From assembly GCA_902788555.1 (NCBI GenBank), contig CADAKQ010000009.1, positions 45,166 through 109,165 of the forward strand: a stretch of 64,000 nt of DNA. The letters are read 5' to 3'. Position numbers and translations under genes: made by a program. Each line of letters begins with the position of its first letter. The first letter of the stretch is position 1. This DNA comes from an uncultured Lachnospiraceae bacterium. Lineage in GTDB: Bacteria; Bacillota; Clostridia; Lachnospirales; Lachnospiraceae. Shown in pieces: positions 1 through 64,000 of this stretch. The notes under the pieces were generated by a model, which worked only from the letters and a program-made list of their open reading frames with translations, had not been told where the DNA came from and made no database searches.

Positions 1-1
1 G

Positions 2-1816
2 AGTATAGACGAAAGTGCCTTAACCGGTGAGAGCATACCGGTTGATAAGGAAGTAGGAAATGAGGTTAAGACCGCAACAATAAATCTTTCCGGCTTTGTA
101 TCCTGCGAGGCGACAAAGGTCGGTGAGGATACAACTCTTTCACAGATAATCAGGATGGTTAGCGATGCTGCTGCTACCAAGGCTCCGATTGCCAAAATAG
201 CCGATAAGGTTTCGGGGGTTTTTGTACCGATTGTAATCGGCATTGCCATAGTAACATATATAGTATGGAATTTAGCCGGATTTGATGTCGGATTTTCACT
301 TGCCAGAGCAGTATCGGTTTTAGTAATAAGCTGTCCTTGCGCACTTGGACTTGCTACTCCGGTTGCAATTATGGTAGGAAGTGGTTTAGGTGCAAAAAAT
401 GGCATATTATTTAAAAATGCAACTGCACTTGAAAATGCCGGTAAGGCAGATGTGATACTTCTTGATAAGACAGGAACCATAACAAAAGGTATGCCGGTTG
501 TAACAGATGTGGTCTCGATTGATGGCTTTTCTAAAAAGCATCTTATAGAAGTTGCCTATGCACTTGAGAAAAAAAGCGAGCACCCGTTGGCTAAAGCGGT
601 TGTTGCATATTGTGAAGGCTCAGATGCTTCAAAGGAAGTTAAAAATAATATTGATATTTCTTCGTTATCGAATTTGGAAATCGATGAATTTGAAAATCAT
701 GCAGGCAATGGATTAAGCGGAAAAACAGCAGGAAAAAATATATATGCCGGAAACCGCAGATATATATCCGACAAGATAAAGTTAAGCGACGTTGTTATTA
801 AAAAAATAGATGAGTTATCGGATGAAGGAAAAACTCCTATGCTTTTTTGCGAGGAGGATAAGCTGCTTGGAATTATTGCAGTTGCAGACGTATTAAAGGA
901 CGATAGCGTTTTGGCCATAAGTGAGCTTAAGGCTATGGGCAAAACTGTTGTTATGGTTACCGGAGATAATAAGAAGACAGCTGATGCAATTGGCAAAAAA
1001 GCAGGAGTTGATGAGATAATTGCAGAGGTTATGCCGGAAAGCAAGGCTAAGGTTGTTACGGACTACATTAATCAGGGTAAGAAGGTTATTATGGTCGGTG
1101 ACGGTATAAATGATGCACCTGCGCTTACTCAGGCGGATGTGGGCATCGCAATAGGCTCCGGAACAGATATAGCAATTGATTCGGCTGATGTGGTTTTGAT
1201 GAAAAATGAATTAAGCGACGTAGCGGCAGCGGTAAGACTCAGTAAGGCGACCATAAAGAATATTCATGAAAATCTCTTTTGGGCATTTATTTATAATGTA
1301 ATTGGTATTCCACTTGCTGCGGGTGTGTGGTATCCTATATTTGGATGGCTTCTTAATCCGATGTTTGGTGCTGCGGCTATGAGTATGTCAAGTGTATGCG
1401 TGGTAACAAATGCGTTGAGACTTAATCTTAAGAAGATAAAGAATAAATCTTCAGATGATCAAAATAAAGATGATACAATAAATGAGATTGATAAGAATAC
1501 GGATGAGAAAAATCAATCAATATCTGATAGTGATACATCAGATAAAAAAGAAAAAATATTAGATGAAAATTATAAATCAGAAAAATCAGGAATGGAGGAC
1601 AATAAAATGCAGAAAATAATGTCTATTGAAGGAATGATGTGTGCACATTGCGAGGCAAGAGTTAAGAAGGCTCTTGAGGCAATCGATGGGGTAACCGAGG
1701 CAGTTCCAAGTCACGAGAAAAATGAGACAGTCGTTACATTTTCAAAGGAAGTAGCAGATGATGTTTTAAAGAAGGCTGTTGAGGATCAGGATTATAAGGT
1801 TGTAGGGATAAAATAA
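2..1816 (+). CDS. copA: Copper-transporting P1B-type ATPase, 5' truncated by window edge
   Basis: Exports copper across the cytoplasmic membrane using ATP. The frame is open from base 2, so the start lies outside the window. The visible 604 residues begin at the actuator motif (DESALTGES). Next come the metal-binding membrane motif CPCALGLATP, the phosphorylation motif DKTGT, the SEHPL nucleotide-binding motif and the hinge GDGINDAPAL. After the last membrane helices there is a low-complexity, Asp/Lys/Ser-rich linker. A C-terminal heavy-metal-associated domain follows, with the GMMCAHC copper site. Most CopA proteins carry this domain at the N terminus, so its C-terminal place is unusual. The CPC motif fits copper rather than zinc. 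The N-terminal region cannot be judged. Confidence 0.93.
   Translation, partial: SIDESALTGESIPVDKEVGNEVKTATINLSGFVSCEATKVGEDTTLSQIIRMVSDAAATKAPIAKIADKVSGVFVPIVIGIAIVTYIVWNLAGFDVGFSLARAVSVLVISCPCALGLATPVAIMVGSGLGAKNGILFKNATALENAGKADVILLDKTGTITKGMPVVTDVVSIDGFSKKHLIEVAYALEKKSEHPLAKAVVAYCEGSDASKEVKNNIDISSLSNLEIDEFENHAGNGLSGKTAGKNIYAGNRRYISDKIKLSDVVIKKIDELSDEGKTPMLFCEEDKLLGIIAVADVLKDDSVLAISELKAMGKTVVMVTGDNKKTADAIGKKAGVDEIIAEVMPESKAKVVTDYINQGKKVIMVGDGINDAPALTQADVGIAIGSGTDIAIDSADVVLMKNELSDVAAAVRLSKATIKNIHENLFWAFIYNVIGIPLAAGVWYPIFGWLLNPMFGAAAMSMSSVCVVTNALRLNLKKIKNKSSDDQNKDDTINEIDKNTDEKNQSISDSDTSDKKEKILDENYKSEKSGMEDNKMQKIMSIEGMMCAHCEARVKKALEAIDGVTEAVPSHEKNETVVTFSKEVADDVLKKAVEDQDYKVVGIK
1594..1609 (+). 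promoter_or_regulatory. Internal ribosome binding site and ATG in copA
   Basis: GGAGG at 1594-1598 is followed by an in-frame ATG at 1607, a spacing of 8 nt. It lies at the junction of the linker and the C-terminal metal-binding domain. Initiation here would give a free 69-residue CopZ-like protein ending at 1816. The signal is seen; its use is inferred. Confidence 0.5.
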
Positions 1817-1962
1817 GCTAAAAAAACAATAATAAATAAATAACCTGAAAAAAGTGTGTACAATTAAATAAAACTTATGTTATCATATAATTTAGGGTTA
1901 TCAGACTGATACGGGATGTCGGAATAACTAAATTTATCAAGACTAAGACGGGGGTAACGGCC

Positions 1963-2904
1963 ATGATTAGCAGATATATAACTGATGATGGTATATTTAG
2001 AGAAATTGAAGATTATGAAAATGGAATGTGGATTAATCTTACAGCCCCCACTCAGGAAGAAAGTATTGAAATTTCTGAACATTATGGTATAGATTTGCCG
2101 GATATAAGAGCGGCTCTTGATGAAGAAGAATCTTCACGTGTCGATATCAATGACAATTATGTTCTTATAATCTTTGATATTCCGACGGTTGAGATACGTC
2201 ACAATCAGGAGGCATATACAACCATACCTCTTGGAATTATATGGACGGATGATTCGATTATTACCATATGTTCTGTGGAGACACCTGTTATAAAGCATTT
2301 TATAATAAATAAGCTTAAGGATTTTACGACTAAGAAAAAGGTAAGATTTACTTATCAGATTCTTTATCGTACCAGCATGCTTTATCAGTCTTATCTTAGG
2401 ATAATTGACAGGAAACGTCTTGAAATGGAAGAAAAAATGGGCGGAGCAACTGAGGATTCTGATATAATAATCCTTCACGAACTCGAGTCAAACCTCGTGT
2501 ATTTTGATACCTCTCTTCGAGCGAATCGTATGATTGTAGACAGACTTACCAGATACAGCGGTATCAAAAAGTTTCCGGAGGATCAGGAGCTTTTGGATGA
2601 TGTGATTGTAGAAAATCTACAGGCTATAGAGATGACGCAGATTTATCGTGATATCATAAAAGGTACAAGGGAGCTTATGTCAACAGTTATTGACAACAGG
2701 CTCAATAATATTATGAAATATCTGGCAGCCATAACAATTGTAATGGCTATACCGACCATAATTTCCGGCATATACGGAATGAACGTGGCGGGCAGGTGGA
2801 TGCCGCTTTCGCAGACACCGTATGGCTTTTATATAATTTGCGGAATTATTGTTCTTATATGTATAATTGTAATGTGGGTATTAAAAAGAAAGAAAATGTT
2901 ATGA
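1963..2904 (+). CDS. corA: CorA-family divalent cation transporter
   Basis: Membrane channel for Mg2+ or related divalent cations. The 313-residue length and layout fit the CorA family: a long hydrophilic cytoplasmic domain, then two C-terminal membrane helices, with the signature YGMN (GMN at residues 272-274) at the end of the first helix. A short Lys-rich tail follows the second helix. A GGGGG stretch lies about 9 nt before the ATG. A TATAAT at 1886-1891 may be its -10 box. CorA paralogues also carry Co2+, Ni2+ or Zn2+, and the sequence alone does not separate these. It is separate from copA, with 146 bp between them. Confidence 0.88.
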   Translation: MISRYITDDGIFREIEDYENGMWINLTAPTQEESIEISEHYGIDLPDIRAALDEEESSRVDINDNYVLIIFDIPTVEIRHNQEAYTTIPLGIIWTDDSIITICSVETPVIKHFIINKLKDFTTKKKVRFTYQILYRTSMLYQSYLRIIDRKRLEMEEKMGGATEDSDIIILHELESNLVYFDTSLRANRMIVDRLTRYSGIKKFPEDQELLDDVIVENLQAIEMTQIYRDIIKGTRELMSTVIDNRLNNIMKYLAAITIVMAIPTIISGIYGMNVAGRWMPLSQTPYGFYIICGIIVLICIIVMWVLKRKKML

Positions 2905-2933
2905 AGTTTTAGAACAGGATAAATGGTGATATT

Positions 2934-3713
2934 ATGAAACAGTTGAAATTTAAGTTTGTTGTAGCCTCAAGCCTGATTTATGGTTTTGGGAGTATACCGA
3001 AATCAAACTATATGATTAGGCATCCGGAAAAATATTCGGAGGAAGTGTGCCACAGACGTGCCATAAAAATAATGCGCCATATGAAGCTTAAGGCTATGAC
3101 AAGAACAAAGTGTTACGGAGTAGAGAACCTGCCTAAAGAGGGAGGTTATATAATGTACTCAAATCATCAGGGGAAATATGATGCATTGGGTATACTTATC
3201 AAGCATAAGCCGACCTGTGCAGTATTGTGGGAGGCTAAATCAGCGGACAGACTGTTAGCAAGACAGATATGCGGACTGCTTCGTGCCAAGACTATTGAAT
3301 TTGACAATCCGAGACAGCAGATAAAGGTATTGAATGAGATAGCTGATGAGGTTGCAAACGGAAGAAGATATCTTATTTTCCCTGAGGGTGGGTATACCAA
3401 TAACAGAAACACTCTTCAGGAATTTAAGCATGGATGTTTTACATGCTCGTTAAAATCAAAGACACCGATTATTCCGGTTGTTTTATATGATTCATGGAAA
3501 TCCATGGATATTAATACTATAAGGCCTGTTACCACTCAGGTGCATTTCTTAGAACCGATTTACTATGAGGAATACGGTCATATGAAGAAAAAAGAGATAA
3601 GTGATATGGTAAAGGAACGCATACAGCAAAGGATAGATGACATAAAAAGCGGTGAATTTAAAAAACAGCTTAGACAAAAGAAATGTAATAGATATGAGGC
3701 AAAAGGAGCGTAA
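2934..3713 (+). CDS. plsC: 1-acyl-sn-glycerol-3-phosphate acyltransferase (PlsC-like)
   Basis: Transfers an acyl chain to lysophosphatidic acid in phospholipid synthesis at the inner membrane face. The catalytic motif is NHQGKYD (H78, D83), the HX4D signature. FPEGG (149-153) is the substrate-binding block III. The 259-residue length fits the family. It starts 29 bp after corA and could be cotranscribed with it. Its stop codon lies inside a perfect hairpin shared with the convergent asparaginase gene. Acyltransferases of this superfamily act on different acceptors, so the substrate is inferred. Confidence 0.85.
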   Translation: MKQLKFKFVVASSLIYGFGSIPKSNYMIRHPEKYSEEVCHRRAIKIMRHMKLKAMTRTKCYGVENLPKEGGYIMYSNHQGKYDALGILIKHKPTCAVLWEAKSADRLLARQICGLLRAKTIEFDNPRQQIKVLNEIADEVANGRRYLIFPEGGYTNNRNTLQEFKHGCFTCSLKSKTPIIPVVLYDSWKSMDINTIRPVTTQVHFLEPIYYEEYGHMKKKEISDMVKERIQQRIDDIKSGEFKKQLRQKKCNRYEAKGA

Positions 3714-3734
3714 GAATAATCTTACGCTCCTTTT
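3701..3734. terminator. Bidirectional terminator shared by plsC and asparaginase gene
   Basis: A perfect 15-bp inverted repeat (3701-3715 / 3720-3734) has a 4-nt loop, A-rich 5' and T-rich 3' arms. It overlaps the stop codons of both convergent genes, so it can end transcription in both directions. Confidence 0.85.
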
Positions 3735-4638
3735 ATTCTGATATACTATATTTAAACCACAGAGTCATATATGCTGTAACAGGAGATATTTTTTTCAAGA
3801 CTATGAAATGCAGCTTGTTGTAGAGACTTGTGCTTTGGTATTGTGCTCTTTCTTCCATACCTACAACATATATCGGAATACCGGATGTATAAGCCGTTTC
3901 ACAAAAATTCATAATATCCTGACTTTCGGTACATAAGGTGCCGGAATGATAGGTTTCGAGTAAAACAGCCTTAATATGTGCTTTGTCTATATCCGGATAT
4001 ACCTGCCCCGGAACAGCCTTAATATAAAGCACGGGCGAAGTATCGGTAAGAGAAATGTTTCCATATGCATTTTTATCAATGAGAAAATCAACCTGTTCTA
4101 AGCCGTTTGTATCCAATGAAAAGAGCTTATCGGAGAAGGAAAGATGATTAAGCAGGCTTAGGCTGTCTATAATTTTTCCGTCGTATGAAACAAATACACC
4201 ACAGCTTTTTTTGCTGTTAATATAATTTACTGCAAGTGCAAAATTTGTAAGGCCATTTGCTCGTTTATCATCCAATATATAATTGCTTGAAACAAAAATA
4301 ACAGGAATATTTATCTTGTTAAAGACAAGACCGATGGCTGCTGCAGAGTATTGGAGAGTGTCTGTTCCGTGGGTAATTATTATACCGTCAGGATTATCCT
4401 TTAAAGCATTTTTTACACATTCTATCAGACTGTTTATATATTTTCCGCTTAAGTTTTCACTTAGTATGGTATATGGCTCAGAGGTTAAAAAAACTGTTTC
4501 GGAAGAAAAATTCGGAAACTTTTTCTTATATAATTCAATGATTTTATATTTTTTATCATCCGAATTGACAGATATATAATTATCCTTTAATGAGGAACCT
4601 ATGGTTCCTCCGGTTAATATAACTAAGATTTTCTTCAT
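3733..4638 (-). CDS. ansA: L-asparaginase family protein
   Basis: Predicted amidohydrolase converting asparagine to aspartate and ammonia in the cytoplasm. It has no signal peptide. The N-terminal threonine motif LTGGTIGS (T12) and the second catalytic block THGTDT (T92, D93) are present. So is the conserved D-D-x-R-x-N-G block (residues 123-129). The family's catalytic lysine, usually in a T-K-x-N-like stretch, is not apparent: residues 156-168 carry N164 and H165 there. At 301 residues it is a little shorter than usual (about 325-340). AGGAG lies about 7 nt before the ATG. The enzyme may be a divergent or altered-specificity member. Confidence 0.8.
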   Translation of the reverse strand: MKKILVILTGGTIGSSLKDNYISVNSDDKKYKIIELYKKKFPNFSSETVFLTSEPYTILSENLSGKYINSLIECVKNALKDNPDGIIITHGTDTLQYSAAAIGLVFNKINIPVIFVSSNYILDDKRANGLTNFALAVNYINSKKSCGVFVSYDGKIIDSLSLLNHLSFSDKLFSLDTNGLEQVDFLIDKNAYGNISLTDTSPVLYIKAVPGQVYPDIDKAHIKAVLLETYHSGTLCTESQDIMNFCETAYTSGIPIYVVGMEERAQYQSTSLYNKLHFIVLKKISPVTAYMTLWFKYSISE

Positions 4639-4731
4639 GATTATGCTCCTGTTATAATTTATTTTAATGCTATTATATATTATTTATAGCTTAAATCAAT
4701 AAATAAATGCATAAAGAATTACATGATTTTA

Positions 4732-4760
4732 TTGCATCTTTTTTTCAAACGTAATAATAT
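4732..4760 (+). promoter_or_regulatory. Candidate sigma-A promoter for the clostripain-family gene
   Basis: TTGCAT at 4732-4737 and TAATAT at 4755-4760 are separated by 17 nt, about 50 bp before the start codon at 4810. Both boxes are imperfect, so support is moderate. Confidence 0.45.
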
Positions 4761-4809
4761 ATAAATCAGATGACAAAGGTTTTAAATATATATTTGCGGA
4801 GGATAAAGT

Positions 4810-6948
4810 ATGAGGGGAAAAAGGCTTGAGGCATTTGTGCTTTCGGTATGTCTTTGCATTTTGCTTTTTGGATGCGGGGACAAAAACTATGGTGACAGTA
4901 AAGCGACAAGAAGAAGACTTGCTTCGAATCGCTCAACCAAATCAGAACTTAAAACGGAATATGAGGAGAATTACAATAATTACATGGTAGCTACAGGCGA
5001 AGCGAGTGAGCTTATGCTTGTATATATGGTAGGCTCCAATCTTGAATCAGAGGCAGGACTTGCGAGTGAAGATATTGAGGAGATGCAAAAATGTGGTTTC
5101 CTTAATGAAAACATCAAGATTGTAATCTGTACCGGAGGTGCAAACTACTGGTGGAATGACGAGATATCTAAGGATGAGGTCGCAATATATGAGGTCAATT
5201 CCGGAACAGATAAATTAAATAAGCTTACAGTTTTAAATAATGACAATATGGCTGAGGCGGATACCCTTACTGCTTTTCTTGATTATGCCTATGACAATTA
5301 TGAGGCAAACTATTACAGCCTTGTTCTTTGGAATCATGGAGGAGGAGCAGTTTTAGGCTATGGCGGTGATGAAAGATATGATTATGATACTCTTTTGATG
5401 TCGGAAATGGATGAGGCTTTTTCCAATTCTCATATAGTAAATGATGGAAGAAAGTTTGAGTGGGTGGGCTTCGATGCCTGCCTTATGGGCATGATAGAGG
5501 TGGCTGAGCTTTTGACACCTTATTCGAATTATCTTATTGCCTCTGAGGAGGTTATTCCGGGAGAAGGCTGGGATTATACTTGCCTTAAAAAGCTTTCTGA
5601 TGGTACGGATTTTTCGGGGGTTAATGCAGGACAGATTATAATAGATAAGTATGCGGATTACTATGATAATTATGAGTGGTATAGTCCTGAGTATACACTG
5701 TCCTGTATGGATTTATCACAAACTAAGACCGTTATGGATGCCTTTGATTTGCTCATATCCGTTACGGAAAATGATTTAATTAACGGCGAGTATTCCAATA
5801 TAGCGAGACAGCGTGGAAATACAAAATCCTTTGGTATAGTAAATGAAGACCTTTGCTATGATACGGTTGATTTATTTAATCTTTCGGAAAATATGTCAGA
5901 GGCACATCCGGGTGAAGCGTCAGCGCTTCAGAACGCTTTAAATGATATGGTTATATATGAAAGGTCAAATGTTGAAAATACACATGGCGTTGCTATATAT
6001 TTTCCATACAATAATAAGCTTTATGCCGAGGAGTGGGTGGATGAGTACAGTCTCAATGACTTTAGTGAGACGTATATGCAGTTTGTTAAGAATTTTACGG
6101 AAACCTTCAATGGCGCACCGCTTACGGTTTGGGATATAAGTGGTGATGATGCATCGGTTGACCTGGCTTCTGATGATAATACTTCGCCTGATGATTTGGG
6201 TGAGGATACAGCCGGAGACGATATGGCGGCTGAATCGGAAAATGAAATCGGTAATCTGGGAAGCCTCGGAAGCTTTCTGATACAGCTTTCAGACGAACAG
6301 GCGGCAAACTTTGCTTCAGCAAAGCTTGCTATATGGGAAATATATGAAAATTCCGATGAAGGAGGATACGGTCTTTGGATTGATTCGTCGGATGTAAATC
6401 TTTCTTCAGACAATGTGCTGTCATCGGGAATTATAAATAAAAGGATTGTTTTAAAGGATACGGCAGGTAACCAGGCAGACTGTTGTGCAACGGAGATAGA
6501 ACGGGGAGATGGATATGCGGTTTACAAATCCTCAGTATTTGTCAGCTTTTTGGATGATAATGGAGAATATGATTTGGACAGAAGCTTTATTCCGTATGAC
6601 ATTCATATCAGGATAGATTCTGCAAATCCAAATGGTGTGATAACCGGAATTTATCCGTTTGAAAATGAGGATAACAGTTCTCTTTTGCCGGAGAAAACCA
6701 GTGTTACTTTTGATCAGGGATGCTTAATCGAACCTTTTTCCTTTGGAAGAATTATAGAGTTTAATGATGACGGGACGGTAAAGCCTTTTGATGAATGGGA
6801 AAACTACTCGGGTGTATTTTACGGCTTTTCTTTGGAGGGCGATTTGATGGTTGATATGGTTGATATAGACCCTGATATAGAAAAGGTATATGTTTATTCG
6901 ATTAAAGATACTCAGGGAAATGAATATCAGATAAATGTCATTCAATAA
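4810..6948 (+). CDS. Clostripain-family (C11) cysteine peptidase lipoprotein
   Basis: Predicted cell-surface cysteine peptidase. A short signal peptide ends in a lipobox (LLFGC, Cys22), so it should be lipid-anchored outside the membrane. The C11 catalytic dyad is visible as WNHGGG (H176) and FDACLMG (C224). The 712-residue chain continues into an acidic linker near residues 455-480 (Asp/Ser/Glu-rich). A C-terminal domain of unknown function follows, without known motifs. GGAGG lies just before the ATG. It is flanked by the asparaginase gene, divergent, and by spoVT downstream. Substrate is unknown; family members cleave after basic residues. Confidence 0.87.
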   Translation: MRGKRLEAFVLSVCLCILLFGCGDKNYGDSKATRRRLASNRSTKSELKTEYEENYNNYMVATGEASELMLVYMVGSNLESEAGLASEDIEEMQKCGFLNENIKIVICTGGANYWWNDEISKDEVAIYEVNSGTDKLNKLTVLNNDNMAEADTLTAFLDYAYDNYEANYYSLVLWNHGGGAVLGYGGDERYDYDTLLMSEMDEAFSNSHIVNDGRKFEWVGFDACLMGMIEVAELLTPYSNYLIASEEVIPGEGWDYTCLKKLSDGTDFSGVNAGQIIIDKYADYYDNYEWYSPEYTLSCMDLSQTKTVMDAFDLLISVTENDLINGEYSNIARQRGNTKSFGIVNEDLCYDTVDLFNLSENMSEAHPGEASALQNALNDMVIYERSNVENTHGVAIYFPYNNKLYAEEWVDEYSLNDFSETYMQFVKNFTETFNGAPLTVWDISGDDASVDLASDDNTSPDDLGEDTAGDDMAAESENEIGNLGSLGSFLIQLSDEQAANFASAKLAIWEIYENSDEGGYGLWIDSSDVNLSSDNVLSSGIINKRIVLKDTAGNQADCCATEIERGDGYAVYKSSVFVSFLDDNGEYDLDRSFIPYDIHIRIDSANPNGVITGIYPFENEDNSSLLPEKTSVTFDQGCLIEPFSFGRIIEFNDDGTVKPFDEWENYSGVFYGFSLEGDLMVDMVDIDPDIEKVYVYSIKDTQGNEYQINVIQ

Positions 6949-7044
6949 AATAATACATTAATTAAAAATTTCATATGTATAAAAATCCTTTATTTACAGA
7001 TAATAGAAACAGACAAAAAATATTAGATGAGGAGATATACAGAT

Positions 7045-7593
7045 ATGAAAGCAACAGGTATTATTCGTAGAATAGACGAGCTCGGAAGAATTGTAGTTCC
7101 GAAGGAAATCAGAAGGGTATTGAGAATCCGTGAGGGTGATCCGATAGAGATTTTTACTGATAAGGATGGAGAAATTATATTAAAAAAGTATTCACCGATA
7201 GGCGAGCTTTCAAGCTTTGCACAGGAATATGTTGAGGCTGCTGCACAGATACTTGGCTGCGGAGTATGCGTATGTGATAAAGATCAGATTATAGCAGTTG
7301 CAGGAATACCTAAGAAGGAACTTTTGGGAAAGAGTCTTCATAAGGAACTTGAAGAAGCGATTAATGACAGAGAGGCTATACTCGCCAGAAAGGGCGAAAA
7401 GAAATTTATTAAGATACTTGGAAATGGTGATAATGAGTATTCCGGAGAGATAGTTCAGACAATTATAAGTGAAGGCGATGCCATAGGAGCGGTTATTCTT
7501 CTGAGCAAGGATGATTCGATTTCCATAGGCGAAACGGAACAAAAGGCGGCAGTGATAGCAGCTAAATTCCTTGGAAAACAGATGGAAGGGTAA
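7045..7593 (+). CDS. spoVT: Stage V sporulation protein T (AbrB/GAF regulator)
   Basis: DNA-binding regulator of late forespore gene expression. The first ~50 residues form an AbrB/MazE-type swapped-hairpin domain (MKATGIIRRIDELGRIVVPK), and the rest fits the SpoVT GAF-like domain. The length of 182 residues matches the family (178). I chose ATG 7045, not the in-frame ATG at 7027, because the GGAG ribosome binding site lies between them and SpoVT proteins begin MKATG. Late forespore (sigma-G) control is known for B. subtilis; no clear promoter was identified here. Confidence 0.93.
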   Translation: MKATGIIRRIDELGRIVVPKEIRRVLRIREGDPIEIFTDKDGEIILKKYSPIGELSSFAQEYVEAAAQILGCGVCVCDKDQIIAVAGIPKKELLGKSLHKELEEAINDREAILARKGEKKFIKILGNGDNEYSGEIVQTIISEGDAIGAVILLSKDDSISIGETEQKAAVIAAKFLGKQMEG

Positions 7594-7651
7594 AAATAGG
7601 TACTTTTATCAAAAAAACTATAAAAAATAAGTGTTTTTAGTGCCTATGTAC

Positions 7652-7680
7652 TTGACAAATTGCCTCTAACAAGGTATAAA
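7652..7680 (+). promoter_or_regulatory. Sigma-A promoter of hup
   Basis: Consensus TTGACA at 7652-7657, exact 17-nt spacer, and TATAAA at 7675-7680. It sits 90 bp upstream of the HU start codon, leaving a 5' leader of about 80 nt. Confidence 0.8.
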
Positions 7681-7770
7681 TAAGCGTAGGGCATTTGTTA
7701 TAACATTTGTCACAAACAAGAGGGGATTGTGAAAAACAATCAACGTTTGTATTATAGGAGGAATTTTTAA

Positions 7771-8043
7771 ATGAACAAGAATGAATTAGTTGCAAGTATT
7801 GCAGAGAAGACTGGCTTAAAGAAGACTGAGGCTGAGAAGGCTCTTAAGGCTTTCACTGATACAGTTGCAGAGCAGTTAAAGAAGGGTGACAAGATTCAGT
7901 TAGTTGGATTTGGTACATTTGAGGTTGCTGAAAGACCTGCAAGAGAAGGAAGAAATCCAAGAACCGGTGCTACAATGAAGATTAAGGCTTCAAAGGCTCC
8001 TAAGTTCAAGGCTGGTAAGGCTTTAAAGGATTCTGTAAACTAA
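7771..8043 (+). CDS. hup: DNA-binding protein HU
   Basis: Nucleoid-associated architectural protein that bends DNA as a dimer. Length of 90 residues and the signature G-R-N-P-R-T-G block in the DNA-gripping arm are diagnostic. It has its own strong promoter and a strong TAGGAGG ribosome binding site. A hairpin terminator downstream also precedes rqcP, as in the usual Firmicutes spoVT-hup-rqcP order. Confidence 0.97.
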   Translation: MNKNELVASIAEKTGLKKTEAEKALKAFTDTVAEQLKKGDKIQLVGFGTFEVAERPAREGRNPRTGATMKIKASKAPKFKAGKALKDSVN

Positions 8044-8064
8044 TTAGCAGATAAATAAGAGCTA

Positions 8065-8100
8065 AAAGGTCATCATGCTTAAGTATGATGACCTTTATTT
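8065..8100 (+). terminator. Terminator after hup
   Basis: A 12-bp stem (8065-8076 / 8085-8096) can be extended by a G-T and a C-G pair to a TTAA loop, and is followed by ATTT. It lies 22 bp past the hup stop. Confidence 0.75.
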
Positions 8101-8122
8101 CGTTATTGGGACAGGAGATATT

Positions 8123-8362
8123 ATGAGATTAGACAAATATTTAAAGGTTTCAAGACTTATTAAAAGGCGTACTGTAGCCAATGAAGCGTGCGATGCCGGA
8201 AGAGTAATTGTAAACGGTAAGGTTGTTAAAGCATCATATGAGGTTAAGCTTGGCGATATAATTGAGATAGCCTTTGGTAATAAGACATTAAAGGCTGAAG
8301 TTACGCAGATATCAGAAACAACAAAAAAGGAAGATGCAAAGGAAATGTATAACATACTTTAG
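8123..8362 (+). CDS. rqcP: S4-domain RNA-binding protein RqcP (YabO)
   Basis: Small S4-fold RNA-binding protein that, in B. subtilis, works with RqcH on stalled 50S subunits to help elongate C-terminal alanine tails. The S4 core (MRLDKYLKVSRLIKRRTVAN) fills the protein. ATG 8123 is preceded by AGGAG. The upstream in-frame ATG at 8075 lies within the hup terminator and is rejected. The length of 79 residues is close to the family's ~86. Position between hup and yabP is the conserved one. Confidence 0.88.
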   Translation: MRLDKYLKVSRLIKRRTVANEACDAGRVIVNGKVVKASYEVKLGDIIEIAFGNKTLKAEVTQISETTKKEDAKEMYNIL

Positions 8363-8413
8363 TTTCTTTTGGCATATTATATTCTATATAAGTTTCTTGC
8401 TTCGGAGGTTTAT

Positions 8414-8698
8414 ATGAGTGATATTCAATATGCTAAAAATCATAAGCTTACTCTTGATAATAGAAAAAAAGCATCAATTTATGGAATAACAGAGGTTGTT
8501 TCCTTTGATACTGACGAGGTTATTCTCGTGACTGACATAGGAGTCCTGACTGTAAAGGGAAAGGATATGCATGTTATAAGACTTGACGTGGATAAAGGCG
8601 AACTCGAGATGGCAGGCACAATTGACAGCATGAATTATACGGAAAAGAAGGATATAAAGAAAACGGCATCAGGAATAATCGGGAGAATGTTTAAGTAA
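8414..8698 (+). CDS. yabP: Sporulation protein YabP
   Basis: Spore-formation protein, mother-cell expressed in B. subtilis; YabP-family proteins also include YqfC. The 94-residue length, the N-H-K-L-T-L-D-N-R start and the place immediately before yabQ support the call. ATG 8414 follows GGAGG by 5 nt; the longer reading frame from 8369 adds residues not typical of the family. Its stop codon abuts the yabQ start. Confidence 0.85.
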   Translation: MSDIQYAKNHKLTLDNRKKASIYGITEVVSFDTDEVILVTDIGVLTVKGKDMHVIRLDVDKGELEMAGTIDSMNYTEKKDIKKTASGIIGRMFK

Positions 8699-9196
8699 AT
8701 GTCGGAGCTTTTATATTCTCAAAGGAATATGTTTGCCGTGAGTCTTATAATGGGGATTGGAATGGGTTTTTCGTATGATTTATTGAGAAGCTTTAGAAGA
8801 GAGATAAATCATAATGATTTTCTTGTCGGTTTGGAGGATATAGCTTATTGGCTCATATGGACATGGGTTTTCATCGAAAATATATTCAAATTTAATGATG
8901 GAAGCTTCAGAATTTACATATTCATTTCTGCAATAACCGGATTGTTAATTTACAAAAACACTATAAGTGGTGGCATTTTTAAAATTACAAACTATATCTT
9001 GTGTTTTGTAAAAAAATGTCTCGAAAAACCAAAGAAATTGTTGAAAAATGGTGTATTTTGGTTTAAAATTAAAGTATCTGTTCTTAGTAAAAAATTTAAA
9101 GAAAAGGAAAAGGATGCTTTAAAGCAATCCGGCAGAGTGAACAATGAGCGCACAGGCAAGAAGGAGAAGAAAAAAGTCAACAAGAAAACAGTCTAA
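8699..9196 (+). CDS. yabQ: Spore cortex biosynthesis protein YabQ
   Basis: Membrane protein needed for spore cortex formation. Several hydrophobic helices lie in residues ~10-90 (start MSELLYSQRN, then G-F-S-Y-D-L-L-R). The C-terminal part is strongly basic and Lys-rich. The ATG follows the yabP stop directly, so translation is probably coupled. The last 53 bp overlap the start of divIC in another frame. Confidence 0.85.
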   Translation: MSELLYSQRNMFAVSLIMGIGMGFSYDLLRSFRREINHNDFLVGLEDIAYWLIWTWVFIENIFKFNDGSFRIYIFISAITGLLIYKNTISGGIFKITNYILCFVKKCLEKPKKLLKNGVFWFKIKVSVLSKKFKEKEKDALKQSGRVNNERTGKKEKKKVNKKTV

Positions 9197-9461
9197 GTTT
9201 GTAAGCTTTCTTATTGTATTAGCTGTTTTGTTTGTTTGTACCATATCGGCTTTAAAGGTAAAAGAGCTTCGTACACAGGGTAAAGAGCTTGCCTATGCAG
9301 AATCGGTGTTAGAACAAAAGATTGAGGCTGCAAAGCAGGAAAATGATGTTTTGCTTGCAAGACAGCAGTATATGCAGACTAATAAATATATAGAGGATGT
9401 AGCAAAGGATAAGCTTGGACTTGTTTATCCGGATGAGATAGTTATAAAGCCACAGCAATAA
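9144..9461 (+). CDS. divIC: Septum formation initiator DivIC/FtsB family
   Basis: Bitopic division protein linking DivIB/FtsQ and FtsL at the septum. It has a basic cytoplasmic N terminus (R-R-R-R-K-K), a single membrane helix at about residues 20-37, and a heptad-rich coiled coil at ~40-75. The ending (K-L-G-L-V-Y-P-D-E-I-V) is typical of DivIC. It overlaps yabQ by 53 bp, an unusually long overlap, but the order yabP-yabQ-divIC-spoIIE is standard. The upstream GGCAGAG ribosome binding site is weak, suggesting coupling. Confidence 0.9.
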   Translation: MSAQARRRRKKSTRKQSKFVSFLIVLAVLFVCTISALKVKELRTQGKELAYAESVLEQKIEAAKQENDVLLARQQYMQTNKYIEDVAKDKLGLVYPDEIVIKPQQ

Positions 9462-9473
9462 ACTAAAATCCTT

Positions 9474-9507
9474 CCGCTCCGTAAATTTTCGGGGCGGTCT
9501 TTTTTTG
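9474..9507 (+). terminator. Terminator after divIC
   Basis: G/C-rich 8-bp stem (9474-9481 / 9490-9497, one G-T pair) is followed by TCTTTTTTT. It separates the yab-divIC run from spoIIE. Confidence 0.8.
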
Positions 9508-9605
9508 TCAATAAAAAATTATTATAGCTACCAGAGTTAGACAGCAAAACGCTTGCTTCAAAGTTATAATTTTTAGGCTGAAAAGTTTAAATTTGGAGGG
9601 GTAGT

Positions 9606-11597
9606 ATGAAATTAACAAATGCTTTCAGGGGATTTGGTATGGCAGCTTTTGCTTTTTTTATCGGAAGAGCTTTTATAATGGGGATAAATCCTTTTGCTGT
9701 TGGTTTTCTTGCTGCGGTATGTCTTTACGAAGAAAGCGCATGGCTTGTTTTTGCAGCTCTAATGGCAGGAATGTCGTTTGGAACAATAACCGTTGCTGTT
9801 GCAAAGTATGGTGTTGTATTTGTAATAATAATGGCTGTATTAAAAATAAAAAATTCTATATTCTTTAGGAACAAAACACTTTTGGCTGCATTTATAGTAT
9901 CATCTATGATATTTCTTGTTGATTTAACAGCCGGATATATACAGTACGGTAATGTTGAAATTATAAAGTCACTTGTTGAAGCATCACTTACATTTTCTTC
10001 AACGGTTATATTTCATAAGGGGATTGTAAGCATAAAAGAGGACCATTTAAAAATAGCATATGATAATGAAGCAGCACTCAGTGTTTTGGCACTTTCGGCA
10101 ACGGTTCTCTTAGGTATGCCGGATAATGTTAAAGGAATAGTATTTGCACAAAGCTTTGCATTATTTATGCTTGTTTTTATGCTTTATAAATTTGGCCTTG
10201 GTATGGGACTTTTATGGGCAGCTGTTTCAAGCGCAGTATGCTTTAAAGATATGAGTGATATGCAATATCTCACGGCGTGGATGATTGTAACTGCACTTAC
10301 TTATATTATTGTTCTTTTTTTGGATGTGGGAAGACTCTGGTTTGCGATTATTTTTTTGACAATATATTATCTTGCCGGAATAGGATATTATGAAATGCTG
10401 TTGTCATTGGACAGTCAGAAGGCTGTTCTTTCGGCTATTCTTATATTTATACTTGCTCCTAATTCCATGATGCTCAGGCTTGACGACCGGCAGAAGATAA
10501 AAGATTCAGGCAATTCGTCTGAATGGGGAAGACTCGTCATAGAAAGGGTGAATAAGCTGGCAGATGCCTTTAAACGAATAGAATACACTTTTGCGGGTGA
10601 AAGCGGGACAGGTATAGGCTTTGGTGATGTGGGTGAAATTATAGAGCAGTTTACAAATCAGATTGATTCACGTGTACCTATAAATAAGACGATAGAGGCC
10701 GGTATCATTGAAGAGCTTTCGGCAAGGGCGGTAATGATTAAAGATATATTTTTGGTGAAAAATCCTGATGACAGATATGAGGTATATATAAATGCACGCG
10801 TAGGCAGAGGAAGTCTTGTGACGGCAGACACTGTTAAGAAAATTGTCGAAGATAAAATGAAGGTTAAGTTGGTTTTGAAGGATGAGAGCAGGAGTATAGT
10901 AAGCAGAAATTATGATATAATATGTATGGTTGAAAAACCGGATTTTACATGTAAAACGGCAGTAAGGCGGTTAAGCAGGTATGATGAGGATGTCTGTGGA
11001 GATAATTTTTATGTAGGTGATTTACAGGACGGTCAAAAGCTTTTGCTCATAGCAGATGGTATGGGTAATGGTGAAAAAGCGGCCAGAGACAGCGAAAATC
11101 TTATTGATTCCCTTGAGGAACTCTTGAGTGCCGGCTTTGATAAGGATATGTCTATCAAGGTAGTTAATTCCTATCTCGCAAAAAAGAATAAAGGGGAAAG
11201 CTTTTCAACTCTGGATATGTTGCTGGTGGATCTTTATTCAGGATGCGGAAGACTTTATAAACAGGGGGCTGCCACAACCTTTATAAAGCGTGGTGACTGG
11301 ATTGAGCTTATAAAATCCACCTCACTTCCGGTAGGTATCGTAGAGGAAGCGGTTTGTGAAAAATGCATCAAAAAATTTTATTCGGGAGATATTATTGTAA
11401 TGGTTAGCGACGGACTGCTGGAGAGTATAGTGTTTGAAAATAAGGAAGACTATATGCAGGAGCTTATACTTAACTCAGAGGCAGCAGAACCTGATGAGCT
11501 TGCAGGTGAAATAGTTGATGATATAAAAAATCTTTCGGGTAACAGACTCAAGGATGATGCAACTATAATAGTATGTAAAATTGTTAAAAGTTTGTGA
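9606..11597 (+). CDS. spoIIE: Stage II sporulation protein E (PP2C phosphatase)
   Basis: Serine phosphatase that dephosphorylates SpoIIAA and so activates sigma-F in the forespore. It also interacts with FtsZ. The N-terminal ~290 residues hold many hydrophobic helices. A linker precedes the C-terminal PP2C domain (~residues 455-663), with metal-binding motifs CGDNF and DGMGNG and a final KDDATIIV. At 663 residues it is shorter than B. subtilis SpoIIE (827), mostly in the central region. A GGAGGGG ribosome binding site precedes the ATG. Confidence 0.95.
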   Translation: MKLTNAFRGFGMAAFAFFIGRAFIMGINPFAVGFLAAVCLYEESAWLVFAALMAGMSFGTITVAVAKYGVVFVIIMAVLKIKNSIFFRNKTLLAAFIVSSMIFLVDLTAGYIQYGNVEIIKSLVEASLTFSSTVIFHKGIVSIKEDHLKIAYDNEAALSVLALSATVLLGMPDNVKGIVFAQSFALFMLVFMLYKFGLGMGLLWAAVSSAVCFKDMSDMQYLTAWMIVTALTYIIVLFLDVGRLWFAIIFLTIYYLAGIGYYEMLLSLDSQKAVLSAILIFILAPNSMMLRLDDRQKIKDSGNSSEWGRLVIERVNKLADAFKRIEYTFAGESGTGIGFGDVGEIIEQFTNQIDSRVPINKTIEAGIIEELSARAVMIKDIFLVKNPDDRYEVYINARVGRGSLVTADTVKKIVEDKMKVKLVLKDESRSIVSRNYDIICMVEKPDFTCKTAVRRLSRYDEDVCGDNFYVGDLQDGQKLLLIADGMGNGEKAARDSENLIDSLEELLSAGFDKDMSIKVVNSYLAKKNKGESFSTLDMLLVDLYSGCGRLYKQGAATTFIKRGDWIELIKSTSLPVGIVEEAVCEKCIKKFYSGDIIVMVSDGLLESIVFENKEDYMQELILNSEAAEPDELAGEIVDDIKNLSGNRLKDDATIIVCKIVKSL

Positions 11598-11664
11598 CGG
11601 GACTATACTTTAAAATGATGATATGTTATTATTTTACAATATTTTATAAATAATTGGAGTACAG

Positions 11665-13059
11665 ATGAAAAGATTTGAAGCGAAAATTTTGGATTATATA
11701 AATGAATATGATATGATTTCTGATAATGATAAGGTTTTAGTCGGTCTTTCCGGAGGCGCGGATTCGGTTTGTCTTTTACGTATTTTAAAAAGAATTGGTG
11801 TAGAGTTATATGCTGTACACATAAATCATGAATTAAGAGGTGCCGAAGCAGATGGCGACGAAGAATTTTGCAGGGAATTGTGCAGTGAGCTTAATGTACC
11901 TTTTTCTGCATATCACAGGGATATAAAGGCATATGCTTTGGAGAAGGGATTAACTGTTGAGGAAGCGGGCAGACAGGTTAGATATGATGCCTTTAGAAAA
12001 TATGCGGTTGAAAAACATGCAACTAAAATAGCTGTGGCACACAACAAAAATGATTTGGCAGAAACGGTGTTGTTTAATGCTGCAAGAGGAAGCGGATTAT
12101 CCGGTCTTTCAGGCATAAGACCTGTAAGGGACAATATCATTCGTCCGCTTTTATGTGTAAAAAGAGAGGAAATTGAGAGCTATCTTGATGAACTGGGACA
12201 GAGCTTTAGAACCGATTCAACTAATCTTTTGCCGGATTATGACAGAAATAAGATACGACATATTATACTTCCCGCCTTATGCGAAATTAACAGCAAAACG
12301 ATAGAGCATATATCCGATATGGCGGGTGAGGCAGGAGAAAGCTATTTGTTTGTAAAACAGCTTGCTAAGGAGAAGTACGAAAAGCTTGCTTTGAAAAAAA
12401 TCCCCGGTCTAAGAGTTGAAATAGATATTAATGGACTTTTACAGGAACATTCAGTTATAAAAAAAATAATTATTCACGAAGCTCTGGCTGATGTTGCAGG
12501 AAAAAGAAAGGATATATCAAGGGTACACATAAATGCCGTGGAGAGGCTCATTACCGGAGAAACAGGAAAGTCAATAGAATTACCGTATGATATATCAGCA
12601 AAAAAAAGCTATGAAACATTAATCATATCAAATCAAAGAATTAAAAAGAATGAGATATTTTATGAGATTTTGTATGAGGATTTGAAAAAAAGACAAATAA
12701 TTGAGATATCACAGGATGAAAAAATTGAATTATATCTGGAAGATAAGCAGGATAAAATTAATATTATAAAAAATAACTATACTAAAATGGCGGATTATGG
12801 TAAAATAAAAGGTACTCTCTGTATAAGGACTCCTCAAAAAGGGGATTATATAATAATTGACGATAAGGGTAATTCAAAAAAATTATCGAGGTTATTTATT
12901 GATAATAAAACAGACAGAGAAAAAAGAATTAACTGGCCGGTTGTTGCCTGCGGAAATGAAATAATATGGGCGGTCGGTCTAAGATACAGTGAAGGTTTTA
13001 AGGTGGATGAAACAACAGAAAAAATACTGTATTTAAAATACGAAGGAAAAGGAGAGTGA
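11665..13059 (+). CDS. tilS: tRNA(Ile)-lysidine synthase
   Basis: Attaches lysine to C34 of the AUA-reading tRNA-Ile. The N-terminal PP-loop ATPase motif SGGADS (29-34), the catalytic block HINHELRG, and the substrate-binding and C-terminal domains fit the full-length 464-residue enzyme. It lies 67 bp after spoIIE and 4 bp before hpt, so tilS-hpt-ftsH probably form one transcription unit, as in B. subtilis. Confidence 0.95.
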   Translation: MKRFEAKILDYINEYDMISDNDKVLVGLSGGADSVCLLRILKRIGVELYAVHINHELRGAEADGDEEFCRELCSELNVPFSAYHRDIKAYALEKGLTVEEAGRQVRYDAFRKYAVEKHATKIAVAHNKNDLAETVLFNAARGSGLSGLSGIRPVRDNIIRPLLCVKREEIESYLDELGQSFRTDSTNLLPDYDRNKIRHIILPALCEINSKTIEHISDMAGEAGESYLFVKQLAKEKYEKLALKKIPGLRVEIDINGLLQEHSVIKKIIIHEALADVAGKRKDISRVHINAVERLITGETGKSIELPYDISAKKSYETLIISNQRIKKNEIFYEILYEDLKKRQIIEISQDEKIELYLEDKQDKINIIKNNYTKMADYGKIKGTLCIRTPQKGDYIIIDDKGNSKKLSRLFIDNKTDREKRINWPVVACGNEIIWAVGLRYSEGFKVDETTEKILYLKYEGKGE

Positions 13060-13063
13060 TATT

Positions 13064-13582
13064 ATGGAGAAAATAGGTGTCTTAATCAGTGAGGAAAAGG
13101 TAAATGCAAAGATAGCTGAAATGGCAGAAAAGATAAGCCATGATTACGATGGAAAAACAGTGCATTTAATAGGAGTGCTTAAAGGAAGCGTATTTTTTAT
13201 GTGCGAGCTTGCAAAGAGGATTTCAATACCTGTTACCCTTGATTTTATGTCAGTAAGCAGCTATGGTAACGGAACAACATCTTCAGGGGTTGTAAAGCTT
13301 ATTAAAGACCTTGATGAGAGTATAGAAGGAAGAGAAGTTATCTTGGTAGAAGATATAATGGATTCGGGAAGAACCCTGTCTTATCTGGTCAAAATATTAA
13401 AAGAAAGACATCCGGCAAGCTTCAAGGTAATCACTCTTTTAGATAAACCGTCAAGACGTGTTGTTGAAATCGAGCCCGATATGACTTGCTTTGAAATACC
13501 GGACAGATTTGTGGTTGGCTATGGACTTGACTGTGCACAAAAATACAGAAATTTGCCTTATATTGGCGTTATAGAAGAATAA
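13064..13582 (+). CDS. hpt: Hypoxanthine phosphoribosyltransferase
   Basis: Purine salvage: converts hypoxanthine or guanine with PRPP to IMP or GMP. The PRPP-binding signature VEDIMDSGRT (95-104) and the 172-residue length match Hpt. In B. subtilis Hpt and TilS cooperate in activating ftsH expression, and the same gene order is kept here. Confidence 0.95.
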   Translation: MEKIGVLISEEKVNAKIAEMAEKISHDYDGKTVHLIGVLKGSVFFMCELAKRISIPVTLDFMSVSSYGNGTTSSGVVKLIKDLDESIEGREVILVEDIMDSGRTLSYLVKILKERHPASFKVITLLDKPSRRVVEIEPDMTCFEIPDRFVVGYGLDCAQKYRNLPYIGVIEE

Positions 13583-13615
13583 TTTTTACTATCCGGATAA
13601 AGAAAGGAGCGAAAA

Positions 13616-15463
13616 ATGAAAAATAGTATAAGAAGAGGACTGGGCTTTTATCTTATATTGTTCTTTATAGGATTTTGCGTAGTGCTCTGGCTTCAGAGTA
13701 GGTCTCAGGAAACAGATACTAATTATACGATAGATAATTTTAAAAGCGATATAAATGAGCAGTTGATATCTGATGTTGAGATTTACCAAAACAGCGAGAT
13801 ACCAACAGGAACAGTTACAATAACTTACAATACAGGATCAACATTGGAATTTTATGTATCAGATGTCAATGCTGTTCAGGATATTGTTATGAATAGAAAA
13901 GGCGGACAGGTAAATATGAGCCTTTATGATGTGCCGAGACAGAGCGCGTTTTGGACGTGGATGCCTGTTATCGTCGGAGTAGTTCTTTTAGTTGTGCTTA
14001 TGGTAATCCTTATGGGAGGCGTAAGCGGCGGCGGTGCCGGAGGTGGCGGAAGCGGCGGAAGAGTTATGAATTTTGGTAAAAGCCGTGCTCGTATGATGAC
14101 TGAAAAAGACCAAAAATTTACATTTAAGGACGTTGCCGGACTACAGGAAGAAAAAGAGGATATGGCAGAAATTGTTGACTTTCTTAAAGAACCTAAGAAA
14201 TACAACGATTTAGGCGCGAGAATCCCTAAGGGTGTTTTACTTGAAGGCCCTCCGGGCACAGGTAAGACCTTACTTGCAAAGGCTGTAGCAGGAGAAGCAG
14301 GTGTACCGTTTTTCTCAATTTCAGGTTCGGACTTTGTAGAGATGTTTGTCGGAGTTGGTGCATCGCGTGTAAGAGATTTATTTGAGGATGCAAAGAAGAA
14401 TGCTCCTTGTATAGTATTTATAGATGAGATAGATGCGGTTGCAAGAAAAAGAGGTTCAGGACTTGGCGGCGGCCATGACGAGCGTGAGCAGACACTTAAT
14501 CAGCTTTTGGTTGAGATGGACGGATTTGGCACCAATGAGGGAATTATAGTCCTTGCCGCAACCAACAGAGTAGATATACTTGATCCTGCCATACTTCGTC
14601 CGGGACGATTTGACAGAAAGGTACTTGTCGGCAGACCGGATGTAAAAGGTAGAGAAGAAATCTTGAAGGTTCACGTAAAAAATAAGAAGCTTGCCGACGA
14701 TATCGACTTACATGAGCTGGCAAGAACAACTGCAGGTTTTGCCGGTGCGGACCTTGAAAACCTTATGAACGAATCTGCTATCAGTGCAGCTAAAAATAAC
14801 AGACCGTATATTACTAAGGACGACGTAGATAAGAGCTTTATTAAGATAGGAATAGGCGGAGAGAAAAAGAGCCGTCTTGTACCTGAAAAGGAAAGAAAAA
14901 TTACAGCTTACCATGAATCAGGTCATGCAATACTTTTCCATCTTTTGAGCGAGGTTGGACCTGTAAGACTTGTCTCAATCATACCTAACGGACGTGGAGC
15001 CGGTGGATACACTATGCCACTTCCGGAAAATGACAACGTATTTAATACAAAGAAAAAGATGCTTCAGGATATTCAGGTAAGCTTTGGTGGAAGAATTGCC
15101 GAGGAATTGATATTTGAAGACGTAACAACCGGAGCATCCCAGGATATCAAGCAGGCTACGGAAACAGCCCGTGCAATGGTTATCAAGTATGGTTTTTCCG
15201 AAAAGGTCGGTCTTATCAACTATGAGGTTGATAACGGAGAAGAGGTATTTTTGGGCAGAGATTTGGGACATTCCAGAAATTACAGCGATAAGATGGCTAA
15301 AACCATTGATGAAGAGGTAAGAAGAATAATTGATGAGTGCTACGCCGAAGCTAAGAGAATAATTATGGAAAATATGGATGTTTTGCATAAATGTGCTAAT
15401 CTTCTTCTTGAAAAGGAAAGAATCGAAAAAGATGAGTTTGAGGCACTTTTTGAAGAGAATTAG
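13616..15463 (+). CDS. ftsH: ATP-dependent zinc metalloprotease FtsH
   Basis: Membrane-anchored AAA+ protease for quality control and regulatory proteolysis. Two membrane helices (~10-27 and ~112-135) flank a small extracytoplasmic domain. A Gly-rich linker follows (~137-148). Walker A is GPPGTGKT (211-218) and Walker B IVFIDE ends at E271. The zinc site is HESGH (433-437). At 615 residues it is normal. The acidic C-terminal tail ends in E-N. GGAG precedes the ATG. The integrated element begins about 180 bp after its stop. Confidence 0.97.
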
Positions 15464-15641
15464 TTAAAATGCACAAAAAGCAGGGATGCAATTTAGTAAA
15501 TGTTTTATCTGTTGATAAAAACTTGTATGCATACTGCACAAAAAAACTTTTATAAAAATTTAAAAGTTGGATACACTTTTTAATGTATTTGAGTATAATA
15601 ATACTTGTAACCCCCAATACATTATATAGTTTTTTGCTACA
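15464..15641 (+). other. ftsH-element intergenic region with possible promoter
   Basis: AT-rich, no gene. TATAAT at 15594-15599 has no good -35 at 17 nt (TTGGAT at 15567-15572 is 21 nt away). If used, it would give a transcript of about 100 nt ending at the hairpin in the left 68-bp repeat. A small RNA is possible but weakly supported. Confidence 0.3.
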
Positions 15642-15709
15642 CCCCATAAGTAACAAAATACCTTCTCCGAAGAGGACAGTCGTTCGTTGGCTGTCCTCTT
15701 CTCCTGTTT
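15642..15709 (+). repeat. Left attachment site (68-bp direct repeat)
   Basis: Matches 22480-22547 with a single mismatch (G15690 against A22528). It contains a 13-bp hairpin, 15669-15681 / 15689-15701, with one G-T pair and loop GTTCGTT. The copies flank the integrase-bearing segment, which identifies them as attL and attR. Confidence 0.85.
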
Positions 15710-15779
15710 GGAGATATAAGGGTTGGCGGGGATTGGTCTTTTTTCTTTATTTGTTATCTGAAATATTCTGAAAGGTCGA

Positions 15780-15829
15780 TTTACACCATTTTTACACCAC
15801 TTTTTACTTGAAAAATGATGGTTTACACC
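15780..15829 (+). promoter_or_regulatory. Left arm-type integrase sites
   Basis: TTTACACC occurs at 15780-15787, 15791-15798 and 15822-15829. The first two are spaced 11 bp apart, with the same spacing and surrounding sequence as the pair near the right end (22341-22359). Role as integrase or excisionase arm sites is inferred. Confidence 0.55.
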
Positions 15830-15921
15830 CAATTTTTACTGAAAAATATGCAATATATATGTTTTGATAAGATAAAGATAGGATTATATCTGAAATATTA
15901 GTGAAATATGATTACAATACA

Positions 15922-16221
15922 TTATGATTGTGTTGGGGAATCTAAATTACTTAAATCATCAATAATCTGCTGGATATGTGCAACTTGTGATGTTGTTAAA
16001 TATGAAACATCTATTATTTTTCTGCTTGTATCTAATTCTAAAAGAAAATCAACTGAACAATGAAAGAAAATAGCAATCTGTTTTACCAGTTCAACAGATG
16101 GCTGAATATTATCGTTTTCCCAATTGCTTACAGATTGTTTTGTTACATTTAAAGCACTTGCTAATTCAACTTGAGATAAACGATTTGCTAATCTTAATTC
16201 TTTTATTCTTTCTCCAAGCAT
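15922..16221 (-). CDS. XRE-family transcriptional repressor of the element
   Basis: 99-residue Cro/CI-type regulator. The helix-turn-helix lies in residues ~5-60 (LSQVELASALNVTKQSVSNW), followed by a short C-terminal extension of unknown role. It is divergent from the zinc-ribbon gene, and the 106-bp gap holds two copies of a 14-bp palindrome, so it probably represses both promoters. GGAGGTG is the ribosome binding site. It is at the left end of the element, as expected for the element's control switch. Confidence 0.85.
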   Translation of the reverse strand: MLGERIKELRLANRLSQVELASALNVTKQSVSNWENDNIQPSVELVKQIAIFFHCSVDFLLELDTSRKIIDVSYLTTSQVAHIQQIIDDLSNLDSPTQS

Positions 16222-16247
16222 TTTTACACCTCCAACTTACTATATAC

Positions 16248-16289
16248 AATACTAAAGTATTGACAAAATTGACAAAATACAAAAGTATT
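16248..16289. promoter_or_regulatory. Two operator palindromes for the XRE repressor
   Basis: AATACTAAAGTATT (16248-16261) and AATACAAAAGTATT (16276-16289) share AATAC-N4-GTATT and lie 28 bp apart. The second sits between the -35 and -10 of the rightward promoter. Confidence 0.65.
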
Positions 16290-16297
16290 GTTATAAT
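16269..16297 (+). promoter_or_regulatory. Rightward element promoter
   Basis: TTGACA at 16269-16274 and TATAAT at 16292-16297 are both consensus, with a 17-nt spacer that contains an operator. It drives the zinc-ribbon gene at 16328. A second TTGACA at 16260-16265 overlaps the first operator. Confidence 0.75.
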
Positions 16298-16327
16298 TGA
16301 CATATATTCTAAAAAGAGGTGAGAAAT

Positions 16328-16681
16328 ATGGCATTTTGTAGAAAATGTGGTGCAGAAATATATGATGAGGCTGTAATATGCCCTAAATGTGGAGTCCCTC
16401 AACAAAGTATTAAGGAATCCCAGTATAATGATACAGGAGAAGCGGGGTGGTGGCTTCTAAGTTTTTTGTTTCCGATAATTGGTATTATATTATGTTTAGT
16501 ATGGAAGGTAACTAAACCTAATTGTTCAAATGCTTCGAAAAAAGGCGCAATAATTGGTATAGTTGTTTATTTTATGGTTCTTATTGGACTGTTTGCATTT
16601 AATGGTAGATCTGATAGTGACTATGGAAAACAGAGACCTGGTACTGAAACTACGGCGTACTATGATTTTGATAATTATTAA
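16328..16681 (+). CDS. Zinc-ribbon membrane protein, function unknown
   Basis: 117 residues. An N-terminal zinc ribbon (FCRKCGAEI ... ICPKCGVPQ, two CxxC knuckles) is followed by two hydrophobic segments (~38-58 and ~73-92) and a polar tail. Such zinc-ribbon/two-helix proteins are common in Firmicutes and have no assigned function. ATG 16328 is chosen over the GTG at 16319, which lies in the ribosome binding site. It is the first gene under the repressor-controlled rightward promoter. Confidence 0.7.
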   Translation: MAFCRKCGAEIYDEAVICPKCGVPQQSIKESQYNDTGEAGWWLLSFLFPIIGIILCLVWKVTKPNCSNASKKGAIIGIVVYFMVLIGLFAFNGRSDSDYGKQRPGTETTAYYDFDNY

Positions 16682-16871
16682 TTATTTTTATTAAGAATTT
16701 ACTCGTTGATGAAAAATGTTGAATATTGTTTTAAAAAACAATTTTTCGTATAATTATAGTTATAATTAATTTTAACATGATATATTGGTAAGCATTATTA
16801 TTCAAATTTATTGTAAGAAAGAGCATTAAAATAATTGTAGAAGTATTTAATAAATTGTTAAGAGGATTATT

Positions 16872-17402
16872 ATGGATGAAAAAACTATAATTACGGAATT
16901 ATTAAAAAAGACATTAAATAATTATGAAAAAGAATTTGAAACTGTTATTTTTGAAAATTACAGTTATTTTGCATCTTTTTATAATAATAATTTTAATGTT
17001 AAAGTTTTTTTAAAACAGGATGTAGATTGTTTTATTGATTTTTATACTGAATTTAAAAATAATATTATTATGATTGATGGAATTAGAGTGCCTGATATAT
17101 TGCAACGTAAGGGTATTGGGACAAAGTTATTCGAAATTCTTAAGATAACTATAGACATTATAAATTCTTTGGATTATTGCAAAGTAAACAAAATAATTGG
17201 AGAATTGTCTATATTTGAATATCCATATGATCAATTTGAAAAATCTATTCCATTTTATAAAAAACAAGCAAGATTAAATAATTGGAAAATAATATTTTAT
17301 AAATTTGATGAAGCATATAATGAATATGAGATGAACGATATTGAAGTTATCAAATTTATGAAAAAGCAAGTGCAAAATGGAAAATTTGAAATATTATTAT
17401 GA
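16872..17402 (+). CDS. GNAT-like acetyltransferase-fold protein, copy 1
   Basis: 176 residues, very AT-rich. The centre carries a GNAT motif A-like block, RVPDILQRKGIGTKLFEI, for acetyl-CoA pyrophosphate binding. A conserved block follows (GELSIFE ... PYDQFEKSIPFYKKQA). It is paralogous to the protein at 20558-21118. The substrate is not recognisable. A cargo or toxin role is possible, since GNAT toxins pair with ribbon-helix-helix antitoxins, but the RHH gene in this element is not adjacent. No strong ribosome binding site beyond AAGAGG. Confidence 0.6.
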   Translation: MDEKTIITELLKKTLNNYEKEFETVIFENYSYFASFYNNNFNVKVFLKQDVDCFIDFYTEFKNNIIMIDGIRVPDILQRKGIGTKLFEILKITIDIINSLDYCKVNKIIGELSIFEYPYDQFEKSIPFYKKQARLNNWKIIFYKFDEAYNEYEMNDIEVIKFMKKQVQNGKFEILL

Positions 17403-17924
17403 AATAATAATTAATTTAAAAGTTACATTTGTACTGTCAGTTATATATTATATTTGTTATAAATATATTCAATGGATATATGATTTGCTTTGGGACAGTT
17501 TTTTGAAAAAGGATTGGAAGAGGGTTATAAATCGGGGTTTTAGGGGTGTCCCAGAACAAAAATGCATTTGTGTGTACAAAATGCGTGTCTTGCCATTTTT
17601 AAATGATGTACACACATAGGTTTTACACTTTATATTTATACAATTAATCCTTTGGCAAAATATTAATTGATATTCATCTGTATTATCTGTATTAATTGAA
17701 AAACATCTTAAGATATGATATCGTTTATACAGAAAACTATGAAAAAGTACATGCCGATTACATAAAAAAGCATATAGATTAGCAGGTATACAAAAATACA
17801 ATTTTTTACAAATTTATATAATTGAATATATTCTGTTTGCGTGTTAAGCTGTAATCAGTAAAAGAGTAAATGCTGTGCGATTTGATCGTATGGCATTTTT
17901 TATTTGTAAAAAATTTGAAGGAGG
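17403..17924. other. Gene-poor stretch before mobC-like gene
   Basis: No convincing full gene. It holds a 10-bp inverted repeat TGTGTGTACA / TGTACACACA (17569-17578 / 17607-17616). A 28-codon fragment (17696-17782) reads like real protein (RYDIVYTENYEKVHADYIKK), possibly a remnant. The 80-residue frame at 17377-17619 overlaps the GNAT gene and has no ribosome binding site. Confidence 0.35.
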
Positions 17925-18278
17925 ATGATTAATATGCATTGTAAGATTAGAAAGCATTATCGCTTTGATGAGGTAACGGCGGATACGGCAAAAAGGAAAA
18001 GTGAGAAATTAATAATGTGCGAATCGGAATTTATAAGGGAGCTTATTTTATGTAACAGTGAGGCAGGAAAGTATATATTGTTAAGAAGAGATTTAAAGAA
18101 AATTATGAATGAACTTTCTTATATAGGTGAGGAAATTAATCATATTGCACATAAATCAAATATGATGATATTACATGACGAAGATATAAAAGTTATTGAG
18201 GTATATGCAAATGTTTTACACAATATGAGAATTGCTTTGATTGATAAGATAAATAGTATAAAGAATGATGATGTATAG
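17925..18278 (+). CDS. MobC-like relaxosome accessory protein
   Basis: Small basic protein resembling plasmid/transposon mobilisation protein MobC. The start is a DNA-binding-like region. A helical segment with the family pattern follows (L-x-x-I-x-x-E-I-N-H-I-A-H-K-S-N, residues ~60-80). The product would help a relaxase act at oriT. As read from 17925 the reading frame begins MINMHCKIRK; the ribosome binding site GAAGGAGGATGATT overlaps this, so ATG 17934 is the more likely start. No relaxase gene follows. Confidence 0.6.
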   Translation: MINMHCKIRKHYRFDEVTADTAKRKSEKLIMCESEFIRELILCNSEAGKYILLRRDLKKIMNELSYIGEEINHIAHKSNMMILHDEDIKVIEVYANVLHNMRIALIDKINSIKNDDV

Positions 18279-18400
18279 TTTCTCACGAATGTGCTGATAG
18301 AAAAATAGGATTTTTTCGTTTTTAGGGTTTGGGGAAAATCTCCAACAAGTGACATGCACCGGATTTTAAAAACAGGGTTTTTGTCCGACGGTGAGAAACT
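18277..18400. other. Candidate transfer origin (oriT-like inverted repeat region)
   Basis: The 10-bp arms AGTTTCTCAC (18277-18286) and GTGAGAAACT (18391-18400) enclose a structured non-coding segment. This begins at the mobC-like stop codon. Adjacency to mobC suggests oriT; no nick site is proven. Confidence 0.4.
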
Positions 18401-18583
18401 TGCTCTGTGAAAAGTATAAAAACTATAAAAGTGATTTTAGGACAAATTTTAAATCGAGAAAAATTTATCCTTTTTATTTCCCGACAAAATACAGACATCG
18501 GATGTAATGAACTTACGAAAATTAATTAGTAATATGTCTTTATGAAATTTGATTTTAATTATTTTAGAAAGTGGGATGATTTT

Positions 18584-18775
18584 ATGAATAAGCCAAACAG
18601 AAATAAATCGGCAAAGTACCAAACGGTAGAACAGGTAATGTCTGATATAAACCTTTGCAGAGGAACAGTTGTTAAAATTGCAAAGGATGCCGGTGCATAT
18701 ATACATATCGGCAGGGCAGTAAGAATTGATGTTAAAAAATTCTTTTACTATGTTGAAAATGAGTATAAGGAGTAA
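18584..18775 (+). CDS. Excisionase-like helix-turn-helix protein
   Basis: 63 residues with a winged-helix/MerR-like pattern used by excisionases of tyrosine-recombinase elements (YQTVEQVMSDINLCRGTVVK ... GRAVRIDVKKF). It precedes the integrase gene, as Xis genes usually do. ATG 18584 is chosen because GTGGGATGAT lies upstream and MNKPN is a plausible start; an in-frame ATG at 18542 would add 14 residues. Directing excision is inferred. Confidence 0.65.
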   Translation: MNKPNRNKSAKYQTVEQVMSDINLCRGTVVKIAKDAGAYIHIGRAVRIDVKKFFYYVENEYKE

Positions 18776-18783
18776 ACATTCAA

Positions 18784-18814
18784 ATAGGTAGCAGAAGTTT
18801 ACTCTGCTACCTAT
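18784..18814. terminator. Bidirectional terminator between xis-like and RHH genes
   Basis: Perfect 12-bp stem, 18784-18795 / 18803-18814, with 7-nt loop. It lies between convergent genes and its right arm covers the RHH stop codon. Confidence 0.7.
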
Positions 18815-19023
18815 TCGGATAAATGTTCGTTTTCAATTAATGTATCAACAGCACGTATCATAAGATGGTTTAATGATTCGCCGGATTTCTTTGCGATTGC
18901 TTTGTAGTATTCTTTTTTACCCTTTGGCACGCGTATTTTGATATCTTCAACAGTATTAGTTAAATATTTTTTAGCTGCTTTTGCTTGTGCAGGGGTATAT
19001 CTGCTTTTCTTTTCCTCTTGCAT
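18811..19023 (-). CDS. Ribbon-helix-helix (CopG/Arc-like) protein
   Basis: 70 residues. A basic N-terminal extension precedes an RHH core (residues ~28-65: I-K-I-R-V-P-K-G-K-K-E-Y-Y-K-A-I-A, then S-L-N-H-L-M-I-R-A-V-D). Likely a small dimeric DNA-binding regulator or antitoxin. No toxin gene is next to it. It runs opposite to the integrase gene. AGGAG precedes the ATG on the minus strand. Confidence 0.7.
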   Translation of the reverse strand: MQEEKKSRYTPAQAKAAKKYLTNTVEDIKIRVPKGKKEYYKAIAKKSGESLNHLMIRAVDTLIENEHLSE

Positions 19024-19263
19024 GGCAGTGCTCCTTATTGTTTATGTAAATTTATGATACTAAATAGTATTTTAAAAGTCAAATAATATAGTTTGTAAAT
19101 TATGTACAATATTTACTGTATATGTGCACATATATCTTGTAAAGAATGCGAATTGAAATATCTATGTGCACATATTAATATATTATTAAGGAAACAATAA
19201 AATAAAAAAGGTCAAAAAAGGAAAATAATTATAAAAAAGATAATTATTGAGAGGAGGATTAAG

Positions 19264-20469
19264 ATGGAAAAGAGAATGGATAGCAGAAAAAGAATTTTGC
19301 GAAAAGGCGAAAGTCAGCGTAAAGACGGTACATATATGTTTCGTATAACGAAAGATAAAAAAAGACATACTATTTATGCTCCAACACTAAAAGAACTGCG
19401 TTTAAAGGAAGAAGAATATTTTGATAATATAAGCAAAGGCTTAAATGTGGATAAGCAAAAGATAATGCTTAACGATTTGGCTAAGGTTTATCTCGAAAAT
19501 AAGAAAAAAACTGTGCAGCAGACTACATTTTATACTATGACTATAACCTATAACAGTTACATACGTGATAAAATAGGAAATATCAGATTGAAAGACATTA
19601 AACGCTCAATGATTAAGGGCTTTTATCTTGATTTGCTCTCCGGCGAAAAACATTTAAGTGTTTCAACATTGGCACGTATTGATTGTATACTTCTGCCAAT
19701 GCTTGAGATGGCGGTTTATGATGATATTATTTTAAAAAATCCGGCTCGTGGTGTGATTGGAGAGATAAAACGTGAGTGTGGAGAGAGACCGACTAAGGTA
19801 TGTGCACTTAATGAGGATGAGCAAATTGCATTTATTAATTATGCTATGAACTCGGCGAAGCATCAAAATATTAAAAATCTTCTAATTTTTCTTTTGGGTT
19901 CGGGATGCAGAGTTGGTGAGGCTTTGGGCATTAGATGGGAAGATTTGGACTTTATAAATAATATAATAGGTATTAATCACTCTGTCGCTTACATAAAAAT
20001 TGACGGTCACTATAAACAAATTATAAAACGTCCTAAGTCTTTTGCTGGTAATAGGAAAATACCTATGCTTTCGGACGTAAGGAAGGCTCTTCTTGCCGAA
20101 AAAGAAAAACAGCTTGCTCTGGGGATGACTCAACCTGTAGTTGACGGATATTCAAATTTTGTATTTGTTTCCGAACGTGGCAAGCTTCATACGAGGGAAA
20201 ATGTAGCAACCCAGATTAAACAGATTGTCAGAGAATACAATCAAGAACATCCGGACAATCCTATATCCGAATTTACCACACATCAGTTAAGGCATACATT
20301 TGCGACTCAGTTGTGCAAGAATTCTGACGATTTAAAAGCAATTCAAAGCATACTAGGGCATGCGGATATAAGTACCACCTTAAATGTGTATGCAGATGCC
20401 ACCCAGGATGGTATTAATAAATCAATGGAAGCGCTTGAGGGTGTGATGTTCAGAAATTTCTTGGGATAA
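19264..20469 (+). CDS. int: Tyrosine-family site-specific integrase
   Basis: Catalyses integration and excision of the element. The 401-residue protein has the Tn916/lambda-type layout: an N-terminal arm-binding domain (~1-65), a core-binding SAM-like domain (~66-165) and a catalytic domain. The catalytic residues are R216 (GCRVGEALGIRW), H340/R343 (HQLRHTFATQL), H366 and the nucleophile Y376 (LNVYADAT). GAGAGGAGG precedes the ATG. All key residues are present, so it appears functional. Confidence 0.95.
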   Translation: MEKRMDSRKRILRKGESQRKDGTYMFRITKDKKRHTIYAPTLKELRLKEEEYFDNISKGLNVDKQKIMLNDLAKVYLENKKKTVQQTTFYTMTITYNSYIRDKIGNIRLKDIKRSMIKGFYLDLLSGEKHLSVSTLARIDCILLPMLEMAVYDDIILKNPARGVIGEIKRECGERPTKVCALNEDEQIAFINYAMNSAKHQNIKNLLIFLLGSGCRVGEALGIRWEDLDFINNIIGINHSVAYIKIDGHYKQIIKRPKSFAGNRKIPMLSDVRKALLAEKEKQLALGMTQPVVDGYSNFVFVSERGKLHTRENVATQIKQIVREYNQEHPDNPISEFTTHQLRHTFATQLCKNSDDLKAIQSILGHADISTTLNVYADATQDGINKSMEALEGVMFRNFLG

Positions 20470-20557
20470 TTGGTGAAATGTGGTATTATATTGATTGAAC
20501 TTTACCTAGAAATAATACATATAATTGAAACGATTTTTTAATTAGGGGGAAGAAAAT

Positions 20558-21118
20558 ATGGGCGAAGTAATAGACACTATAAAAAAAGAGAAAATTATGA
20601 GTGAAGTTTATGATATATTAAAATCAGCAAAGGAAAGTCCTGAAACAAGAAAAGAAAAAAATATTTCTAACTGCAATTATAGTGCAAGGTATTATAATGG
20701 TGATTTTTACATCCATGTATATTTTATGTTAGATACAGAATGCCTTATTGATTTTAACACAGTTAGCAGTGAAAATTTGATTGATATTGAAGCGATTAGA
20801 GTATCAGAAAATCTTCAAGGTAAAGGTATTGGAAACTTATTATTTGGCTTTCTTGACGCATCGATAGAAATAATTAATTCGTTAGGGATGAATGAAATAT
20901 GTAAAATAATAGGAGAACTATCTATTTTTGAATCACCATATGATGAATTTGAAAAATCTATACCATTTTATAAAAAACAAGCAAAAACCAGAAATTGGGA
21001 GATATTTTTTTATAAATTTGATGAAATTAATTGCCAAGAAATTAAGATGAATGAAAAACAAATAGAATTATTTATGAAAAATAAAGAACTAAATGGTCGA
21101 TTTGAAATGATTTTATAG
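20558..21118 (+). CDS. GNAT-like acetyltransferase-fold protein, copy 2
   Basis: 186 residues, paralogous to the protein at 16872-17402. It shares the motif A-like block (NLQGKGIGNLLF) and a nearly identical stretch (GELSIFE ... PYDEFEKSIPFYKKQA). The N-terminal 60 residues differ more, and K/E-rich. It lies 88 bp after int with a GGGGGAAG ribosome binding site. Function unknown; the duplication within one small element suggests selected cargo. Confidence 0.6.
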   Translation: MGEVIDTIKKEKIMSEVYDILKSAKESPETRKEKNISNCNYSARYYNGDFYIHVYFMLDTECLIDFNTVSSENLIDIEAIRVSENLQGKGIGNLLFGFLDASIEIINSLGMNEICKIIGELSIFESPYDEFEKSIPFYKKQAKTRNWEIFFYKFDEINCQEIKMNEKQIELFMKNKELNGRFEMIL

Positions 21119-21233
21119 TTCCTTGCATTGATGAATTCGTTGTCTGTAGTATGTATAAGTAATATTAGGAGTAGACTTAAATTGAATTATAAAATGTATT
21201 AATTATAAAAACATATATAAGAAGGTGAATGTA

Positions 21234-22331
21234 TTGAGTGAATTAATGAGAATTGATGAGGAATATCGAAATTGGATACAGGATTTGGGAAATAGATATA
21301 GAATAAGTCAGATAAAAGCGTCTATTAAAGTTAACAATGAGATGTTAATGTATTATTGGTCAATTGGTAAAGATATTACTGAAAGGCATGCTGATAGCAA
21401 ATGGGGAAATAAATTTTTTCAAAATTTGAGTATGGATTTGATAGATATGATTCCTAATGCGAAAGGTTTTTCTCCAAGTAATCTACGCTATATGATGAGA
21501 TTTTATGTAATTTTTAAAGATATTGAAATTGTTCCCCAAGTTGAGGAACAATTTCATAAAGACGGAAAAGAAAATATTCCTCAAGTTGGGGAACAATTTG
21601 AAATGGTATCAAATAAAGTTTTTATGATTCCTTGGGGACATATAAAATTGTTGATAGATAAGTGCCATGATAATCTGCCAAAAATTAATTTTTATATAGA
21701 TAAAATTATTGAAAATAATTGGTCTAGGGCATTGTTGCTCAACTTTTTAGATACAGACTTATTTGAACGTCAAGGAAAAGCAATAAATAATTTTAAATAC
21801 ACACTACCTAAAGAAAATAGTGATTTGGCACAGGAAATAACAAGGGATCCATACAATTTTGATTTTTTGACATTGAGAGAGGGTTACGATGAGAAAGAGC
21901 TTAAGGATGCTTTGATGGCAAATGTTCAACAATTTCTTTTAGAACTTGGTATGGGATTTGCTTTTGTTGGAAGAGAATATCGTTTAGTTGTGGGAGAAAC
22001 AGAACAATTTTTGGATATGTTATTTTATAATATCAATAATCATTGCTATGTAGTTGTAGAGGTTAAGACAAGAGATTTTAAACCTGAAGATATGGGACAG
22101 CTTGGTACATATATTGCAGCTGTTGATGGAATTTTAAAAAATGATGAAGATAATCAAACAGTAGGTTTGTTGATATGCAAAAGTAAGGATAATGTTCTTG
22201 CACAATATGCGGTAAATAGTATGATTACTCCTATTGGAATATCAGAATATAAATTAAGTAATATTATTCCTGAAAACTTTAAAAGTTCTATGCCTACAAT
22301 TGAAGAAATTGAGAGAGAATTACAAGATTAG
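21234..22331 (+). CDS. YhcG-type PDDEXK nuclease domain protein (DUF1016)
   Basis: 365 residues. The N-terminal half matches the DUF1016 N domain: N-E-x-x-M-Y-Y-W-S-I-G-K, then a FSPSNLRYMMRFY block. The C-terminal half is a PD-(D/E)XK nuclease-like fold, with FLDMLFYN and VVVEVKTRDF as the D...ExK residues. Start is read as TTG 21234, 7 nt after AAGGTG; the GTG at 21225 is inside that ribosome binding site. A near-duplicate peptide (VPQVEEQF / IPQVGEQF) lies in the middle. Role unknown; YhcG proteins occur on mobile elements. Confidence 0.8.
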   Translation: MSELMRIDEEYRNWIQDLGNRYRISQIKASIKVNNEMLMYYWSIGKDITERHADSKWGNKFFQNLSMDLIDMIPNAKGFSPSNLRYMMRFYVIFKDIEIVPQVEEQFHKDGKENIPQVGEQFEMVSNKVFMIPWGHIKLLIDKCHDNLPKINFYIDKIIENNWSRALLLNFLDTDLFERQGKAINNFKYTLPKENSDLAQEITRDPYNFDFLTLREGYDEKELKDALMANVQQFLLELGMGFAFVGREYRLVVGETEQFLDMLFYNINNHCYVVVEVKTRDFKPEDMGQLGTYIAAVDGILKNDEDNQTVGLLICKSKDNVLAQYAVNSMITPIGISEYKLSNIIPENFKSSMPTIEEIERELQD

Positions 22332-22340
22332 GGGATTGAT

Positions 22341-22359
22341 AATACACCATTTTTACACC
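22341..22359 (+). promoter_or_regulatory. Right arm-type integrase sites
   Basis: ATACACC (22342-22348) and TTTACACC (22352-22359) reproduce the left-end pair at 15780-15798 with the same 11-bp spacing and orientation, about 120 bp inside the right repeat. Confidence 0.5.
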
Positions 22360-22479
22360 ACTTTAACAAATAAAACACAAAAATAGACGAAAAAAGATAA
22401 AATGGATGGTATGAAAAATATTGTTAAACCACTACAGTATCAAAGAATACGAAATACTACGAAACATCTATGGGACCGG

Positions 22480-22547
22480 CCCCATAAGTAACAAAATACC
22501 TTCTCCGAAGAGGACAGTCGTTCGTTGACTGTCCTCTTCTCCTGTTT
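22480..22547 (+). repeat. Right attachment site (68-bp direct repeat)
   Basis: Second copy of the 68-bp repeat. Its single difference (A22528) turns a G-T pair in the hairpin into A-T, giving a perfect 13-bp stem 22507-22519 / 22527-22539 with loop GTTCGTT. Chromosomal sequence resumes at 22548. Confidence 0.85.
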
Positions 22548-22698
22548 ATGTGATACCACTGTTTCCCCTACTCGAATGGAGATAGGCGGTGGTGATATTC
22601 TTTTGCTCGTTTTGGAAAATTAAGTGTTGAGAAAATGTCAATAATGTATTAAAATATAATCTATATTTGACATTATAAGATTTTTGGAGGCAGGTTTC

Positions 22699-24795
22699 AT
22701 GTCAGATCTTGGCAGAAAAGCAATTAAGATATTTGATTATGTTTTCAGGACAAAAGCGGCACTTAATTTTGGCGCATTATTTTCTGACGGAACAGAGTAT
22801 TATCGTTCGCCTTCGGAGGTTGCAAAGGGAGATCCGGTTAAGCTAAGATTCAGAACCGCATCTGATAATGTTGATGAAGTGTATGTAATTTGCAACAATG
22901 AAAGATTCAGGATGTCTGTTGAAAACAGCGATGAGTATTTCGATTATTATTCGTATACAATTCCCAGAGTTGATGATAATATAGATTATTACTATGAAAT
23001 CAAGTCCGGAAATGTAGTCTGCTATTATAACAAGCTTGGAACCCAGAATCACAATAATGATGATTATAATTTCTGTATTGTGCCTGACTTTTTTGTACCT
23101 TCATGGGCAAAGGGCGCAATCTTTTATCAGATTTTTGTTGACAGATTTTATAATGGTGATAAATCAAATGATGTACTAGACAATGAGTACTATTATATAG
23201 GTGAGGGAACGAGGCGCGTGACGGATTGGGGAAAATATCCTGATACCATGGATGTAAGATCCTTTTATGGAGGAGATCTTCAGGGTGTTATGGATAAGCT
23301 TGACTATTTACAGGATCTCGGAGTGGATGTCATCTATCTAAATCCTATATTTGTGTCACCATCCAATCACAAGTATGATATTCAGGATTACGATTACGTA
23401 GACCCGCATTACGGAGTCATTGTAAAGGATGAAGGTGAGTGCCTTCCGGAGGGGGCGAATTCCAATAAGGAATCAACAAGATATATAAGCAGAGTAACAA
23501 GCCGGGAGAATCTTGAAGCAAGTAATGCTCTTTTTGTCAGACTTGTTGATGAGATTCACAGACGAGGCATGAAAATAATTCTTGACGGAGTATTCAATCA
23601 TTGCGGTTCGTTTAATAAATGGCTTGACCGAGAATGTATTTATGAAAATCAGGAAGGCTATGAAAAGGGCGCATACGTTGATGCGGAAAGTCCATATAGG
23701 ACATTCTTTAAATTTCAGGACCCTTGGCAGTGGCCGTATAATCCTACCTACAACGGCTGGTGGGGACATGATACTCTTCCAAAGCTTAATTATGAAGAAT
23801 CAGAAATGCTTTATGAATATATAATGCGCATAGGAGAAAAATGGGTTTCCCCGCCATTTAATGCTGATGGTTGGAGACTTGATGTAGCGGCAGATCTGGG
23901 CTATACTGAGGAGTTTAATCATAAGTTTTGGAAAGATTTCAGATACAGAGTTAAAAGAGCTAATCCAAACGCTATAATTCTGGCAGAGCATTATGGTGAT
24001 GCAAAATCCTGGCTTTTGGGTGACCAGTGGGATACAGTTATGAACTACGATGCATTTATGGAACCGATAACATGGTTTTTGACAGGAGTTGAAAAGCATA
24101 GTGACGAATTCAGAGGTGACCTTTTAGGAAATCCGGATGCATTTACGGGAGCACTCAGGCATCATATGTCGAGATTTAATCAAAACTCTCTTGAGATAGC
24201 CATGAATGAGCTTTCAAATCATGACCATTCGCGTTTTTTGACAAGAACAAACAGGAAAGTAGGAAGACTTCATACTATGGGACCTGAAGCTGCCAATGAG
24301 GGAATAAATAAAGGTGTATTTAGAGAAGCTGTCGTATTTCAGATGACATGGCCGGGAGCGCCTACCATATATTATGGCGATGAAGCCGGAGTCTGTGGCT
24401 GGACAGACCCTGATAACAGAAGAACATATCCATGGGGACACGAGGATTGGGATCTTATTAATTTCCATAAGGATATTATTAAAATTCATAAAAAATATGA
24501 AGCTCTTATGAAGGGCTCGGTTAAATTTCTGTATGGCGGCTATAAGATAGTAATATACGGAAGATTTACAGATAAACAGGCTGTGGTTGTGATATTAAAT
24601 AACGATTATAATGATCAGACACATGATATACATGTAAGAAGAGTCGGAGCGCATAATGGAAATATAATGACACAGATAATACAGACAACAGAGGAAGGAT
24701 ACAGTCTTGAAACTAAGGATTATCTTGTAAAAGACAATATACTTAGGATAAGTGTTCCGGGTATATCTGCTACCGTGTTAAAATGTGAACTGTAG
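22699..24795 (+). CDS. GH13 alpha-glycosidase (neopullulanase/cyclomaltodextrinase type)
   Basis: Cytoplasmic alpha-glucan hydrolase; no signal peptide. An N-terminal beta-sandwich like CBM34 (~1-130) precedes the TIM barrel. Conserved regions: DGVFNH (296-301), GWRLDVA with nucleophile D395, ILAEHYG with acid/base E430, and SNHDHSRF with D509. Length 698. ATG 22699 follows GGAGG by 8 nt; the TTG at 22684 is within the leader. Likely substrates are cyclodextrins, pullulan or maltodextrins; exact specificity is not readable. Confidence 0.9.
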   Translation: MSDLGRKAIKIFDYVFRTKAALNFGALFSDGTEYYRSPSEVAKGDPVKLRFRTASDNVDEVYVICNNERFRMSVENSDEYFDYYSYTIPRVDDNIDYYYEIKSGNVVCYYNKLGTQNHNNDDYNFCIVPDFFVPSWAKGAIFYQIFVDRFYNGDKSNDVLDNEYYYIGEGTRRVTDWGKYPDTMDVRSFYGGDLQGVMDKLDYLQDLGVDVIYLNPIFVSPSNHKYDIQDYDYVDPHYGVIVKDEGECLPEGANSNKESTRYISRVTSRENLEASNALFVRLVDEIHRRGMKIILDGVFNHCGSFNKWLDRECIYENQEGYEKGAYVDAESPYRTFFKFQDPWQWPYNPTYNGWWGHDTLPKLNYEESEMLYEYIMRIGEKWVSPPFNADGWRLDVAADLGYTEEFNHKFWKDFRYRVKRANPNAIILAEHYGDAKSWLLGDQWDTVMNYDAFMEPITWFLTGVEKHSDEFRGDLLGNPDAFTGALRHHMSRFNQNSLEIAMNELSNHDHSRFLTRTNRKVGRLHTMGPEAANEGINKGVFREAVVFQMTWPGAPTIYYGDEAGVCGWTDPDNRRTYPWGHEDWDLINFHKDIIKIHKKYEALMKGSVKFLYGGYKIVIYGRFTDKQAVVVILNNDYNDQTHDIHVRRVGAHNGNIMTQIIQTTEEGYSLETKDYLVKDNILRISVPGISATVLKCEL

Positions 24796-24812
24796 ATTCA
24801 AAATTTATTAAA

Positions 24813-24850
24813 AAAAGTACAGAATAATCGAACGATTGTTCTGTACTTTT
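24813..24850 (+). terminator. Terminator after GH13 gene
   Basis: Inverted repeat 24813-24830 / 24833-24850 pairs over 18 positions with one T-G pair and ends in TTTT. It lies between the glycosidase and uvrB. Confidence 0.75.
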
Positions 24851-24907
24851 CTTTATATCTATGTTACAATTAGGAAACAGACTACGATAATTGACAAGGG
24901 GATTATT

Positions 24908-26902
24908 ATGGATCATTTTGAATTGGTATCTGAATATGCACCGACAGGAGATCAGCCTGAGGCGATAGAAGGACTTGTAAAAGGCTTTAAAGAAGGAAAA
25001 AAACAGCAGACACTTCTTGGCGTTACGGGTTCGGGTAAGACCTTTACTATGGCTAATGTCATAGCGGCACTCAATAAGCCGACACTTATTATATCGCACA
25101 ATAAAACTTTGGCTGCCCAGCTTTATAGTGAATTTAAAGCTTTTTTTCCTAATAATGCCGTAGAATATTTTGTTTCTTATTACGATTATTATCAGCCTGA
25201 GGCGTATGTTCCTCAGACTGACACTTATATTGCAAAAGATTCTTCTATAAATGATGAGATAGATAAAATGAGGCACAGCGCTACGGCAGCACTTATTGAA
25301 CGTAAGGATGTAATTGTTGTTTCTTCTGTTTCCTGTATATACGGTATAGGTGATCCGGAGGACTATAAATCCATGATGATTTCCTTAAGACCGGGTATGA
25401 ACAAGGACAGAGACGAGGTCATAAGAGAGCTTGTTGATATTCAGTACACGAGAAATGATATGGATTTTTCGAGAGGAAATTTCAGGGTTAAGGGCGATGT
25501 GGTGGATGTTCTTCCGGTTTCAACCTTTGAGGACGGTCTTCGTATAGAATTTTTTGGTGACGAGATAGACAGGATAGTTGAGTTTGACCCTCTTACGGGA
25601 GAGATAAAGAAGTCTCTTTCCTTCGCCTGTATATTTCCTGCTTCACATTATGTCGTTGCAAGTGATAAGCTTGAAAATGCTATAGTAAAGATAGAAGAGG
25701 AGCTTGAGGAAAGAGTAAAGTATTTCAAGGAAAATGACAAGCTGCTTGAAGCACAGAGAATTAAGGAACGCACCGAGTTTGATATGGAGATGCTTAAGGA
25801 AACAGGCTTTTGCTCCGGAGTAGAGAATTACTCAAGAGTTTTAGCGGGACTTGAACCGGGTGCAACACCAAATACTTTACTTAAATTTTTTAATGATGAT
25901 TACCTGATAATAATCGATGAATCACATATTACACTACCACAGATAAGAGGCATGTATGCAGGGGACAGGGCGAGAAAACAGACACTCGTGGACTATGGTT
26001 TCAGACTGCCTTCCGCTCTTGACAACAGACCCCTTAATTTTGAGGAATTTGAAGAGCGTGTTGATGATATTATGTACGTTTCAGCCACCCCTTCTACTTA
26101 TGAGCAGGAGCATGAGGAAAATCGTGTTGAACAGATTATAAGACCGACAGGACTGCTTGACCCTGTGATAGATGTAAGACCTGTAGAAGGCCAGATTGAT
26201 GACCTCGTAGCAGAGGTAAGAAAGGAAACGGAACAGGGACATAAGATACTTGTGACTACACTTACCAAGCGTATGGCTGAAGATTTGACAGATTATATGA
26301 AGCAGCTTGACATTAAGGTGAAGTATCTGCATTCTGATATTGATACTCTTGAACGAATCGAAATAGTTCGAGATTTAAGGCTTGGAGTGTTTGATGTTCT
26401 TGTCGGTATAAATCTTCTGAGAGAGGGACTTGACATACCGGAGATAACGCTTGTTGCAATACTTGATGCAGATAAGGAAGGTTTTCTTCGTTCGGAAACC
26501 TCACTTGTCCAAACCATAGGTCGAGCTGCAAGAAATGTCGATGGACATGTTATAATGTATGCGGATGTTATAACCGACTCGATGAGACACGCCATAGAAG
26601 AGACCGATAGACGAAGAAAGCTTCAGGATGAATATAACAGAAAACATAATATTACACCGGAAACAATCAAGAAAAATATCAGAGATATTATATCTGTTGA
26701 GCTTGATGAAGAAGAAGTAAAGAACAGCCGCAGATATGCCAAGGACCCTGAATCCATGACCAAGAAGGAGCTTAAGGCTGAAATAGAAAGACTTACTAAG
26801 AGAATGAATAAGGCTGCGGCAGAGCTTGATTTTGAAAATGCAGCCATCATAAGAGATGAATTAAAGGAGCTTAAGGTGAAGCTGAGGGATTATGATGATT
26901 AA
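24908..26902 (+). CDS. uvrB: Excinuclease ABC subunit B
   Basis: Damage-verification helicase of nucleotide excision repair, acting with UvrA and UvrC. It has Walker A GVTGSGKT (38-45), the beta-hairpin region [12 protein letters not shown], helicase motif [14 protein letters not shown], and a C-terminal UVR motif for UvrC (about residues 620-660). The length of 664 is standard. ATG 24908 is chosen because UvrB starts near M-D-H-F and the upstream 24 codons overlap a terminator. uvrA follows after one small gene. Confidence 0.97.
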
Positions 26903-27078
26903 AGCTGTTGTTTATAAAAACTGTTGACAAATCTTTGCTAATTAAATGAATGATAATAAAAAATATTTATCTGTAAATAATAAATAAAAGTAAATATAAA
27001 TTATTGGTATCATATAAACAACAAGAGTTGTTTAATATTAAATTATAAATAATAAACAAATAAAAAGGAGGACAAAAA

Positions 27079-27387
27079 ATGTATCAGGATGAAATGATTT
27101 CAGAAATATCAATGAGATGTAACATACCGGTTGAGGATGTTGCAGAGGTGCTTGAGGAAGAGGAAAACATAATTGAAGAAGAAAGGTATTGCAGGAAGAG
27201 AAAAAAGAAAATAGCTTTTACCTGCCTTATGGCAACAGCTGCTTGTGCAGCCTGTGCAACGGTTTATGTTCTTAATAAGAAGAATAAGATTGACATCGAA
27301 AAGACAAAGAATGACATCGAGAAGATGATGAAGAAATATATTGATAAAATAGAAAAATTAAAGAATGAATATCTGCCGGAGAAATAA
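27079..27387 (+). CDS. Small single-pass membrane protein, unknown
   Basis: 102 residues. An acidic N-terminal part (about residues 1-45, E-V-L-E-E-E-E-N) leads into a basic cluster (R-K-R-K-K-K). One Ala/Cys-rich hydrophobic helix follows (~50-67), then a Lys/Glu/Ile-rich coiled-coil-like tail. AAAAAGGAGG is an excellent ribosome binding site. It is wedged between uvrB and uvrA and ends 1 nt before the uvrA start, so it is likely coupled to uvrA. No family recognised. Confidence 0.7.
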
Positions 27388-27388
27388 A

Positions 27389-30220
27389 ATGAGTGAGCAT
27401 AAGTACATTACGATAAAGGGCGCAAGGGAGCATAACCTGAAAAATATAGATATAAAAATTCCGAGAGACGAGTTTGTGGTTCTGACGGGACTATCAGGTT
27501 CCGGTAAGTCTTCGCTTGCTTTTGATACAATTTATGCTGAGGGACAGAGAAAATATATGGAGTCTCTTTCTTCATATGCAAGGCAGTTCCTTGGACTTTC
27601 TGATAAGCCTGATGTTGATTCGATAGAAGGTTTATCTCCGTCTATTTCAATAGACCAAAAGTCTACAAACAGAAATCCACGTTCTACAGTTGGTACCGTA
27701 ACGGAGATATATGATTATCTCAGGCTTTTATATGCACGTATAGGTATCCCTCACTGCCCTAAGTGCGGTAAGGAAATCTCCAGACAGACTGTTGACCAGA
27801 TGGTGGATGATATTATGGAATTGCCGGAGGGCACAAGGTTTCAGCTTCTTGCACCTGTTGTCAGAGGAAGGAAGGGTGAGCATACAAAGCTTTTGGCGCA
27901 TGCGAGAAAAACAGGCTTTGTCCGGGCAATAATAGACGGAAATATGTATGATTTAAGCGAGGACATAGAGCTTGAAAAAAATAAAAAACACAATATTGAT
28001 ATTGTGGTAGATCGTCTTGCGGTAAAAAAAGGTATTGAGCTCAGACTTGGTGAGTCTATAGAAACGGTTCTTAAGATGGCGGAGGGACTGTTAAAGGTTG
28101 ATGTAATCGGAGGAGAGGTTTTAAGCTTTTCCGACAGCTTTTCATGCCCTGACTGTGGAATCAGCATAGATGAGATAGAACCGAGAAGCTTTTCATTCAA
28201 TAATCCTTTCGGCGCATGCCCTTGCTGTACAGGCCTTGGATTTAAACGTGAGTTTGATGTAGACCTCATGATACCGGATACAAGCCTGTCTATAAATGAT
28301 GGTGCGATTACTGTGATAGGCTGGCAGTCTGCTGGCAAGGATACGAGCTACACACATGCAACACTCGAAGCTCTTTCGGAAAAATACGGGTTTTCTCTTG
28401 ATACACCTTTTGAAAAGCTTTCTGATAAGGCGAAGCATGTACTTATAAATGGTACTGACGGTGAAACCATTAAGGTTCGATATCATAGTAAGAGAGTTTC
28501 AAACGCCGAGTATAATGTGGAATTCGAAGGTCTTATAGAAAATGTAAAAAGAAGATACCGTGAATCCTCAGAAAGCATAAAGGCTGAGTATGAAAGCTAT
28601 ATGACGATAACACCGTGTGACGTGTGCAAAGGAAAAAGACTTAAACCGGAATCACTTGCAGTTACCGTAAGTGATAAAAATATAGCTGAAATTACGGAGA
28701 TGTCCATAGTCAGACTTAGCGAATTTTTAAACAACATGAAGCTTACAGACAGACAAATATCCATAGGACATCAGGTTATAAAGGAGATAAAAGCCAGAGT
28801 GGGCTTTTTGGTAAATGTAGGACTTGAATATCTTTCGCTTGCAAGAGCGACCGGTACATTATCAGGAGGTGAAGCACAGCGTATAAGACTTGCAACACAG
28901 ATTGGTTCAGGGCTTATGGGAGTGGCTTATATACTGGACGAGCCGAGTATCGGACTTCATCAAAGAGACAATGACAAGCTTCTTGCAGCGTTAAAAAATC
29001 TCAGAGATTTAGGCAATACACTTATAGTGGTCGAACATGATGAGGATACAATGTATGCTGCGGATTATATAGTTGATATAGGCCCGGGAGCAGGAGCAAA
29101 CGGTGGAGAAGTGGTTGCCTGCGGAACGGTACAGGATATAATAGATTGTCCGGAATCTGTGACAGGAGCCTACTTAAGCCGAAAGATTACAATACCGGTA
29201 CCAAAGGAAAGGAAAAAACCTGCCGGATTTATCGAAGTTGTGGGAGCAAGAGAAAATAATCTCAAAAACATAAATGTTAAATTCCCTCTCGGAGTTATGA
29301 CCTGCGTAACAGGAGTTTCAGGTTCGGGAAAAAGCTCGCTTGTCAATGAGATACTTTATAAAAGGTTGGCGAGAGAACTGAATCGTGCAAAGATAAAGGC
29401 GGGCGATCATGATAAGATAAAGGGAATTAGCCAGCTTGATAAGATAATAAATATTGACCAGTCACCGATAGGGCGTTCACCGAGGTCAAACCCTGCTACC
29501 TATACCGGTGTGTTTGATTTAATAAGAGATTTATTTGCAAATACAAAGGATGCCAAGGCTATGGGCTATAATAAAGGAAGATTTTCCTTTAATGTATCGG
29601 GTGGAAGATGCGAGGCATGTAAGGGCGACGGAATAATAAAAATCGAGATGCACTTTTTGGCGGATGTTTACGTTCCTTGCGAGGTTTGTAAGGGTAAAAG
29701 ATATAACAGGGAAACTCTTGAGGTAAAGTATAAGGGAAAGAGCATATATGATGTTCTTGATATGACTGTGGATGAAGCTTGCGAATTTTTTGAAAATGTT
29801 CCGCTGATATTGAGAAAGATAGAAACCTTAAGAGACGTTGGACTTGGATATATCAAGCTCGGACAGCCTTCAACTACTCTCTCGGGCGGAGAGGCACAGA
29901 GAATTAAGCTTGCGACAGAGCTTAGCAGAAGAAGTACGGGAAGAACTATATATGTGCTTGATGAACCGACAACCGGTTTGCATTTTGCGGATGTTCACAA
30001 GCTTGTAAATATCTTACAAAAGCTTTGCGAAGGCGGCAATACTGTGGTAGTTATAGAACATAATCTTGATGTTATAAAAACTGCCGATTATATCATAGAT
30101 ATGGGACCTGAAGGAGGAGAGAACGGTGGTACTGTAGTTGCAACCGGAACTCCCGAGGAGGTTTCAAGGATTAAAAAATCATATACCGGACAATATTTAA
30201 AAAAATATTTGAAGGGATAG
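27389..30220 (+). CDS. uvrA: Excinuclease ABC subunit A
   Basis: ATPase that finds DNA damage and loads UvrB. There are two ABC modules: Walker [10 protein letters not shown] (34-42) and a second GVSGSGKSS, each with an LSGGEAQR signature. Zinc modules are visible ([13 protein letters not shown]...[12 protein letters not shown]...CEVCKGKRY). The length of 943 is standard. ATG 27389 is preferred (GGAG upstream; M-S-E-H-K-Y-I start); the frame from 27365 overlaps the previous gene. Confidence 0.97.
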
Positions 30221-30242
30221 TCGGCAAATAAAATAATGTATA

Positions 30243-30294
30243 AAATAAAGATGATAATTTAAGTAATAATTTCTAATTTATCATCTTTATTTTT
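30243..30294 (+). terminator. Terminator after uvrA
   Basis: Perfect 15-bp AT-rich stem (30243-30257 / 30278-30292), 20-nt loop, T-rich end. Confidence 0.65.
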
Positions 30295-30382
30295 GATAAA
30301 TCTTATAGTATAATATAGGAAGGTTGTTAGGCTATACTAATATAGTCACGAACATCAATAAAATAAAACGGAGGATGTCATA

Positions 30383-31246
30383 ATGTTAGTTTCAGCAAAG
30401 GAAATGCTTGAAAAGGCTGTTGCAGGCGGATATGCTGTAGCACAGTTCAACATCAATAATCTCGAGTGGACGAAGTCAGTTCTTCTTGAGTGTGAGGAGC
30501 TTAAGACACCTGTTATACTTGGCGTATCAGAGGGTGCCGGTAAGTATATGACCGGATTTAAGACGGTTGCAGCTATGGTAAAGGCTATGGATGAGTCACT
30601 TGGAATTACAGTTCCTGTAGCTCTTCATCTTGACCATGGTTCATACGAAGGAGCTAAGGCTTGTATAGAGGCAGGATTTACATCTATCATGTTCGACGGC
30701 TCATCACTTCCTCTTGAGGAGAATATCGCTAAGACTAAGGAGCTTGTTTCTATCTGTAACGAAAAGGGAATTTCTCTTGAGGCAGAGGTTGGCGGTATCG
30801 GAGGAGAAGAAGACGGTGTCGTTTCAACAGGTGAGTGTGCTGATCCTGAAGAGTGTAAGCAGGTAAATGATTTAGGCGTTACAATGCTTGCATGTGGTAT
30901 CGGTAATATCCACGGAAAGTATCCTGATAACTGGGCAGGACTTCAGTTCAACGTTCTTGAGAGTATCAAGGCTGTTACAGGTAATACTCCACTTGTACTT
31001 CATGGTGGTTCAGGTATACCTGATGAGCAGATTAAGAAAGCAATCTCTATGGGTGTTGCCAAGGTTAATGTAAATACTGAGTGTCAGCTCGTATTTGCTG
31101 CTGCAACACGTAAGTACATAGAGGCAGGTAAGGATCTTGAAGGTAAGGGTTATGACCCACGTAAGCTTCTTGCTCCGGGTGCTCAGGCAATCAGAGATGA
31201 GGTTAAGGATCGTGTAGCTGTATTTGGTTCAGCAGGCAAGGCCTAA
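30383..31246 (+). CDS. fba: Class II fructose-1,6-bisphosphate aldolase
   Basis: Zinc-dependent glycolytic aldolase. HLDHG (82-86) supplies the catalytic Asp and a zinc His. GGSGIPDEQI is the phosphate-binding block. The length of 287 fits the class IIB (FbaA/GatY) group. GGAGG precedes the ATG. Codon choice matches the highly expressed ribosomal genes downstream. Monocistronic by its flanking terminators. Confidence 0.95.
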   Translation: MLVSAKEMLEKAVAGGYAVAQFNINNLEWTKSVLLECEELKTPVILGVSEGAGKYMTGFKTVAAMVKAMDESLGITVPVALHLDHGSYEGAKACIEAGFTSIMFDGSSLPLEENIAKTKELVSICNEKGISLEAEVGGIGGEEDGVVSTGECADPEECKQVNDLGVTMLACGIGNIHGKYPDNWAGLQFNVLESIKAVTGNTPLVLHGGSGIPDEQIKKAISMGVAKVNVNTECQLVFAAATRKYIEAGKDLEGKGYDPRKLLAPGAQAIRDEVKDRVAVFGSAGKA

Positions 31247-31277
31247 AATCCTATAACAACCAAATTTATTTATAAAG

Positions 31278-31308
31278 GTGCAGAGGTTGCAAAATCTCTG
31301 CACTTTTT
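31278..31308 (+). terminator. Terminator after fba
   Basis: 8-bp stem GTGCAGAG / CTCTGCAC (31278-31285 / 31296-31303) followed by TTTTT. Confidence 0.8.
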
Positions 31309-31417
31309 GTATAATGAGCGTTGGATAACTCAATCGAAAGATTTCTTATATATAGAAGAGATTGTCGAAGGGGAGAAATGTCATAAACTAATTTTAGAAA
31401 ATTGGAGGGTGTTAATT

Positions 31418-32254
31418 ATGAATCAAAATACTGGAAAATCAAAGGGCGGATGTATAGCAACTATCATATTATTATCTTTGATAAGTCTGCTTCTTGTTGG
31501 TTTTGGAATCATGAATCTTATAGCTCATGGGGATTATTACTTCGGCCATGCCAAGGATATAAATGAGATGACTGCCGATGGAGGACAACCACAAAAGGGT
31601 GAGTATGTTCAGGTAGGCGTGGATATCTGCTTTGACTGGTATGCGGAGACTACACATAAGGTAAACGGTATACCTACAGGCAAGGAACAGCATTGCGTAA
31701 TTATGCTTGAAAACGGTGATATAATGTCACTCACCGTAAAAGGAAAGAAAAATTATAAAAAGATTGATGAAGTTATAGATGCTACATGGGATTATATGTA
31801 TGATGAGACGGGTATGAAGACGTTGCATACTCCTGTTATATTTGAAGGTAAGATAACAAGTGTAGGTACTGAAGTCAGCAAATACTATAGAGATTATATG
31901 AATGATTTGTCGGATGGATTTGATAATGCCTGGGGCTACAGACCTAATTACTATGAGCTTACTATTGATACGACAGACAATAAATGGTCCACACTTGGCT
32001 GGTATATAGGAGGAGCACTTCTTGTGGCGCTCTTTATATTCGGGGCGGTTTCGAGTGCAAAGACATTAAAGGCGCTTAAGACTGCTGAAAGGGCAGGATA
32101 CGATAGTAATGCGTATATGCAGAACAAGCAAAGCGACACAAATACAAATAACAACTTGTTTGATAATGATATAGCCGGCTATACCAATATGCCTCAGAAT
32201 AATTATGCAAATGATATAGTTGATGGCGTAAATAAAGATGAAAATAAATTTTAA
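31418..32254 (+). CDS. Two-helix membrane protein, unknown
   Basis: 278 residues. Membrane helix at ~12-35, an extracytoplasmic domain of ~165 residues rich in aromatic and acidic residues, then a second helix (~202-222). A hydrophilic Asn-rich cytoplasmic tail ends the protein. ATG 31418 follows TTGGAGG by 8-9 nt; the longer frame from 31307 runs through the fba terminator. I do not recognise the family. It lies just before the S10 operon promoter and is probably monocistronic. Confidence 0.75.
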   Translation: MNQNTGKSKGGCIATIILLSLISLLLVGFGIMNLIAHGDYYFGHAKDINEMTADGGQPQKGEYVQVGVDICFDWYAETTHKVNGIPTGKEQHCVIMLENGDIMSLTVKGKKNYKKIDEVIDATWDYMYDETGMKTLHTPVIFEGKITSVGTEVSKYYRDYMNDLSDGFDNAWGYRPNYYELTIDTTDNKWSTLGWYIGGALLVALFIFGAVSSAKTLKALKTAERAGYDSNAYMQNKQSDTNTNNNLFDNDIAGYTNMPQNNYANDIVDGVNKDENKF

Positions 32255-32272
32255 AAATAATTAAAAAAGTTC

Positions 32273-32301
32273 TTGCATTATGATTTCACATGTTATATAA
32301 T
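32273..32301 (+). promoter_or_regulatory. Promoter of the S10 ribosomal operon
   Basis: TTGCAT (32273-32278), 17-nt spacer, TATAAT (32296-32301). It gives a leader of about 240 nt before rpsJ. Confidence 0.75.
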
Positions 32302-32329
32302 GGCTATTGCTGTGACATTGATAGCGTTG

Positions 32330-32367
32330 AAGCGGAGGTTGCCGCTTAAGAAAATAAGCGGGTTTTT
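32330..32367 (+). promoter_or_regulatory. Candidate terminator/antiterminator in the S10 leader
   Basis: CCGCTT at 32342-32347 can pair upstream with AAGCGG (32330-32335), or downstream with AAGCGG (32356-32361). The downstream pairing makes a 7-bp hairpin followed by GTTTTT, an intrinsic terminator. The two hairpins are mutually exclusive, so this looks like an attenuator. Its ligand would be inferred, for example a ribosomal protein. Confidence 0.5.
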
Positions 32368-32398
32368 CGTGGAGCGAATGTCAATTAATAATAACTGG

Positions 32399-32510
32399 CG
32401 ACAAGTCACTGTACTTAATAACCATCTGCCAAGGGCAGAGATGACGTGTGAAAATCATAATGAAGAAAATTATGACACACACGGGAAAGTTGTACAGTCA
32501 CCGCTTGTCG
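32399..32510 (+). promoter_or_regulatory. Structured part of S10 leader
   Basis: Long-range helices CGACAAG/CTTGTCG (32399-32405 / 32504-32510) and CTGTAC/GTACAG (32409-32414 / 32492-32497) enclose two inner hairpins, one at about 32422-32445 and one at 32446-32480. A multi-branched leader of this kind suggests autogenous control of the operon. Confidence 0.5.
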
Positions 32511-32547
32511 TACTGAAACAAAGTGCGAAAAGGAGGCGGCTTTTTTT

Positions 32548-32859
32548 ATGGCAAGTCAAATTATGAGAATCACATTGAAGGCATATGATCACAAGTTAAT
32601 TGATCAGGCAGCTAAGCAAATCATTGAAACTGTAAAGAGTACAGGAGCAAAGGTAAGCGGACCTGTTCCAATGCCTACTAAGGTTGAGAAAATCACAATC
32701 TTAAGAGCTGTTCATAAGTATAAGGATTCAAGAGAACAGTTCGAGCAGAGAACTCACAAGAGACTCATTGACGTTATTTCACCATCACAGAAGACTATCG
32801 ATGCTCTTCAGAAGGTTGATATGTCAGCTGGTGTATATGTAGACGTTAAGATGAAGTAA
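32548..32859 (+). CDS. rpsJ: 30S ribosomal protein S10
   Basis: First gene of the S10 operon. The protein is part of the 30S head and, as NusE, also serves transcription antitermination. The 103-residue length, the block [14 protein letters not shown] and the central V-P-M-P-T-K motif are typical. AGGAGG lies 14 nt before the ATG with an intervening T-run. A 148-bp structured gap separates it from rplC, longer than any other gap in this run up to secY. Confidence 0.97.
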
Positions 32860-32888
32860 TTCATCAAAAAACATTTAATTAAGGAAAT

Positions 32889-32992
32889 GATGACAAAAGG
32901 TCATCGAAGATATGCAGTAACCTAATAACATTCCTGTTTAATAAGGAATGAATTTAGTATGATTGCTTCGGCAATCCGCTGTGAATTAAATT
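32889..32992 (+). promoter_or_regulatory. Hairpin cluster before rplC
   Basis: Three hairpins: 32889-32905, 32929-32950, and a UUCG-capped stem 32961-32976. The last is enclosed by AATTTA/TAAATT (32951-32956 / 32987-32992), which ends just before the AGGAGG of rplC. Possible RNA processing or translational control. Confidence 0.4.
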
Positions 32993-33007
32993 AGGAGGAA
33001 ATTTAAA

Positions 33008-33691
33008 ATGAAGAAAGCTATTTTAGCAACCAAAGTCGGAATGACTCAAATCTTCAATGAAGATGGTGTATTAACACCGGTAACAGTATTAGAGGCCGGA
33101 CCATGTGTTGTAACTCAGGTAAAAACAGTTGATAATGACGGTTACGATGCAGTTCAGGTAGGTTTTGGCGAAAAGAAAGAAAAAGTAGTTACAAAGGATG
33201 TTTCAGGAAAGAAAGTTATCAGAAACCCACATGGTGCTGGTAAGGCTTTAGCAGGACATTTCAAGAAAGCAGGAACTACACCTAAGAGATTCGTAAGAGA
33301 ATTCAAGCTTGAGAATGTTGCCGATTACAATGCAGGTGATGAAATCAAGGCAGACATCTTTGCAGAGGGTGATAAGGTTGATGTAACTGCTAAGTCAAAG
33401 GGAAAAGGATATGCAGGAGGTATCAAGAGATACGGAATGCGTTCAGGTCCTTCAGCTCACGGTTCAAAGTACCATCGTCATGCTGGTTCAAACGGTTCTG
33501 CAACTACTCCGGGTAGAGTATTTAAGGGTAAGAAGATGCCTGGACATATGGGTAACGTAAGAGTTACGGTTCAGAATCTTGAGATAGTTAAGATAGATGT
33601 TGAGAACAATGTAATTTTGGTAAAGGGTGCCGTTCCTGGACCAAAGAAATCATTAGTAATGATTAAGGAAACAGTAAAGGTTGGCAAATAA
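33008..33691 (+). CDS. rplC: 50S ribosomal protein L3
   Basis: Early assembly 50S protein near the peptidyl-transferase centre. The start [16 protein letters not shown] and the loop [10 protein letters not shown] are diagnostic. 227 residues. AGGAGG ribosome binding site 8-9 nt upstream. Confidence 0.97.
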
Positions 33692-33720
33692 GCCGGTCTT
33701 TAAGGAAGGAGGAACATTAG

Positions 33721-34341
33721 ATGGCAACAGTAGCAGTTTATAACATCGAAGGTAAAGAAGTTGATAAGCTTGAGCTTAATGATAACGTGTTCGGTGTTGA
33801 AATAAATGAAACATTATTACACAAGGCAGTTGTTACACAGTTGGCAAACAGCCGTCAGGGAACACAGAGCGCAAAGACTCGTTCAGAGGTTTCCGGTGGT
33901 GGTAGAAAGCCTTGGAGACAGAAGGGAACAGGTCATGCAAGACAGGGCTCCATCAGAGCTCCGCAGTGGGCAGGCGGTGGTGTTGTATTTGCACCAAAGC
34001 CAAGAGATTACTCTAAGAAGATGAATAAGAGAGAAAAGCAGATAGCTATTAAGTCAGCTCTTACTTCAAAGGTAAATGATGAGAAGTTCATCGTAGTAGA
34101 TGAGTTTAACTTAGATGAGATTAAGACTTCTAACTTCGTTAAGATTTTAGATGCACTTAAGGCTCCAAAGGCACTTGTAGTAACTAAGGGTAAGGATGAG
34201 AAGGTTGTTCTTTCTGCAAGAAACATCCCAACTGTTAAGACTACAATGTCAAGCTCAATCAATGTATATGATATCCTTAATTATGATTCGCTTGTAATCA
34301 CTAAGGATGCTGTAGCAGCAATCGAGGAGGTGTATGCATAA
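33721..34341 (+). CDS. rplD: 50S ribosomal protein L4
   Basis: 50S exit-tunnel protein; in Gammaproteobacteria it also represses the S10 operon by binding its leader. The tunnel loop [18 protein letters not shown] is visible near residues 60-77. 206 residues. Its stop codon overlaps the rplW start by one base (ATAATGG). Confidence 0.97.
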
Positions 34342-34640
34342 TGGCAGATATAAAATATTATGACGTAATACTTAAGCCTGTACTTACAGAGAAGAGTATG
34401 AACGCAATGGCAGAGAAGAAATACACTTTCCTTGTACATCCTGATGCAACTAAGAGTCAGGTAAAGGAAGCTGTTGAGAAGATGTTTGAAGGAACTAAGG
34501 TTGCAAAGGTCAACACTATGAACTATGACGGTAAGACAAAGAGACGTGGAATGACCTATGGCAAGACTGCTAAGACAAAGAAGGCAGTAGTTCAGCTTAC
34601 AGCTGAGAGCGCAGATATCGAGCTCTTCGAGGGACTGTAA
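34341..34640 (+). CDS. rplW: 50S ribosomal protein L23
   Basis: Tunnel-exit protein docking trigger factor and SRP. Start block [14 protein letters not shown] is diagnostic. 99 residues. Overlaps rplD by 1 nt. Confidence 0.97.
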
Positions 34641-34703
34641 GAAGCGTGATTTATACGCAGTAAAGCGTGATAATAAAACGTATGTATCGAAAGGAGAAAT
34701 AAA

Positions 34704-35546
34704 ATGGGAATTAAGACATATAACCCATATACACCTTCAAGAAGGAATATGACTGGTCTTGATTTTGAGGAGATTACAACAAGCACTCCTGAAAAATCAC
34801 TCCTTGCTAAGAAAAAGAAGACAGCAGGACGTAATAACCAGGGTAAGATAACAGTAAGACACCATGGCGGTGGAAACAGACAGAAGTACAGAATAATAGA
34901 TTTCAAGAGAAATAAGGATGATATACCTGCAAAGGTTGCATCAATTGAGTATGATCCAAACAGAACAGCAAATATAGCACTTCTTCACTATGCTGATGGT
35001 GAGAAGGCATATATAATCGCTCCTGTAGGACTTAAGGTTGGCGATGAGCTTATGAACGGTGCAAAGGCAGAGGTTAAGGTTGGTAACTGCTTACCGCTTT
35101 CAGAAATCCCTGTTGGTACTGAGATTCATAACATTGAGCTTTATCCTGGAAAGGGCGGACAGCTTGTTCGTTCAGCAGGTAACTCAGCACAGCTTATGGC
35201 TAAGGAAGGTAAATATGCAACTTTAAGACTTCCTTCAGGTGAAATGAGAATGGTTCCAATTATCTGCCGTGCAACAATCGGTCAGGTTGGAAACATCGAG
35301 CATGGACTTGTAAATGTTGGTAAAGCAGGACGTACACGTCATATGGGTATCAGACCTACAGTTCGTGGTTCCGTTATGAACCCTAACGACCATCCACACG
35401 GTGGTGGTGAAGGTAGAACCAGTATCGGTAGACCGGGTCCTTCTACTCCTTGGGGTAAGCCGGCACTTGGCTTAAAGACAAGAAAGAAGAACAAGCAGTC
35501 TAACAAGCTGATAATCAGAACAAGAGACGGAAAGAACGTTAAGTAA
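34704..35546 (+). CDS. rplB: 50S ribosomal protein L2
   Basis: Peptidyl-transferase-centre protein. Conserved block H-P-H-G-G-G-E-G-R near residues 230-238 carries the essential His. 280 residues, standard. AAAGGAGAAA ribosome binding site; 63-bp gap from rplW. Confidence 0.97.
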
Positions 35547-35560
35547 GGAGGGTAAACTAT

Positions 35561-35842
35561 ATGGCTCGTTCATTAAAAAAAGGACCATTTGCGGATGATT
35601 ATTTATTAAAGAAGATAGATGCATTAAATGCAGCCAATGACAAGCAGGTTGTTAAGACCTGGTCACGTCGTTCAACTATTTTCCCTTCATTTGTAGGTCA
35701 TACAATAGCAGTATATGATGGAAGAAAGCATGTTCCTGTATATATTACAGAGGATATGGTAGGACACAAGCTCGGTGAGTTTGTTGCAACCAGAACCTAC
35801 AGAGGACATGGTAAGGATGAAAAGAAGGGTAAGAGAGGTTAA
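35561..35842 (+). CDS. rpsS: 30S ribosomal protein S19
   Basis: 30S head protein; start [10 protein letters not shown] and the motif [10 protein letters not shown] are diagnostic. 93 residues. Fourteen bases separate it from rplB. Confidence 0.97.
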
Positions 35843-35862
35843 GCGAAAGGAGGATACATCAA

Positions 35863-36249
35863 ATGGCAAAGGGACATAGATCTCAAGTTAAGAGACTTAG
35901 AAACGAGAATAAAGATACAAGACCTAAGGCTACTGTGTCATATGCAAGAGTTTCAGTAACTAAGGCATGTTTTGTATTGGATGCTATCAGAGGTAAGGAT
36001 GTAACTTCAGCGCTTGGAATACTTGCTTACAACAACAGATATGCATCAAAGGTTATAGAAAAGTTATTAAAGTCAGCTATTGCTAACGCAGAGAACAACA
36101 ATGGTATGAAGGCAGAAGACCTTTACATTGCTGAGTGTTATGCAAACAAGGGACCAACAATGAAGAGAATTCAACCAAGAGCACAGGGCAGGGCTTACAG
36201 AATCGAGAAGAGAACAAGCCACATCACTATTGTGCTGGATGAAAGATAG
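35863..36249 (+). CDS. rplV: 50S ribosomal protein L22
   Basis: Tunnel protein whose beta-hairpin lines the exit constriction (P-R-A-Q-G-R-A-Y-R-I-E-K-R-T-S-H). 128 residues with a short basic N-terminal extension ahead of the usual core. Ribosome binding site AAAGGAGG. Confidence 0.97.
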   Translation: MAKGHRSQVKRLRNENKDTRPKATVSYARVSVTKACFVLDAIRGKDVTSALGILAYNNRYASKVIEKLLKSAIANAENNNGMKAEDLYIAECYANKGPTMKRIQPRAQGRAYRIEKRTSHITIVLDER

Positions 36250-36259
36250 GAGGTAAGCA

Positions 36260-36925
36260 ATGGGACAGAAGGTTAATCCACATGGTTTAAGAGTCGGTAT
36301 CATCAAGGATTGGGATTCTAAGTGGTATGCTGATACTAAGGATGGCGAATTTTCAAATAACCTTGTTGAAGACTATAAAATCAGAGAGTTTTTAAAGAAA
36401 GAGCTTTATTCAGCAAATGTTTCAAAGATTGAAATCGAGAGAACTGCTGATAAGGTAAGAGTTAATGTTTATACAGCAAAGCCTGGTATCGTAATCGGTA
36501 AGGGCGGTGCCGGAATTGAGAAGATTAAGACAAAGGTTCAGAAGCTTACTTCAAAGAAGCTTATTATCGAAATCAAGGAAATCAAAAAGCCTGATTTAGA
36601 TGCACAGCTTGTTGCAGAAAATATTGCTGCACAGTTGGAGAACCGTATCTCCTTCAGAAAGGCTATGAAGTCATGCATGGGAAGAGCTATGAAGGCAGGA
36701 GCTTTGGGTATCAAGACAGCATGTTCAGGAAGACTTGGCGGTGCTGATATGGCAAGAACTGAGTTTTACAGCGAGGGTACAATTCCTCTTCAGACACTTC
36801 GTGCTGATATCGACTATGGTTTTGCAGAAGCAGATACAACATATGGTAAAGTTGGTGTTAAGACATGGATTTACCATGGCGAAGTACTCCCAACTAAGGG
36901 AAATAAGGAAGGGAGCGATAAATAA
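36260..36925 (+). CDS. rpsC: 30S ribosomal protein S3
   Basis: mRNA-entry protein with a KH domain ([10 protein letters not shown] at ~residues 76-85). Start [13 protein letters not shown] is diagnostic. 221 residues. Stop overlaps the rplP ATG by 1 nt. Confidence 0.97.
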
Positions 36926-37371
36926 TGTTAATGCCTAAGAGAGTTAAGCACCGTAAGCAGTTCAGAGGAAGCATGAAGGGCAAGGCGCTTAGAGGAAATA
37001 AAATCACTAACGGTGAATATGGTATAGTTGCACTTGAGCCGGCATGGATCAAGTCAAATCAGATAGAGGCAGCCAGAATTGCTATGACACGTTACGTAAA
37101 GCGTAATGGTAAGGTTTGGATTAAAATATTCCCTGACAAGCCTGTTACAGCTAAGCCGGCTGAAACTCGTATGGGTTCCGGTAAAGGATCTCTTGAATAT
37201 TGGGTAGCTGTTGTTAAGCCGGGAAGAGTTATGTTTGAAATCGCAGGTGTTCCTGAGGAAACTGCAAAGGAAGCTCTTCGTCTTGCAACACATAAGTTAC
37301 CTGTAAAATGTAAGATTGTATCAAAGGCAGATTTGGAAGTTGAAGAAGGAGGTACTAGCAGTGAAGCTTAA
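36925..37371 (+). CDS. rplP: 50S ribosomal protein L16
   Basis: 50S protein near the A-site tRNA; start [15 protein letters not shown] and the motif R-M-G-S-G-K-G are diagnostic. 148 residues. The last 11 bp overlap the rpmC start; its C-terminal residues encode the AGGAGG of rpmC. Confidence 0.97.
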
Positions 37372-37564
37372 GGAATATAAAGAAGAATTAAACGCAAAAT
37401 CACTTGATGAATTAAAAAGCGATTTAGTAGCTGCTAAGAAGGAATTATTTAACTTAAGATTCCAGAATGCCACTAATCAGCTTGAAAATACAAGTAGAAT
37501 TAAAGATGTAAGAAAGAATATAGCAAGAATACAGACAGTTATAGCCCAGAAGGCTAAGGCTTAA
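37361..37564 (+). CDS. rpmC: 50S ribosomal protein L29
   Basis: Small tunnel-exit 50S protein, 67 residues, two helices with the F-N-L-R-F-Q block. Start is GTG 37361, 8 nt after GGAGG and inside rplP, giving the family's usual N terminus (K-L-K-E-Y). A longer in-frame start at 37316 is rejected. Confidence 0.95.
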
Positions 37565-37587
37565 GATATCGTAAAGGAGGAAATATT

Positions 37588-37842
37588 GTGGACAGAAATC
37601 TGAGAAAAACACGTGTAGGTTTAGTTACAAGTGATAAGATGGATAAGACAATTGTTGTATCAATCGTTGATAATGTAAAGCATCCTCTTTACGGTAAGAT
37701 TGTAAAGAGAACTTACAAGCTCAAGGCTCATGATGAGAACAATGAGTGTAAGATTGGTGATAGAGTAAGGGTTATGGAGACAAGACCATTATCAAAGGAT
37801 AAGAGATGGAGACTTGTTGAGATAATCGAGAAAGCAAAGTAA
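37588..37842 (+). CDS. rpsQ: 30S ribosomal protein S17
   Basis: 16S rRNA-binding OB-fold protein. The block [15 protein letters not shown] is diagnostic. 84 residues, GTG start after AAAGGAGG. Confidence 0.97.
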
Positions 37843-37855
37843 GGAGGCAAAGACA

Positions 37856-38224
37856 ATGGTTCAGCAGGAAACAAGACTTAGAGTTGCTGACAATACAGGT
37901 GCTAAGGAAATCCTTTGCATAAGAGTATTAGGCGGTTCTACAAGAAGATATGCCAATATCGGTGATATCATCGTTGCCTCTGTTAAGGATGCAACACCAG
38001 GCGGAGTTGTTAAGAAGGGTGACGTTGTTAAGGCTGTTGTTGTTCGTACAAAGAAGGGAGCACGTCGTAAGGACGGTTCATACATCAAGTTCGACGAGAA
38101 TGCAGCAGTAATTATAAAGGATGATGGAAATCCAAGAGGAACTCGTATATTTGGACCTGTAGCCAGAGAGTTAAGAGATAAGAAGTTTATGAAGATAGTT
38201 TCTTTGGCACCGGAAGTATTATAG
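37856..38224 (+). CDS. rplN: 50S ribosomal protein L14
   Basis: 50S protein at the subunit interface. The start [18 protein letters not shown] is diagnostic. 122 residues, the standard length; GGAGG upstream. Confidence 0.97.
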
Positions 38225-38236
38225 GAGGTAGAGACT

Positions 38237-38554
38237 GTGGCAACAACAAAAATCAAAAAAGACGATCTTGTTAAAGTAATTGCCGGTAAGGATAAAGGCA
38301 AAGAGGGTAAGGTATTGGCAGTTGATACTAAGAATAATACAGTATTAGTTGAAGGTGTTAATATCGTTCATAAGCATAGTAAGCCAAGTATGCAGAATCA
38401 GCAGGGCGGAATTATAGATAAGGAAGCTCCTATTGATATATCTAATGTTATGTACCTTTACAAGGGTAAAACAGTTAGAGTAGGCTTCCAAGGCGAAAAG
38501 AAGGATAAAGTAAGAGTAGCCAAGGTTGACGGTAAGTTAGAAGTTATCGATTAG
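38237..38554 (+). CDS. rplX: 50S ribosomal protein L24
   Basis: KOW-domain 50S assembly initiator (I-A-G-K-D-K-G-K-E-G-K-V). 105 residues, GTG start after AGGAGGT. Confidence 0.97.
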   Translation: MATTKIKKDDLVKVIAGKDKGKEGKVLAVDTKNNTVLVEGVNIVHKHSKPSMQNQQGGIIDKEAPIDISNVMYLYKGKTVRVGFQGEKKDKVRVAKVDGKLEVID

Positions 38555-38581
38555 GAAGCATAGGAAAGGAGGCACAGGATT

Positions 38582-39121
38582 TTGAGCAGACTTAAAGATA
38601 TGTATAGCACCGAGATTAAGGATGCTATGATGAAGAAGTTCGGATATAAAAATGTTATGCAAATACCAAAGCTCGAGAAGATTGTTATCAACATGGGTGT
38701 TGGTGAAGCAAGAGAAAACGCTAAGGTTTTAGATTCAGCAGTTAAAGATTTGGAGACAATTACAGGTCAGAAGGCTGTTATTACACGTGCTAAGAAGTCA
38801 GTTGCAAACTTCAAGTTAAGAGAAGGTATGCCAATTGGCTGTAAGGTAACTTTAAGAGGTGAGAAGATGTATGAGTTTACAGACAGACTCGTAAACCTTG
38901 CGTTACCACGTGTACGTGACTTCAGAGGTGTCAACCCTGATGCATTTGACGGTAGAGGTAATTATGCATTAGGTATTAAGGAACAGCTTATTTTCCCTGA
39001 AATCGAGTACGATAAGGTTGATAAGGTAAGAGGTATGGATGTTATATTCGTAACTACTGCCGAAACAGACGAGGAAGCTCGTGAGTTATTAACACTTTTC
39101 GGTATGCCGTTTAAGAAGTAA
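38582..39121 (+). CDS. rplE: 50S ribosomal protein L5
   Basis: 5S rRNA-binding protein of the central protuberance. The block [16 protein letters not shown] is diagnostic. 179 residues. TTG start (38582) follows AAAGGAGG, an uncommon codon for this gene. Confidence 0.96.
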
Positions 39122-39135
39122 GAGGAGGAATAATA

Positions 39136-39321
39136 ATGGCTAAAACAGCAATGAAGGTAAAACAGCAGCGCAAGCAGAAGTTTTCAACCAGAGAATATAC
39201 TCGTTGTAAAATATGCGGACGTCCACATTCTGTATTAAGAAAGTATGGAATTTGCAGAGTATGCTTCAGAGAATTGGCATACAAGGGACAGATACCGGGC
39301 GTTAAGAAGTCAAGCTGGTAA
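39136..39321 (+). CDS. rpsZ: 30S ribosomal protein S14, zinc-binding type
   Basis: 61-residue zinc form (C-K-I-C ... C-R-V-C knuckles), not the longer zinc-free paralogue that replaces it under zinc limitation in some bacteria. GAGGAGG upstream. Confidence 0.96.
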
Positions 39322-39346
39322 GATTAAATAAGGAGGCAAAAGAATT

Positions 39347-39748
39347 ATGTCAATGAGCGATCCAATTGCAGATATGCTTACAAGAATACGTAATGCAAAT
39401 ACTGCAAAACATGATACAGTAGATATACCGGCATCTAAAATGAAGCTGGCGATTGCGGATATTCTTCTTAAGGAAGGATATGTAAAGGCAGTTGACGTTA
39501 TAGAAGAGGGTAACTTTAAAACAATAAAGATTACACTTAAGTATGGTGCAGACAAGAATGAGAAAATTCTTACAGGTCTTAAGAGAATTTCTAAGCCTGG
39601 ACTTCGTGTATATGCATCAAAGGATAATCTTCCAAAGGTTCTTGGCGGTCTTGGAGTTGCAATTATATCAACTAACAAGGGTGTATTGACTGATAAGGAA
39701 GCAAGAAAAGAAAATGTTGGTGGAGAGGTACTTGCTTTTATTTGGTAG
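39347..39748 (+). CDS. rpsH: 30S ribosomal protein S8
   Basis: Central-domain 16S-binding protein. Start [17 protein letters not shown] is diagnostic. 133 residues. Confidence 0.97.
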
Positions 39749-39787
39749 TAAGTACAGCTTCGGATAAATATTAAGGAGGACGGCGAA

Positions 39788-40327
39788 ATGTCACGTATCG
39801 GAAGAATGCCTATCGCTATACCTGCAGGTGTTTCAGTAGATATAGCAGAAAATAACAAGGTGACTGTAAAAGGCCCTAAGGGAACTCTTGAGAGAGTACT
39901 TCCTGCTGAGATGGAAATTTCAAAAGAGGGCGAAGAGATTGTTGTAAAGAGACCAAATGACTTGAAGAAGATGAAGTCATTACATGGACTTACAAGAACA
40001 CTCATTAATAACATGGTAATCGGTGTTACTGAAGGATATCAGAAGGTGCTTGAGGTAAACGGTGTAGGTTACAGAGCAGCTAAACAGGGTAACAAGCTTA
40101 ACCTTGCACTCGGATATTCACATCCTGTTGATATGACAGATCCTGAGGGAATAACTACAACAGTTGATGGTAACAAGATAATTGTAAGTGGTATAGATAA
40201 AGAAAAAGTTGGCCAATATGCTGCCGAAATCAGAGAGAAGAGAGCACCTGAGCCATATAAGGGCAAGGGTATCAAGTATGCTGATGAGGTTATAAGACGT
40301 AAAGTTGGTAAGACTGGTAAGAAATAA
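39788..40327 (+). CDS. rplF: 50S ribosomal protein L6
   Basis: 50S protein near the factor-binding site. Start [15 protein letters not shown] and end block [11 protein letters not shown] are diagnostic. 179 residues. Confidence 0.97.
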
Positions 40328-40344
40328 TTAAGGGAGTGAAAAAG

Positions 40345-40713
40345 ATGATTAAGAAAGAATCAAGAAGTGCTATTCGTACTAAAAAACATTTAAAGATTCG
40401 TAACCGTTTTAACGGCACTGCTGAAAGACCAAGACTTGCTGTATTCAGAAGTAATAATCATATGTACGCCCAAATTATTGATGATACAGTAGGAAACACT
40501 TTAGTGTCAGCTTCAACAGTACAAAAGGATGTTAAGGATCAGTTAGAGAAGACAAATGATGTTGCTGCAGCAGCTTACTTGGGACAGGTAATCGCTAAGA
40601 AAGCACTTGATGCAGGCATCAAGGAGGTTGTCTTTGACAGAGGCGGCTTTATATATCAGGGTAAGATTAAGGCTTTGGCAGATGCAGCAAGAGAAGCAGG
40701 CCTGGAATTCTAA
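40345..40713 (+). CDS. rplR: 50S ribosomal protein L18
   Basis: 5S rRNA-binding protein. 122 residues when started at ATG 40345, 8 nt after AGGGAG. The GTG at 40336 is inside that ribosome binding site and is rejected. Core [12 protein letters not shown] is diagnostic. Confidence 0.95.
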
Positions 40714-40731
40714 TAAAGGAGGAAAATTTCT

Positions 40732-41241
40732 ATGAAGCATGAAATAATAGATGCCAGCAAGTTAGAATTAGAAGAGCAGGTTGTTAATATCAAGCGTGTT
40801 ACTAAGGTTGTTAAAGGTGGACGTAACATGAGATTTGCTGCTCTTGTAGTTGTTGGTGATAAGAACGGCCACATCGGTGCAGGTGTTGGCAAGGCAACAG
40901 AAATTCCTGAAGCTATCCGCAAGGGAAAAGAAGATGCAATCAAGAAGTTAGTAAAAGTAAATATAAATGAAAACGGAAGTATACCGTATGACTGGACAGG
41001 AGAGTTTGGCAGTGCAAGAGTATTGCTTAAGTCATCTCCTGAAGGTACAGGTATCATCGCAGGTGGTCCTGCTCGTTCAGTGCTTGAGCTTGCCGGATAC
41101 AAGAATATCCGTACAAAGTCCTTAGGTTCAAATAATAAGCAGAACGTTGTTCTTGCTACAATCGAAGGCCTTTCAAAGATTAAGTCACCTGAGGAAGTAG
41201 CTAGACTCCGTGGTAAGTCATTAGACGAGATCATGGGCTAA
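40732..41241 (+). CDS. rpsE: 30S ribosomal protein S5
   Basis: Decoding-fidelity protein. [13 protein letters not shown] and the block V-G-D-K-N-G-H-I-G are diagnostic. 169 residues. Confidence 0.97.
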
Positions 41242-41254
41242 GGAGGGAATTGAG

Positions 41255-41437
41255 ATGGCAGATAAGGTTAAAGTTACATTAATTAAATCACCTATTGGTG
41301 CTATTCCAAAGCATAGAGCTACTGTAAAAGCATTAGGTCTTAACAAGATGCATAAGACTGTTGAGTTACCTAACAATGCAGCAACTCAGGGAATGGTAAA
41401 ACAGGTTAGACATTTAGTAAAAGTTGAAGAGGCTTAA
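41255..41437 (+). CDS. rpmD: 50S ribosomal protein L30
   Basis: 60-residue 50S protein. Block V-T-L-I-K-S-P-I-G ... L-G-L-N-K-M-H-K-T is diagnostic. Confidence 0.96.
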
Positions 41438-41466
41438 GAAATTATATTGAAAAAGGAGGTAAAGTC

Positions 41467-41907
41467 ATGGATTTATCAAGTTTAAAGCCGGCTGAAGGCG
41501 CAACAAAGAGCGATAACTTCAGAAGAGGCCGTGGACATGGTTCAGGAAATGGCAAGACCGCAGGTAAAGGACATAAAGGTCAGAAAGCACGTTCAGGTGC
41601 ACCAAGACCCGGTTTTGAAGGTGGACAGATGCCACTTTATAGAAGAATTCCTAAGAGAGGTTTCAAGTGCAGAAATCATAAGGAAATCGTTGCTATCAAT
41701 GTTTCAGCTCTTGAGAGATTTGAGGATGGTTCAGAGGTAACTGTTGCAACTCTTATTGAAGCAGGTATTGTTAAGAATGCAAGAGATGGAGTTAAGATAT
41801 TAGGAAATGGAGAATTAACTAAGAAGCTTACTGTTAAGGTTGATGCATGCAGTAAGGCAGCAGAGGAGAAGATTACTGCTCTTGGCGGAAAAGTTGAGGT
41901 GATTTAG
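41467..41907 (+). CDS. rplO: 50S ribosomal protein L15
   Basis: Late-assembly 50S protein. The Gly/Arg-rich N-terminal block ([12 protein letters not shown]) is diagnostic. 146 residues; secY starts 2 nt after its stop codon. Confidence 0.97.
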
Positions 41908-41908
41908 T

Positions 41909-43222
41909 ATGTTCAAAACCTTAAGTAATGCTCTTAAAGTTAAGGAAATACGAAATGGCTTGTTATTTACGCTTCTTATACTTGTAGTTATAAGACTTGG
42001 CTGTCTTATACCGGTGCCGGGTCTTAATACTCAGGCTGTTAAGGAATATCTTGAAGGTGCACTTGGAGATGCTAACAGCTTTTTAAGCTCATTTACGGGT
42101 GGTTCATTTACGCAGATGTCAATATTTGCACTTAATGTTACACCATATATTACTTCTTCCATCATAATACAGCTTCTTACCATAGCTATTCCGGCTTTGG
42201 AAGAGATGCAGAAGGATGGAGAGGATGGTCGTAAGAAGATAACTGCAATTACAAGATATGTAACAATTCTTCTTGCAGTAATCGAGAGCTTAGGTCTTTG
42301 CATAGGCTTTGACAGAGGAAACTATCTTACAATAACAGGAGTGCTTGGATATCTTGTAATCATCATTACACTTACAACAGGAAGTACCTTTGTAATGTGG
42401 CTTGGTGAAAAGGTTACGGATTATGGTGTGGGAAATGGTATTTCAATCATTCTTCTTATAAACATCGTATCCAGAATGCCAAGTGATTTCTATGACCTTT
42501 ATCTTAAGTTCGTAAAGGGCAAGGATACTGTTAATATGGTAATCGCCATAGCAATAGTTGCTGCTGTTATCATAATAACTGTTGCACTTGTTGTATTATT
42601 ACAGGATGGTGAAAGAAAAATACCTGTGCAGTATGCACAGAAGGTTCAGGGAAGACGTATGGTTGGTGGAAGAGGAAGCCACATACCGCTTAAGGTAAAT
42701 ACCTCAGGTGTTATCCCAATCATCTTTGCATCATCACTTTTGTCGGTTCCTGCTGTAATTGTTAATTTGTTCAATATTAAGACAAATACAACATGGGCAA
42801 AGATAATGCAGGGAATGAACTCAAACTACTGGTTTAACAAGGCGTATCCTTGGGCAAGTATCGGACTTATAGTATATATCCTCTTAGTATTCTTCTTCGC
42901 ATACTTCTATACATCGGTAACCTTTAATCCGATGGAGGTAGCGAACAACATGAAGAGAGGCGGAGGCTTTATACCCGGTATAAGACCAGGTAAGCCAACA
43001 CAGGATTACCTTAATAAAATACTTAACTATATAGTTTTCATCGGTGCAGTCGGACTTATAATTGTAGCTATGATACCTATATTCTTCAACGGAATGTTTG
43101 GTGCGAATGTTTCTTTCGGAGGAACGTCACTCATCATTATCGTAGGTGTTATTATAGAAACAATTAAGCAGATTGAATCAAAGATGATAGTAAGGAACTA
43201 TTCCGGTTTCTTATCAGATTAG
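41909..43222 (+). CDS. secY: Protein translocase channel SecY
   Basis: Central pore of the Sec translocon with ten membrane helices. Visible signatures: L-G-C-L-I-P-V-P-G near residue 30 and the basic cytoplasmic loop R-R-M-V-G-G-R-G-S-H-I-P-L. Length 437 fits. Exports, among others, the secreted proteins encoded at 49-63 kb. Confidence 0.97.
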   Translation: MFKTLSNALKVKEIRNGLLFTLLILVVIRLGCLIPVPGLNTQAVKEYLEGALGDANSFLSSFTGGSFTQMSIFALNVTPYITSSIIIQLLTIAIPALEEMQKDGEDGRKKITAITRYVTILLAVIESLGLCIGFDRGNYLTITGVLGYLVIIITLTTGSTFVMWLGEKVTDYGVGNGISIILLINIVSRMPSDFYDLYLKFVKGKDTVNMVIAIAIVAAVIIITVALVVLLQDGERKIPVQYAQKVQGRRMVGGRGSHIPLKVNTSGVIPIIFASSLLSVPAVIVNLFNIKTNTTWAKIMQGMNSNYWFNKAYPWASIGLIVYILLVFFFAYFYTSVTFNPMEVANNMKRGGGFIPGIRPGKPTQDYLNKILNYIVFIGAVGLIIVAMIPIFFNGMFGANVSFGGTSLIIIVGVIIETIKQIESKMIVRNYSGFLSD

Positions 43223-43230
43223 TATAATAT

Positions 43231-43271
43231 AGGAAATAAGGAGTGTATCATTTTGATACATTCCTATTCCT
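43231..43271 (+). terminator. Hairpin after secY
   Basis: Inverted repeat around GGAGTGTATC / GATACATTCC with outer AGGAA/TTCCT pairs. There is no U-run, so partial termination or RNA processing is as likely as a true terminator. Confidence 0.4.
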
Positions 43272-43364
43272 GATTATAGACGAATATGAAAAATCGAGTG
43301 TATAATTGAATTATTTATTAAGATATATAAATTTGATTAATATTTCTCATTTATTGAGAATTGA

Positions 43365-44060
<696 letters not shown>

Positions 44061-44064
44061 TGAC

Positions 44065-44832
44065 ATGGCTATAATAATTAAATCACATAGAGAAATAGAC
44101 CTGATGAGAGAGGCAGGAAGAATTCTTGCTTTAACACATGAGGAAATGAAGAAGGCGGTTAGACCCGGAATATCCACCTATGAGCTTAATAAAATAGGGG
44201 AAGACGTAATAAGAAGCTACGGCTGCATACCTTCATTTCTTGATTACAATGGTTATCCTGCTTCAATATGTATATCCGTAAATGATGAGGTCGTTCACGG
44301 AATACCTTCAAAGCACAGAATCCTTCAGGAAGGCGATATTGTCAGTCTTGATGCCGGAGTAATATATGAAGGATATCATTCGGATTCGGCCAGAACTTAT
44401 CCGGTAGGTAAGATAAGCGACAAGGCTGCAGATCTGATTAAGACAACCAAGGAGAGCTTCTTTGAAGCACTTAAGGTTTGTAAGGAAGGTAATCATATAA
44501 ATGATATATCCATGGCGGTATATGATTATATAACAGCAAGAGGTTATTCGGCAGTAGAAGATTTGGTTGGACACGGTGTCGGAGCAAATCTTCATGAGGC
44601 ACCGGAGGTACCAAACTTCCCACGAGGAAGAAAAGGACCTAAGCTTAAGGCAGGAATGACCATAGCGATTGAACCTATGATTAACATAGGAACTCATGAG
44701 GTAGAATGGCTTGATGATGATTGGACAGTAGTTACTGCTGATGGTGAGCTTTCAGCACATTATGAGAATACAATTCTTATAACTGACGGTGAGCCTGAGA
44801 TTTTATCCAGAGCAGAAGGAATTGATTTGTAG
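44065..44832 (+). CDS. map: Methionine aminopeptidase type I
   Basis: Removes the initiator methionine. Metal ligands sit in L-D-A-G, H-S-D-S-A-R, G-H-G-V-G, and the Glu-containing I-E-P-M and Y-E-N-T blocks. 255 residues. Four bases after adk. Confidence 0.96.
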   Translation: MAIIIKSHREIDLMREAGRILALTHEEMKKAVRPGISTYELNKIGEDVIRSYGCIPSFLDYNGYPASICISVNDEVVHGIPSKHRILQEGDIVSLDAGVIYEGYHSDSARTYPVGKISDKAADLIKTTKESFFEALKVCKEGNHINDISMAVYDYITARGYSAVEDLVGHGVGANLHEAPEVPNFPRGRKGPKLKAGMTIAIEPMINIGTHEVEWLDDDWTVVTADGELSAHYENTILITDGEPEILSRAEGIDL

Positions 44833-44855
44833 AAATATATTAGGAGGGTTTATTT

Positions 44856-45074
44856 ATGCCAAAGGCAGATGAAATCGAAATGGAAGGTGTTGTACTTGAA
44901 AAGCTTCCAAATGCAATGTTTCAGGTAGAACTTGAAAACGGACTTAAGGTATTAGCACATATAAGTGGAAAACTCAGAATGAACTACATTAAGATTCTTC
45001 CGGGAGATAAGGTAACTGTTGTTCTTTCTCCTTATGATTTGACAAAGGGACGAATCACATGGAGAGCAAAATAA
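44856..45074 (+). CDS. infA: Translation initiation factor IF-1
   Basis: 72-residue OB-fold factor that binds the 30S A site. Block [14 protein letters not shown] and end [11 protein letters not shown] are diagnostic. TTAGGAGG ribosome binding site. Confidence 0.97.
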
Positions 45075-45091
45075 ATTTGTTAAAAAATTGC

Positions 45092-45120
45092 TTGCAAATT
45101 GTAATAAAGGATGATAGAAT
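45092..45120 (+). promoter_or_regulatory. Internal promoter before rpmJ
   Basis: TTGCAA (45092-45097), 17-nt spacer, TAGAAT (45115-45120). It lies between infA and rpmJ and could boost the alpha-operon part. Confidence 0.6.
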
Positions 45121-45160
45121 ATCAATTTGTAGCGGACTTTTTTGAAAGGAGTGCATTTTA

Positions 45161-45274
45161 ATGAAGGTTAGAGCATCAGTTAAACCGATTTGCGATAAGT
45201 GCAAAGTCATTAAAAGAAAAGGCAGTATTAGAATAATCTGCGAAAATCCAAAGCACAAACAGCGTCAGGGATAA
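45161..45274 (+). CDS. rpmJ: 50S ribosomal protein L36
   Basis: 37-residue zinc-finger 50S protein ([20 protein letters not shown], then C and H ligands ending H-K-Q-R-Q-G). AAAGGAG precedes the ATG. Confidence 0.96.
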
Positions 45275-45290
45275 TTGACTGACACATTAC

Positions 45291-45376
45291 GTTAGAACAA
45301 GGTATCTAAGATGATAGCCCATCTGCAACTATACCTTGTATTTGTGCGTGTAATACTTTAGGTATTATATTCTAAC
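45291..45376 (+). promoter_or_regulatory. Structured leader of the rpsM operon
   Basis: A three-way-junction-like fold. The outer helix is GTTAGAA/TTCTAAC (45291-45297 / 45370-45376). Arm one is ACAAGGTAT/ATACCTTGT (45297-45305 / 45331-45339), with an inner AGATG/CATCT stem. Arm two is TAATAC/GTATTA (45351-45356 / 45362-45367). It lies in a 283-bp gap before rpsM. S4-type autoregulation of this operon is known elsewhere; a link here is inferred. Confidence 0.5.
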
Positions 45377-45557
45377 TTAGAAAGCGGCTGTAGCATTTTA
45401 TAAATGCTAATTAATTATAATAAGTAGTTATACCTTTTTGTATCGGGTATGCATTTCACCTCTTATATTATTTAAGAGATACTTTGGGGCAAATAAGGTA
45501 TGTGGGTTGATTTTATCAACATGTAAGAGAAGTTAAATTTTACGGAGGTAATTTAGA

Positions 45558-45926
45558 ATGGCTCGTATTTCAGGTGTTGATTTACCAAGAGACAAGCGAA
45601 TCGAGATTGGACTTACTTATATCTATGGTATAGGTAGAGCTTCAGCAACAAGAATTCTTAAAGAAGCAAAAGTTAATCCTGATACAAGAGTTCGTGATTT
45701 AACTGATGATGAGGTTAAAAGACTCAGTGAGGTTATTAACGAGACTCAGGTTGTAGAGGGTGATTTACGTAGAGAGATAGCTCTTAACATCAAGCGTTTA
45801 CAGGAAATCGGATGCTATCGCGGTATCCGTCACAGAAAGGGACTTCCTGTTCGTGGTCAGAAGACTAAGACGAATGCGAGAACACGTAAGGGTCCTAAGA
45901 AGACAGTAGCAAATAAGAAGAAATAA
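45558..45926 (+). CDS. rpsM: 30S ribosomal protein S13
   Basis: 30S head protein making intersubunit bridges. Start [19 protein letters not shown] is diagnostic. 122 residues, basic C-terminal tail. Confidence 0.97.
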
Positions 45927-45984
45927 TTGCAGTCCACGATAGATAGTCGCGGAAGTTATAGAATAACCAGGGAGGTTTAGGTTA

Positions 45985-46383
45985 ATGGCTAAGAAAGTTA
46001 CTACTAAAAAAGTGGCTAAGAAGCGTGTCAGAAAGAACGTTGAGCGTGGACAGGCACATATTCAGTCATCTTTCAATAATACAATTGTTACATTAACAGA
46101 TGCCGAGGGTAATGCATTATCTTGGGCAAGTGCAGGAGGACTTGGCTTCAGAGGTTCAAGAAAGTCTACTCCTTATGCTGCACAGATGGCAGCAGAGACT
46201 GCTGCAAAGGCAGCTTTACCATATGGATTGAAGACTATTGACGTAATGGTTAAGGGTCCGGGTTCAGGCAGAGAGGCTGCTATTCGTGCGCTTTCAGCAA
46301 GCGGACTTGAGGTTGTAAGTATAAAGGATGTTACACCTGTTCCACATAACGGATGTCGTCCGCCAAAAAGAAGAAGAGTCTAA
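45985..46383 (+). CDS. rpsK: 30S ribosomal protein S11
   Basis: 30S platform protein. Blocks [13 protein letters not shown] and the end [11 protein letters not shown] are diagnostic. 132 residues. Confidence 0.97.
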
Positions 46384-46400
46384 TAAGGAGGTACAAGGAA

Positions 46401-46994
46401 ATGGCAGTAGATAGAACCCCAGTTCTTAAGAGATGCAGATCTTTGGGTATGGAGCCAATGTATCTCGGTGTAAATAAGAAGTCAAAGAGAAAATTAACAA
46501 GAGCAAATAGAAAAGTAAGTGAGTACGGTATGCAGCTTCGTGAGAAGCAGAAGGCTAAGTTCATCTATGGTATGCTTGAGAAGCCTTTCCGTAACTTATA
46601 TAACAAGGCAGAGAGAATGCCGGGTCTTACAGGTCCGAATCTTATGATTTTACTTGAGTCAAGACTTGACAATATCGTATTCCGTATGGGATTTGCCAGA
46701 ACAAGACGTGAGGCAAGACAGATAGTTGACCACAAGCACGTGCTTGTAAACGGCAAGTGTGTAAATATCCCTTCATACAGAGTAAGTGCCGGTGATAAAA
46801 TTGAGATAAGAGAAAAGAGTAAATCTTTACAGAGATATAAGGATATCGTTGAGGCAAATGCAGGACATACAGTTCCGGGTTGGCTTGAGTCAGATCTTGA
46901 AACATTAAGCGGAACAGTAGTTGAGACTCCTCTTAGAGAGCAGATTGATGTTCCTGTAAATGAAACCCTTATCGTCGAGTTATATTCAAAGTAA
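46401..46994 (+). CDS. rpsD: 30S ribosomal protein S4
   Basis: Primary 16S-binding protein and translational repressor of its operon in several bacteria. 197 residues with an S4 domain ([12 protein letters not shown]). ATG 46401 after AAGGAGG; the frame from 46353 overlaps rpsK and is rejected. Placed inside the operon rather than alone as in B. subtilis. Confidence 0.96.
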
Positions 46995-47043
46995 AAATAA
47001 GAAGTAACTTAGTACACCGGTTATCTAAAAGGAGGGTTATATA

Positions 47044-48000
47044 GTGTTTGAGTTTGAAAAACCAAGAATTGAAATCGCAGAGATTTCTGAGGACAACAAA
47101 TTCGGAAGGTTTGTAGTAGAGCCTTTGGAGAGAGGCTATGGTACAACACTTGGTAATTCATTAAGAAGAATCATGTTATCTTCATTACCGGGAACAGCAG
47201 TAAGCATGATTAAGATTAAAGGTGTTTTACATGAATTTTCTTCAATTCCGGGCGTGAAGGAAGATGTTACCGAAATCGTGATGAACATAAAGAATCTCTG
47301 TATAAAGAATAATGGTTCTTTAAACGAGGTTAAGTCAGCTTATATAGACGCAGTAGGTGATACGGTTGTTACAGCCGGAGATATTCAGGTTGATGGTGAC
47401 ATAGAGATACTTAATCCTGAGCTTGTAATTGCAAACCTAAGCGGTGCGGATGCAAAGCTTGAAATGGAACTTACAATTACCAATGGCAGGGGATATGTCG
47501 GAGCAGATAAGAATAAGGGCATTGATTCATCTATTGATGCGATAGCTGTAGATTCAATCTATACTCCTGTTGAACGTGTAAACCTTACAGTTGAAAATAC
47601 TCGTGTAGGTCAGATTACCGATTATGACAAGCTTACGCTTGACGTATTTACAAACGGTACACTTGCACCGGATGAGGCAGTCAGCCTTGCTGCAAAGGTA
47701 TTAAGCGAGCACTTAAATCTTTTCATTGATTTATCGGAAAATGCCAAGACTGTAGATGTTATGGTTGAAAAGACTGATGATGAAAAGGAAAAGGTTCTTG
47801 AGATGAATATAGATGAGCTTGAACTTTCAGTTCGTTCTTATAATTGTCTTAAGAGGGCAGGAATTAATACTGTTGAAGAATTAACTAACAAGACTTCAGA
47901 GGATATGATGAAGGTACGTAATCTTGGTCGTAAATCTCTTGAAGAGGTTTTAGCAAAGCTTAAGGAATTAGGATTATCCCTTAAGTCAGATGATGAGTAA
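47044..48000 (+). CDS. rpoA: RNA polymerase alpha subunit
   Basis: Assembly platform of RNA polymerase. N-terminal domain block [12 protein letters not shown] and C-terminal DNA/activator-binding domain ([13 protein letters not shown]) are complete. 318 residues. GTG start after AAAGGAGG. Confidence 0.97.
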
Positions 48001-48077
48001 ATCTCATCTTATTACCACTCACGCCGAATAATAGTAAGCACAGTGAAGACCCGGCCACGGGTAAGGAGGAAATAAAA

Positions 48078-48626
48078 ATGGCAATGTATAGAAAACTTGG
48101 AAAGAAAGCCGATCAGAGAAAGGCTTTACTTCGTAATCAGGTAACACAGTTAATATATCATGGCAAGATTGAAACTACCGAGGCAAGAGCTAAGGAAGTA
48201 AGAAAGATTGCCGAGCATCTTATCACTTTAGCTGTTAAGGAAAAGGATAACTATGATGAGGTTACCGTAACTGCTAAGGTTGCAAAGAAGGATAAGGATG
48301 GCAAGAGAATCAAAGAAACTATCGAGGTTGATGGAAAGAAAAAGAAGATAACCCAGTATGATGAGGTAGAAAAGACCATCAAGAAGGATCAGCCATCAAG
48401 ACTTCATGCAAGAAGACAGATGCTTCAGATTTTATATCCTGTTGTTGAGGTACCGGCAGATGCTGCGGGTAAGAAGGCAGGTACTAAGAAGGTTGATTTA
48501 ACTGCAAAGTTATTTGACGAATATGGTACTAAGTATGCAGGTCGTAACGGTGGTTACACCAGAATCGTAAAGATTGGTGAGCGTCGTGGCGATGGAGCAA
48601 TGAAGGTTATACTTGAGCTCGTATAA
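48078..48626 (+). CDS. rplQ: 50S ribosomal protein L17 with a long insertion
   Basis: Tunnel-exit 50S protein. The core is clear at both ends (M-Y-R-K-L-G-K-K-A-D-Q-R, and G-G-Y-T-R-I-V-K-I-G-E-R-R-G-D-G-A). It is 182 residues against about 115-120 in B. subtilis. The extra ~45 residues (about 55-103) are Lys/Asp/Glu-rich, before S-R-L-H-A-R-R-Q-M. A further short extension is near 130-142. Last gene of the ribosomal run; a strong terminator follows. Confidence 0.95.
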   Translation: MAMYRKLGKKADQRKALLRNQVTQLIYHGKIETTEARAKEVRKIAEHLITLAVKEKDNYDEVTVTAKVAKKDKDGKRIKETIEVDGKKKKITQYDEVEKTIKKDQPSRLHARRQMLQILYPVVEVPADAAGKKAGTKKVDLTAKLFDEYGTKYAGRNGGYTRIVKIGERRGDGAMKVILELV

Positions 48627-48656
48627 GCATACAGACAATATATGATAAAGGTTTTT

Positions 48657-48687
48657 AAAGGGAGTCACGGGCTGTGGCTCCCTTTTG
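48657..48687 (+). terminator. Terminator of the ribosomal super-operon
   Basis: 12-bp stem AAAGGGAGTCAC / GTGGCTCCCTTT (one T-G pair), 5-nt loop, T-run following. Confidence 0.9.
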
Positions 48688-48697
48688 ATTGTGTAGG

Positions 48698-48976
48698 GTC
48701 GGCTGAATTTGCAGGGTATAACTGCTTGGATTAAGGTATTGATGGCGCATAAAAATATACAGGTATATCAAGGACGCGCTCTCGCTCGTGCTCGACGCAG
48801 GCTCACTAACCTCAATAAAATAGGATATTATCTGTTTTGCATAAATGCAATCAGCTAATATCCTATTTTATTTCGCTAAGTGAGCGCGTCTCACAACGGT
48901 CCTTTTATATACCTGTATATTTTTATGCGCCAATTAAAATTGTCTAATCAAGCAGTTATACCCATATTCAGCCGAC
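48698..48976. repeat. 279-bp nested imperfect palindrome
   Basis: Perfect arms fall in register: 11 bp (48698-48708 / 48966-48976), 15 bp (48714-48728 / 48949-48963), 25 bp (48744-48768 / 48907-48931), 7 bp (48801-48807 / 48879-48885) and 17 bp (48814-48830 / 48856-48872). The apical loop contains TTGCAT-AA-ATGCAA. It has no gene. The shape fits a MITE-like or other foldback element; no target duplication was recognised. Confidence 0.8.
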
Positions 48977-49027
48977 ACGCTGCGCGTGAATATAGAAAAA
49001 ATCTTGTAAAGTTATTTGATAAAAAGT

Positions 49028-49234
49028 TTATCTTAATAATTTGGGATTATCTGTTCGTTCAAGTAAATAATCAATTGATACATCAAAATAATCAGCGATT
49101 TTAATTAATGTAGCATAATCTGCTTCATGAGCGCCGGTTTCATATCTGCTTATTGTATTTTGATTCATTGATAAGTCTAATGCGAGCTTCAATTGTGATA
49201 TATGATTTTTTTCACGTAATTCTTTTAATCTCAT
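49028..49234 (-). CDS. XRE-family regulator, divergent from surface gene 1
   Basis: 68 residues, almost only a helix-turn-helix domain (ISQLKLALDLSMNQNTISRY, then a 'I-D-Y-L-L-E-R' end). ATG 49234 follows AGGAG; the frame from 49252 adds six residues across the ribosome binding site. Two matching ~15-bp operator-like sites lie in the divergent promoter region, so it probably controls itself and the surface gene at 49336. Confidence 0.85.
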   Translation of the reverse strand: MRLKELREKNHISQLKLALDLSMNQNTISRYETGAHEADYATLIKIADYFDVSIDYLLERTDNPKLLR

Positions 49235-49245
49235 ATGGCCTCTCC

Positions 49246-49296
49246 TTGACAAGAATTATACCGTTATGGTATATTCTCTATATCCCGTTTTGGTAT
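49246..49296 (+). promoter_or_regulatory. Promoter and twin operators for surface gene 1
   Basis: TTGACA (49246-49251) with 17-nt spacer and GTATAT (49269-49274). Palindrome ATACCGTTATGGTAT (49258-49272) overlaps the spacer. A second, imperfect copy ATCCCGTTTTGGTAT lies at 49282-49296. Confidence 0.6.
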
Positions 49297-49335
49297 ATAA
49301 CATAAGTAGATTCAGATAACAGGAGGTAGTAATAT

Positions 49336-50787
49336 ATGAAATTAAAAAAATGTGTAGCTATAGCGATATTTGGAATCATGACTATGATTGGAAGCTTCTG
49401 GTATACCGATATTAATGTTAAGGCGGATGATGTAGAAGAGTTGGATGATTGGCTTGAAGTGAATGAAGATAATTTTCCTGATGAAAATTTTAGAAAATGT
49501 GTGTTGGAAGGGTTTGATATAGACGGTGATGGAAAAATAAATCCGGAAAATCCGGAGTGGGAATATTGTTTTAGGCTTAGCTATATGAATATTTCATCTC
49601 TTAAAGGCATTGAATATTTTAAGAATATTGAAATTCTTGATATATCACATACAAATGTGGATAGTTTGGATTTAAGTGAAATAGATGTATATTCACTAAA
49701 TATATCTTTTACGCCTATTAAGACCATAGATATAAGTTCTCATCCTGAATTATGTAGAGGATACGAGGGTGGCGTCCATGGGATGAATGGGGCAACTGAT
49801 ATGAATCCAGGTTATTTATATATTGATAATACTCAGATTGTCATTTCGTCAGAGCCTATTAAGGCCATAACGATCATGGTTCCTGAAATAAGAGGTAATA
49901 TTTATTTAAATAATCTTTCGAATTTTGATTCGAGCTTTTTGAATGGAGTTGAAAAAGCAAACAGTCTGAGTAAGTTAAGTTTCAATTCAGATGATAATAT
50001 CTTATATTATGATTTGACTAATAATTATGGGGATTTTAATTATGATATAAGATCAGCAGATTATGAAAATGTGCATATATATAGTGATTATTACGGTGAT
50101 GATCATGAGTATTTTAGTGGAAGAAAATATAAATATTATGAATGTAGCTTATCCTATGATGAAATACTTAATTATGTTTCTGAATATGAATATGAGTACG
50201 AAAATGTTGAATTAAGAATTTTATATGGAACTCACTGTTTTTCTGCTTATGAAGGATTTAGTTTTTATAAAGACGATGCGGGCAATGTTCGTTGCTATGA
50301 TTCTGACGGCAATCCTGTTATCAATGAATTCAAATGCGACGGTACATACACCTACTACTTCCAGGCGGACGGTACAGCCATGAAGGACAGGCTTACCTAT
50401 CATCCGGATGGAGAGCATGTTATCTATTTCGACAGCGAGGGACACGAGGTGTTCTCAGACTTTGCAAATGTTAAGAAGACTATTGCGGGAGATGAAGTAA
50501 ATGATTTTTGCTTCTTTGATGTATTCGGATATATGTATGTAGATGTGGTTACTTATGACAAGACCGGTACAGTTCTTTACTATGCCAATGCATACGGCGT
50601 TATGGAGATGGGCAAGTGGTTCCAGTTCTCCGATAACGTAACCTGGGCAGACGGCAGAGAAGGTGATGAGTTTAAAGGCGGCTACGGTTATGCAAATACC
50701 GATGGAACCCTTATGACGAATACCCAGACAACCGACTGGGAAGGAAGAAACTGTTATCTCCAGGGTAATGGAGTTGCACTTTATTAG
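49336..50787 (+). CDS. Secreted LRR protein with wall-binding-like C-terminal module (family member 1)
   Basis: 483 residues. Signal peptide (~1-30). The pattern N-F-P-D-E-N-F-R follows, with an EF-hand-like D-I-D-G-D-G-K-I, typical of the cap of Firmicutes leucine-rich-repeat proteins. Short LRR-like repeats come next (I-S-S-L-K-G-I-E-Y, I-E-I-L-D-I-S). The shared ~180-residue module (from ~300) has glucan/choline-binding-like repeats (T-Y-Y-F-Q-A-D-G-T-A-M-K-D-R, V-I-Y-F-D-S-E-G-H-E-V-F) and ends G-N-G-V-A-L-Y. Probably non-covalently attached outside the cell; no LPXTG. AGGAGG upstream. Ligand unknown. Confidence 0.7.
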   Translation: MKLKKCVAIAIFGIMTMIGSFWYTDINVKADDVEELDDWLEVNEDNFPDENFRKCVLEGFDIDGDGKINPENPEWEYCFRLSYMNISSLKGIEYFKNIEILDISHTNVDSLDLSEIDVYSLNISFTPIKTIDISSHPELCRGYEGGVHGMNGATDMNPGYLYIDNTQIVISSEPIKAITIMVPEIRGNIYLNNLSNFDSSFLNGVEKANSLSKLSFNSDDNILYYDLTNNYGDFNYDIRSADYENVHIYSDYYGDDHEYFSGRKYKYYECSLSYDEILNYVSEYEYEYENVELRILYGTHCFSAYEGFSFYKDDAGNVRCYDSDGNPVINEFKCDGTYTYYFQADGTAMKDRLTYHPDGEHVIYFDSEGHEVFSDFANVKKTIAGDEVNDFCFFDVFGYMYVDVVTYDKTGTVLYYANAYGVMEMGKWFQFSDNVTWADGREGDEFKGGYGYANTDGTLMTNTQTTDWEGRNCYLQGNGVALY

Positions 50788-50810
50788 TATAGTTTGTTTT
50801 TAAAATAAAA

Positions 50811-50843
50811 GGGAGTGCTGCACGATTTTCGTGCAACACTCTC
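50811..50843. terminator. Terminator after surface gene 1
   Basis: GGGAGTG/CACTCTC outer stem (one G-T) and GCACGA/TCGTGC inner stem, T-run following. It also faces the antisense nuclease pseudogene end. Confidence 0.7.
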
Positions 50844-50870
50844 TTTGCTTGTTTTGATTTAAATGCAAAA

Positions 50871-51430
50871 TTATGATTGGTTAAGCTTAGCCTTAAGTTC
50901 TTCAATTTCTTTTGTAAGCTCGGCTATGGTGTTGTTTTGGTCGGCTATAGTATTTCTTTGTTCGGCAAGCAATTCTTCGCTTTCAGCCCTGCCTTCATCC
51001 TTACCAGCCCAGAATATTTTGTCAGCTTCGGTAACAATTACGTTCCCACCCATATTCTTCACCAGATTCCTTTCATTTTCATTACCGTTTGTTACATGTC
51101 GTTTAGCTCTTTAGTAGTTGCAGTTTCATCCTTCATAATGCTTTCATATCTGAGTATGTAAAAAGGTATTAAAACATAAAACTTCTTTTCTGTTATTTCT
51201 TCTTTTGTAAAATCACTTAATATCAGATTGTCGGCATCATAATCAACTGCTTCACCGTTTGGAAACTTATATGTGATTTTTGCCCTTTTAGGTGTTGCAG
51301 AATTGCTTCTAATGTAGATGACGGTGTAGTATGGCATCTCGATTATCAGACGTCCGTTATCCTTTTTAGCAGCCTGCCTTGCAGTAAGAAATGAATACTC
51401 AGCAATCCTTTTTTCAATATCATGCTTGCA
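50871..51430 (-). pseudogene. Rpn/PDDEXK_2-family nuclease, decayed copy 1
   Basis: C-terminal part of a recombination-promoting-nuclease/putative transposase family protein. Readable segments: I-A-E-Y-S-F-L-T-A-R-Q-A-A-K-K, then Y-K-F-P-N-G-E-A-V-D-Y, then a stop. After a deletion with frameshift near 51060-51105 the coiled-coil tail follows (A-G-K-D-E-G-R-A-E ... E-I-E-E-L-K-A-K-L-N-Q-S). The N-terminal part, including the catalytic half, is missing beyond about 51430. Same tail and same 3' flank as copies at 53836 and 63439. Confidence 0.7.
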
Positions 51431-51472
51431 TCAATTGTAACTCTACAATAAGAAAGATATGGAAAATTACAC

Positions 51473-51501
51473 TTGTTTGGTGCGGACAATTATGATAGAA
51501 T
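51473..51501 (+). promoter_or_regulatory. Promoter of surface gene 2
   Basis: TTGTTT (51473-51478), 17-nt spacer, TAGAAT (51496-51501), 40 bp before the start codon. Confidence 0.5.
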
Positions 51502-51541
51502 AAATGCTATATTGAAGAGTTCATTTAAAGAGGAGAATGGT

Positions 51542-53752
51542 ATGATTGAAAAAGTAAAAAAGATAATCTGGCTTTTAATACTTTGTTTATTTATCTGTAG
51601 TGATTGTATAACTTTAAATGCTGCTGAGGATGATAACCTGCCAACACCTCATTCACAAGATTCATATGGGAGGATTCGTAAATCAAGCTTATCTGTTACG
51701 GATGATGGTTATATGAGAGTCTACTATAACGGTCAAATGATTTGTATAGAGTTTTATGATTTTAATTTTAATTTATTGAGTAAGAAATCTGTTGATATGG
51801 AGTTGTCATATTGGGGTGGCTTTTATGCCGGTGAGAAATATTATTATATTGCTGTGGGACAGGATAATGACGAAGAGGATGATACAGCAGAGGTTTTGCG
51901 TATAATTAAATATGACAAAAACTGGAATAGATTAGGCGCAGCAAGTATTACAGGTAATTTGCAATTATTTGATGGTGGCGTAACAACTGTCTTTGATCAT
52001 GGACATGCAGCTTTTACGGAACGTAATGGAACTCTTTATCTGGCTACGGGTCATGGTGGATATAGACTGGGTGATGGACTTCGCCATCAAGGCTTAATAT
52101 TAATTGCGGTCGATACTGATAGTATGACCGGCGAGATAATAAGAAGTGATTTATTGCATTCGTTTGCACAATGTATGGCTCATGATGAAGACTATGTATA
52201 TCTTGCTGAGTTAAGTGATGCTCAAAAAAGCATATTGCTTTCACAATATGAGGGTTCCGGAGTTGACACGAAAACAAAAAATACAATTAAAGCCTTAGAG
52301 ATAGGAGATGTCAGTTGCGCTAATCTGGATGATATGGCTTTATCTGCAGATAATGTATTTTGCCTAGGCACTTCTGTTGACCAGACAAAATATGGAAAGG
52401 AAGAAAATCTTTCATACAATATATATCTTACAGTGACACCTAAAAATAATTTTACGGAAGAATCTACGACATTAAAATGGATAACTGATTATAATGACGG
52501 ATATTCCGGTTATACGTTTAGGGATTTGCATATTACCAAAATAAATGATAATAGATTTATGATTGCATGGACTAAGTTTGGAAATGGTGAGGCACCCGAA
52601 TCTATAAATACATATGATGATATTTTGTCAGGAGCTTATATGCATTATGTTTTCGTTGATGGCAATGGAGATATTATAGGTAAGGAAAATACGTGTTTAT
52701 CTGCTTCTATGACTGACTGCCGGCCTGTCTTGAATGGCACAAGTATATCATATTACGCTTCGGATGATATGAATGTTGGCTTTTATACAATAGATGCATA
52801 CTCAGGTGAGGCAGATAAGAAAGTCTACAGGATAGCGGGTAAGGATGCGGTATGGGATATAGATGGAGATGTACTTACCATAAGTGGTGCAGGAAAAGTA
52901 GAATATACATATCAGTTTTGGCCTTATGATATTCATAAAAAAATAAAAAAGATTGTATTTGAAGATGGTATAGAAGAAATCTCAGAAAGATCATTTGCAC
53001 ACTTTGAAAATCTCACGGAGGTTGTTATACCGGATAGTGTTACATATATTGGTAGTGAGGCTTTTTTTGTAAATTCGTTTTACTCGTCAAGGCACAAAAT
53101 AGTAATATGCGGAAATGATGGTTCCTATGCGGAGCAATATGCGAATTATAATAAGTTAGACTTTAAAAGTCCTTCAGGGAATGTTAAAGTTGCAGATTTT
53201 ATTTTTGCCTCATATGAGAATTGTGACTTCTACAAAGACGCATCAGGTGATGTACGCTGTTATGACAGCAAGGGCAAGCCAGTCATAAACGATTTCAAAT
53301 GTGATGGCGAATATACTTACTACTTCCAGGCGGACGGTACAGCCATGAAGGACAGACTTACATATCATCCTGACGGAATTCATGTCATCTATTTTGATGA
53401 AAATGGACACGAGGTATTCTCAGATTTTGCGAATGTAAAGAAAACCATTGCAGGCGAAGATGTAAATGATTTTTGCTTCTTTGATGTATTCGGATATATG
53501 TACGTAGATGTACTTACCTACGACAAGACAGGTACAGTACTCTACTATGCTAACCCATATGGTGTTATGGAGATGGGCAAGTGGTTCCAATTTTCAGATA
53601 CTGTTAAATGGGCAGATGGTACATCTGCGGAAGGTATCGCAGGTGGCTATGGCTATGCCGATGCCGATGGTACACTTCTTACTAACACCCAGACGACAGA
53701 TTGGGAGGGAAGAAGCTGTTATCTGCAGGGCAACGGAGTTGCACTTTATTAG
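51542..53752 (+). CDS. Secreted protein with propeller-like and BspA-like repeats and wall-binding-like module (member 2)
   Basis: 736 residues from ATG 51542, which follows GAGGAG; the frame from 51473 runs over the promoter. Signal peptide (~1-27). A long beta-rich domain of unknown fold follows (~45-430, repeated short W/Y/D-rich strands, possibly propeller-like). A BspA-type LRR stretch comes next (~440-545: I-K-K-I-V-F-E-D-G-I-E-E-I, L-T-E-V-V-I-P-D-S-V). The shared C-terminal module (from ~560) is close in sequence to member 1. BspA-like domains often bind host or partner proteins; the ligand is unknown. Confidence 0.68.
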   Translation: MIEKVKKIIWLLILCLFICSDCITLNAAEDDNLPTPHSQDSYGRIRKSSLSVTDDGYMRVYYNGQMICIEFYDFNFNLLSKKSVDMELSYWGGFYAGEKYYYIAVGQDNDEEDDTAEVLRIIKYDKNWNRLGAASITGNLQLFDGGVTTVFDHGHAAFTERNGTLYLATGHGGYRLGDGLRHQGLILIAVDTDSMTGEIIRSDLLHSFAQCMAHDEDYVYLAELSDAQKSILLSQYEGSGVDTKTKNTIKALEIGDVSCANLDDMALSADNVFCLGTSVDQTKYGKEENLSYNIYLTVTPKNNFTEESTTLKWITDYNDGYSGYTFRDLHITKINDNRFMIAWTKFGNGEAPESINTYDDILSGAYMHYVFVDGNGDIIGKENTCLSASMTDCRPVLNGTSISYYASDDMNVGFYTIDAYSGEADKKVYRIAGKDAVWDIDGDVLTISGAGKVEYTYQFWPYDIHKKIKKIVFEDGIEEISERSFAHFENLTEVVIPDSVTYIGSEAFFVNSFYSSRHKIVICGNDGSYAEQYANYNKLDFKSPSGNVKVADFIFASYENCDFYKDASGDVRCYDSKGKPVINDFKCDGEYTYYFQADGTAMKDRLTYHPDGIHVIYFDENGHEVFSDFANVKKTIAGEDVNDFCFFDVFGYMYVDVLTYDKTGTVLYYANPYGVMEMGKWFQFSDTVKWADGTSAEGIAGGYGYADADGTLLTNTQTTDWEGRSCYLQGNGVALY

Positions 53753-53772
53753 TATAGTTTGTTTTTAAAATA

Positions 53773-53811
53773 AAAGGGAGTGCTACACGGTTTTCGTGCA
53801 ACACTCCCTTT
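53773..53811. terminator. Terminator after surface gene 2
   Basis: 10-bp stem AAAGGGAGTG / CACTCCCTTT with inner CACG/CGTG pairs. Nearly the same sequence as the terminator at 50811, from the shared 3' flank. Confidence 0.75.
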
Positions 53812-53835
53812 GTTAGTTTTGATTTAAACGCAAAA

Positions 53836-54408
53836 TTATGATTGATTAAGTTTTGCCTTAAGTTCCTCAATCTCTTTTGTAAGTTCAGCTATTATTTTGT
53901 CGCTTTCAGCCCTGCCTTCAGCTAAACCTTCAGCTCGACCTTCATCCTTACCAGCCCAGAATATTTTGTCAGCTTCGGTAACAATTACATGTCCACCCAT
54001 ATTCTTCACCAGATTCCTTTCATTTTCTTTTCTATTATTTCTTCTTTTGTAAAATCGCTTAATATCAGATTGTCGGCATCATAATCAACTGCTTTACCGT
54101 TGGGAAACTTATATGTGATTTTCGTCCTTTTAGGTGTTGCAGAATTGACCAGACGTCCGTTATCCTTTTTAGCAGCCTGCCTTGCAGTAAGAAATGAATA
54201 CTCAGCAATCCTTAAAGCTATTGAACCGTCGTTGTAGCTTTGACATTCTATCAGATACTTTTCATCACGTATTTTGATGATGAAATCTGTAATTAATTAA
54301 GGGTATGAAAAACCTCGGATGGTTACTCTTAAGAGACTGGAATACGTCATCAAAGGTGTTTGAATAATCAGTATTATTACCCTTATTATTGTCAGTTTTA
54401 TAAGTCAT
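53836..54408 (-). pseudogene. Rpn/PDDEXK_2-family nuclease, decayed copy 2
   Basis: Start codon kept (ATG at 54408-54406, GGGGGAAG upstream). The N-terminal block D-D-V-F-Q-S-L-K-S-N-H-P-R-F-F-I-P-L-I-N matches the family. Then internal deletions: the catalytic core is lost after L-I-N; a second gap removes the E-M-P-Y-Y-T-V-I-Y stretch; a third fuses E-E-I-I-E-K to E-N-E-R-N. The tail (D-E-G-R-A-E-G-L-A-E-G-R-A-E) and K-L-N-Q-S end are kept. Not functional as read. Confidence 0.75.
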
Positions 54409-54424
54409 AACTTATTCTTCCCCC

Positions 54425-54746
54425 TTATTGTACAATATAGTATATTTGATTTCAATAATTTTGTGTGTAAAATAAAATATAAAAATAATCTCATCACCTG
54501 CCTTTTCTTAAGTTTTTTTAATCTTTAGTAAGGTATTAAGCAGGATAATTCTTTGGATTGTAGGAGAAATCCTAAATGTTGATTACATTTGTAAAAGATA
54601 TTTATCTGCTTGTGAGAATGATACTACATAATTAGACAAAATGCAACAGAAAATTACTCCGGAACATGGGGGACATGTGGAAGACTTCAACTGACAATTT
54701 CTTTACTCCAACATTTAGAAAAGTATTAATCTATAGTTTGATTAAC
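54425..54746. other. Gene-free stretch before surface gene 3
   Basis: AT-rich, no open frame of note and no recognisable family. It holds only a small hairpin GGATT...AATCC near 54554-54571. Confidence 0.6.
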
Positions 54747-54775
54747 TTGAACAAAATTAGGTATCATGATATAAT
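54747..54775 (+). promoter_or_regulatory. Promoter of surface gene 3
   Basis: TTGAAC (54747-54752), exact 17-nt spacer, TATAAT (54770-54775), 55 bp before the ATG. Confidence 0.7.
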
Positions 54776-54830
54776 TTCGTCTGAGTGGTAAATATTCTTA
54801 ACCGGTATTAATACAATCAAGGAGGTAATT

Positions 54831-56984
54831 ATGTTTAAACAGAAAAGGTTAGAAGCAAAAAAATTAATTTATGTATTATTGGCTGTAATTGTTGTAATTG
54901 TTTATTTCAAGAGTGTGCAGGCAAGAGAGGTATTTAGTGCTGATTCTTATGAAGATATTAAAGACGGAACGAAGATATCTTATCAGTCGGATAATGATGA
55001 AACTGAAATAATCGGATACCACTTTAATCTGGATAAGGATGCAAAGTGTACATTTAAAGGAAAATATTCTACCGGCCTTACGATTATGTTCAATTTAATT
55101 GATGATAATAAGAACGAAATTCTTTGGTCATGGGTTGGTCTTGGCTCAAATGATTTGGATTTTTCGGTATATTTAAAAAAAGGTGACTATTATTTTAATT
55201 TAGAAAAGTATAGCAAAACGGAGCTTTCTCTTGATTTTGACATTGAATACTTGGAAAACAGTGATATTGAGAATAATGACAAGATTGAGACTGCTCAAGC
55301 TATAGATTGTGGCAAATCACAGTCGGGAGCTTTTTTGTATAATGATTATGTTGATGTATATAAATTTGAGGTACCGTATTCGGGAGAAGTAACATATGGT
55401 GTGAGTGTTGAATCATCTTGTGGCAGTTTGTTTTTGAATTCGAATTCAGAGTGGAGCTCTGTTGGTAACTTACAGGTGGGCTCCCAGCTTTATGATTCAA
55501 AGGGAGAAAAAGTAAGTTTAAGCTACTCTTCAAGTGACGGAAAATATCATACGGGTAAAGTAAATGCCGGTACCTATTATCTGGAGATAAGTAAACTTGG
55601 TTCAAATAACACTCCTTCGGGATATGGAATATCTTATTTGGAGTTGTGTGGAACGTACAAATTCGATATAGAGATTCCTTCGTTAAAAGATTCTGTGGGC
55701 TCAAAATTTTCAACATATGAAGGTTATGAATTCTATAAGGATGAAAACGGAGATGTGAGATGTTTTGACTCTTCAGATAATTTGGTGATTAATGAATTTA
55801 AGTGTGATGGAACATATACATATTATTTTCAGTTGGATGGAACAGCTATGAAGGATAGACTATCTTATCATCCTGATGGAACACATATAATATATTTTGA
55901 TGGAGCAGGTCATGAGGTGTTCAGTAATTTTTCACATGTAAAAAAGAGTATAGCCGGAGAGCCGGTAGATGACCTTTGCTTCTTTGATGTGTATGGTTAT
56001 ATGTATGTAAATGTACTCACATTTAACCAAAGCGGAACAGCGCTTTATTATGCAAATCCGTATGGTGTTATGGAGTGTAATGGATGGTTTCAATTTGCAG
56101 AAGGTGCAGGTGGAGTAGCAGAGCCGCTTGGTGCCGCAGAGGGCAAATGGGGATATGCTTACTCAAATGGAGTAATAGATGCTGGAAGTATAGGGGATGA
56201 GAGTGTTAAGACAACATTTGTACCTGTTCAAGCAACAGAAGTACCGGAAAAAGCAATTAAACCTCTTACTTATTTTTCTGGAAATAAACCGGTTAAGAAA
56301 ATGGGTGAAGGTGATCAGGCATCTGAATTCAAGTATGATGAAAACGGTAATCTTATTGAATACTATTCCGGTGGCAGACTTTTAGAAAAATATGAATATA
56401 ACAGCAAGAATAATTTAACCAAAGAAGTAATGGTACTTGAGGATGGCAGTGAAGAAGTAACCGTTACCTATGAATATAATGGAAATCAAGCTAAGGAAAC
56501 CATTTATAATCCTAATGATGCCGGCGTTGATTTTTACTACATTTATGATTTCGACGAATTTGGAAAGCTTGTAAAGTTGACTATGCTTGATAAGGATGGA
56601 AATGTTATAGGATATGATATAATCGACCATACAAATACAGGAAATGAAGAGAAAAATAAATTACTTTATTTCTTTGGAAACGGACCGGATTATATATATC
56701 AGTTCAATACAGCATCATATGGTACAGATGGTTCAGTTTATGATTTTATAGTACATGAATATGATGAAAATGGAAACGAAATAAAATCCATACGTTATTA
56801 TGAAACCGGAGTTGATGTGATAACAACATATGAATATGATGCAAACGGAAATGCCATAAAATCAACAAGCAGTTCTGGCGGATATAGTAATTCAACATAT
56901 TATGAGTATGATGCAGAAGGAAATTTATCAAAGATAATATGGGGTGATGGAGCGGATGCCGGTTACATTACCTTTGAATATTAA
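54831..56984 (+). CDS. Secreted PPC-domain protein with internal wall-binding-like module and YD repeats (member 3)
   Basis: 717 residues. Signal peptide or anchor helix (~12-30). The N-terminal region has two beta-rich parts. The second fits a pre-peptidase C-terminal (PPC) domain: E-N-N-D-K-I-E-T-A-Q-A-I-D, then D-V-Y-K-F-E-V, G-T-Y-Y-L-E-I. The shared module (~290-460) is here internal and more diverged (F-S-H-V-K-K-S-I-A-G-E-P-V). It is followed by YD/RHS-like repeats (~485-717: Y-D-E-N-G-N-L-I-E-Y, Y-E-Y-D-A-N-G-N-A-I). AAGGAGG precedes the ATG. Function unknown, probably surface adhesion or scaffold. Confidence 0.68.
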   Translation: MFKQKRLEAKKLIYVLLAVIVVIVYFKSVQAREVFSADSYEDIKDGTKISYQSDNDETEIIGYHFNLDKDAKCTFKGKYSTGLTIMFNLIDDNKNEILWSWVGLGSNDLDFSVYLKKGDYYFNLEKYSKTELSLDFDIEYLENSDIENNDKIETAQAIDCGKSQSGAFLYNDYVDVYKFEVPYSGEVTYGVSVESSCGSLFLNSNSEWSSVGNLQVGSQLYDSKGEKVSLSYSSSDGKYHTGKVNAGTYYLEISKLGSNNTPSGYGISYLELCGTYKFDIEIPSLKDSVGSKFSTYEGYEFYKDENGDVRCFDSSDNLVINEFKCDGTYTYYFQLDGTAMKDRLSYHPDGTHIIYFDGAGHEVFSNFSHVKKSIAGEPVDDLCFFDVYGYMYVNVLTFNQSGTALYYANPYGVMECNGWFQFAEGAGGVAEPLGAAEGKWGYAYSNGVIDAGSIGDESVKTTFVPVQATEVPEKAIKPLTYFSGNKPVKKMGEGDQASEFKYDENGNLIEYYSGGRLLEKYEYNSKNNLTKEVMVLEDGSEEVTVTYEYNGNQAKETIYNPNDAGVDFYYIYDFDEFGKLVKLTMLDKDGNVIGYDIIDHTNTGNEEKNKLLYFFGNGPDYIYQFNTASYGTDGSVYDFIVHEYDENGNEIKSIRYYETGVDVITTYEYDANGNAIKSTSSSGGYSNSTYYEYDAEGNLSKIIWGDGADAGYITFEY

Positions 56985-57001
56985 GATAAAAAGAGGTGCT
57001 T

Positions 57002-58411
57002 ATGGAAAAAAGAAAGAAAAGAATTTCTTTAATACTTTTAATTATATTAATTATAAGTGTTGTAATGGTTAAGCAACCTTCACGGGAAATTAAGGCTGCA
57101 TTTGTGGCACCGCATTATGATATCCGTGAAGACGGGGGAAGCTGGGATGGAACGTACTATACTTTAAATAATGAAGTAATAAAGGATGCTTTTTTCTGTG
57201 ACGGAACATATACCTACTTTTTGCAGTCGGACGGTAAACCTATGAAGGATAGATTGTCATATCATCCGGATGGCGAGCATATCATTTACTTTGATTCGGA
57301 AGGGCATGAGGTGTTCTCGGATTTTGCAAATGTAAAGAAAACAATCGCCGGAGATGAGGTAAACGATTTTTGTTTCTTTGATGTTTATGGATATATGTAT
57401 ATTGACGTGGTAACTTATGACAAAACAGGAACAAATCTTTATTATGTAAATGCTTGTGGTGTTATAGAGATGGATGAATGGTTTCAGTTTTCCGAAAATG
57501 TTACTTGGGCAGACGGAAGGGATGGAACGGAGTTTGCCGGACAGTACGGTTGTGCAAATGAAGACGGAAGTCTGGTGGTAAATACACGAACAAAGGATTG
57601 GGATGGAAAACTTTGCTATCTGCAGGGCAACGGAGTTGCGGATTATAATGTAAATGCAAGATATTATCAATTTCCAATCATAAGAACACCGCATGAAAAG
57701 GAATATTACAATAATTATAGCAATAAGAAGATGGGATGGGGCCTTGTAAGAAATACAAATCATGAACCTATAAAATGTGACAGTAGTGTTGCTTTGGCAG
57801 ACTATGATGCATGGTATGTTGATACTCGTGCAACAGAGGATGACAAGGTATTGTATCTGACCTTTGACTGCGGATATGAGAATGGGTACACAGGGCGTAT
57901 ATTGGATATTCTTGCCGCTGAAGATGTTCCGGCATGCTTTTTTGTAACCCAAACATATATAAGAGATAATATAGGATTGACGCAAAGAATGAAAGCAGAA
58001 GGGCATCAGGTTGGGTGTCATACCATAACGCATCCTTCATTGCCAACGAAATCATATGAGGAAATCGAAAGGGAAATATGTGGGTGCGCAGAGTACATGA
58101 AGGCAAATACAGGATATGATATGGATCCATACCTGCGTCCGCCTTATGGAGAGTACAGCGAGAGAACATTGGCAATAACCCATGATTTAGGATTTAAGAC
58201 TATTTTTTGGAGTATAGGATATGTTGATTATAATGTAAATAAACAGCCGGGTGCCGGATACGTAATTGATCATTTTAATACGAACCATCATAATGGAGCC
58301 ATAATTCTTATGCATGCTGTATCCTCATCCAATTGCGAAGCGCTTCAGACGGTTATACAAAATATGAAAGCGGAAGGCTACAGGTTTGCCAGCCTGAATG
58401 AGCTTCAATGA
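57002..58411 (+). CDS. Secreted PdaA-like polysaccharide deacetylase with N-terminal wall-binding-like module (member 4)
   Basis: 469 residues. Signal peptide (~1-28). The shared module (~30-215) comes first here. A NodB-fold deacetylase follows (~255-469) of the PdaA type: T-F-D-C-G-Y-E-N-G-Y (PdaA has TFDNGYENGY), zinc His in C-H-T-I-T-H-P, and R-P-P-Y-G-E-Y-S. PdaA removes acetyl groups on the way to muramic-delta-lactam in spore cortex. Here the fusion suggests action on envelope glycan. ATG 57002 is preferred over GTG 56996. It starts 17 bp after member 3, likely one transcript. Confidence 0.82.
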   Translation: MEKRKKRISLILLIILIISVVMVKQPSREIKAAFVAPHYDIREDGGSWDGTYYTLNNEVIKDAFFCDGTYTYFLQSDGKPMKDRLSYHPDGEHIIYFDSEGHEVFSDFANVKKTIAGDEVNDFCFFDVYGYMYIDVVTYDKTGTNLYYVNACGVIEMDEWFQFSENVTWADGRDGTEFAGQYGCANEDGSLVVNTRTKDWDGKLCYLQGNGVADYNVNARYYQFPIIRTPHEKEYYNNYSNKKMGWGLVRNTNHEPIKCDSSVALADYDAWYVDTRATEDDKVLYLTFDCGYENGYTGRILDILAAEDVPACFFVTQTYIRDNIGLTQRMKAEGHQVGCHTITHPSLPTKSYEEIEREICGCAEYMKANTGYDMDPYLRPPYGEYSERTLAITHDLGFKTIFWSIGYVDYNVNKQPGAGYVIDHFNTNHHNGAIILMHAVSSSNCEALQTVIQNMKAEGYRFASLNELQ

Positions 58412-58432
58412 TGAATTATAATAGCTGACACG

Positions 58433-58485
58433 AAAATAAAGAGGTTTGCATTGCACTTAAATGTGCATACAAACCTCTTTATTTT
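58433..58485. terminator. Bidirectional terminator after deacetylase gene
   Basis: 16-bp perfect stem 58433-58448 / 58470-58485 with an inner TGCAC/GTGCA stem, between convergent genes. Confidence 0.85.
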
Positions 58486-58519
58486 TGACCTTATAATTAG
58501 TTGACTGCCGGTATACATT

Positions 58520-58852
58520 TTAGTTATATTTATCCAAGCTCATTTTAAGTGATTTAATAGTCTCAATAAGTATCTTTGCATCCTTTTCCGAACAGGTATC
58601 CAATAACTCGGAAATTTCCTGCTTGATAAGTGTTTTAACCGAATTAGGATTGTCGTAAAGTAATTCATCTGTGGATACCTGAAGTGTTTCGGCCATTTCT
58701 ACCAGAACAGGAAGGCTTAGCTTGGTGTTTCCTGTCTCGATATGGCTCATGTGTGTAACGGAAATTCCTACCTTTTCAGCAAGCTGCTCCTGCGAAAACC
58801 CGCAGGCCTTTCTTAATCTTCTTATGCGCTGTCCGATTTTATAGTAATCCAT
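58520..58852 (-). CDS. XRE-family regulator, divergent from surface gene 5
   Basis: 110 residues. A helix-turn-helix of SinR-like type (F-S-Q-E-Q-L-A-E-K-V-G-I-S-V-T-H-M-S-H-I-E) fills residues ~8-65. The C-terminal ~45 residues are helical, perhaps for dimerisation. GGTGGTGAG precedes the ATG. The 174-bp divergent gap contains CTATACA/TGTATAG repeats. Probably controls itself and the gene at 59027. Confidence 0.85.
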   Translation of the reverse strand: MDYYKIGQRIRRLRKACGFSQEQLAEKVGISVTHMSHIETGNTKLSLPVLVEMAETLQVSTDELLYDNPNSVKTLIKQEISELLDTCSEKDAKILIETIKSLKMSLDKYN

Positions 58853-58863
58853 TTTCTCACCAC

Positions 58864-58895
58864 CTATACAGTAGAATTATACTTGAATTGTATAG
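58864..58895. promoter_or_regulatory. Operator-like inverted repeat for XRE regulator
   Basis: CTATACA (58864-58870) and TGTATAG (58889-58895) face each other 18 nt apart just upstream of the regulator. A weaker related pair (CTGTGTA ... TTATACAG) lies near 58920-58949. Confidence 0.5.
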
Positions 58896-59026
58896 GCAAT
58901 TATGATAACATTTAATAAACTGTGTAGGCGAAAATGTGCTTATACAGTTAAAATAATTAATAAATAATTTTTTATTATTTTGTAATTTATAGTCACAAAT
59001 ATTAAAAAGAAAGAGGGTAGTGGAAA

Positions 59027-60574
59027 ATGAGAATTAAAAGGTTTATTGGCTTGTCGGCATTAGGCATGGTTCTTACTTTATCAGGGGGATTGTGCTCTGT
59101 AAGCTATGCTTCGGAGGCAGAGGAAGCATCGACGACATATGAAACGGACGAAGGTCAGTCTGTTGAATCTGAGGAGACTTCTAATTATGATTTGGGAGAG
59201 CTGGAAGAAAGTGATATATCGGTTGCTACGATTGATACGGAATCGGAGCCTCTTGTTTTTGATAAGACTATTAAATATACGTTTGAAGAGGGCATTTATC
59301 AGAGGAAGATATATAGAATTAAAATTGAAAAAGATTCTATTTTAAATATCAAAGGTAAGTTTTATGCGATTGAAGGTGGAAATTCAAATATAATGTTTCT
59401 GAACTCTGATTTCGATGAAATAAAGGTAAATGATAATTCAAGAAAAATCAGTAAAGACGCCGGAGTTGTTGATTATGAATATACACTGTGCTTTCCTAAG
59501 GGAACATATTATATGCTTATTTATAATCAGTGGGGAACATTTTATTCAATTGGTGGAAAAAATAAAGATTTAAAAACATTAAGTTATGATTTGTACGCAT
59601 CTGTTGAATATCCTAAGTCATCAGAGATTGAAACAAATGATACTATTAAAACAGCTCAGTCTATAGATTGTAAGGAAACCGTATACGGTATGCTTACATA
59701 TGATGGTGATGATGATATAGATACTTACAGAATTGTTGTGGACTATAAAGGAAAATTAAAAATTGATTTTTCCGGAAGACTTTTAGAAAGTGATTATTAT
59801 TCGATTTATACTGAGTTGCTGGACGCCGAAGGTAAACGTATTACCAGTAAAGGAATTAAATATGATAAGCAATTGGAAACATACAAGGGAACACTTGAAG
59901 AGACTGTAGAACCGGGCGTGTATTATTTGCAATTGTCATGTATAGGAGCACCGAGAGAAGAAGCAGAAAAATACTACTGGTTCGATGTGACACTACCATC
60001 GGAATTTCAGCCTGTCGGAGTAAAATTTGCAGAATATGAGGGATATACATTCTACAAAGATGATTTTAAAGATGTTAGATGTTATGCTTCGGATGGTAAA
60101 CCTGTTATAAATGATTTTAAATGCGATGGCACATACACCTACTACTTCCAGGCTGACGGTACAGCCATGAAGGACAGGCTTACCTATCATCCGGACGGAG
60201 TGCATGTTATCTACTTCGACAGCGAGGGACACGAGGTATTCTCAGACTTTGCAAATGTTAAAAAGACTATTGCGGGAGATGAAGTGGATGATTTTTGCTT
60301 CTTTGATGTATTCGGATATATGTATGTTGATGTAGTAACCTATGATAAAACAGGAACAGTACTCTATTATGCCAATGCTTACGGTGTTATGGAGATGGGC
60401 AAGTGGTTCCAATTCTCCGATAACGTAACCTGGGCAGACGGAAGAGAAGGCGATGAATTTAAGGGTGGTTACGGCTGTGCCAATGCCGACGGAACCCTTA
60501 TTACCAATACCCAGACTGTCGATTGGGAAGGAAGAAGCTGTTATCTGCAGGGTAATGGAGTTGCATTGTATTAA
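59027..60574 (+). CDS. Secreted PPC-domain protein with wall-binding-like C-terminal module (member 5)
   Basis: 515 residues. Signal peptide (~1-29, ending A-S-Y/A-S-E), an acidic Glu/Ser/Thr-rich segment (~30-72), then two beta-rich domains. The second (~198-320) fits a PPC domain (E-I-E-T-N-D-T-I-K-T-A-Q-S-I-D, D-I-D-T-Y-R-I-V). The shared module (from ~335) is nearly identical to member 1's at protein level. GGGTAGTGG is a weak ribosome binding site. Ligand unknown; likely surface protein. Confidence 0.7.
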   Translation: MRIKRFIGLSALGMVLTLSGGLCSVSYASEAEEASTTYETDEGQSVESEETSNYDLGELEESDISVATIDTESEPLVFDKTIKYTFEEGIYQRKIYRIKIEKDSILNIKGKFYAIEGGNSNIMFLNSDFDEIKVNDNSRKISKDAGVVDYEYTLCFPKGTYYMLIYNQWGTFYSIGGKNKDLKTLSYDLYASVEYPKSSEIETNDTIKTAQSIDCKETVYGMLTYDGDDDIDTYRIVVDYKGKLKIDFSGRLLESDYYSIYTELLDAEGKRITSKGIKYDKQLETYKGTLEETVEPGVYYLQLSCIGAPREEAEKYYWFDVTLPSEFQPVGVKFAEYEGYTFYKDDFKDVRCYASDGKPVINDFKCDGTYTYYFQADGTAMKDRLTYHPDGVHVIYFDSEGHEVFSDFANVKKTIAGDEVDDFCFFDVFGYMYVDVVTYDKTGTVLYYANAYGVMEMGKWFQFSDNVTWADGREGDEFKGGYGCANADGTLITNTQTVDWEGRSCYLQGNGVALY

Positions 60575-60600
60575 TGGCAGCAGATAGATAAAAGGAGGAA

Positions 60601-62007
60601 ATGTGGGTTTTCCGCAAGAATAAGATGGATAATAATTTTAACAATAACCAAAAAAGTGATATGAATAATGCATCAAATGATTATCAAAATAATTATCAAA
60701 ATAATTACAATAATCCTTATAATGTGCCATACAATAATGAGTTTCAACAGGGATATGGTCAGCAACCATATAATATGCAACAGGGATACGGACAGCAGCT
60801 ACCGAAAAAGCCTCGAAAGCCTATAAAGGCTAAGTGGATTGTTATTCCGGTTTTAGTTATATTGGCAATCATTTGTGTAGTAGTATTTATAAAGACAAGA
60901 AAGGTAAAAGTAAAGCTTGATAAATACATAACTATTGAGTATGCAGGATATGATTCCAAAGGACAAGCATATGCTACCTTTGATGTAGCTAAGTTTTACA
61001 GGGACTATGGCGATAAGATAGAACGGACAAATGCAAAAAAGAAAGCTCTTAAGAGTGAATGGGGAGGTCTTTATAGTGAGGTTTTAAAGGAATCAAAACC
61101 TGTTGAGGATTTATATGAGGATTGTATCAGAGGCAGCTTGAATATTTCCAATAATCTTAGCAATGGTGATACGATAACATATGAATGGGATATCAATACA
61201 AAAAAGGCATTGGAATATTATAATTGCGAGATAGAATTCAGCAATATTAATTTTATTGTATCCGGATTGGAAGAGGTAAAGGATTTCAATCCATTTGATT
61301 ATATCGAGATCACCTATTCGGGAACAGCACCAAACGGAACTGCTTCCATAGCAAAGGATACCTCGGTATCGGAAATGAATGATGTTTATTTTACAATTGA
61401 CAAAGACAGCGGTCTAAGTGTTGGCGATACGATAACCGTTACAGCATCTGCATATAATTCGGATGATTATTTTATGGAACATTATGGTGAAAAGATTGCC
61501 AAGACGGAGGAAAGCTATACTGTTGATGGAATACCTCACTACGTTGCTGATGTAAATGAAATCCCTTCGGATATTATGGACAAAATGTCTTCTCAGGGAG
61601 AAGACGCAATTAGAGCATACGTAGCAAATGATTGGGAAAAGCCTGAAAATCTTACAGGTTTAACACTGGTGGGAAATTATTTCCTGACACCTAAGTCGGG
61701 TATGGATGTAAGAACAAATAATTATTTGTATCTGATATATAAAATATCCGCAATCAATCCTGACCCGGAGGAAAACATAGATTTTTATTATTATGTATGT
61801 TTTACTGACATAATTATGCTTGCGGATGGAACCTGTTCCGTAGATTTGAGCAGCTACTCAGTGCCTGCATACGGATGGTTTGATTCAGAAGGCTTTAAGG
61901 TTGGCAATTATACATATGTAGGATATGAGAATTTAGATTCTTTATTTAATAATATGATAGTTACAAAAATTGAAAACTACGAATATACTTCTACAGTTCA
62001 GGAGTAA
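60601..62007 (+). CDS. Single-pass membrane protein with Asn/Gln-rich N terminus, unknown
   Basis: 468 residues. Asn/Gln/Tyr-rich N-terminal ~65 residues, a basic stretch, one membrane helix (~80-98) and a ~370-residue extracytoplasmic beta-rich region. Two similar parts are visible (Y-I-T-I-E-Y-A-G-Y-D-S-K-G and Y-I-E-I-T-Y-S-G-T-A-P-N-G), suggesting repeated Ig-like domains. Start is uncertain: ATG 60601 lies only 2 nt after AAAGGAGG; ATG 60625 gives M-D-N-N-F. It follows member 5 by 26 bp, so may be its partner. No family recognised. Confidence 0.65.
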   Translation: MWVFRKNKMDNNFNNNQKSDMNNASNDYQNNYQNNYNNPYNVPYNNEFQQGYGQQPYNMQQGYGQQLPKKPRKPIKAKWIVIPVLVILAIICVVVFIKTRKVKVKLDKYITIEYAGYDSKGQAYATFDVAKFYRDYGDKIERTNAKKKALKSEWGGLYSEVLKESKPVEDLYEDCIRGSLNISNNLSNGDTITYEWDINTKKALEYYNCEIEFSNINFIVSGLEEVKDFNPFDYIEITYSGTAPNGTASIAKDTSVSEMNDVYFTIDKDSGLSVGDTITVTASAYNSDDYFMEHYGEKIAKTEESYTVDGIPHYVADVNEIPSDIMDKMSSQGEDAIRAYVANDWEKPENLTGLTLVGNYFLTPKSGMDVRTNNYLYLIYKISAINPDPEENIDFYYYVCFTDIIMLADGTCSVDLSSYSVPAYGWFDSEGFKVGNYTYVGYENLDSLFNNMIVTKIENYEYTSTVQE

Positions 62008-62010
62008 GTG

Positions 62011-62050
62011 AATATCGCCGCAACAATATCAAATTGGCTGTGGCGATATT
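62011..62050 (+). terminator. Terminator after 60601 gene
   Basis: AATATCGCC/GGCGATATT, 9-bp perfect stem, T-rich end. Confidence 0.65.
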
Positions 62051-62113
62051 TGGATTCAAAAGATATTCTTCACTAAAATATTAATCTAAATAATAAAGAG
62101 AAGGGGATATTTA

Positions 62114-63039
62114 GTGAAAAAATCATTTTTAAAAAAAATTACTAAAAAGCTCACATCAATATGCATAGCTGCTGCCATGGCACTTGGGGTTATATCAATA
62201 TCGGATACAAAACTTGATGTGAAGGCGGCATTTGATGCGCAACTTACTACGAATTAAATCATCAAATTATTAAAGATGCTTTTTTCTGTGACGGATATTT
62301 TACATATTATATGCAGATGGACGGAACGGCTATGAGAGACAGGCTCACTTATCATCCGGACGGAGAGCATGTTATTTACTTCGATGAAAAAGGTCACGAG
62401 GTTTTTAACAGCTTTGTAAATGTCAGGAAGAGTATAGCCGGTGAAGATGTAAATGATTTTTGTTTCTTTGATGTGCATGGATACATGTATACGAATGTGC
62501 TGACATACAATCAGGACGGAACGGCACTTTACTATGCAAATCCATACGGAGTTATGGAACGAAGCGGATGGTTCCAATTTGCAGAGGGTGCAGGCGGAGT
62601 TGCCGGGGCACTCGGTATAACGGAAGGCACTTGGGGATATGCCTATTCTGATGGTCGGGTAGATCCGGAAAGCATAGGAGATGAAAGCGTAAAAAACAGT
62701 TTTAAACCGAACTATACACATCAGCACATTTGGGAAAATGTCGGACATACTGAACCAAGGTACTATCGTGTTGACACAGGCGAGGATGTAACGGACGGAC
62801 AGATTGTTGCTGTTGATGGTCAGTTGTGCATAATAACTGGTTACATTGGTGGTTATCAATGCTTAGTTTGTGGAACTAAAGTAAATTCAGCTCAAGAAAT
62901 AGATGATCATGTATGGGGGACTCATAATGGTGAAGCAAATTATGGAACATGGCAGGAACCAATCTATGTTGCAGTTACCCAGAAATCAATCTATGTTGAA
63001 GACTACCAGAGATGTATATCCTGTGGCACGAGAAAATAA
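62114..63039 (+). pseudogene. Frameshifted secreted wall-binding-like protein (member 6)
   Basis: GTG 62114 opens a clear signal peptide (V-K-K-S-F-L-K-K ... A-A-A-M-A-L-G-V) and stops at 62258. The remaining coding sequence continues in another frame (A-T-Y-Y-E-L-N-H-Q-I-I-K-D-A-F-F-C-D-G) through the shared module to 63039. Removing one GC from GCGC at 62237-62240 restores the frame and matches member 4. The tail has two C-x-x-C-G knuckles (C-L-V-C-G, C-I-S-C-G). It could be a recent mutation, phase variation or a read error. Confidence 0.75.
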
Positions 63040-63078
63040 AAAATGATAACAAATAAAAAGAAAACGGAGGAAGGCAAT

Positions 63079-63361
63079 ATGAAGATGAAGGGAATAATAA
63101 CAGCAACAGTATGTGGACTTTTGTTGGCACTTGGTGGAGGCACAGCTTGCCTAAATAGTTATGCAGAGGACAATAGGACATGAGGTGTTCTCAGACTTTG
63201 CAAATGTCAAAAAGACTATAGCGGGAGATGCGGTTGATGATTACTGCTTCTTTGATGTATTCGGATATATGTATGTAGATGTGGTTACATATGATAAGAC
63301 CGGTACGGTTCTTTATTATGCCAATGCATACGGCGTTATGGAAATGGTGTAGCACTTTATT
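63079..63361 (+). pseudogene. Remnant of a wall-binding-like surface protein (member 7)
   Basis: An intact signal peptide (M-K-M-K-G-I-I-T ... L-N-S-Y-A) after GGAGG is fused out of frame, through D-N-R-T-stop, to the middle of the shared module (G-H-E-V-F-S-D-F). The module is then cut after G-V-M-E-M and joined to the last codons (GTAGCACTTTATTAG). Both junctions look like internal deletions. Non-functional. Confidence 0.75.
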
Positions 63362-63376
63362 AGTATAATTTGTTTT

Positions 63377-63423
63377 CAAAATCGAGTAGGAGGCGGTTAG
63401 TCACCGCCTCCTACTCGATTTTT
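63377..63423. terminator. Strong terminator between remnant and nuclease gene
   Basis: A perfect 20-bp stem (63378-63397 / 63403-63422) with 5-nt loop and flanking A and T runs. It replaces the terminator found in the two other copies of this junction. Confidence 0.85.
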
Positions 63424-63438
63424 GATTTAAACGCAAAA

Positions 63439-63999
63439 TTATGATTGGTTAAGCTTAGCCTTAAGTTCTTCGATTTCTTTTGTAAGCTCGGCTATGGTGT
63501 TGTTTTGGTCGGCTATAGTATTTCTTTGTTCGGCAAGCAATTCTTCGCTTTCCGCTCTGCCTTCTGCCCTGCCTTCATCTCTGCCAGCCCAGAATATTTT
63601 GTCAGCTTCGGTAACAATTACATGTCCCCCCATATTCTTCACCAGATTCCTTTCATTTTCATTACCGTTTGTTACATGCCTGATAATCATATCCATATAC
63701 GTGATAAAGTTGTTGTAATCATATCCGCTTATGGATTCATTATGAAATGATTCTGCAAGGAAGCCAAGGAAGAAGTCTAAGTCGGTTTCAACCTCGTTAA
63801 GCTCATCCGTAGTTGCATTTTCATCCTTCATAATGCTTTCATATCTGAGTATGTAAAACGGTATTAAAACATAAAGCTTCTTTTCTATTATTTCTTCTTT
63901 CGTAAAATCGCTTAATATCAGATTGTCGGCATCATAATCAACTGCTTTACCGTTGGGAAACTTATATGTGATTTTCGTCCTTTTAGGTGTTGCAGAATT
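63439..63999 (-). CDS. Rpn/PDDEXK_2-family nuclease, copy 3, 5' end outside window
   Basis: Open to the window edge in one frame (187 codons seen). Contents: N-S-A-T-P-K-R-T-K-I-T-Y, I-L-S-D-F-T-K-E-E-I, F-Y-I-L-R-Y-E, then a helical D-F-F-L-G-F-L-A-E-S block, A-D-K-I-F-W-A-G-R-D-E-G-R-A-E and a coiled coil with N-N-T-I-A repeats. Family members promote DNA recombination in E. coli (Rpn). This copy keeps segments that the other two have lost, so it may be the intact one. Catalytic residues would lie beyond the window. Confidence 0.72.
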   Translation of the reverse strand, partial: NSATPKRTKITYKFPNGKAVDYDADNLILSDFTKEEIIEKKLYVLIPFYILRYESIMKDENATTDELNEVETDLDFFLGFLAESFHNESISGYDYNNFITYMDMIIRHVTNGNENERNLVKNMGGHVIVTEADKIFWAGRDEGRAEGRAESEELLAEQRNTIADQNNTIAELTKEIEELKAKLNQS

Positions 64000-64000
64000 G

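Follow-up and report, generated by a model that had tools for sequence, protein, structure and literature searches.

A probable divergent choline-binding-type anchor on more than fifty proteins of an uncultured Lachnospiraceae bacterium, with a ~20-kb island of its genes

In glucansucrases and clostridial toxins, arrays of repeats belong to a single enzyme or toxin. In Streptococcus pneumoniae and S. mitis, choline-binding repeats (CBR, PF01473/PF19127) form a hairpin-solenoid anchor, usually C-terminal, which is common to many unrelated secreted proteins (excerpts of PMC4929436 and PMC2828477). According to the latter excerpt, two pneumococci have 12 and 14 choline-binding proteins and S. mitis B6 has 22 (PMC2828477). 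The module described here shares this modular reuse and differs from the streptococcal proteins in being a fixed block of ~182 residues on more than 50 proteins, in having mostly lost the choline cage, in possessing a short N-terminal form and in occurring in four congeners without LicD. According to a Foldseek comparison of its predicted model, it would have the same solenoid fold as glucansucrase glucan-binding repeats and clostridial toxin repeat domains; unlike these, it is a short fixed module found on dozens of proteins. Butyrivibrio proteoclasticus belongs to the Lachnospiraceae as well. Nine of its secreted polysaccharide-degrading proteins bear C-terminal PF01473 repeats, which are presumed to keep them attached to the wall (PMC2914790, in excerpt), whereas the module copies in the window studied here fall below the Pfam cut-offs and the partners are more varied. 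No account of the module was found within an open-access literature collection. The hairpin-solenoid anchor type is known, and what would be new is a probably divergent module variant with more than 50 proteins and a mostly lost choline cage.

The window, a stretch of 64,000 nucleotides (positions 45,166 to 109,165 of contig CADAKQ010000009.1), was searched by tblastn with one module copy as query (E<=1e-3), which recovers seven copies between 50239 and 63346 at E-values from 2e-124 to 9e-31; identity to copy 1 is 59–91%, with six of the seven window copies aligned (Table 1). This agrees with a preliminary description of the locus, which had also noted correctly that module placement varies (three copies C-terminal, one internal, one N-terminal by coordinates) and that intact, frameshifted and deleted copies occur together. 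Of the partners it named, a weak LRR-like part, BspA-type LRR_5, RHS/YD repeats and a PdaA-like polysaccharide deacetylase stand, while the proposed "PPC" domain has no Pfam match. The described 14-kb cluster is real but larger, continuing for ~5 kb past the window with two further module genes (C9:110085-112316 and C9:112367-114052).

Table 1. Features of the island within the window (window positions).
Feature	Position	Strand	Remarks
MITE-like imperfect palindrome, 300 bp	48690..48990	.	left island edge, directly after rplQ terminator; DNA hairpin z -15.4
Small Cro/C1-type HTH gene	49028..49234	-	divergent from module gene 1; HTH_3 E 5e-15
Module gene 1	49336..50787	+	weak LRR; C-terminal module 50239-50784
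Broken convergent gene, copy 1 of 3-copy unit	50877..51460, ends approximate	-	unit shares module 3' end
Module gene 2	51473..53752	+	BspA-type LRR_5; C-terminal module 53204-53749
Broken convergent gene, copy 2 of 3-copy unit	53840..54430, ends approximate	-	
Module gene 3	54831..56984	+	N-terminal domain; internal short-form module 55707-56168; RHS/YD repeats
Module gene 4	56996..58411	+	N-terminal module 57116-57646; PdaA-like polysaccharide deacetylase (Polysacc_deac_1 E 4e-34; TIGR02884 E 3e-74, under TIGR02884 cut-off)
Cro/C1-type HTH gene	58520..58852	-	divergent from module gene 5; HTH_3 E 9e-16
Module gene 5	59027..60574	+	C-terminal module 60026-60571; N-part akin to gene 3 N-part
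Cargo gene without module	60601..62007	+	N-terminus rich in Asn/Gln; single hydrophobic stretch seen by eye; matches no family
Module gene 6, frameshifted	62114..63039	+	module 62248-62661; signal-peptide frame opens 62114, ends at stop 62257
Module remnant 7	63161..63363	+	module 63176-63346, its end lost through internal deletion
Convergent gene, copy 3 of 3-copy unit	63439..63999, continues past window	-	apparently split in two pieces there

The cluster forms an island of ~20 kb, flanked by rplQ on one side and ecfA-ecfT-truA on the other, which is missing at the same site in all 20 congeners examined. For the convergent gene, the name Rpn, a PD-(D/E)XK recombination-promoting nuclease, was considered and dropped because Pfam gives copy 3 no such match. 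No recombinase was found among the island genes in Pfam and TIGR family scans; next to module genes elsewhere, at least four of 139 neighbours (from a list of 148) match PDDEXK_2, among the 25 of 217 neighbour families listed. Four-fold-site identity between this genome and G027 climbs away from the island from 0.47 to 0.94, and an imported flank or recombination tract was nevertheless rejected, since in a wider profile G027 against G012 also dips at these genes and many genes on the contig have low values. A scan of 143.5 kb at gathering thresholds, covering the window and five other stretches, gave no riboswitch or known RNA leader at module genes. Its sole match is an S10 leader at 32319-32404. 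Shared upstream DNA of several module genes, considered as a leader, is mostly the module of the preceding gene.

The ~182-residue module is predicted by AlphaFold (AF2) to be a hairpin solenoid (pLDDT 96, pTM 0.84), with hairpin strands ~22 residues apart and six hairpins counted by eye. Among PDB structures, the best Foldseek match by E-value is the glucansucrase GtfD, followed by the choline-binding module of LytB; further matches include LytC, CbpL, CbpF, LytA, CbpJ and clostridial toxin repeat domains, and CbpJ has the top TMq (0.63) among the best 50 of 81 matches (E<=0.001). A profile match to C-LytA (E 1.4e-5) points the same way. The predicted model and these matches place the module in the choline-binding/glucan-binding repeat superfamily of CW_binding_1 type, whose ~20-residue beta-hairpin repeats are stacked as a solenoid. 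None of the window copies passes the curated Choline_bind_3 or TIGR04035 cut-off; a Choline_bind_3-type profile gives 16–19 bits in three window proteins against a cut-off of 27, and two module genes elsewhere barely reach it (27–27.5 bits, counting neighbours). The aromatic choline cage by which choline-binding proteins are recognised (the Trp of GW plus a second Trp/Tyr) is mostly missing. When the consensus given in an excerpt of PMC4929436 is used to locate the cage positions by eye, the first position across 40 rows is mostly F, L, F, V, W and T by hairpin, with Trp in one of six hairpins, and the second position in the four mapped hairpins is T, V/I, mixed and L. Since the cage is not conserved, the ligand may be other than choline. 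LicD has four matches in the genome and none in the module-rich congeners G007, G020, G021 and G026 (95–100% complete).

Genome-wide, the locus is one site among many and not, as first described, the place of diversification: 63 module matches (E<=1e-5) lie on 26 of the 54 contigs of this 2.70-Mb draft, counts which are approximate because the draft is 88.7% complete and contig ends fall inside modules. The window cluster appears to be one island of this set. The view of one wall-binding-like module with many partners is upheld, the partner parts of 59 module ORFs falling into 28 groups without a blastp link between them. In a family scan of 55 of these 59 ORFs, partners include deacetylases, M15 and C39 peptidase domains, transglutaminases, GH53, a GDSL lipase, DUF5722, LRR, Big and YD, and many others have no family match. 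One comparison of related loci covered 35 of 41 loci and five of the seven window copies. Near-complete modules number 53 of 59, and a signal-like N-terminus by an ad hoc hydropathy rule is found in 42 of 52 module ORFs versus 45 of 139 neighbours. In one protein of the same genome (C2:505-2646), true choline-binding repeats adjoin the module.

Among relatives, the module is present in eight of 37 genus genomes and in four of 397 genomes of a family sample (up to eight candidates per genome scored), own genome included in both, and is absent from the four congeners nearest by rplQ. The genome has 61 matches in this survey versus 12 or fewer in each of 36 congeners, and one clade (99/92) takes 35 of its 38 C-form modules. 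A sortase was discarded as a distinguishing feature, being present in 32 of 37 genomes. A DUF5722-module gene is found in all five congeners with at least six modules, and the founders would accordingly be a few conserved genes, namely the C-terminal form on the DUF5722 protein and the short N-terminal form. DUF5722 modules group by ortholog in the near species UBA7076, NALB_7863 and NALB_7823, which speaks against rapid homogenization. A single clade of DUF5722 modules is rejected (AU p 0.0003, for a group chosen after tree inspection), a result that was not taken as proof of conversion because separate per-lineage radiation from a founder yields the same tree. In the second module half, the DUF5722 module is closer to genome-mates than to orthologs in two of six genomes (own and SIG298), and the remaining four show no such pattern against the nearest orthologs. 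That the copies in one cell form a species dialect, carrying one lineage-specific version and all reading one lineage-specific wall polymer, is a tentative idea that probably does not hold.

We consider it likely that a divergent choline-binding-type self-anchor radiated from founders and was joined repeatedly to new partners, giving more than 50 such proteins in one species. The module, as a putative beta-hairpin solenoid, would by analogy with the pneumococcal choline-binding module most likely tether secreted proteins to the cell's own wall polymer through non-covalent binding; after descent from the few founder genes it would have been fused again and again to new partner domains, and the ~20-kb island would be one product. 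The molecular route of these fusions we infer rather than observe. Alternatively, the module may bind a glycan from outside the cell, be it of plants, mucin or other bacteria, and not the own wall. Such binding would suit the fold family of glucansucrase glucan-binding domains, which provide the best structural match, as well as a weak match to the TIGR04035 glucan-binding repeat and the presence of glycan enzymes among the partners (GH53, and GH9 in a relative). It is unlikely, though, as the module also sits on partners whose role is probably in peptidoglycan or unrelated to glycans (deacetylase, M15, transglutaminase, LRR, YD), and the genome-mate resemblance in own and SIG298 genomes is what one would expect of copies that all bind one ligand within a cell.

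The proposed exchange of partners around the module is borne out by the DNA at its border and by one gene pair elsewhere in the genome (C13:118983 and C30:29519), whose module is far younger than its homologous partner. For three pairs of window copies, identity over the 30 bp just ahead of the module is 0.23–0.40; it reaches 0.53–0.67 over the first 30 bp inside the module and is higher thereafter. Copies 1 and 2 are alike until ~300 bp past the module, and their N-parts are not significantly alike, the best E being 0.01 over 34 residues. As likeness ends at the module edge, partners have been swapped; in some pairs the likeness continues from the module into the partner, and fresh fusion does not account for every copy. 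Mobile DNA, in the form of MITE-like palindromes or a small cassette, could have moved module genes around the genome. A palindrome marks the left edge of the island, its relatives lie near some other module genes, and the module gene at C33:4404-6191 is flanked by two direct copies of a palindrome of ~200 bp (identity 97% and 100% over two ungapped blocks, 90% with gaps). Moreover, eight of 18 palindrome places, hand-listed at E up to 9e-4, are within 2 kb of a module ORF versus 10.1% of the genome (p 2e-4). Three of these places are, however, the query elements picked at module genes, and without them the count is five of 15 (p 0.013); just six palindromes are as close as 500 bp to any of the 62 module ORFs, and neither a target-site duplication nor a transposase was seen. 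Such transport is quite unlikely.

An "actively recombining archive" had also been proposed. On such a reading, copies, broken ones included, would act as donors for continuing gene conversion and for variation among the surface proteins that are expressed. The locus's two broken copies and contig ends inside modules would fit, as would one pair, C13:118983 and C30:29519, whose modules (0.78, n=69) are much younger than their homologous partners (0.39, n=106, saturated) at four-fold sites (Fisher p 2e-7), and a Sawyer-type run test on 36 full copies whose value was reached by just five of 1000 permutations. Against this, none of 630 single pairs reaches p<0.001 in the same test, and among 12 other partner-homologous pairs one is reversed (partner 0.81 versus module 0.58) and the differences in the others are small, at most 0.21 versus 0.48 at ~30 sites each (p 0.03 before correction). 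Across 1378 pairs, median four-fold identity between copies is 0.42 versus a random expectation of 0.376, and for each module with its nearest paralog the median is 0.62 versus 0.66 for orthologs in the nearest congener. With four-fold sites near saturation for most pairs, apart from a few recent ones, the fusions are mostly old and there is no sign of an active archive. Most modules are near complete and most ORFs have their own signal-like start, unlike silent cassettes, and family scans of the island genes gave no recombinase. Recent gene conversion as a general cause of module likeness is rejected for most copies by the four-fold and run-test data, and an active archive is very improbable. 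Pooling of copies from several genomes by assembly or binning, conceivable for a 54-contig draft with contig ends inside modules, can practically be dismissed, as a single contig links rplQ, module genes and ecf genes in congener order, most own modules group together and contamination is 1.15%.

On the reading of a repeatedly fused self-anchor, more than 50 proteins on one non-covalent surface anchor exceed the 12–22 choline-binding proteins given for streptococcal genomes in the excerpt of PMC2828477, and this large set sits in a gut-type lineage. The case also shows that a conspicuous local cluster can represent just a fraction of a radiation which spans the genome. The finding makes testable how one anchor is kept on dozens of changing partners, what it targets now that most of the cage is lost and why it is absent in the nearest relatives. 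If a species dialect existed, the modules of DUF5722 orthologs from distant species would match those of the same genome rather than one another; the module would act as a key whose lock differs from lineage to lineage, and its expansion would mark a species with much of its secreted surface moved onto one non-covalent anchor.

The preliminary description had claimed seven copies of a wall-binding-like module of about 180 residues in the window, and all seven are real and far above chance (E 2e-124 to 9e-31), six of them aligning with 59–91% identity to copy 1. Three are C-terminal in their genes, one is internal and one N-terminal; of the other two, one belongs to a gene with a frameshift and the other is a remnant. 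Two further module genes are found on the same contig beyond the window. In the window, the partners, i.e., the other domains of the module proteins, comprise a weak LRR, BspA LRR_5, RHS/YD repeats, a PdaA-like polysaccharide deacetylase and an unnamed domain common to genes 3 and 5 (27% identity, E 1e-13).

Across the genome (54 contigs, 2,703,902 bases), a six-copy profile gives 63 module matches at E ≤ 1e-5 on 26 contigs and 61 at 1e-10, and a wider profile 65 at 1e-3, all including fragments. These counts are approximate, since the assembly seems to break at the module repeat, with contig ends in or beside module genes (ends of C4, C36 and C30, starts of C42, C38 and C6). From 62 extracted ORFs with a match, the 59 with a strong match were analyzed for architecture: 53 hold a near-complete module, and among all 59 the module is placed at the extreme C-terminus in 38, is followed by more than 100 residues in 17 and is otherwise placed in four. 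The 59 partner parts form 28 single-linkage groups (E 1e-6). A Pfam scan of 55 of these ORFs identified as enzyme partners GH53, a GDSL lipase whose protein also bears true choline-binding repeats, M15 and C39 peptidase domains, two transglutaminases and two deacetylases, one of them with ChW, and as further partners DUF5722, LRR/DUF285, RHS/YD, Listeria-Bacteroides repeats, Big, YDG and MBG; many partner parts in the scanned ORFs match no Pfam family. The YD-type partners, a group of eight with RHS or DUF2963 matches in six, precede the module in four genes and follow it in four.

Within the genus, 8 of 37 genomes have a module match at 1e-10, with 61 in this genome and 12, 7, 7, 6, 6, 2, and 1 in the others, and an even sample of the family yields 4 of 397 genomes, this one counted (at most eight candidates scored per genome). 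Judged by rplQ, found in 34 of the 37 genus genomes, the nearest congeners are G027, G012, G030, and G013 (94–97% identity); searching these four (completeness 84–97%) with the wider profile at E 1e-3 still gave no module match. Named genome contigs were also scanned and yielded 41 module loci from 13 Lachnospiraceae and other Clostridia, some uncultured and some cultured, including Roseburia hominis An869 and Eubacterium sp. MSJ-21. Several related loci likewise hold tandem module genes, and the tandem order is therefore not special to the window. At loci L103, L104, L114, L116, and L118, the N-form of the module is followed by a C-terminal part of ~190–310 residues, which matches no Pfam family and is possibly an unnamed conserved domain.

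The stretch downstream of rplQ was compared in 20 of the 33 congeners with rplQ. There, ecfA-ecfT-truA (named by Pfam on the genes of this genome) follow in 18, within about 0.7 kb in 12 and behind other intervening genes (0.9–9 kb) in six, and no module gene occupies the site in any of the 20. In this genome about 20 kb, mostly module genes, separate rplQ from ecfA-ecfT-truA. This position has the look of a hot spot for insertions, and within the comparison the island is peculiar to the present genome. On the left it is bounded by a 300-bp palindrome directly behind the rplQ terminator. Other genes and elements in and around the island, and palindromic elements beside module genes elsewhere, are listed below. 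The two Cro/C1-type genes are possible local regulators. The three copies of the convergent gene share common descent together with the 3′ end of the module preceding each; this gene, of which copy 3 matches no family in a Pfam search, may resemble Rpn nucleases.

Features in the island, the window and other contigs of the genome
Feature	Sequence	Position	Remark
Two Cro/C1-type HTH genes	window	49028-49234 and 58520-58852 (minus strand)	each transcribed away from a module gene
Convergent gene, three copies	window	50877-51460; 53840-54430; 63439-64000 and beyond	broken or split
468-residue protein	window	60601-62007	within island; Asn/Gln-rich N-terminus, one hydrophobic stretch; no family found
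S10-Clostridia ribosomal protein leader (Rfam RF03136)	window	32319-32404	expected place upstream of ribosomal cluster
Palindromic element, ~200 bp	C33 (locus L053)	4185-4394 and 6635-6865	near-identical direct copies flanking one module gene
Pieces of its relatives	C13, C16, C38	C13:60646; C16:59568; C38:314	directly behind other module genes

The 1378 pairs among 53 modules of this genome have a median amino-acid identity of 0.66, but at four-fold sites the median is 0.42, with 0.376 expected by chance, which argues that in most pairs the likeness is maintained by selection on the protein and not by recent copying. The median four-fold identity to the nearest paralog is 0.62, a value biased upward because it takes the best of up to 52, and 6 of the 53 modules have a nearest paralog at 0.75 or above; orthologs shared with G027 outside the ribosomal cluster stand at 0.66 (31 genes, IQR 0.47–0.84). 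Recent pairs are few, with three at 0.78–0.90. Despite the age of most copies, the alignments plainly indicate exchange around the module. In three window pairs, DNA identity rises from 0.23–0.40 to 0.53–0.67 at the module start and is higher further in, and between copies 1 and 2 the likeness continues for about 300 bp behind the module and enters the broken convergent gene, beyond the reach of selection on the module. In other pairs, likeness sometimes extends from module into partner. Of 13 pairs with homologous partners, one has a module much younger than its partner (p 2e-7) and another a partner younger than its module; the remainder show no clear separation. In a Sawyer-type test, 5 of 1000 permutations reach the observed value and 0 of 630 single pairs fall at p < 0.001.

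In a tree of 88 modules (53 from this genome and 35 related; bootstrap not settled), 35 of the 38 C-form modules of this genome form a single clade (99/92). A second group (88/95) holds all 15 of its N-positioned modules with three relatives, two of them C-terminal in position. Each of the five congeners that have at least six modules carries a DUF5722-module gene (partner identity 58–63%, module directly behind the partner), and two other congeners have a homolog at 40–43% with a different C-terminus. A single clade of DUF5722 modules is rejected (AU p 0.0003; group named after the tree was seen). Those of this genome and SIG298 are nearer to genome-mates than to orthologs over the module's second half; those of UBA7076 and two NALB genomes match the ortholog from the near species at least as well as they match genome-mates, and that of CAMEEX shows mostly the opposite. 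The pattern fits radiation from one founder per lineage, with or without some homogenization.

AlphaFold (40 rows) predicts a chain of beta-hairpins (pLDDT 96, pTM 0.84), and the best 50 of 81 Foldseek hits against the PDB (E ≤ 0.001) include glucansucrase binding domains, choline-binding modules and clostridial toxin repeats; the module sequence profile matches C-LytA at E 1.4e-5. In the published choline-binding repeat consensus, choline is held by two aromatic residues, usually Trp (PMC4929436). Mapped by eye, the first cage position reads Phe, Leu, Phe, Val, Trp, and Thr through the six hairpins, and the second, in four hairpins, Thr, Val/Ile, mixed, and Leu. LicD is present in 30 of the 37 genus genomes, including this one, and was not found in G007, G020, G021, and G026, which carry 6–12 modules. 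Given the fold likeness, the mostly lost choline cage and these four module-rich genomes without LicD, the module may work like a choline-binding module, but the module proteins are not classed as choline-binding proteins.

Many secreted proteins on one repeat-type anchor are likewise known from streptococci, with 12, 14, and 22 proteins held by such repeats (PMC2828477), and from Butyrivibrio, with nine cell-associated proteins reported (PMC2914790). A search of open-access papers found no description of the module. What is apparently new here is the number of proteins, the fixed, cage-poor block, its two positional forms and its very patchy distribution.
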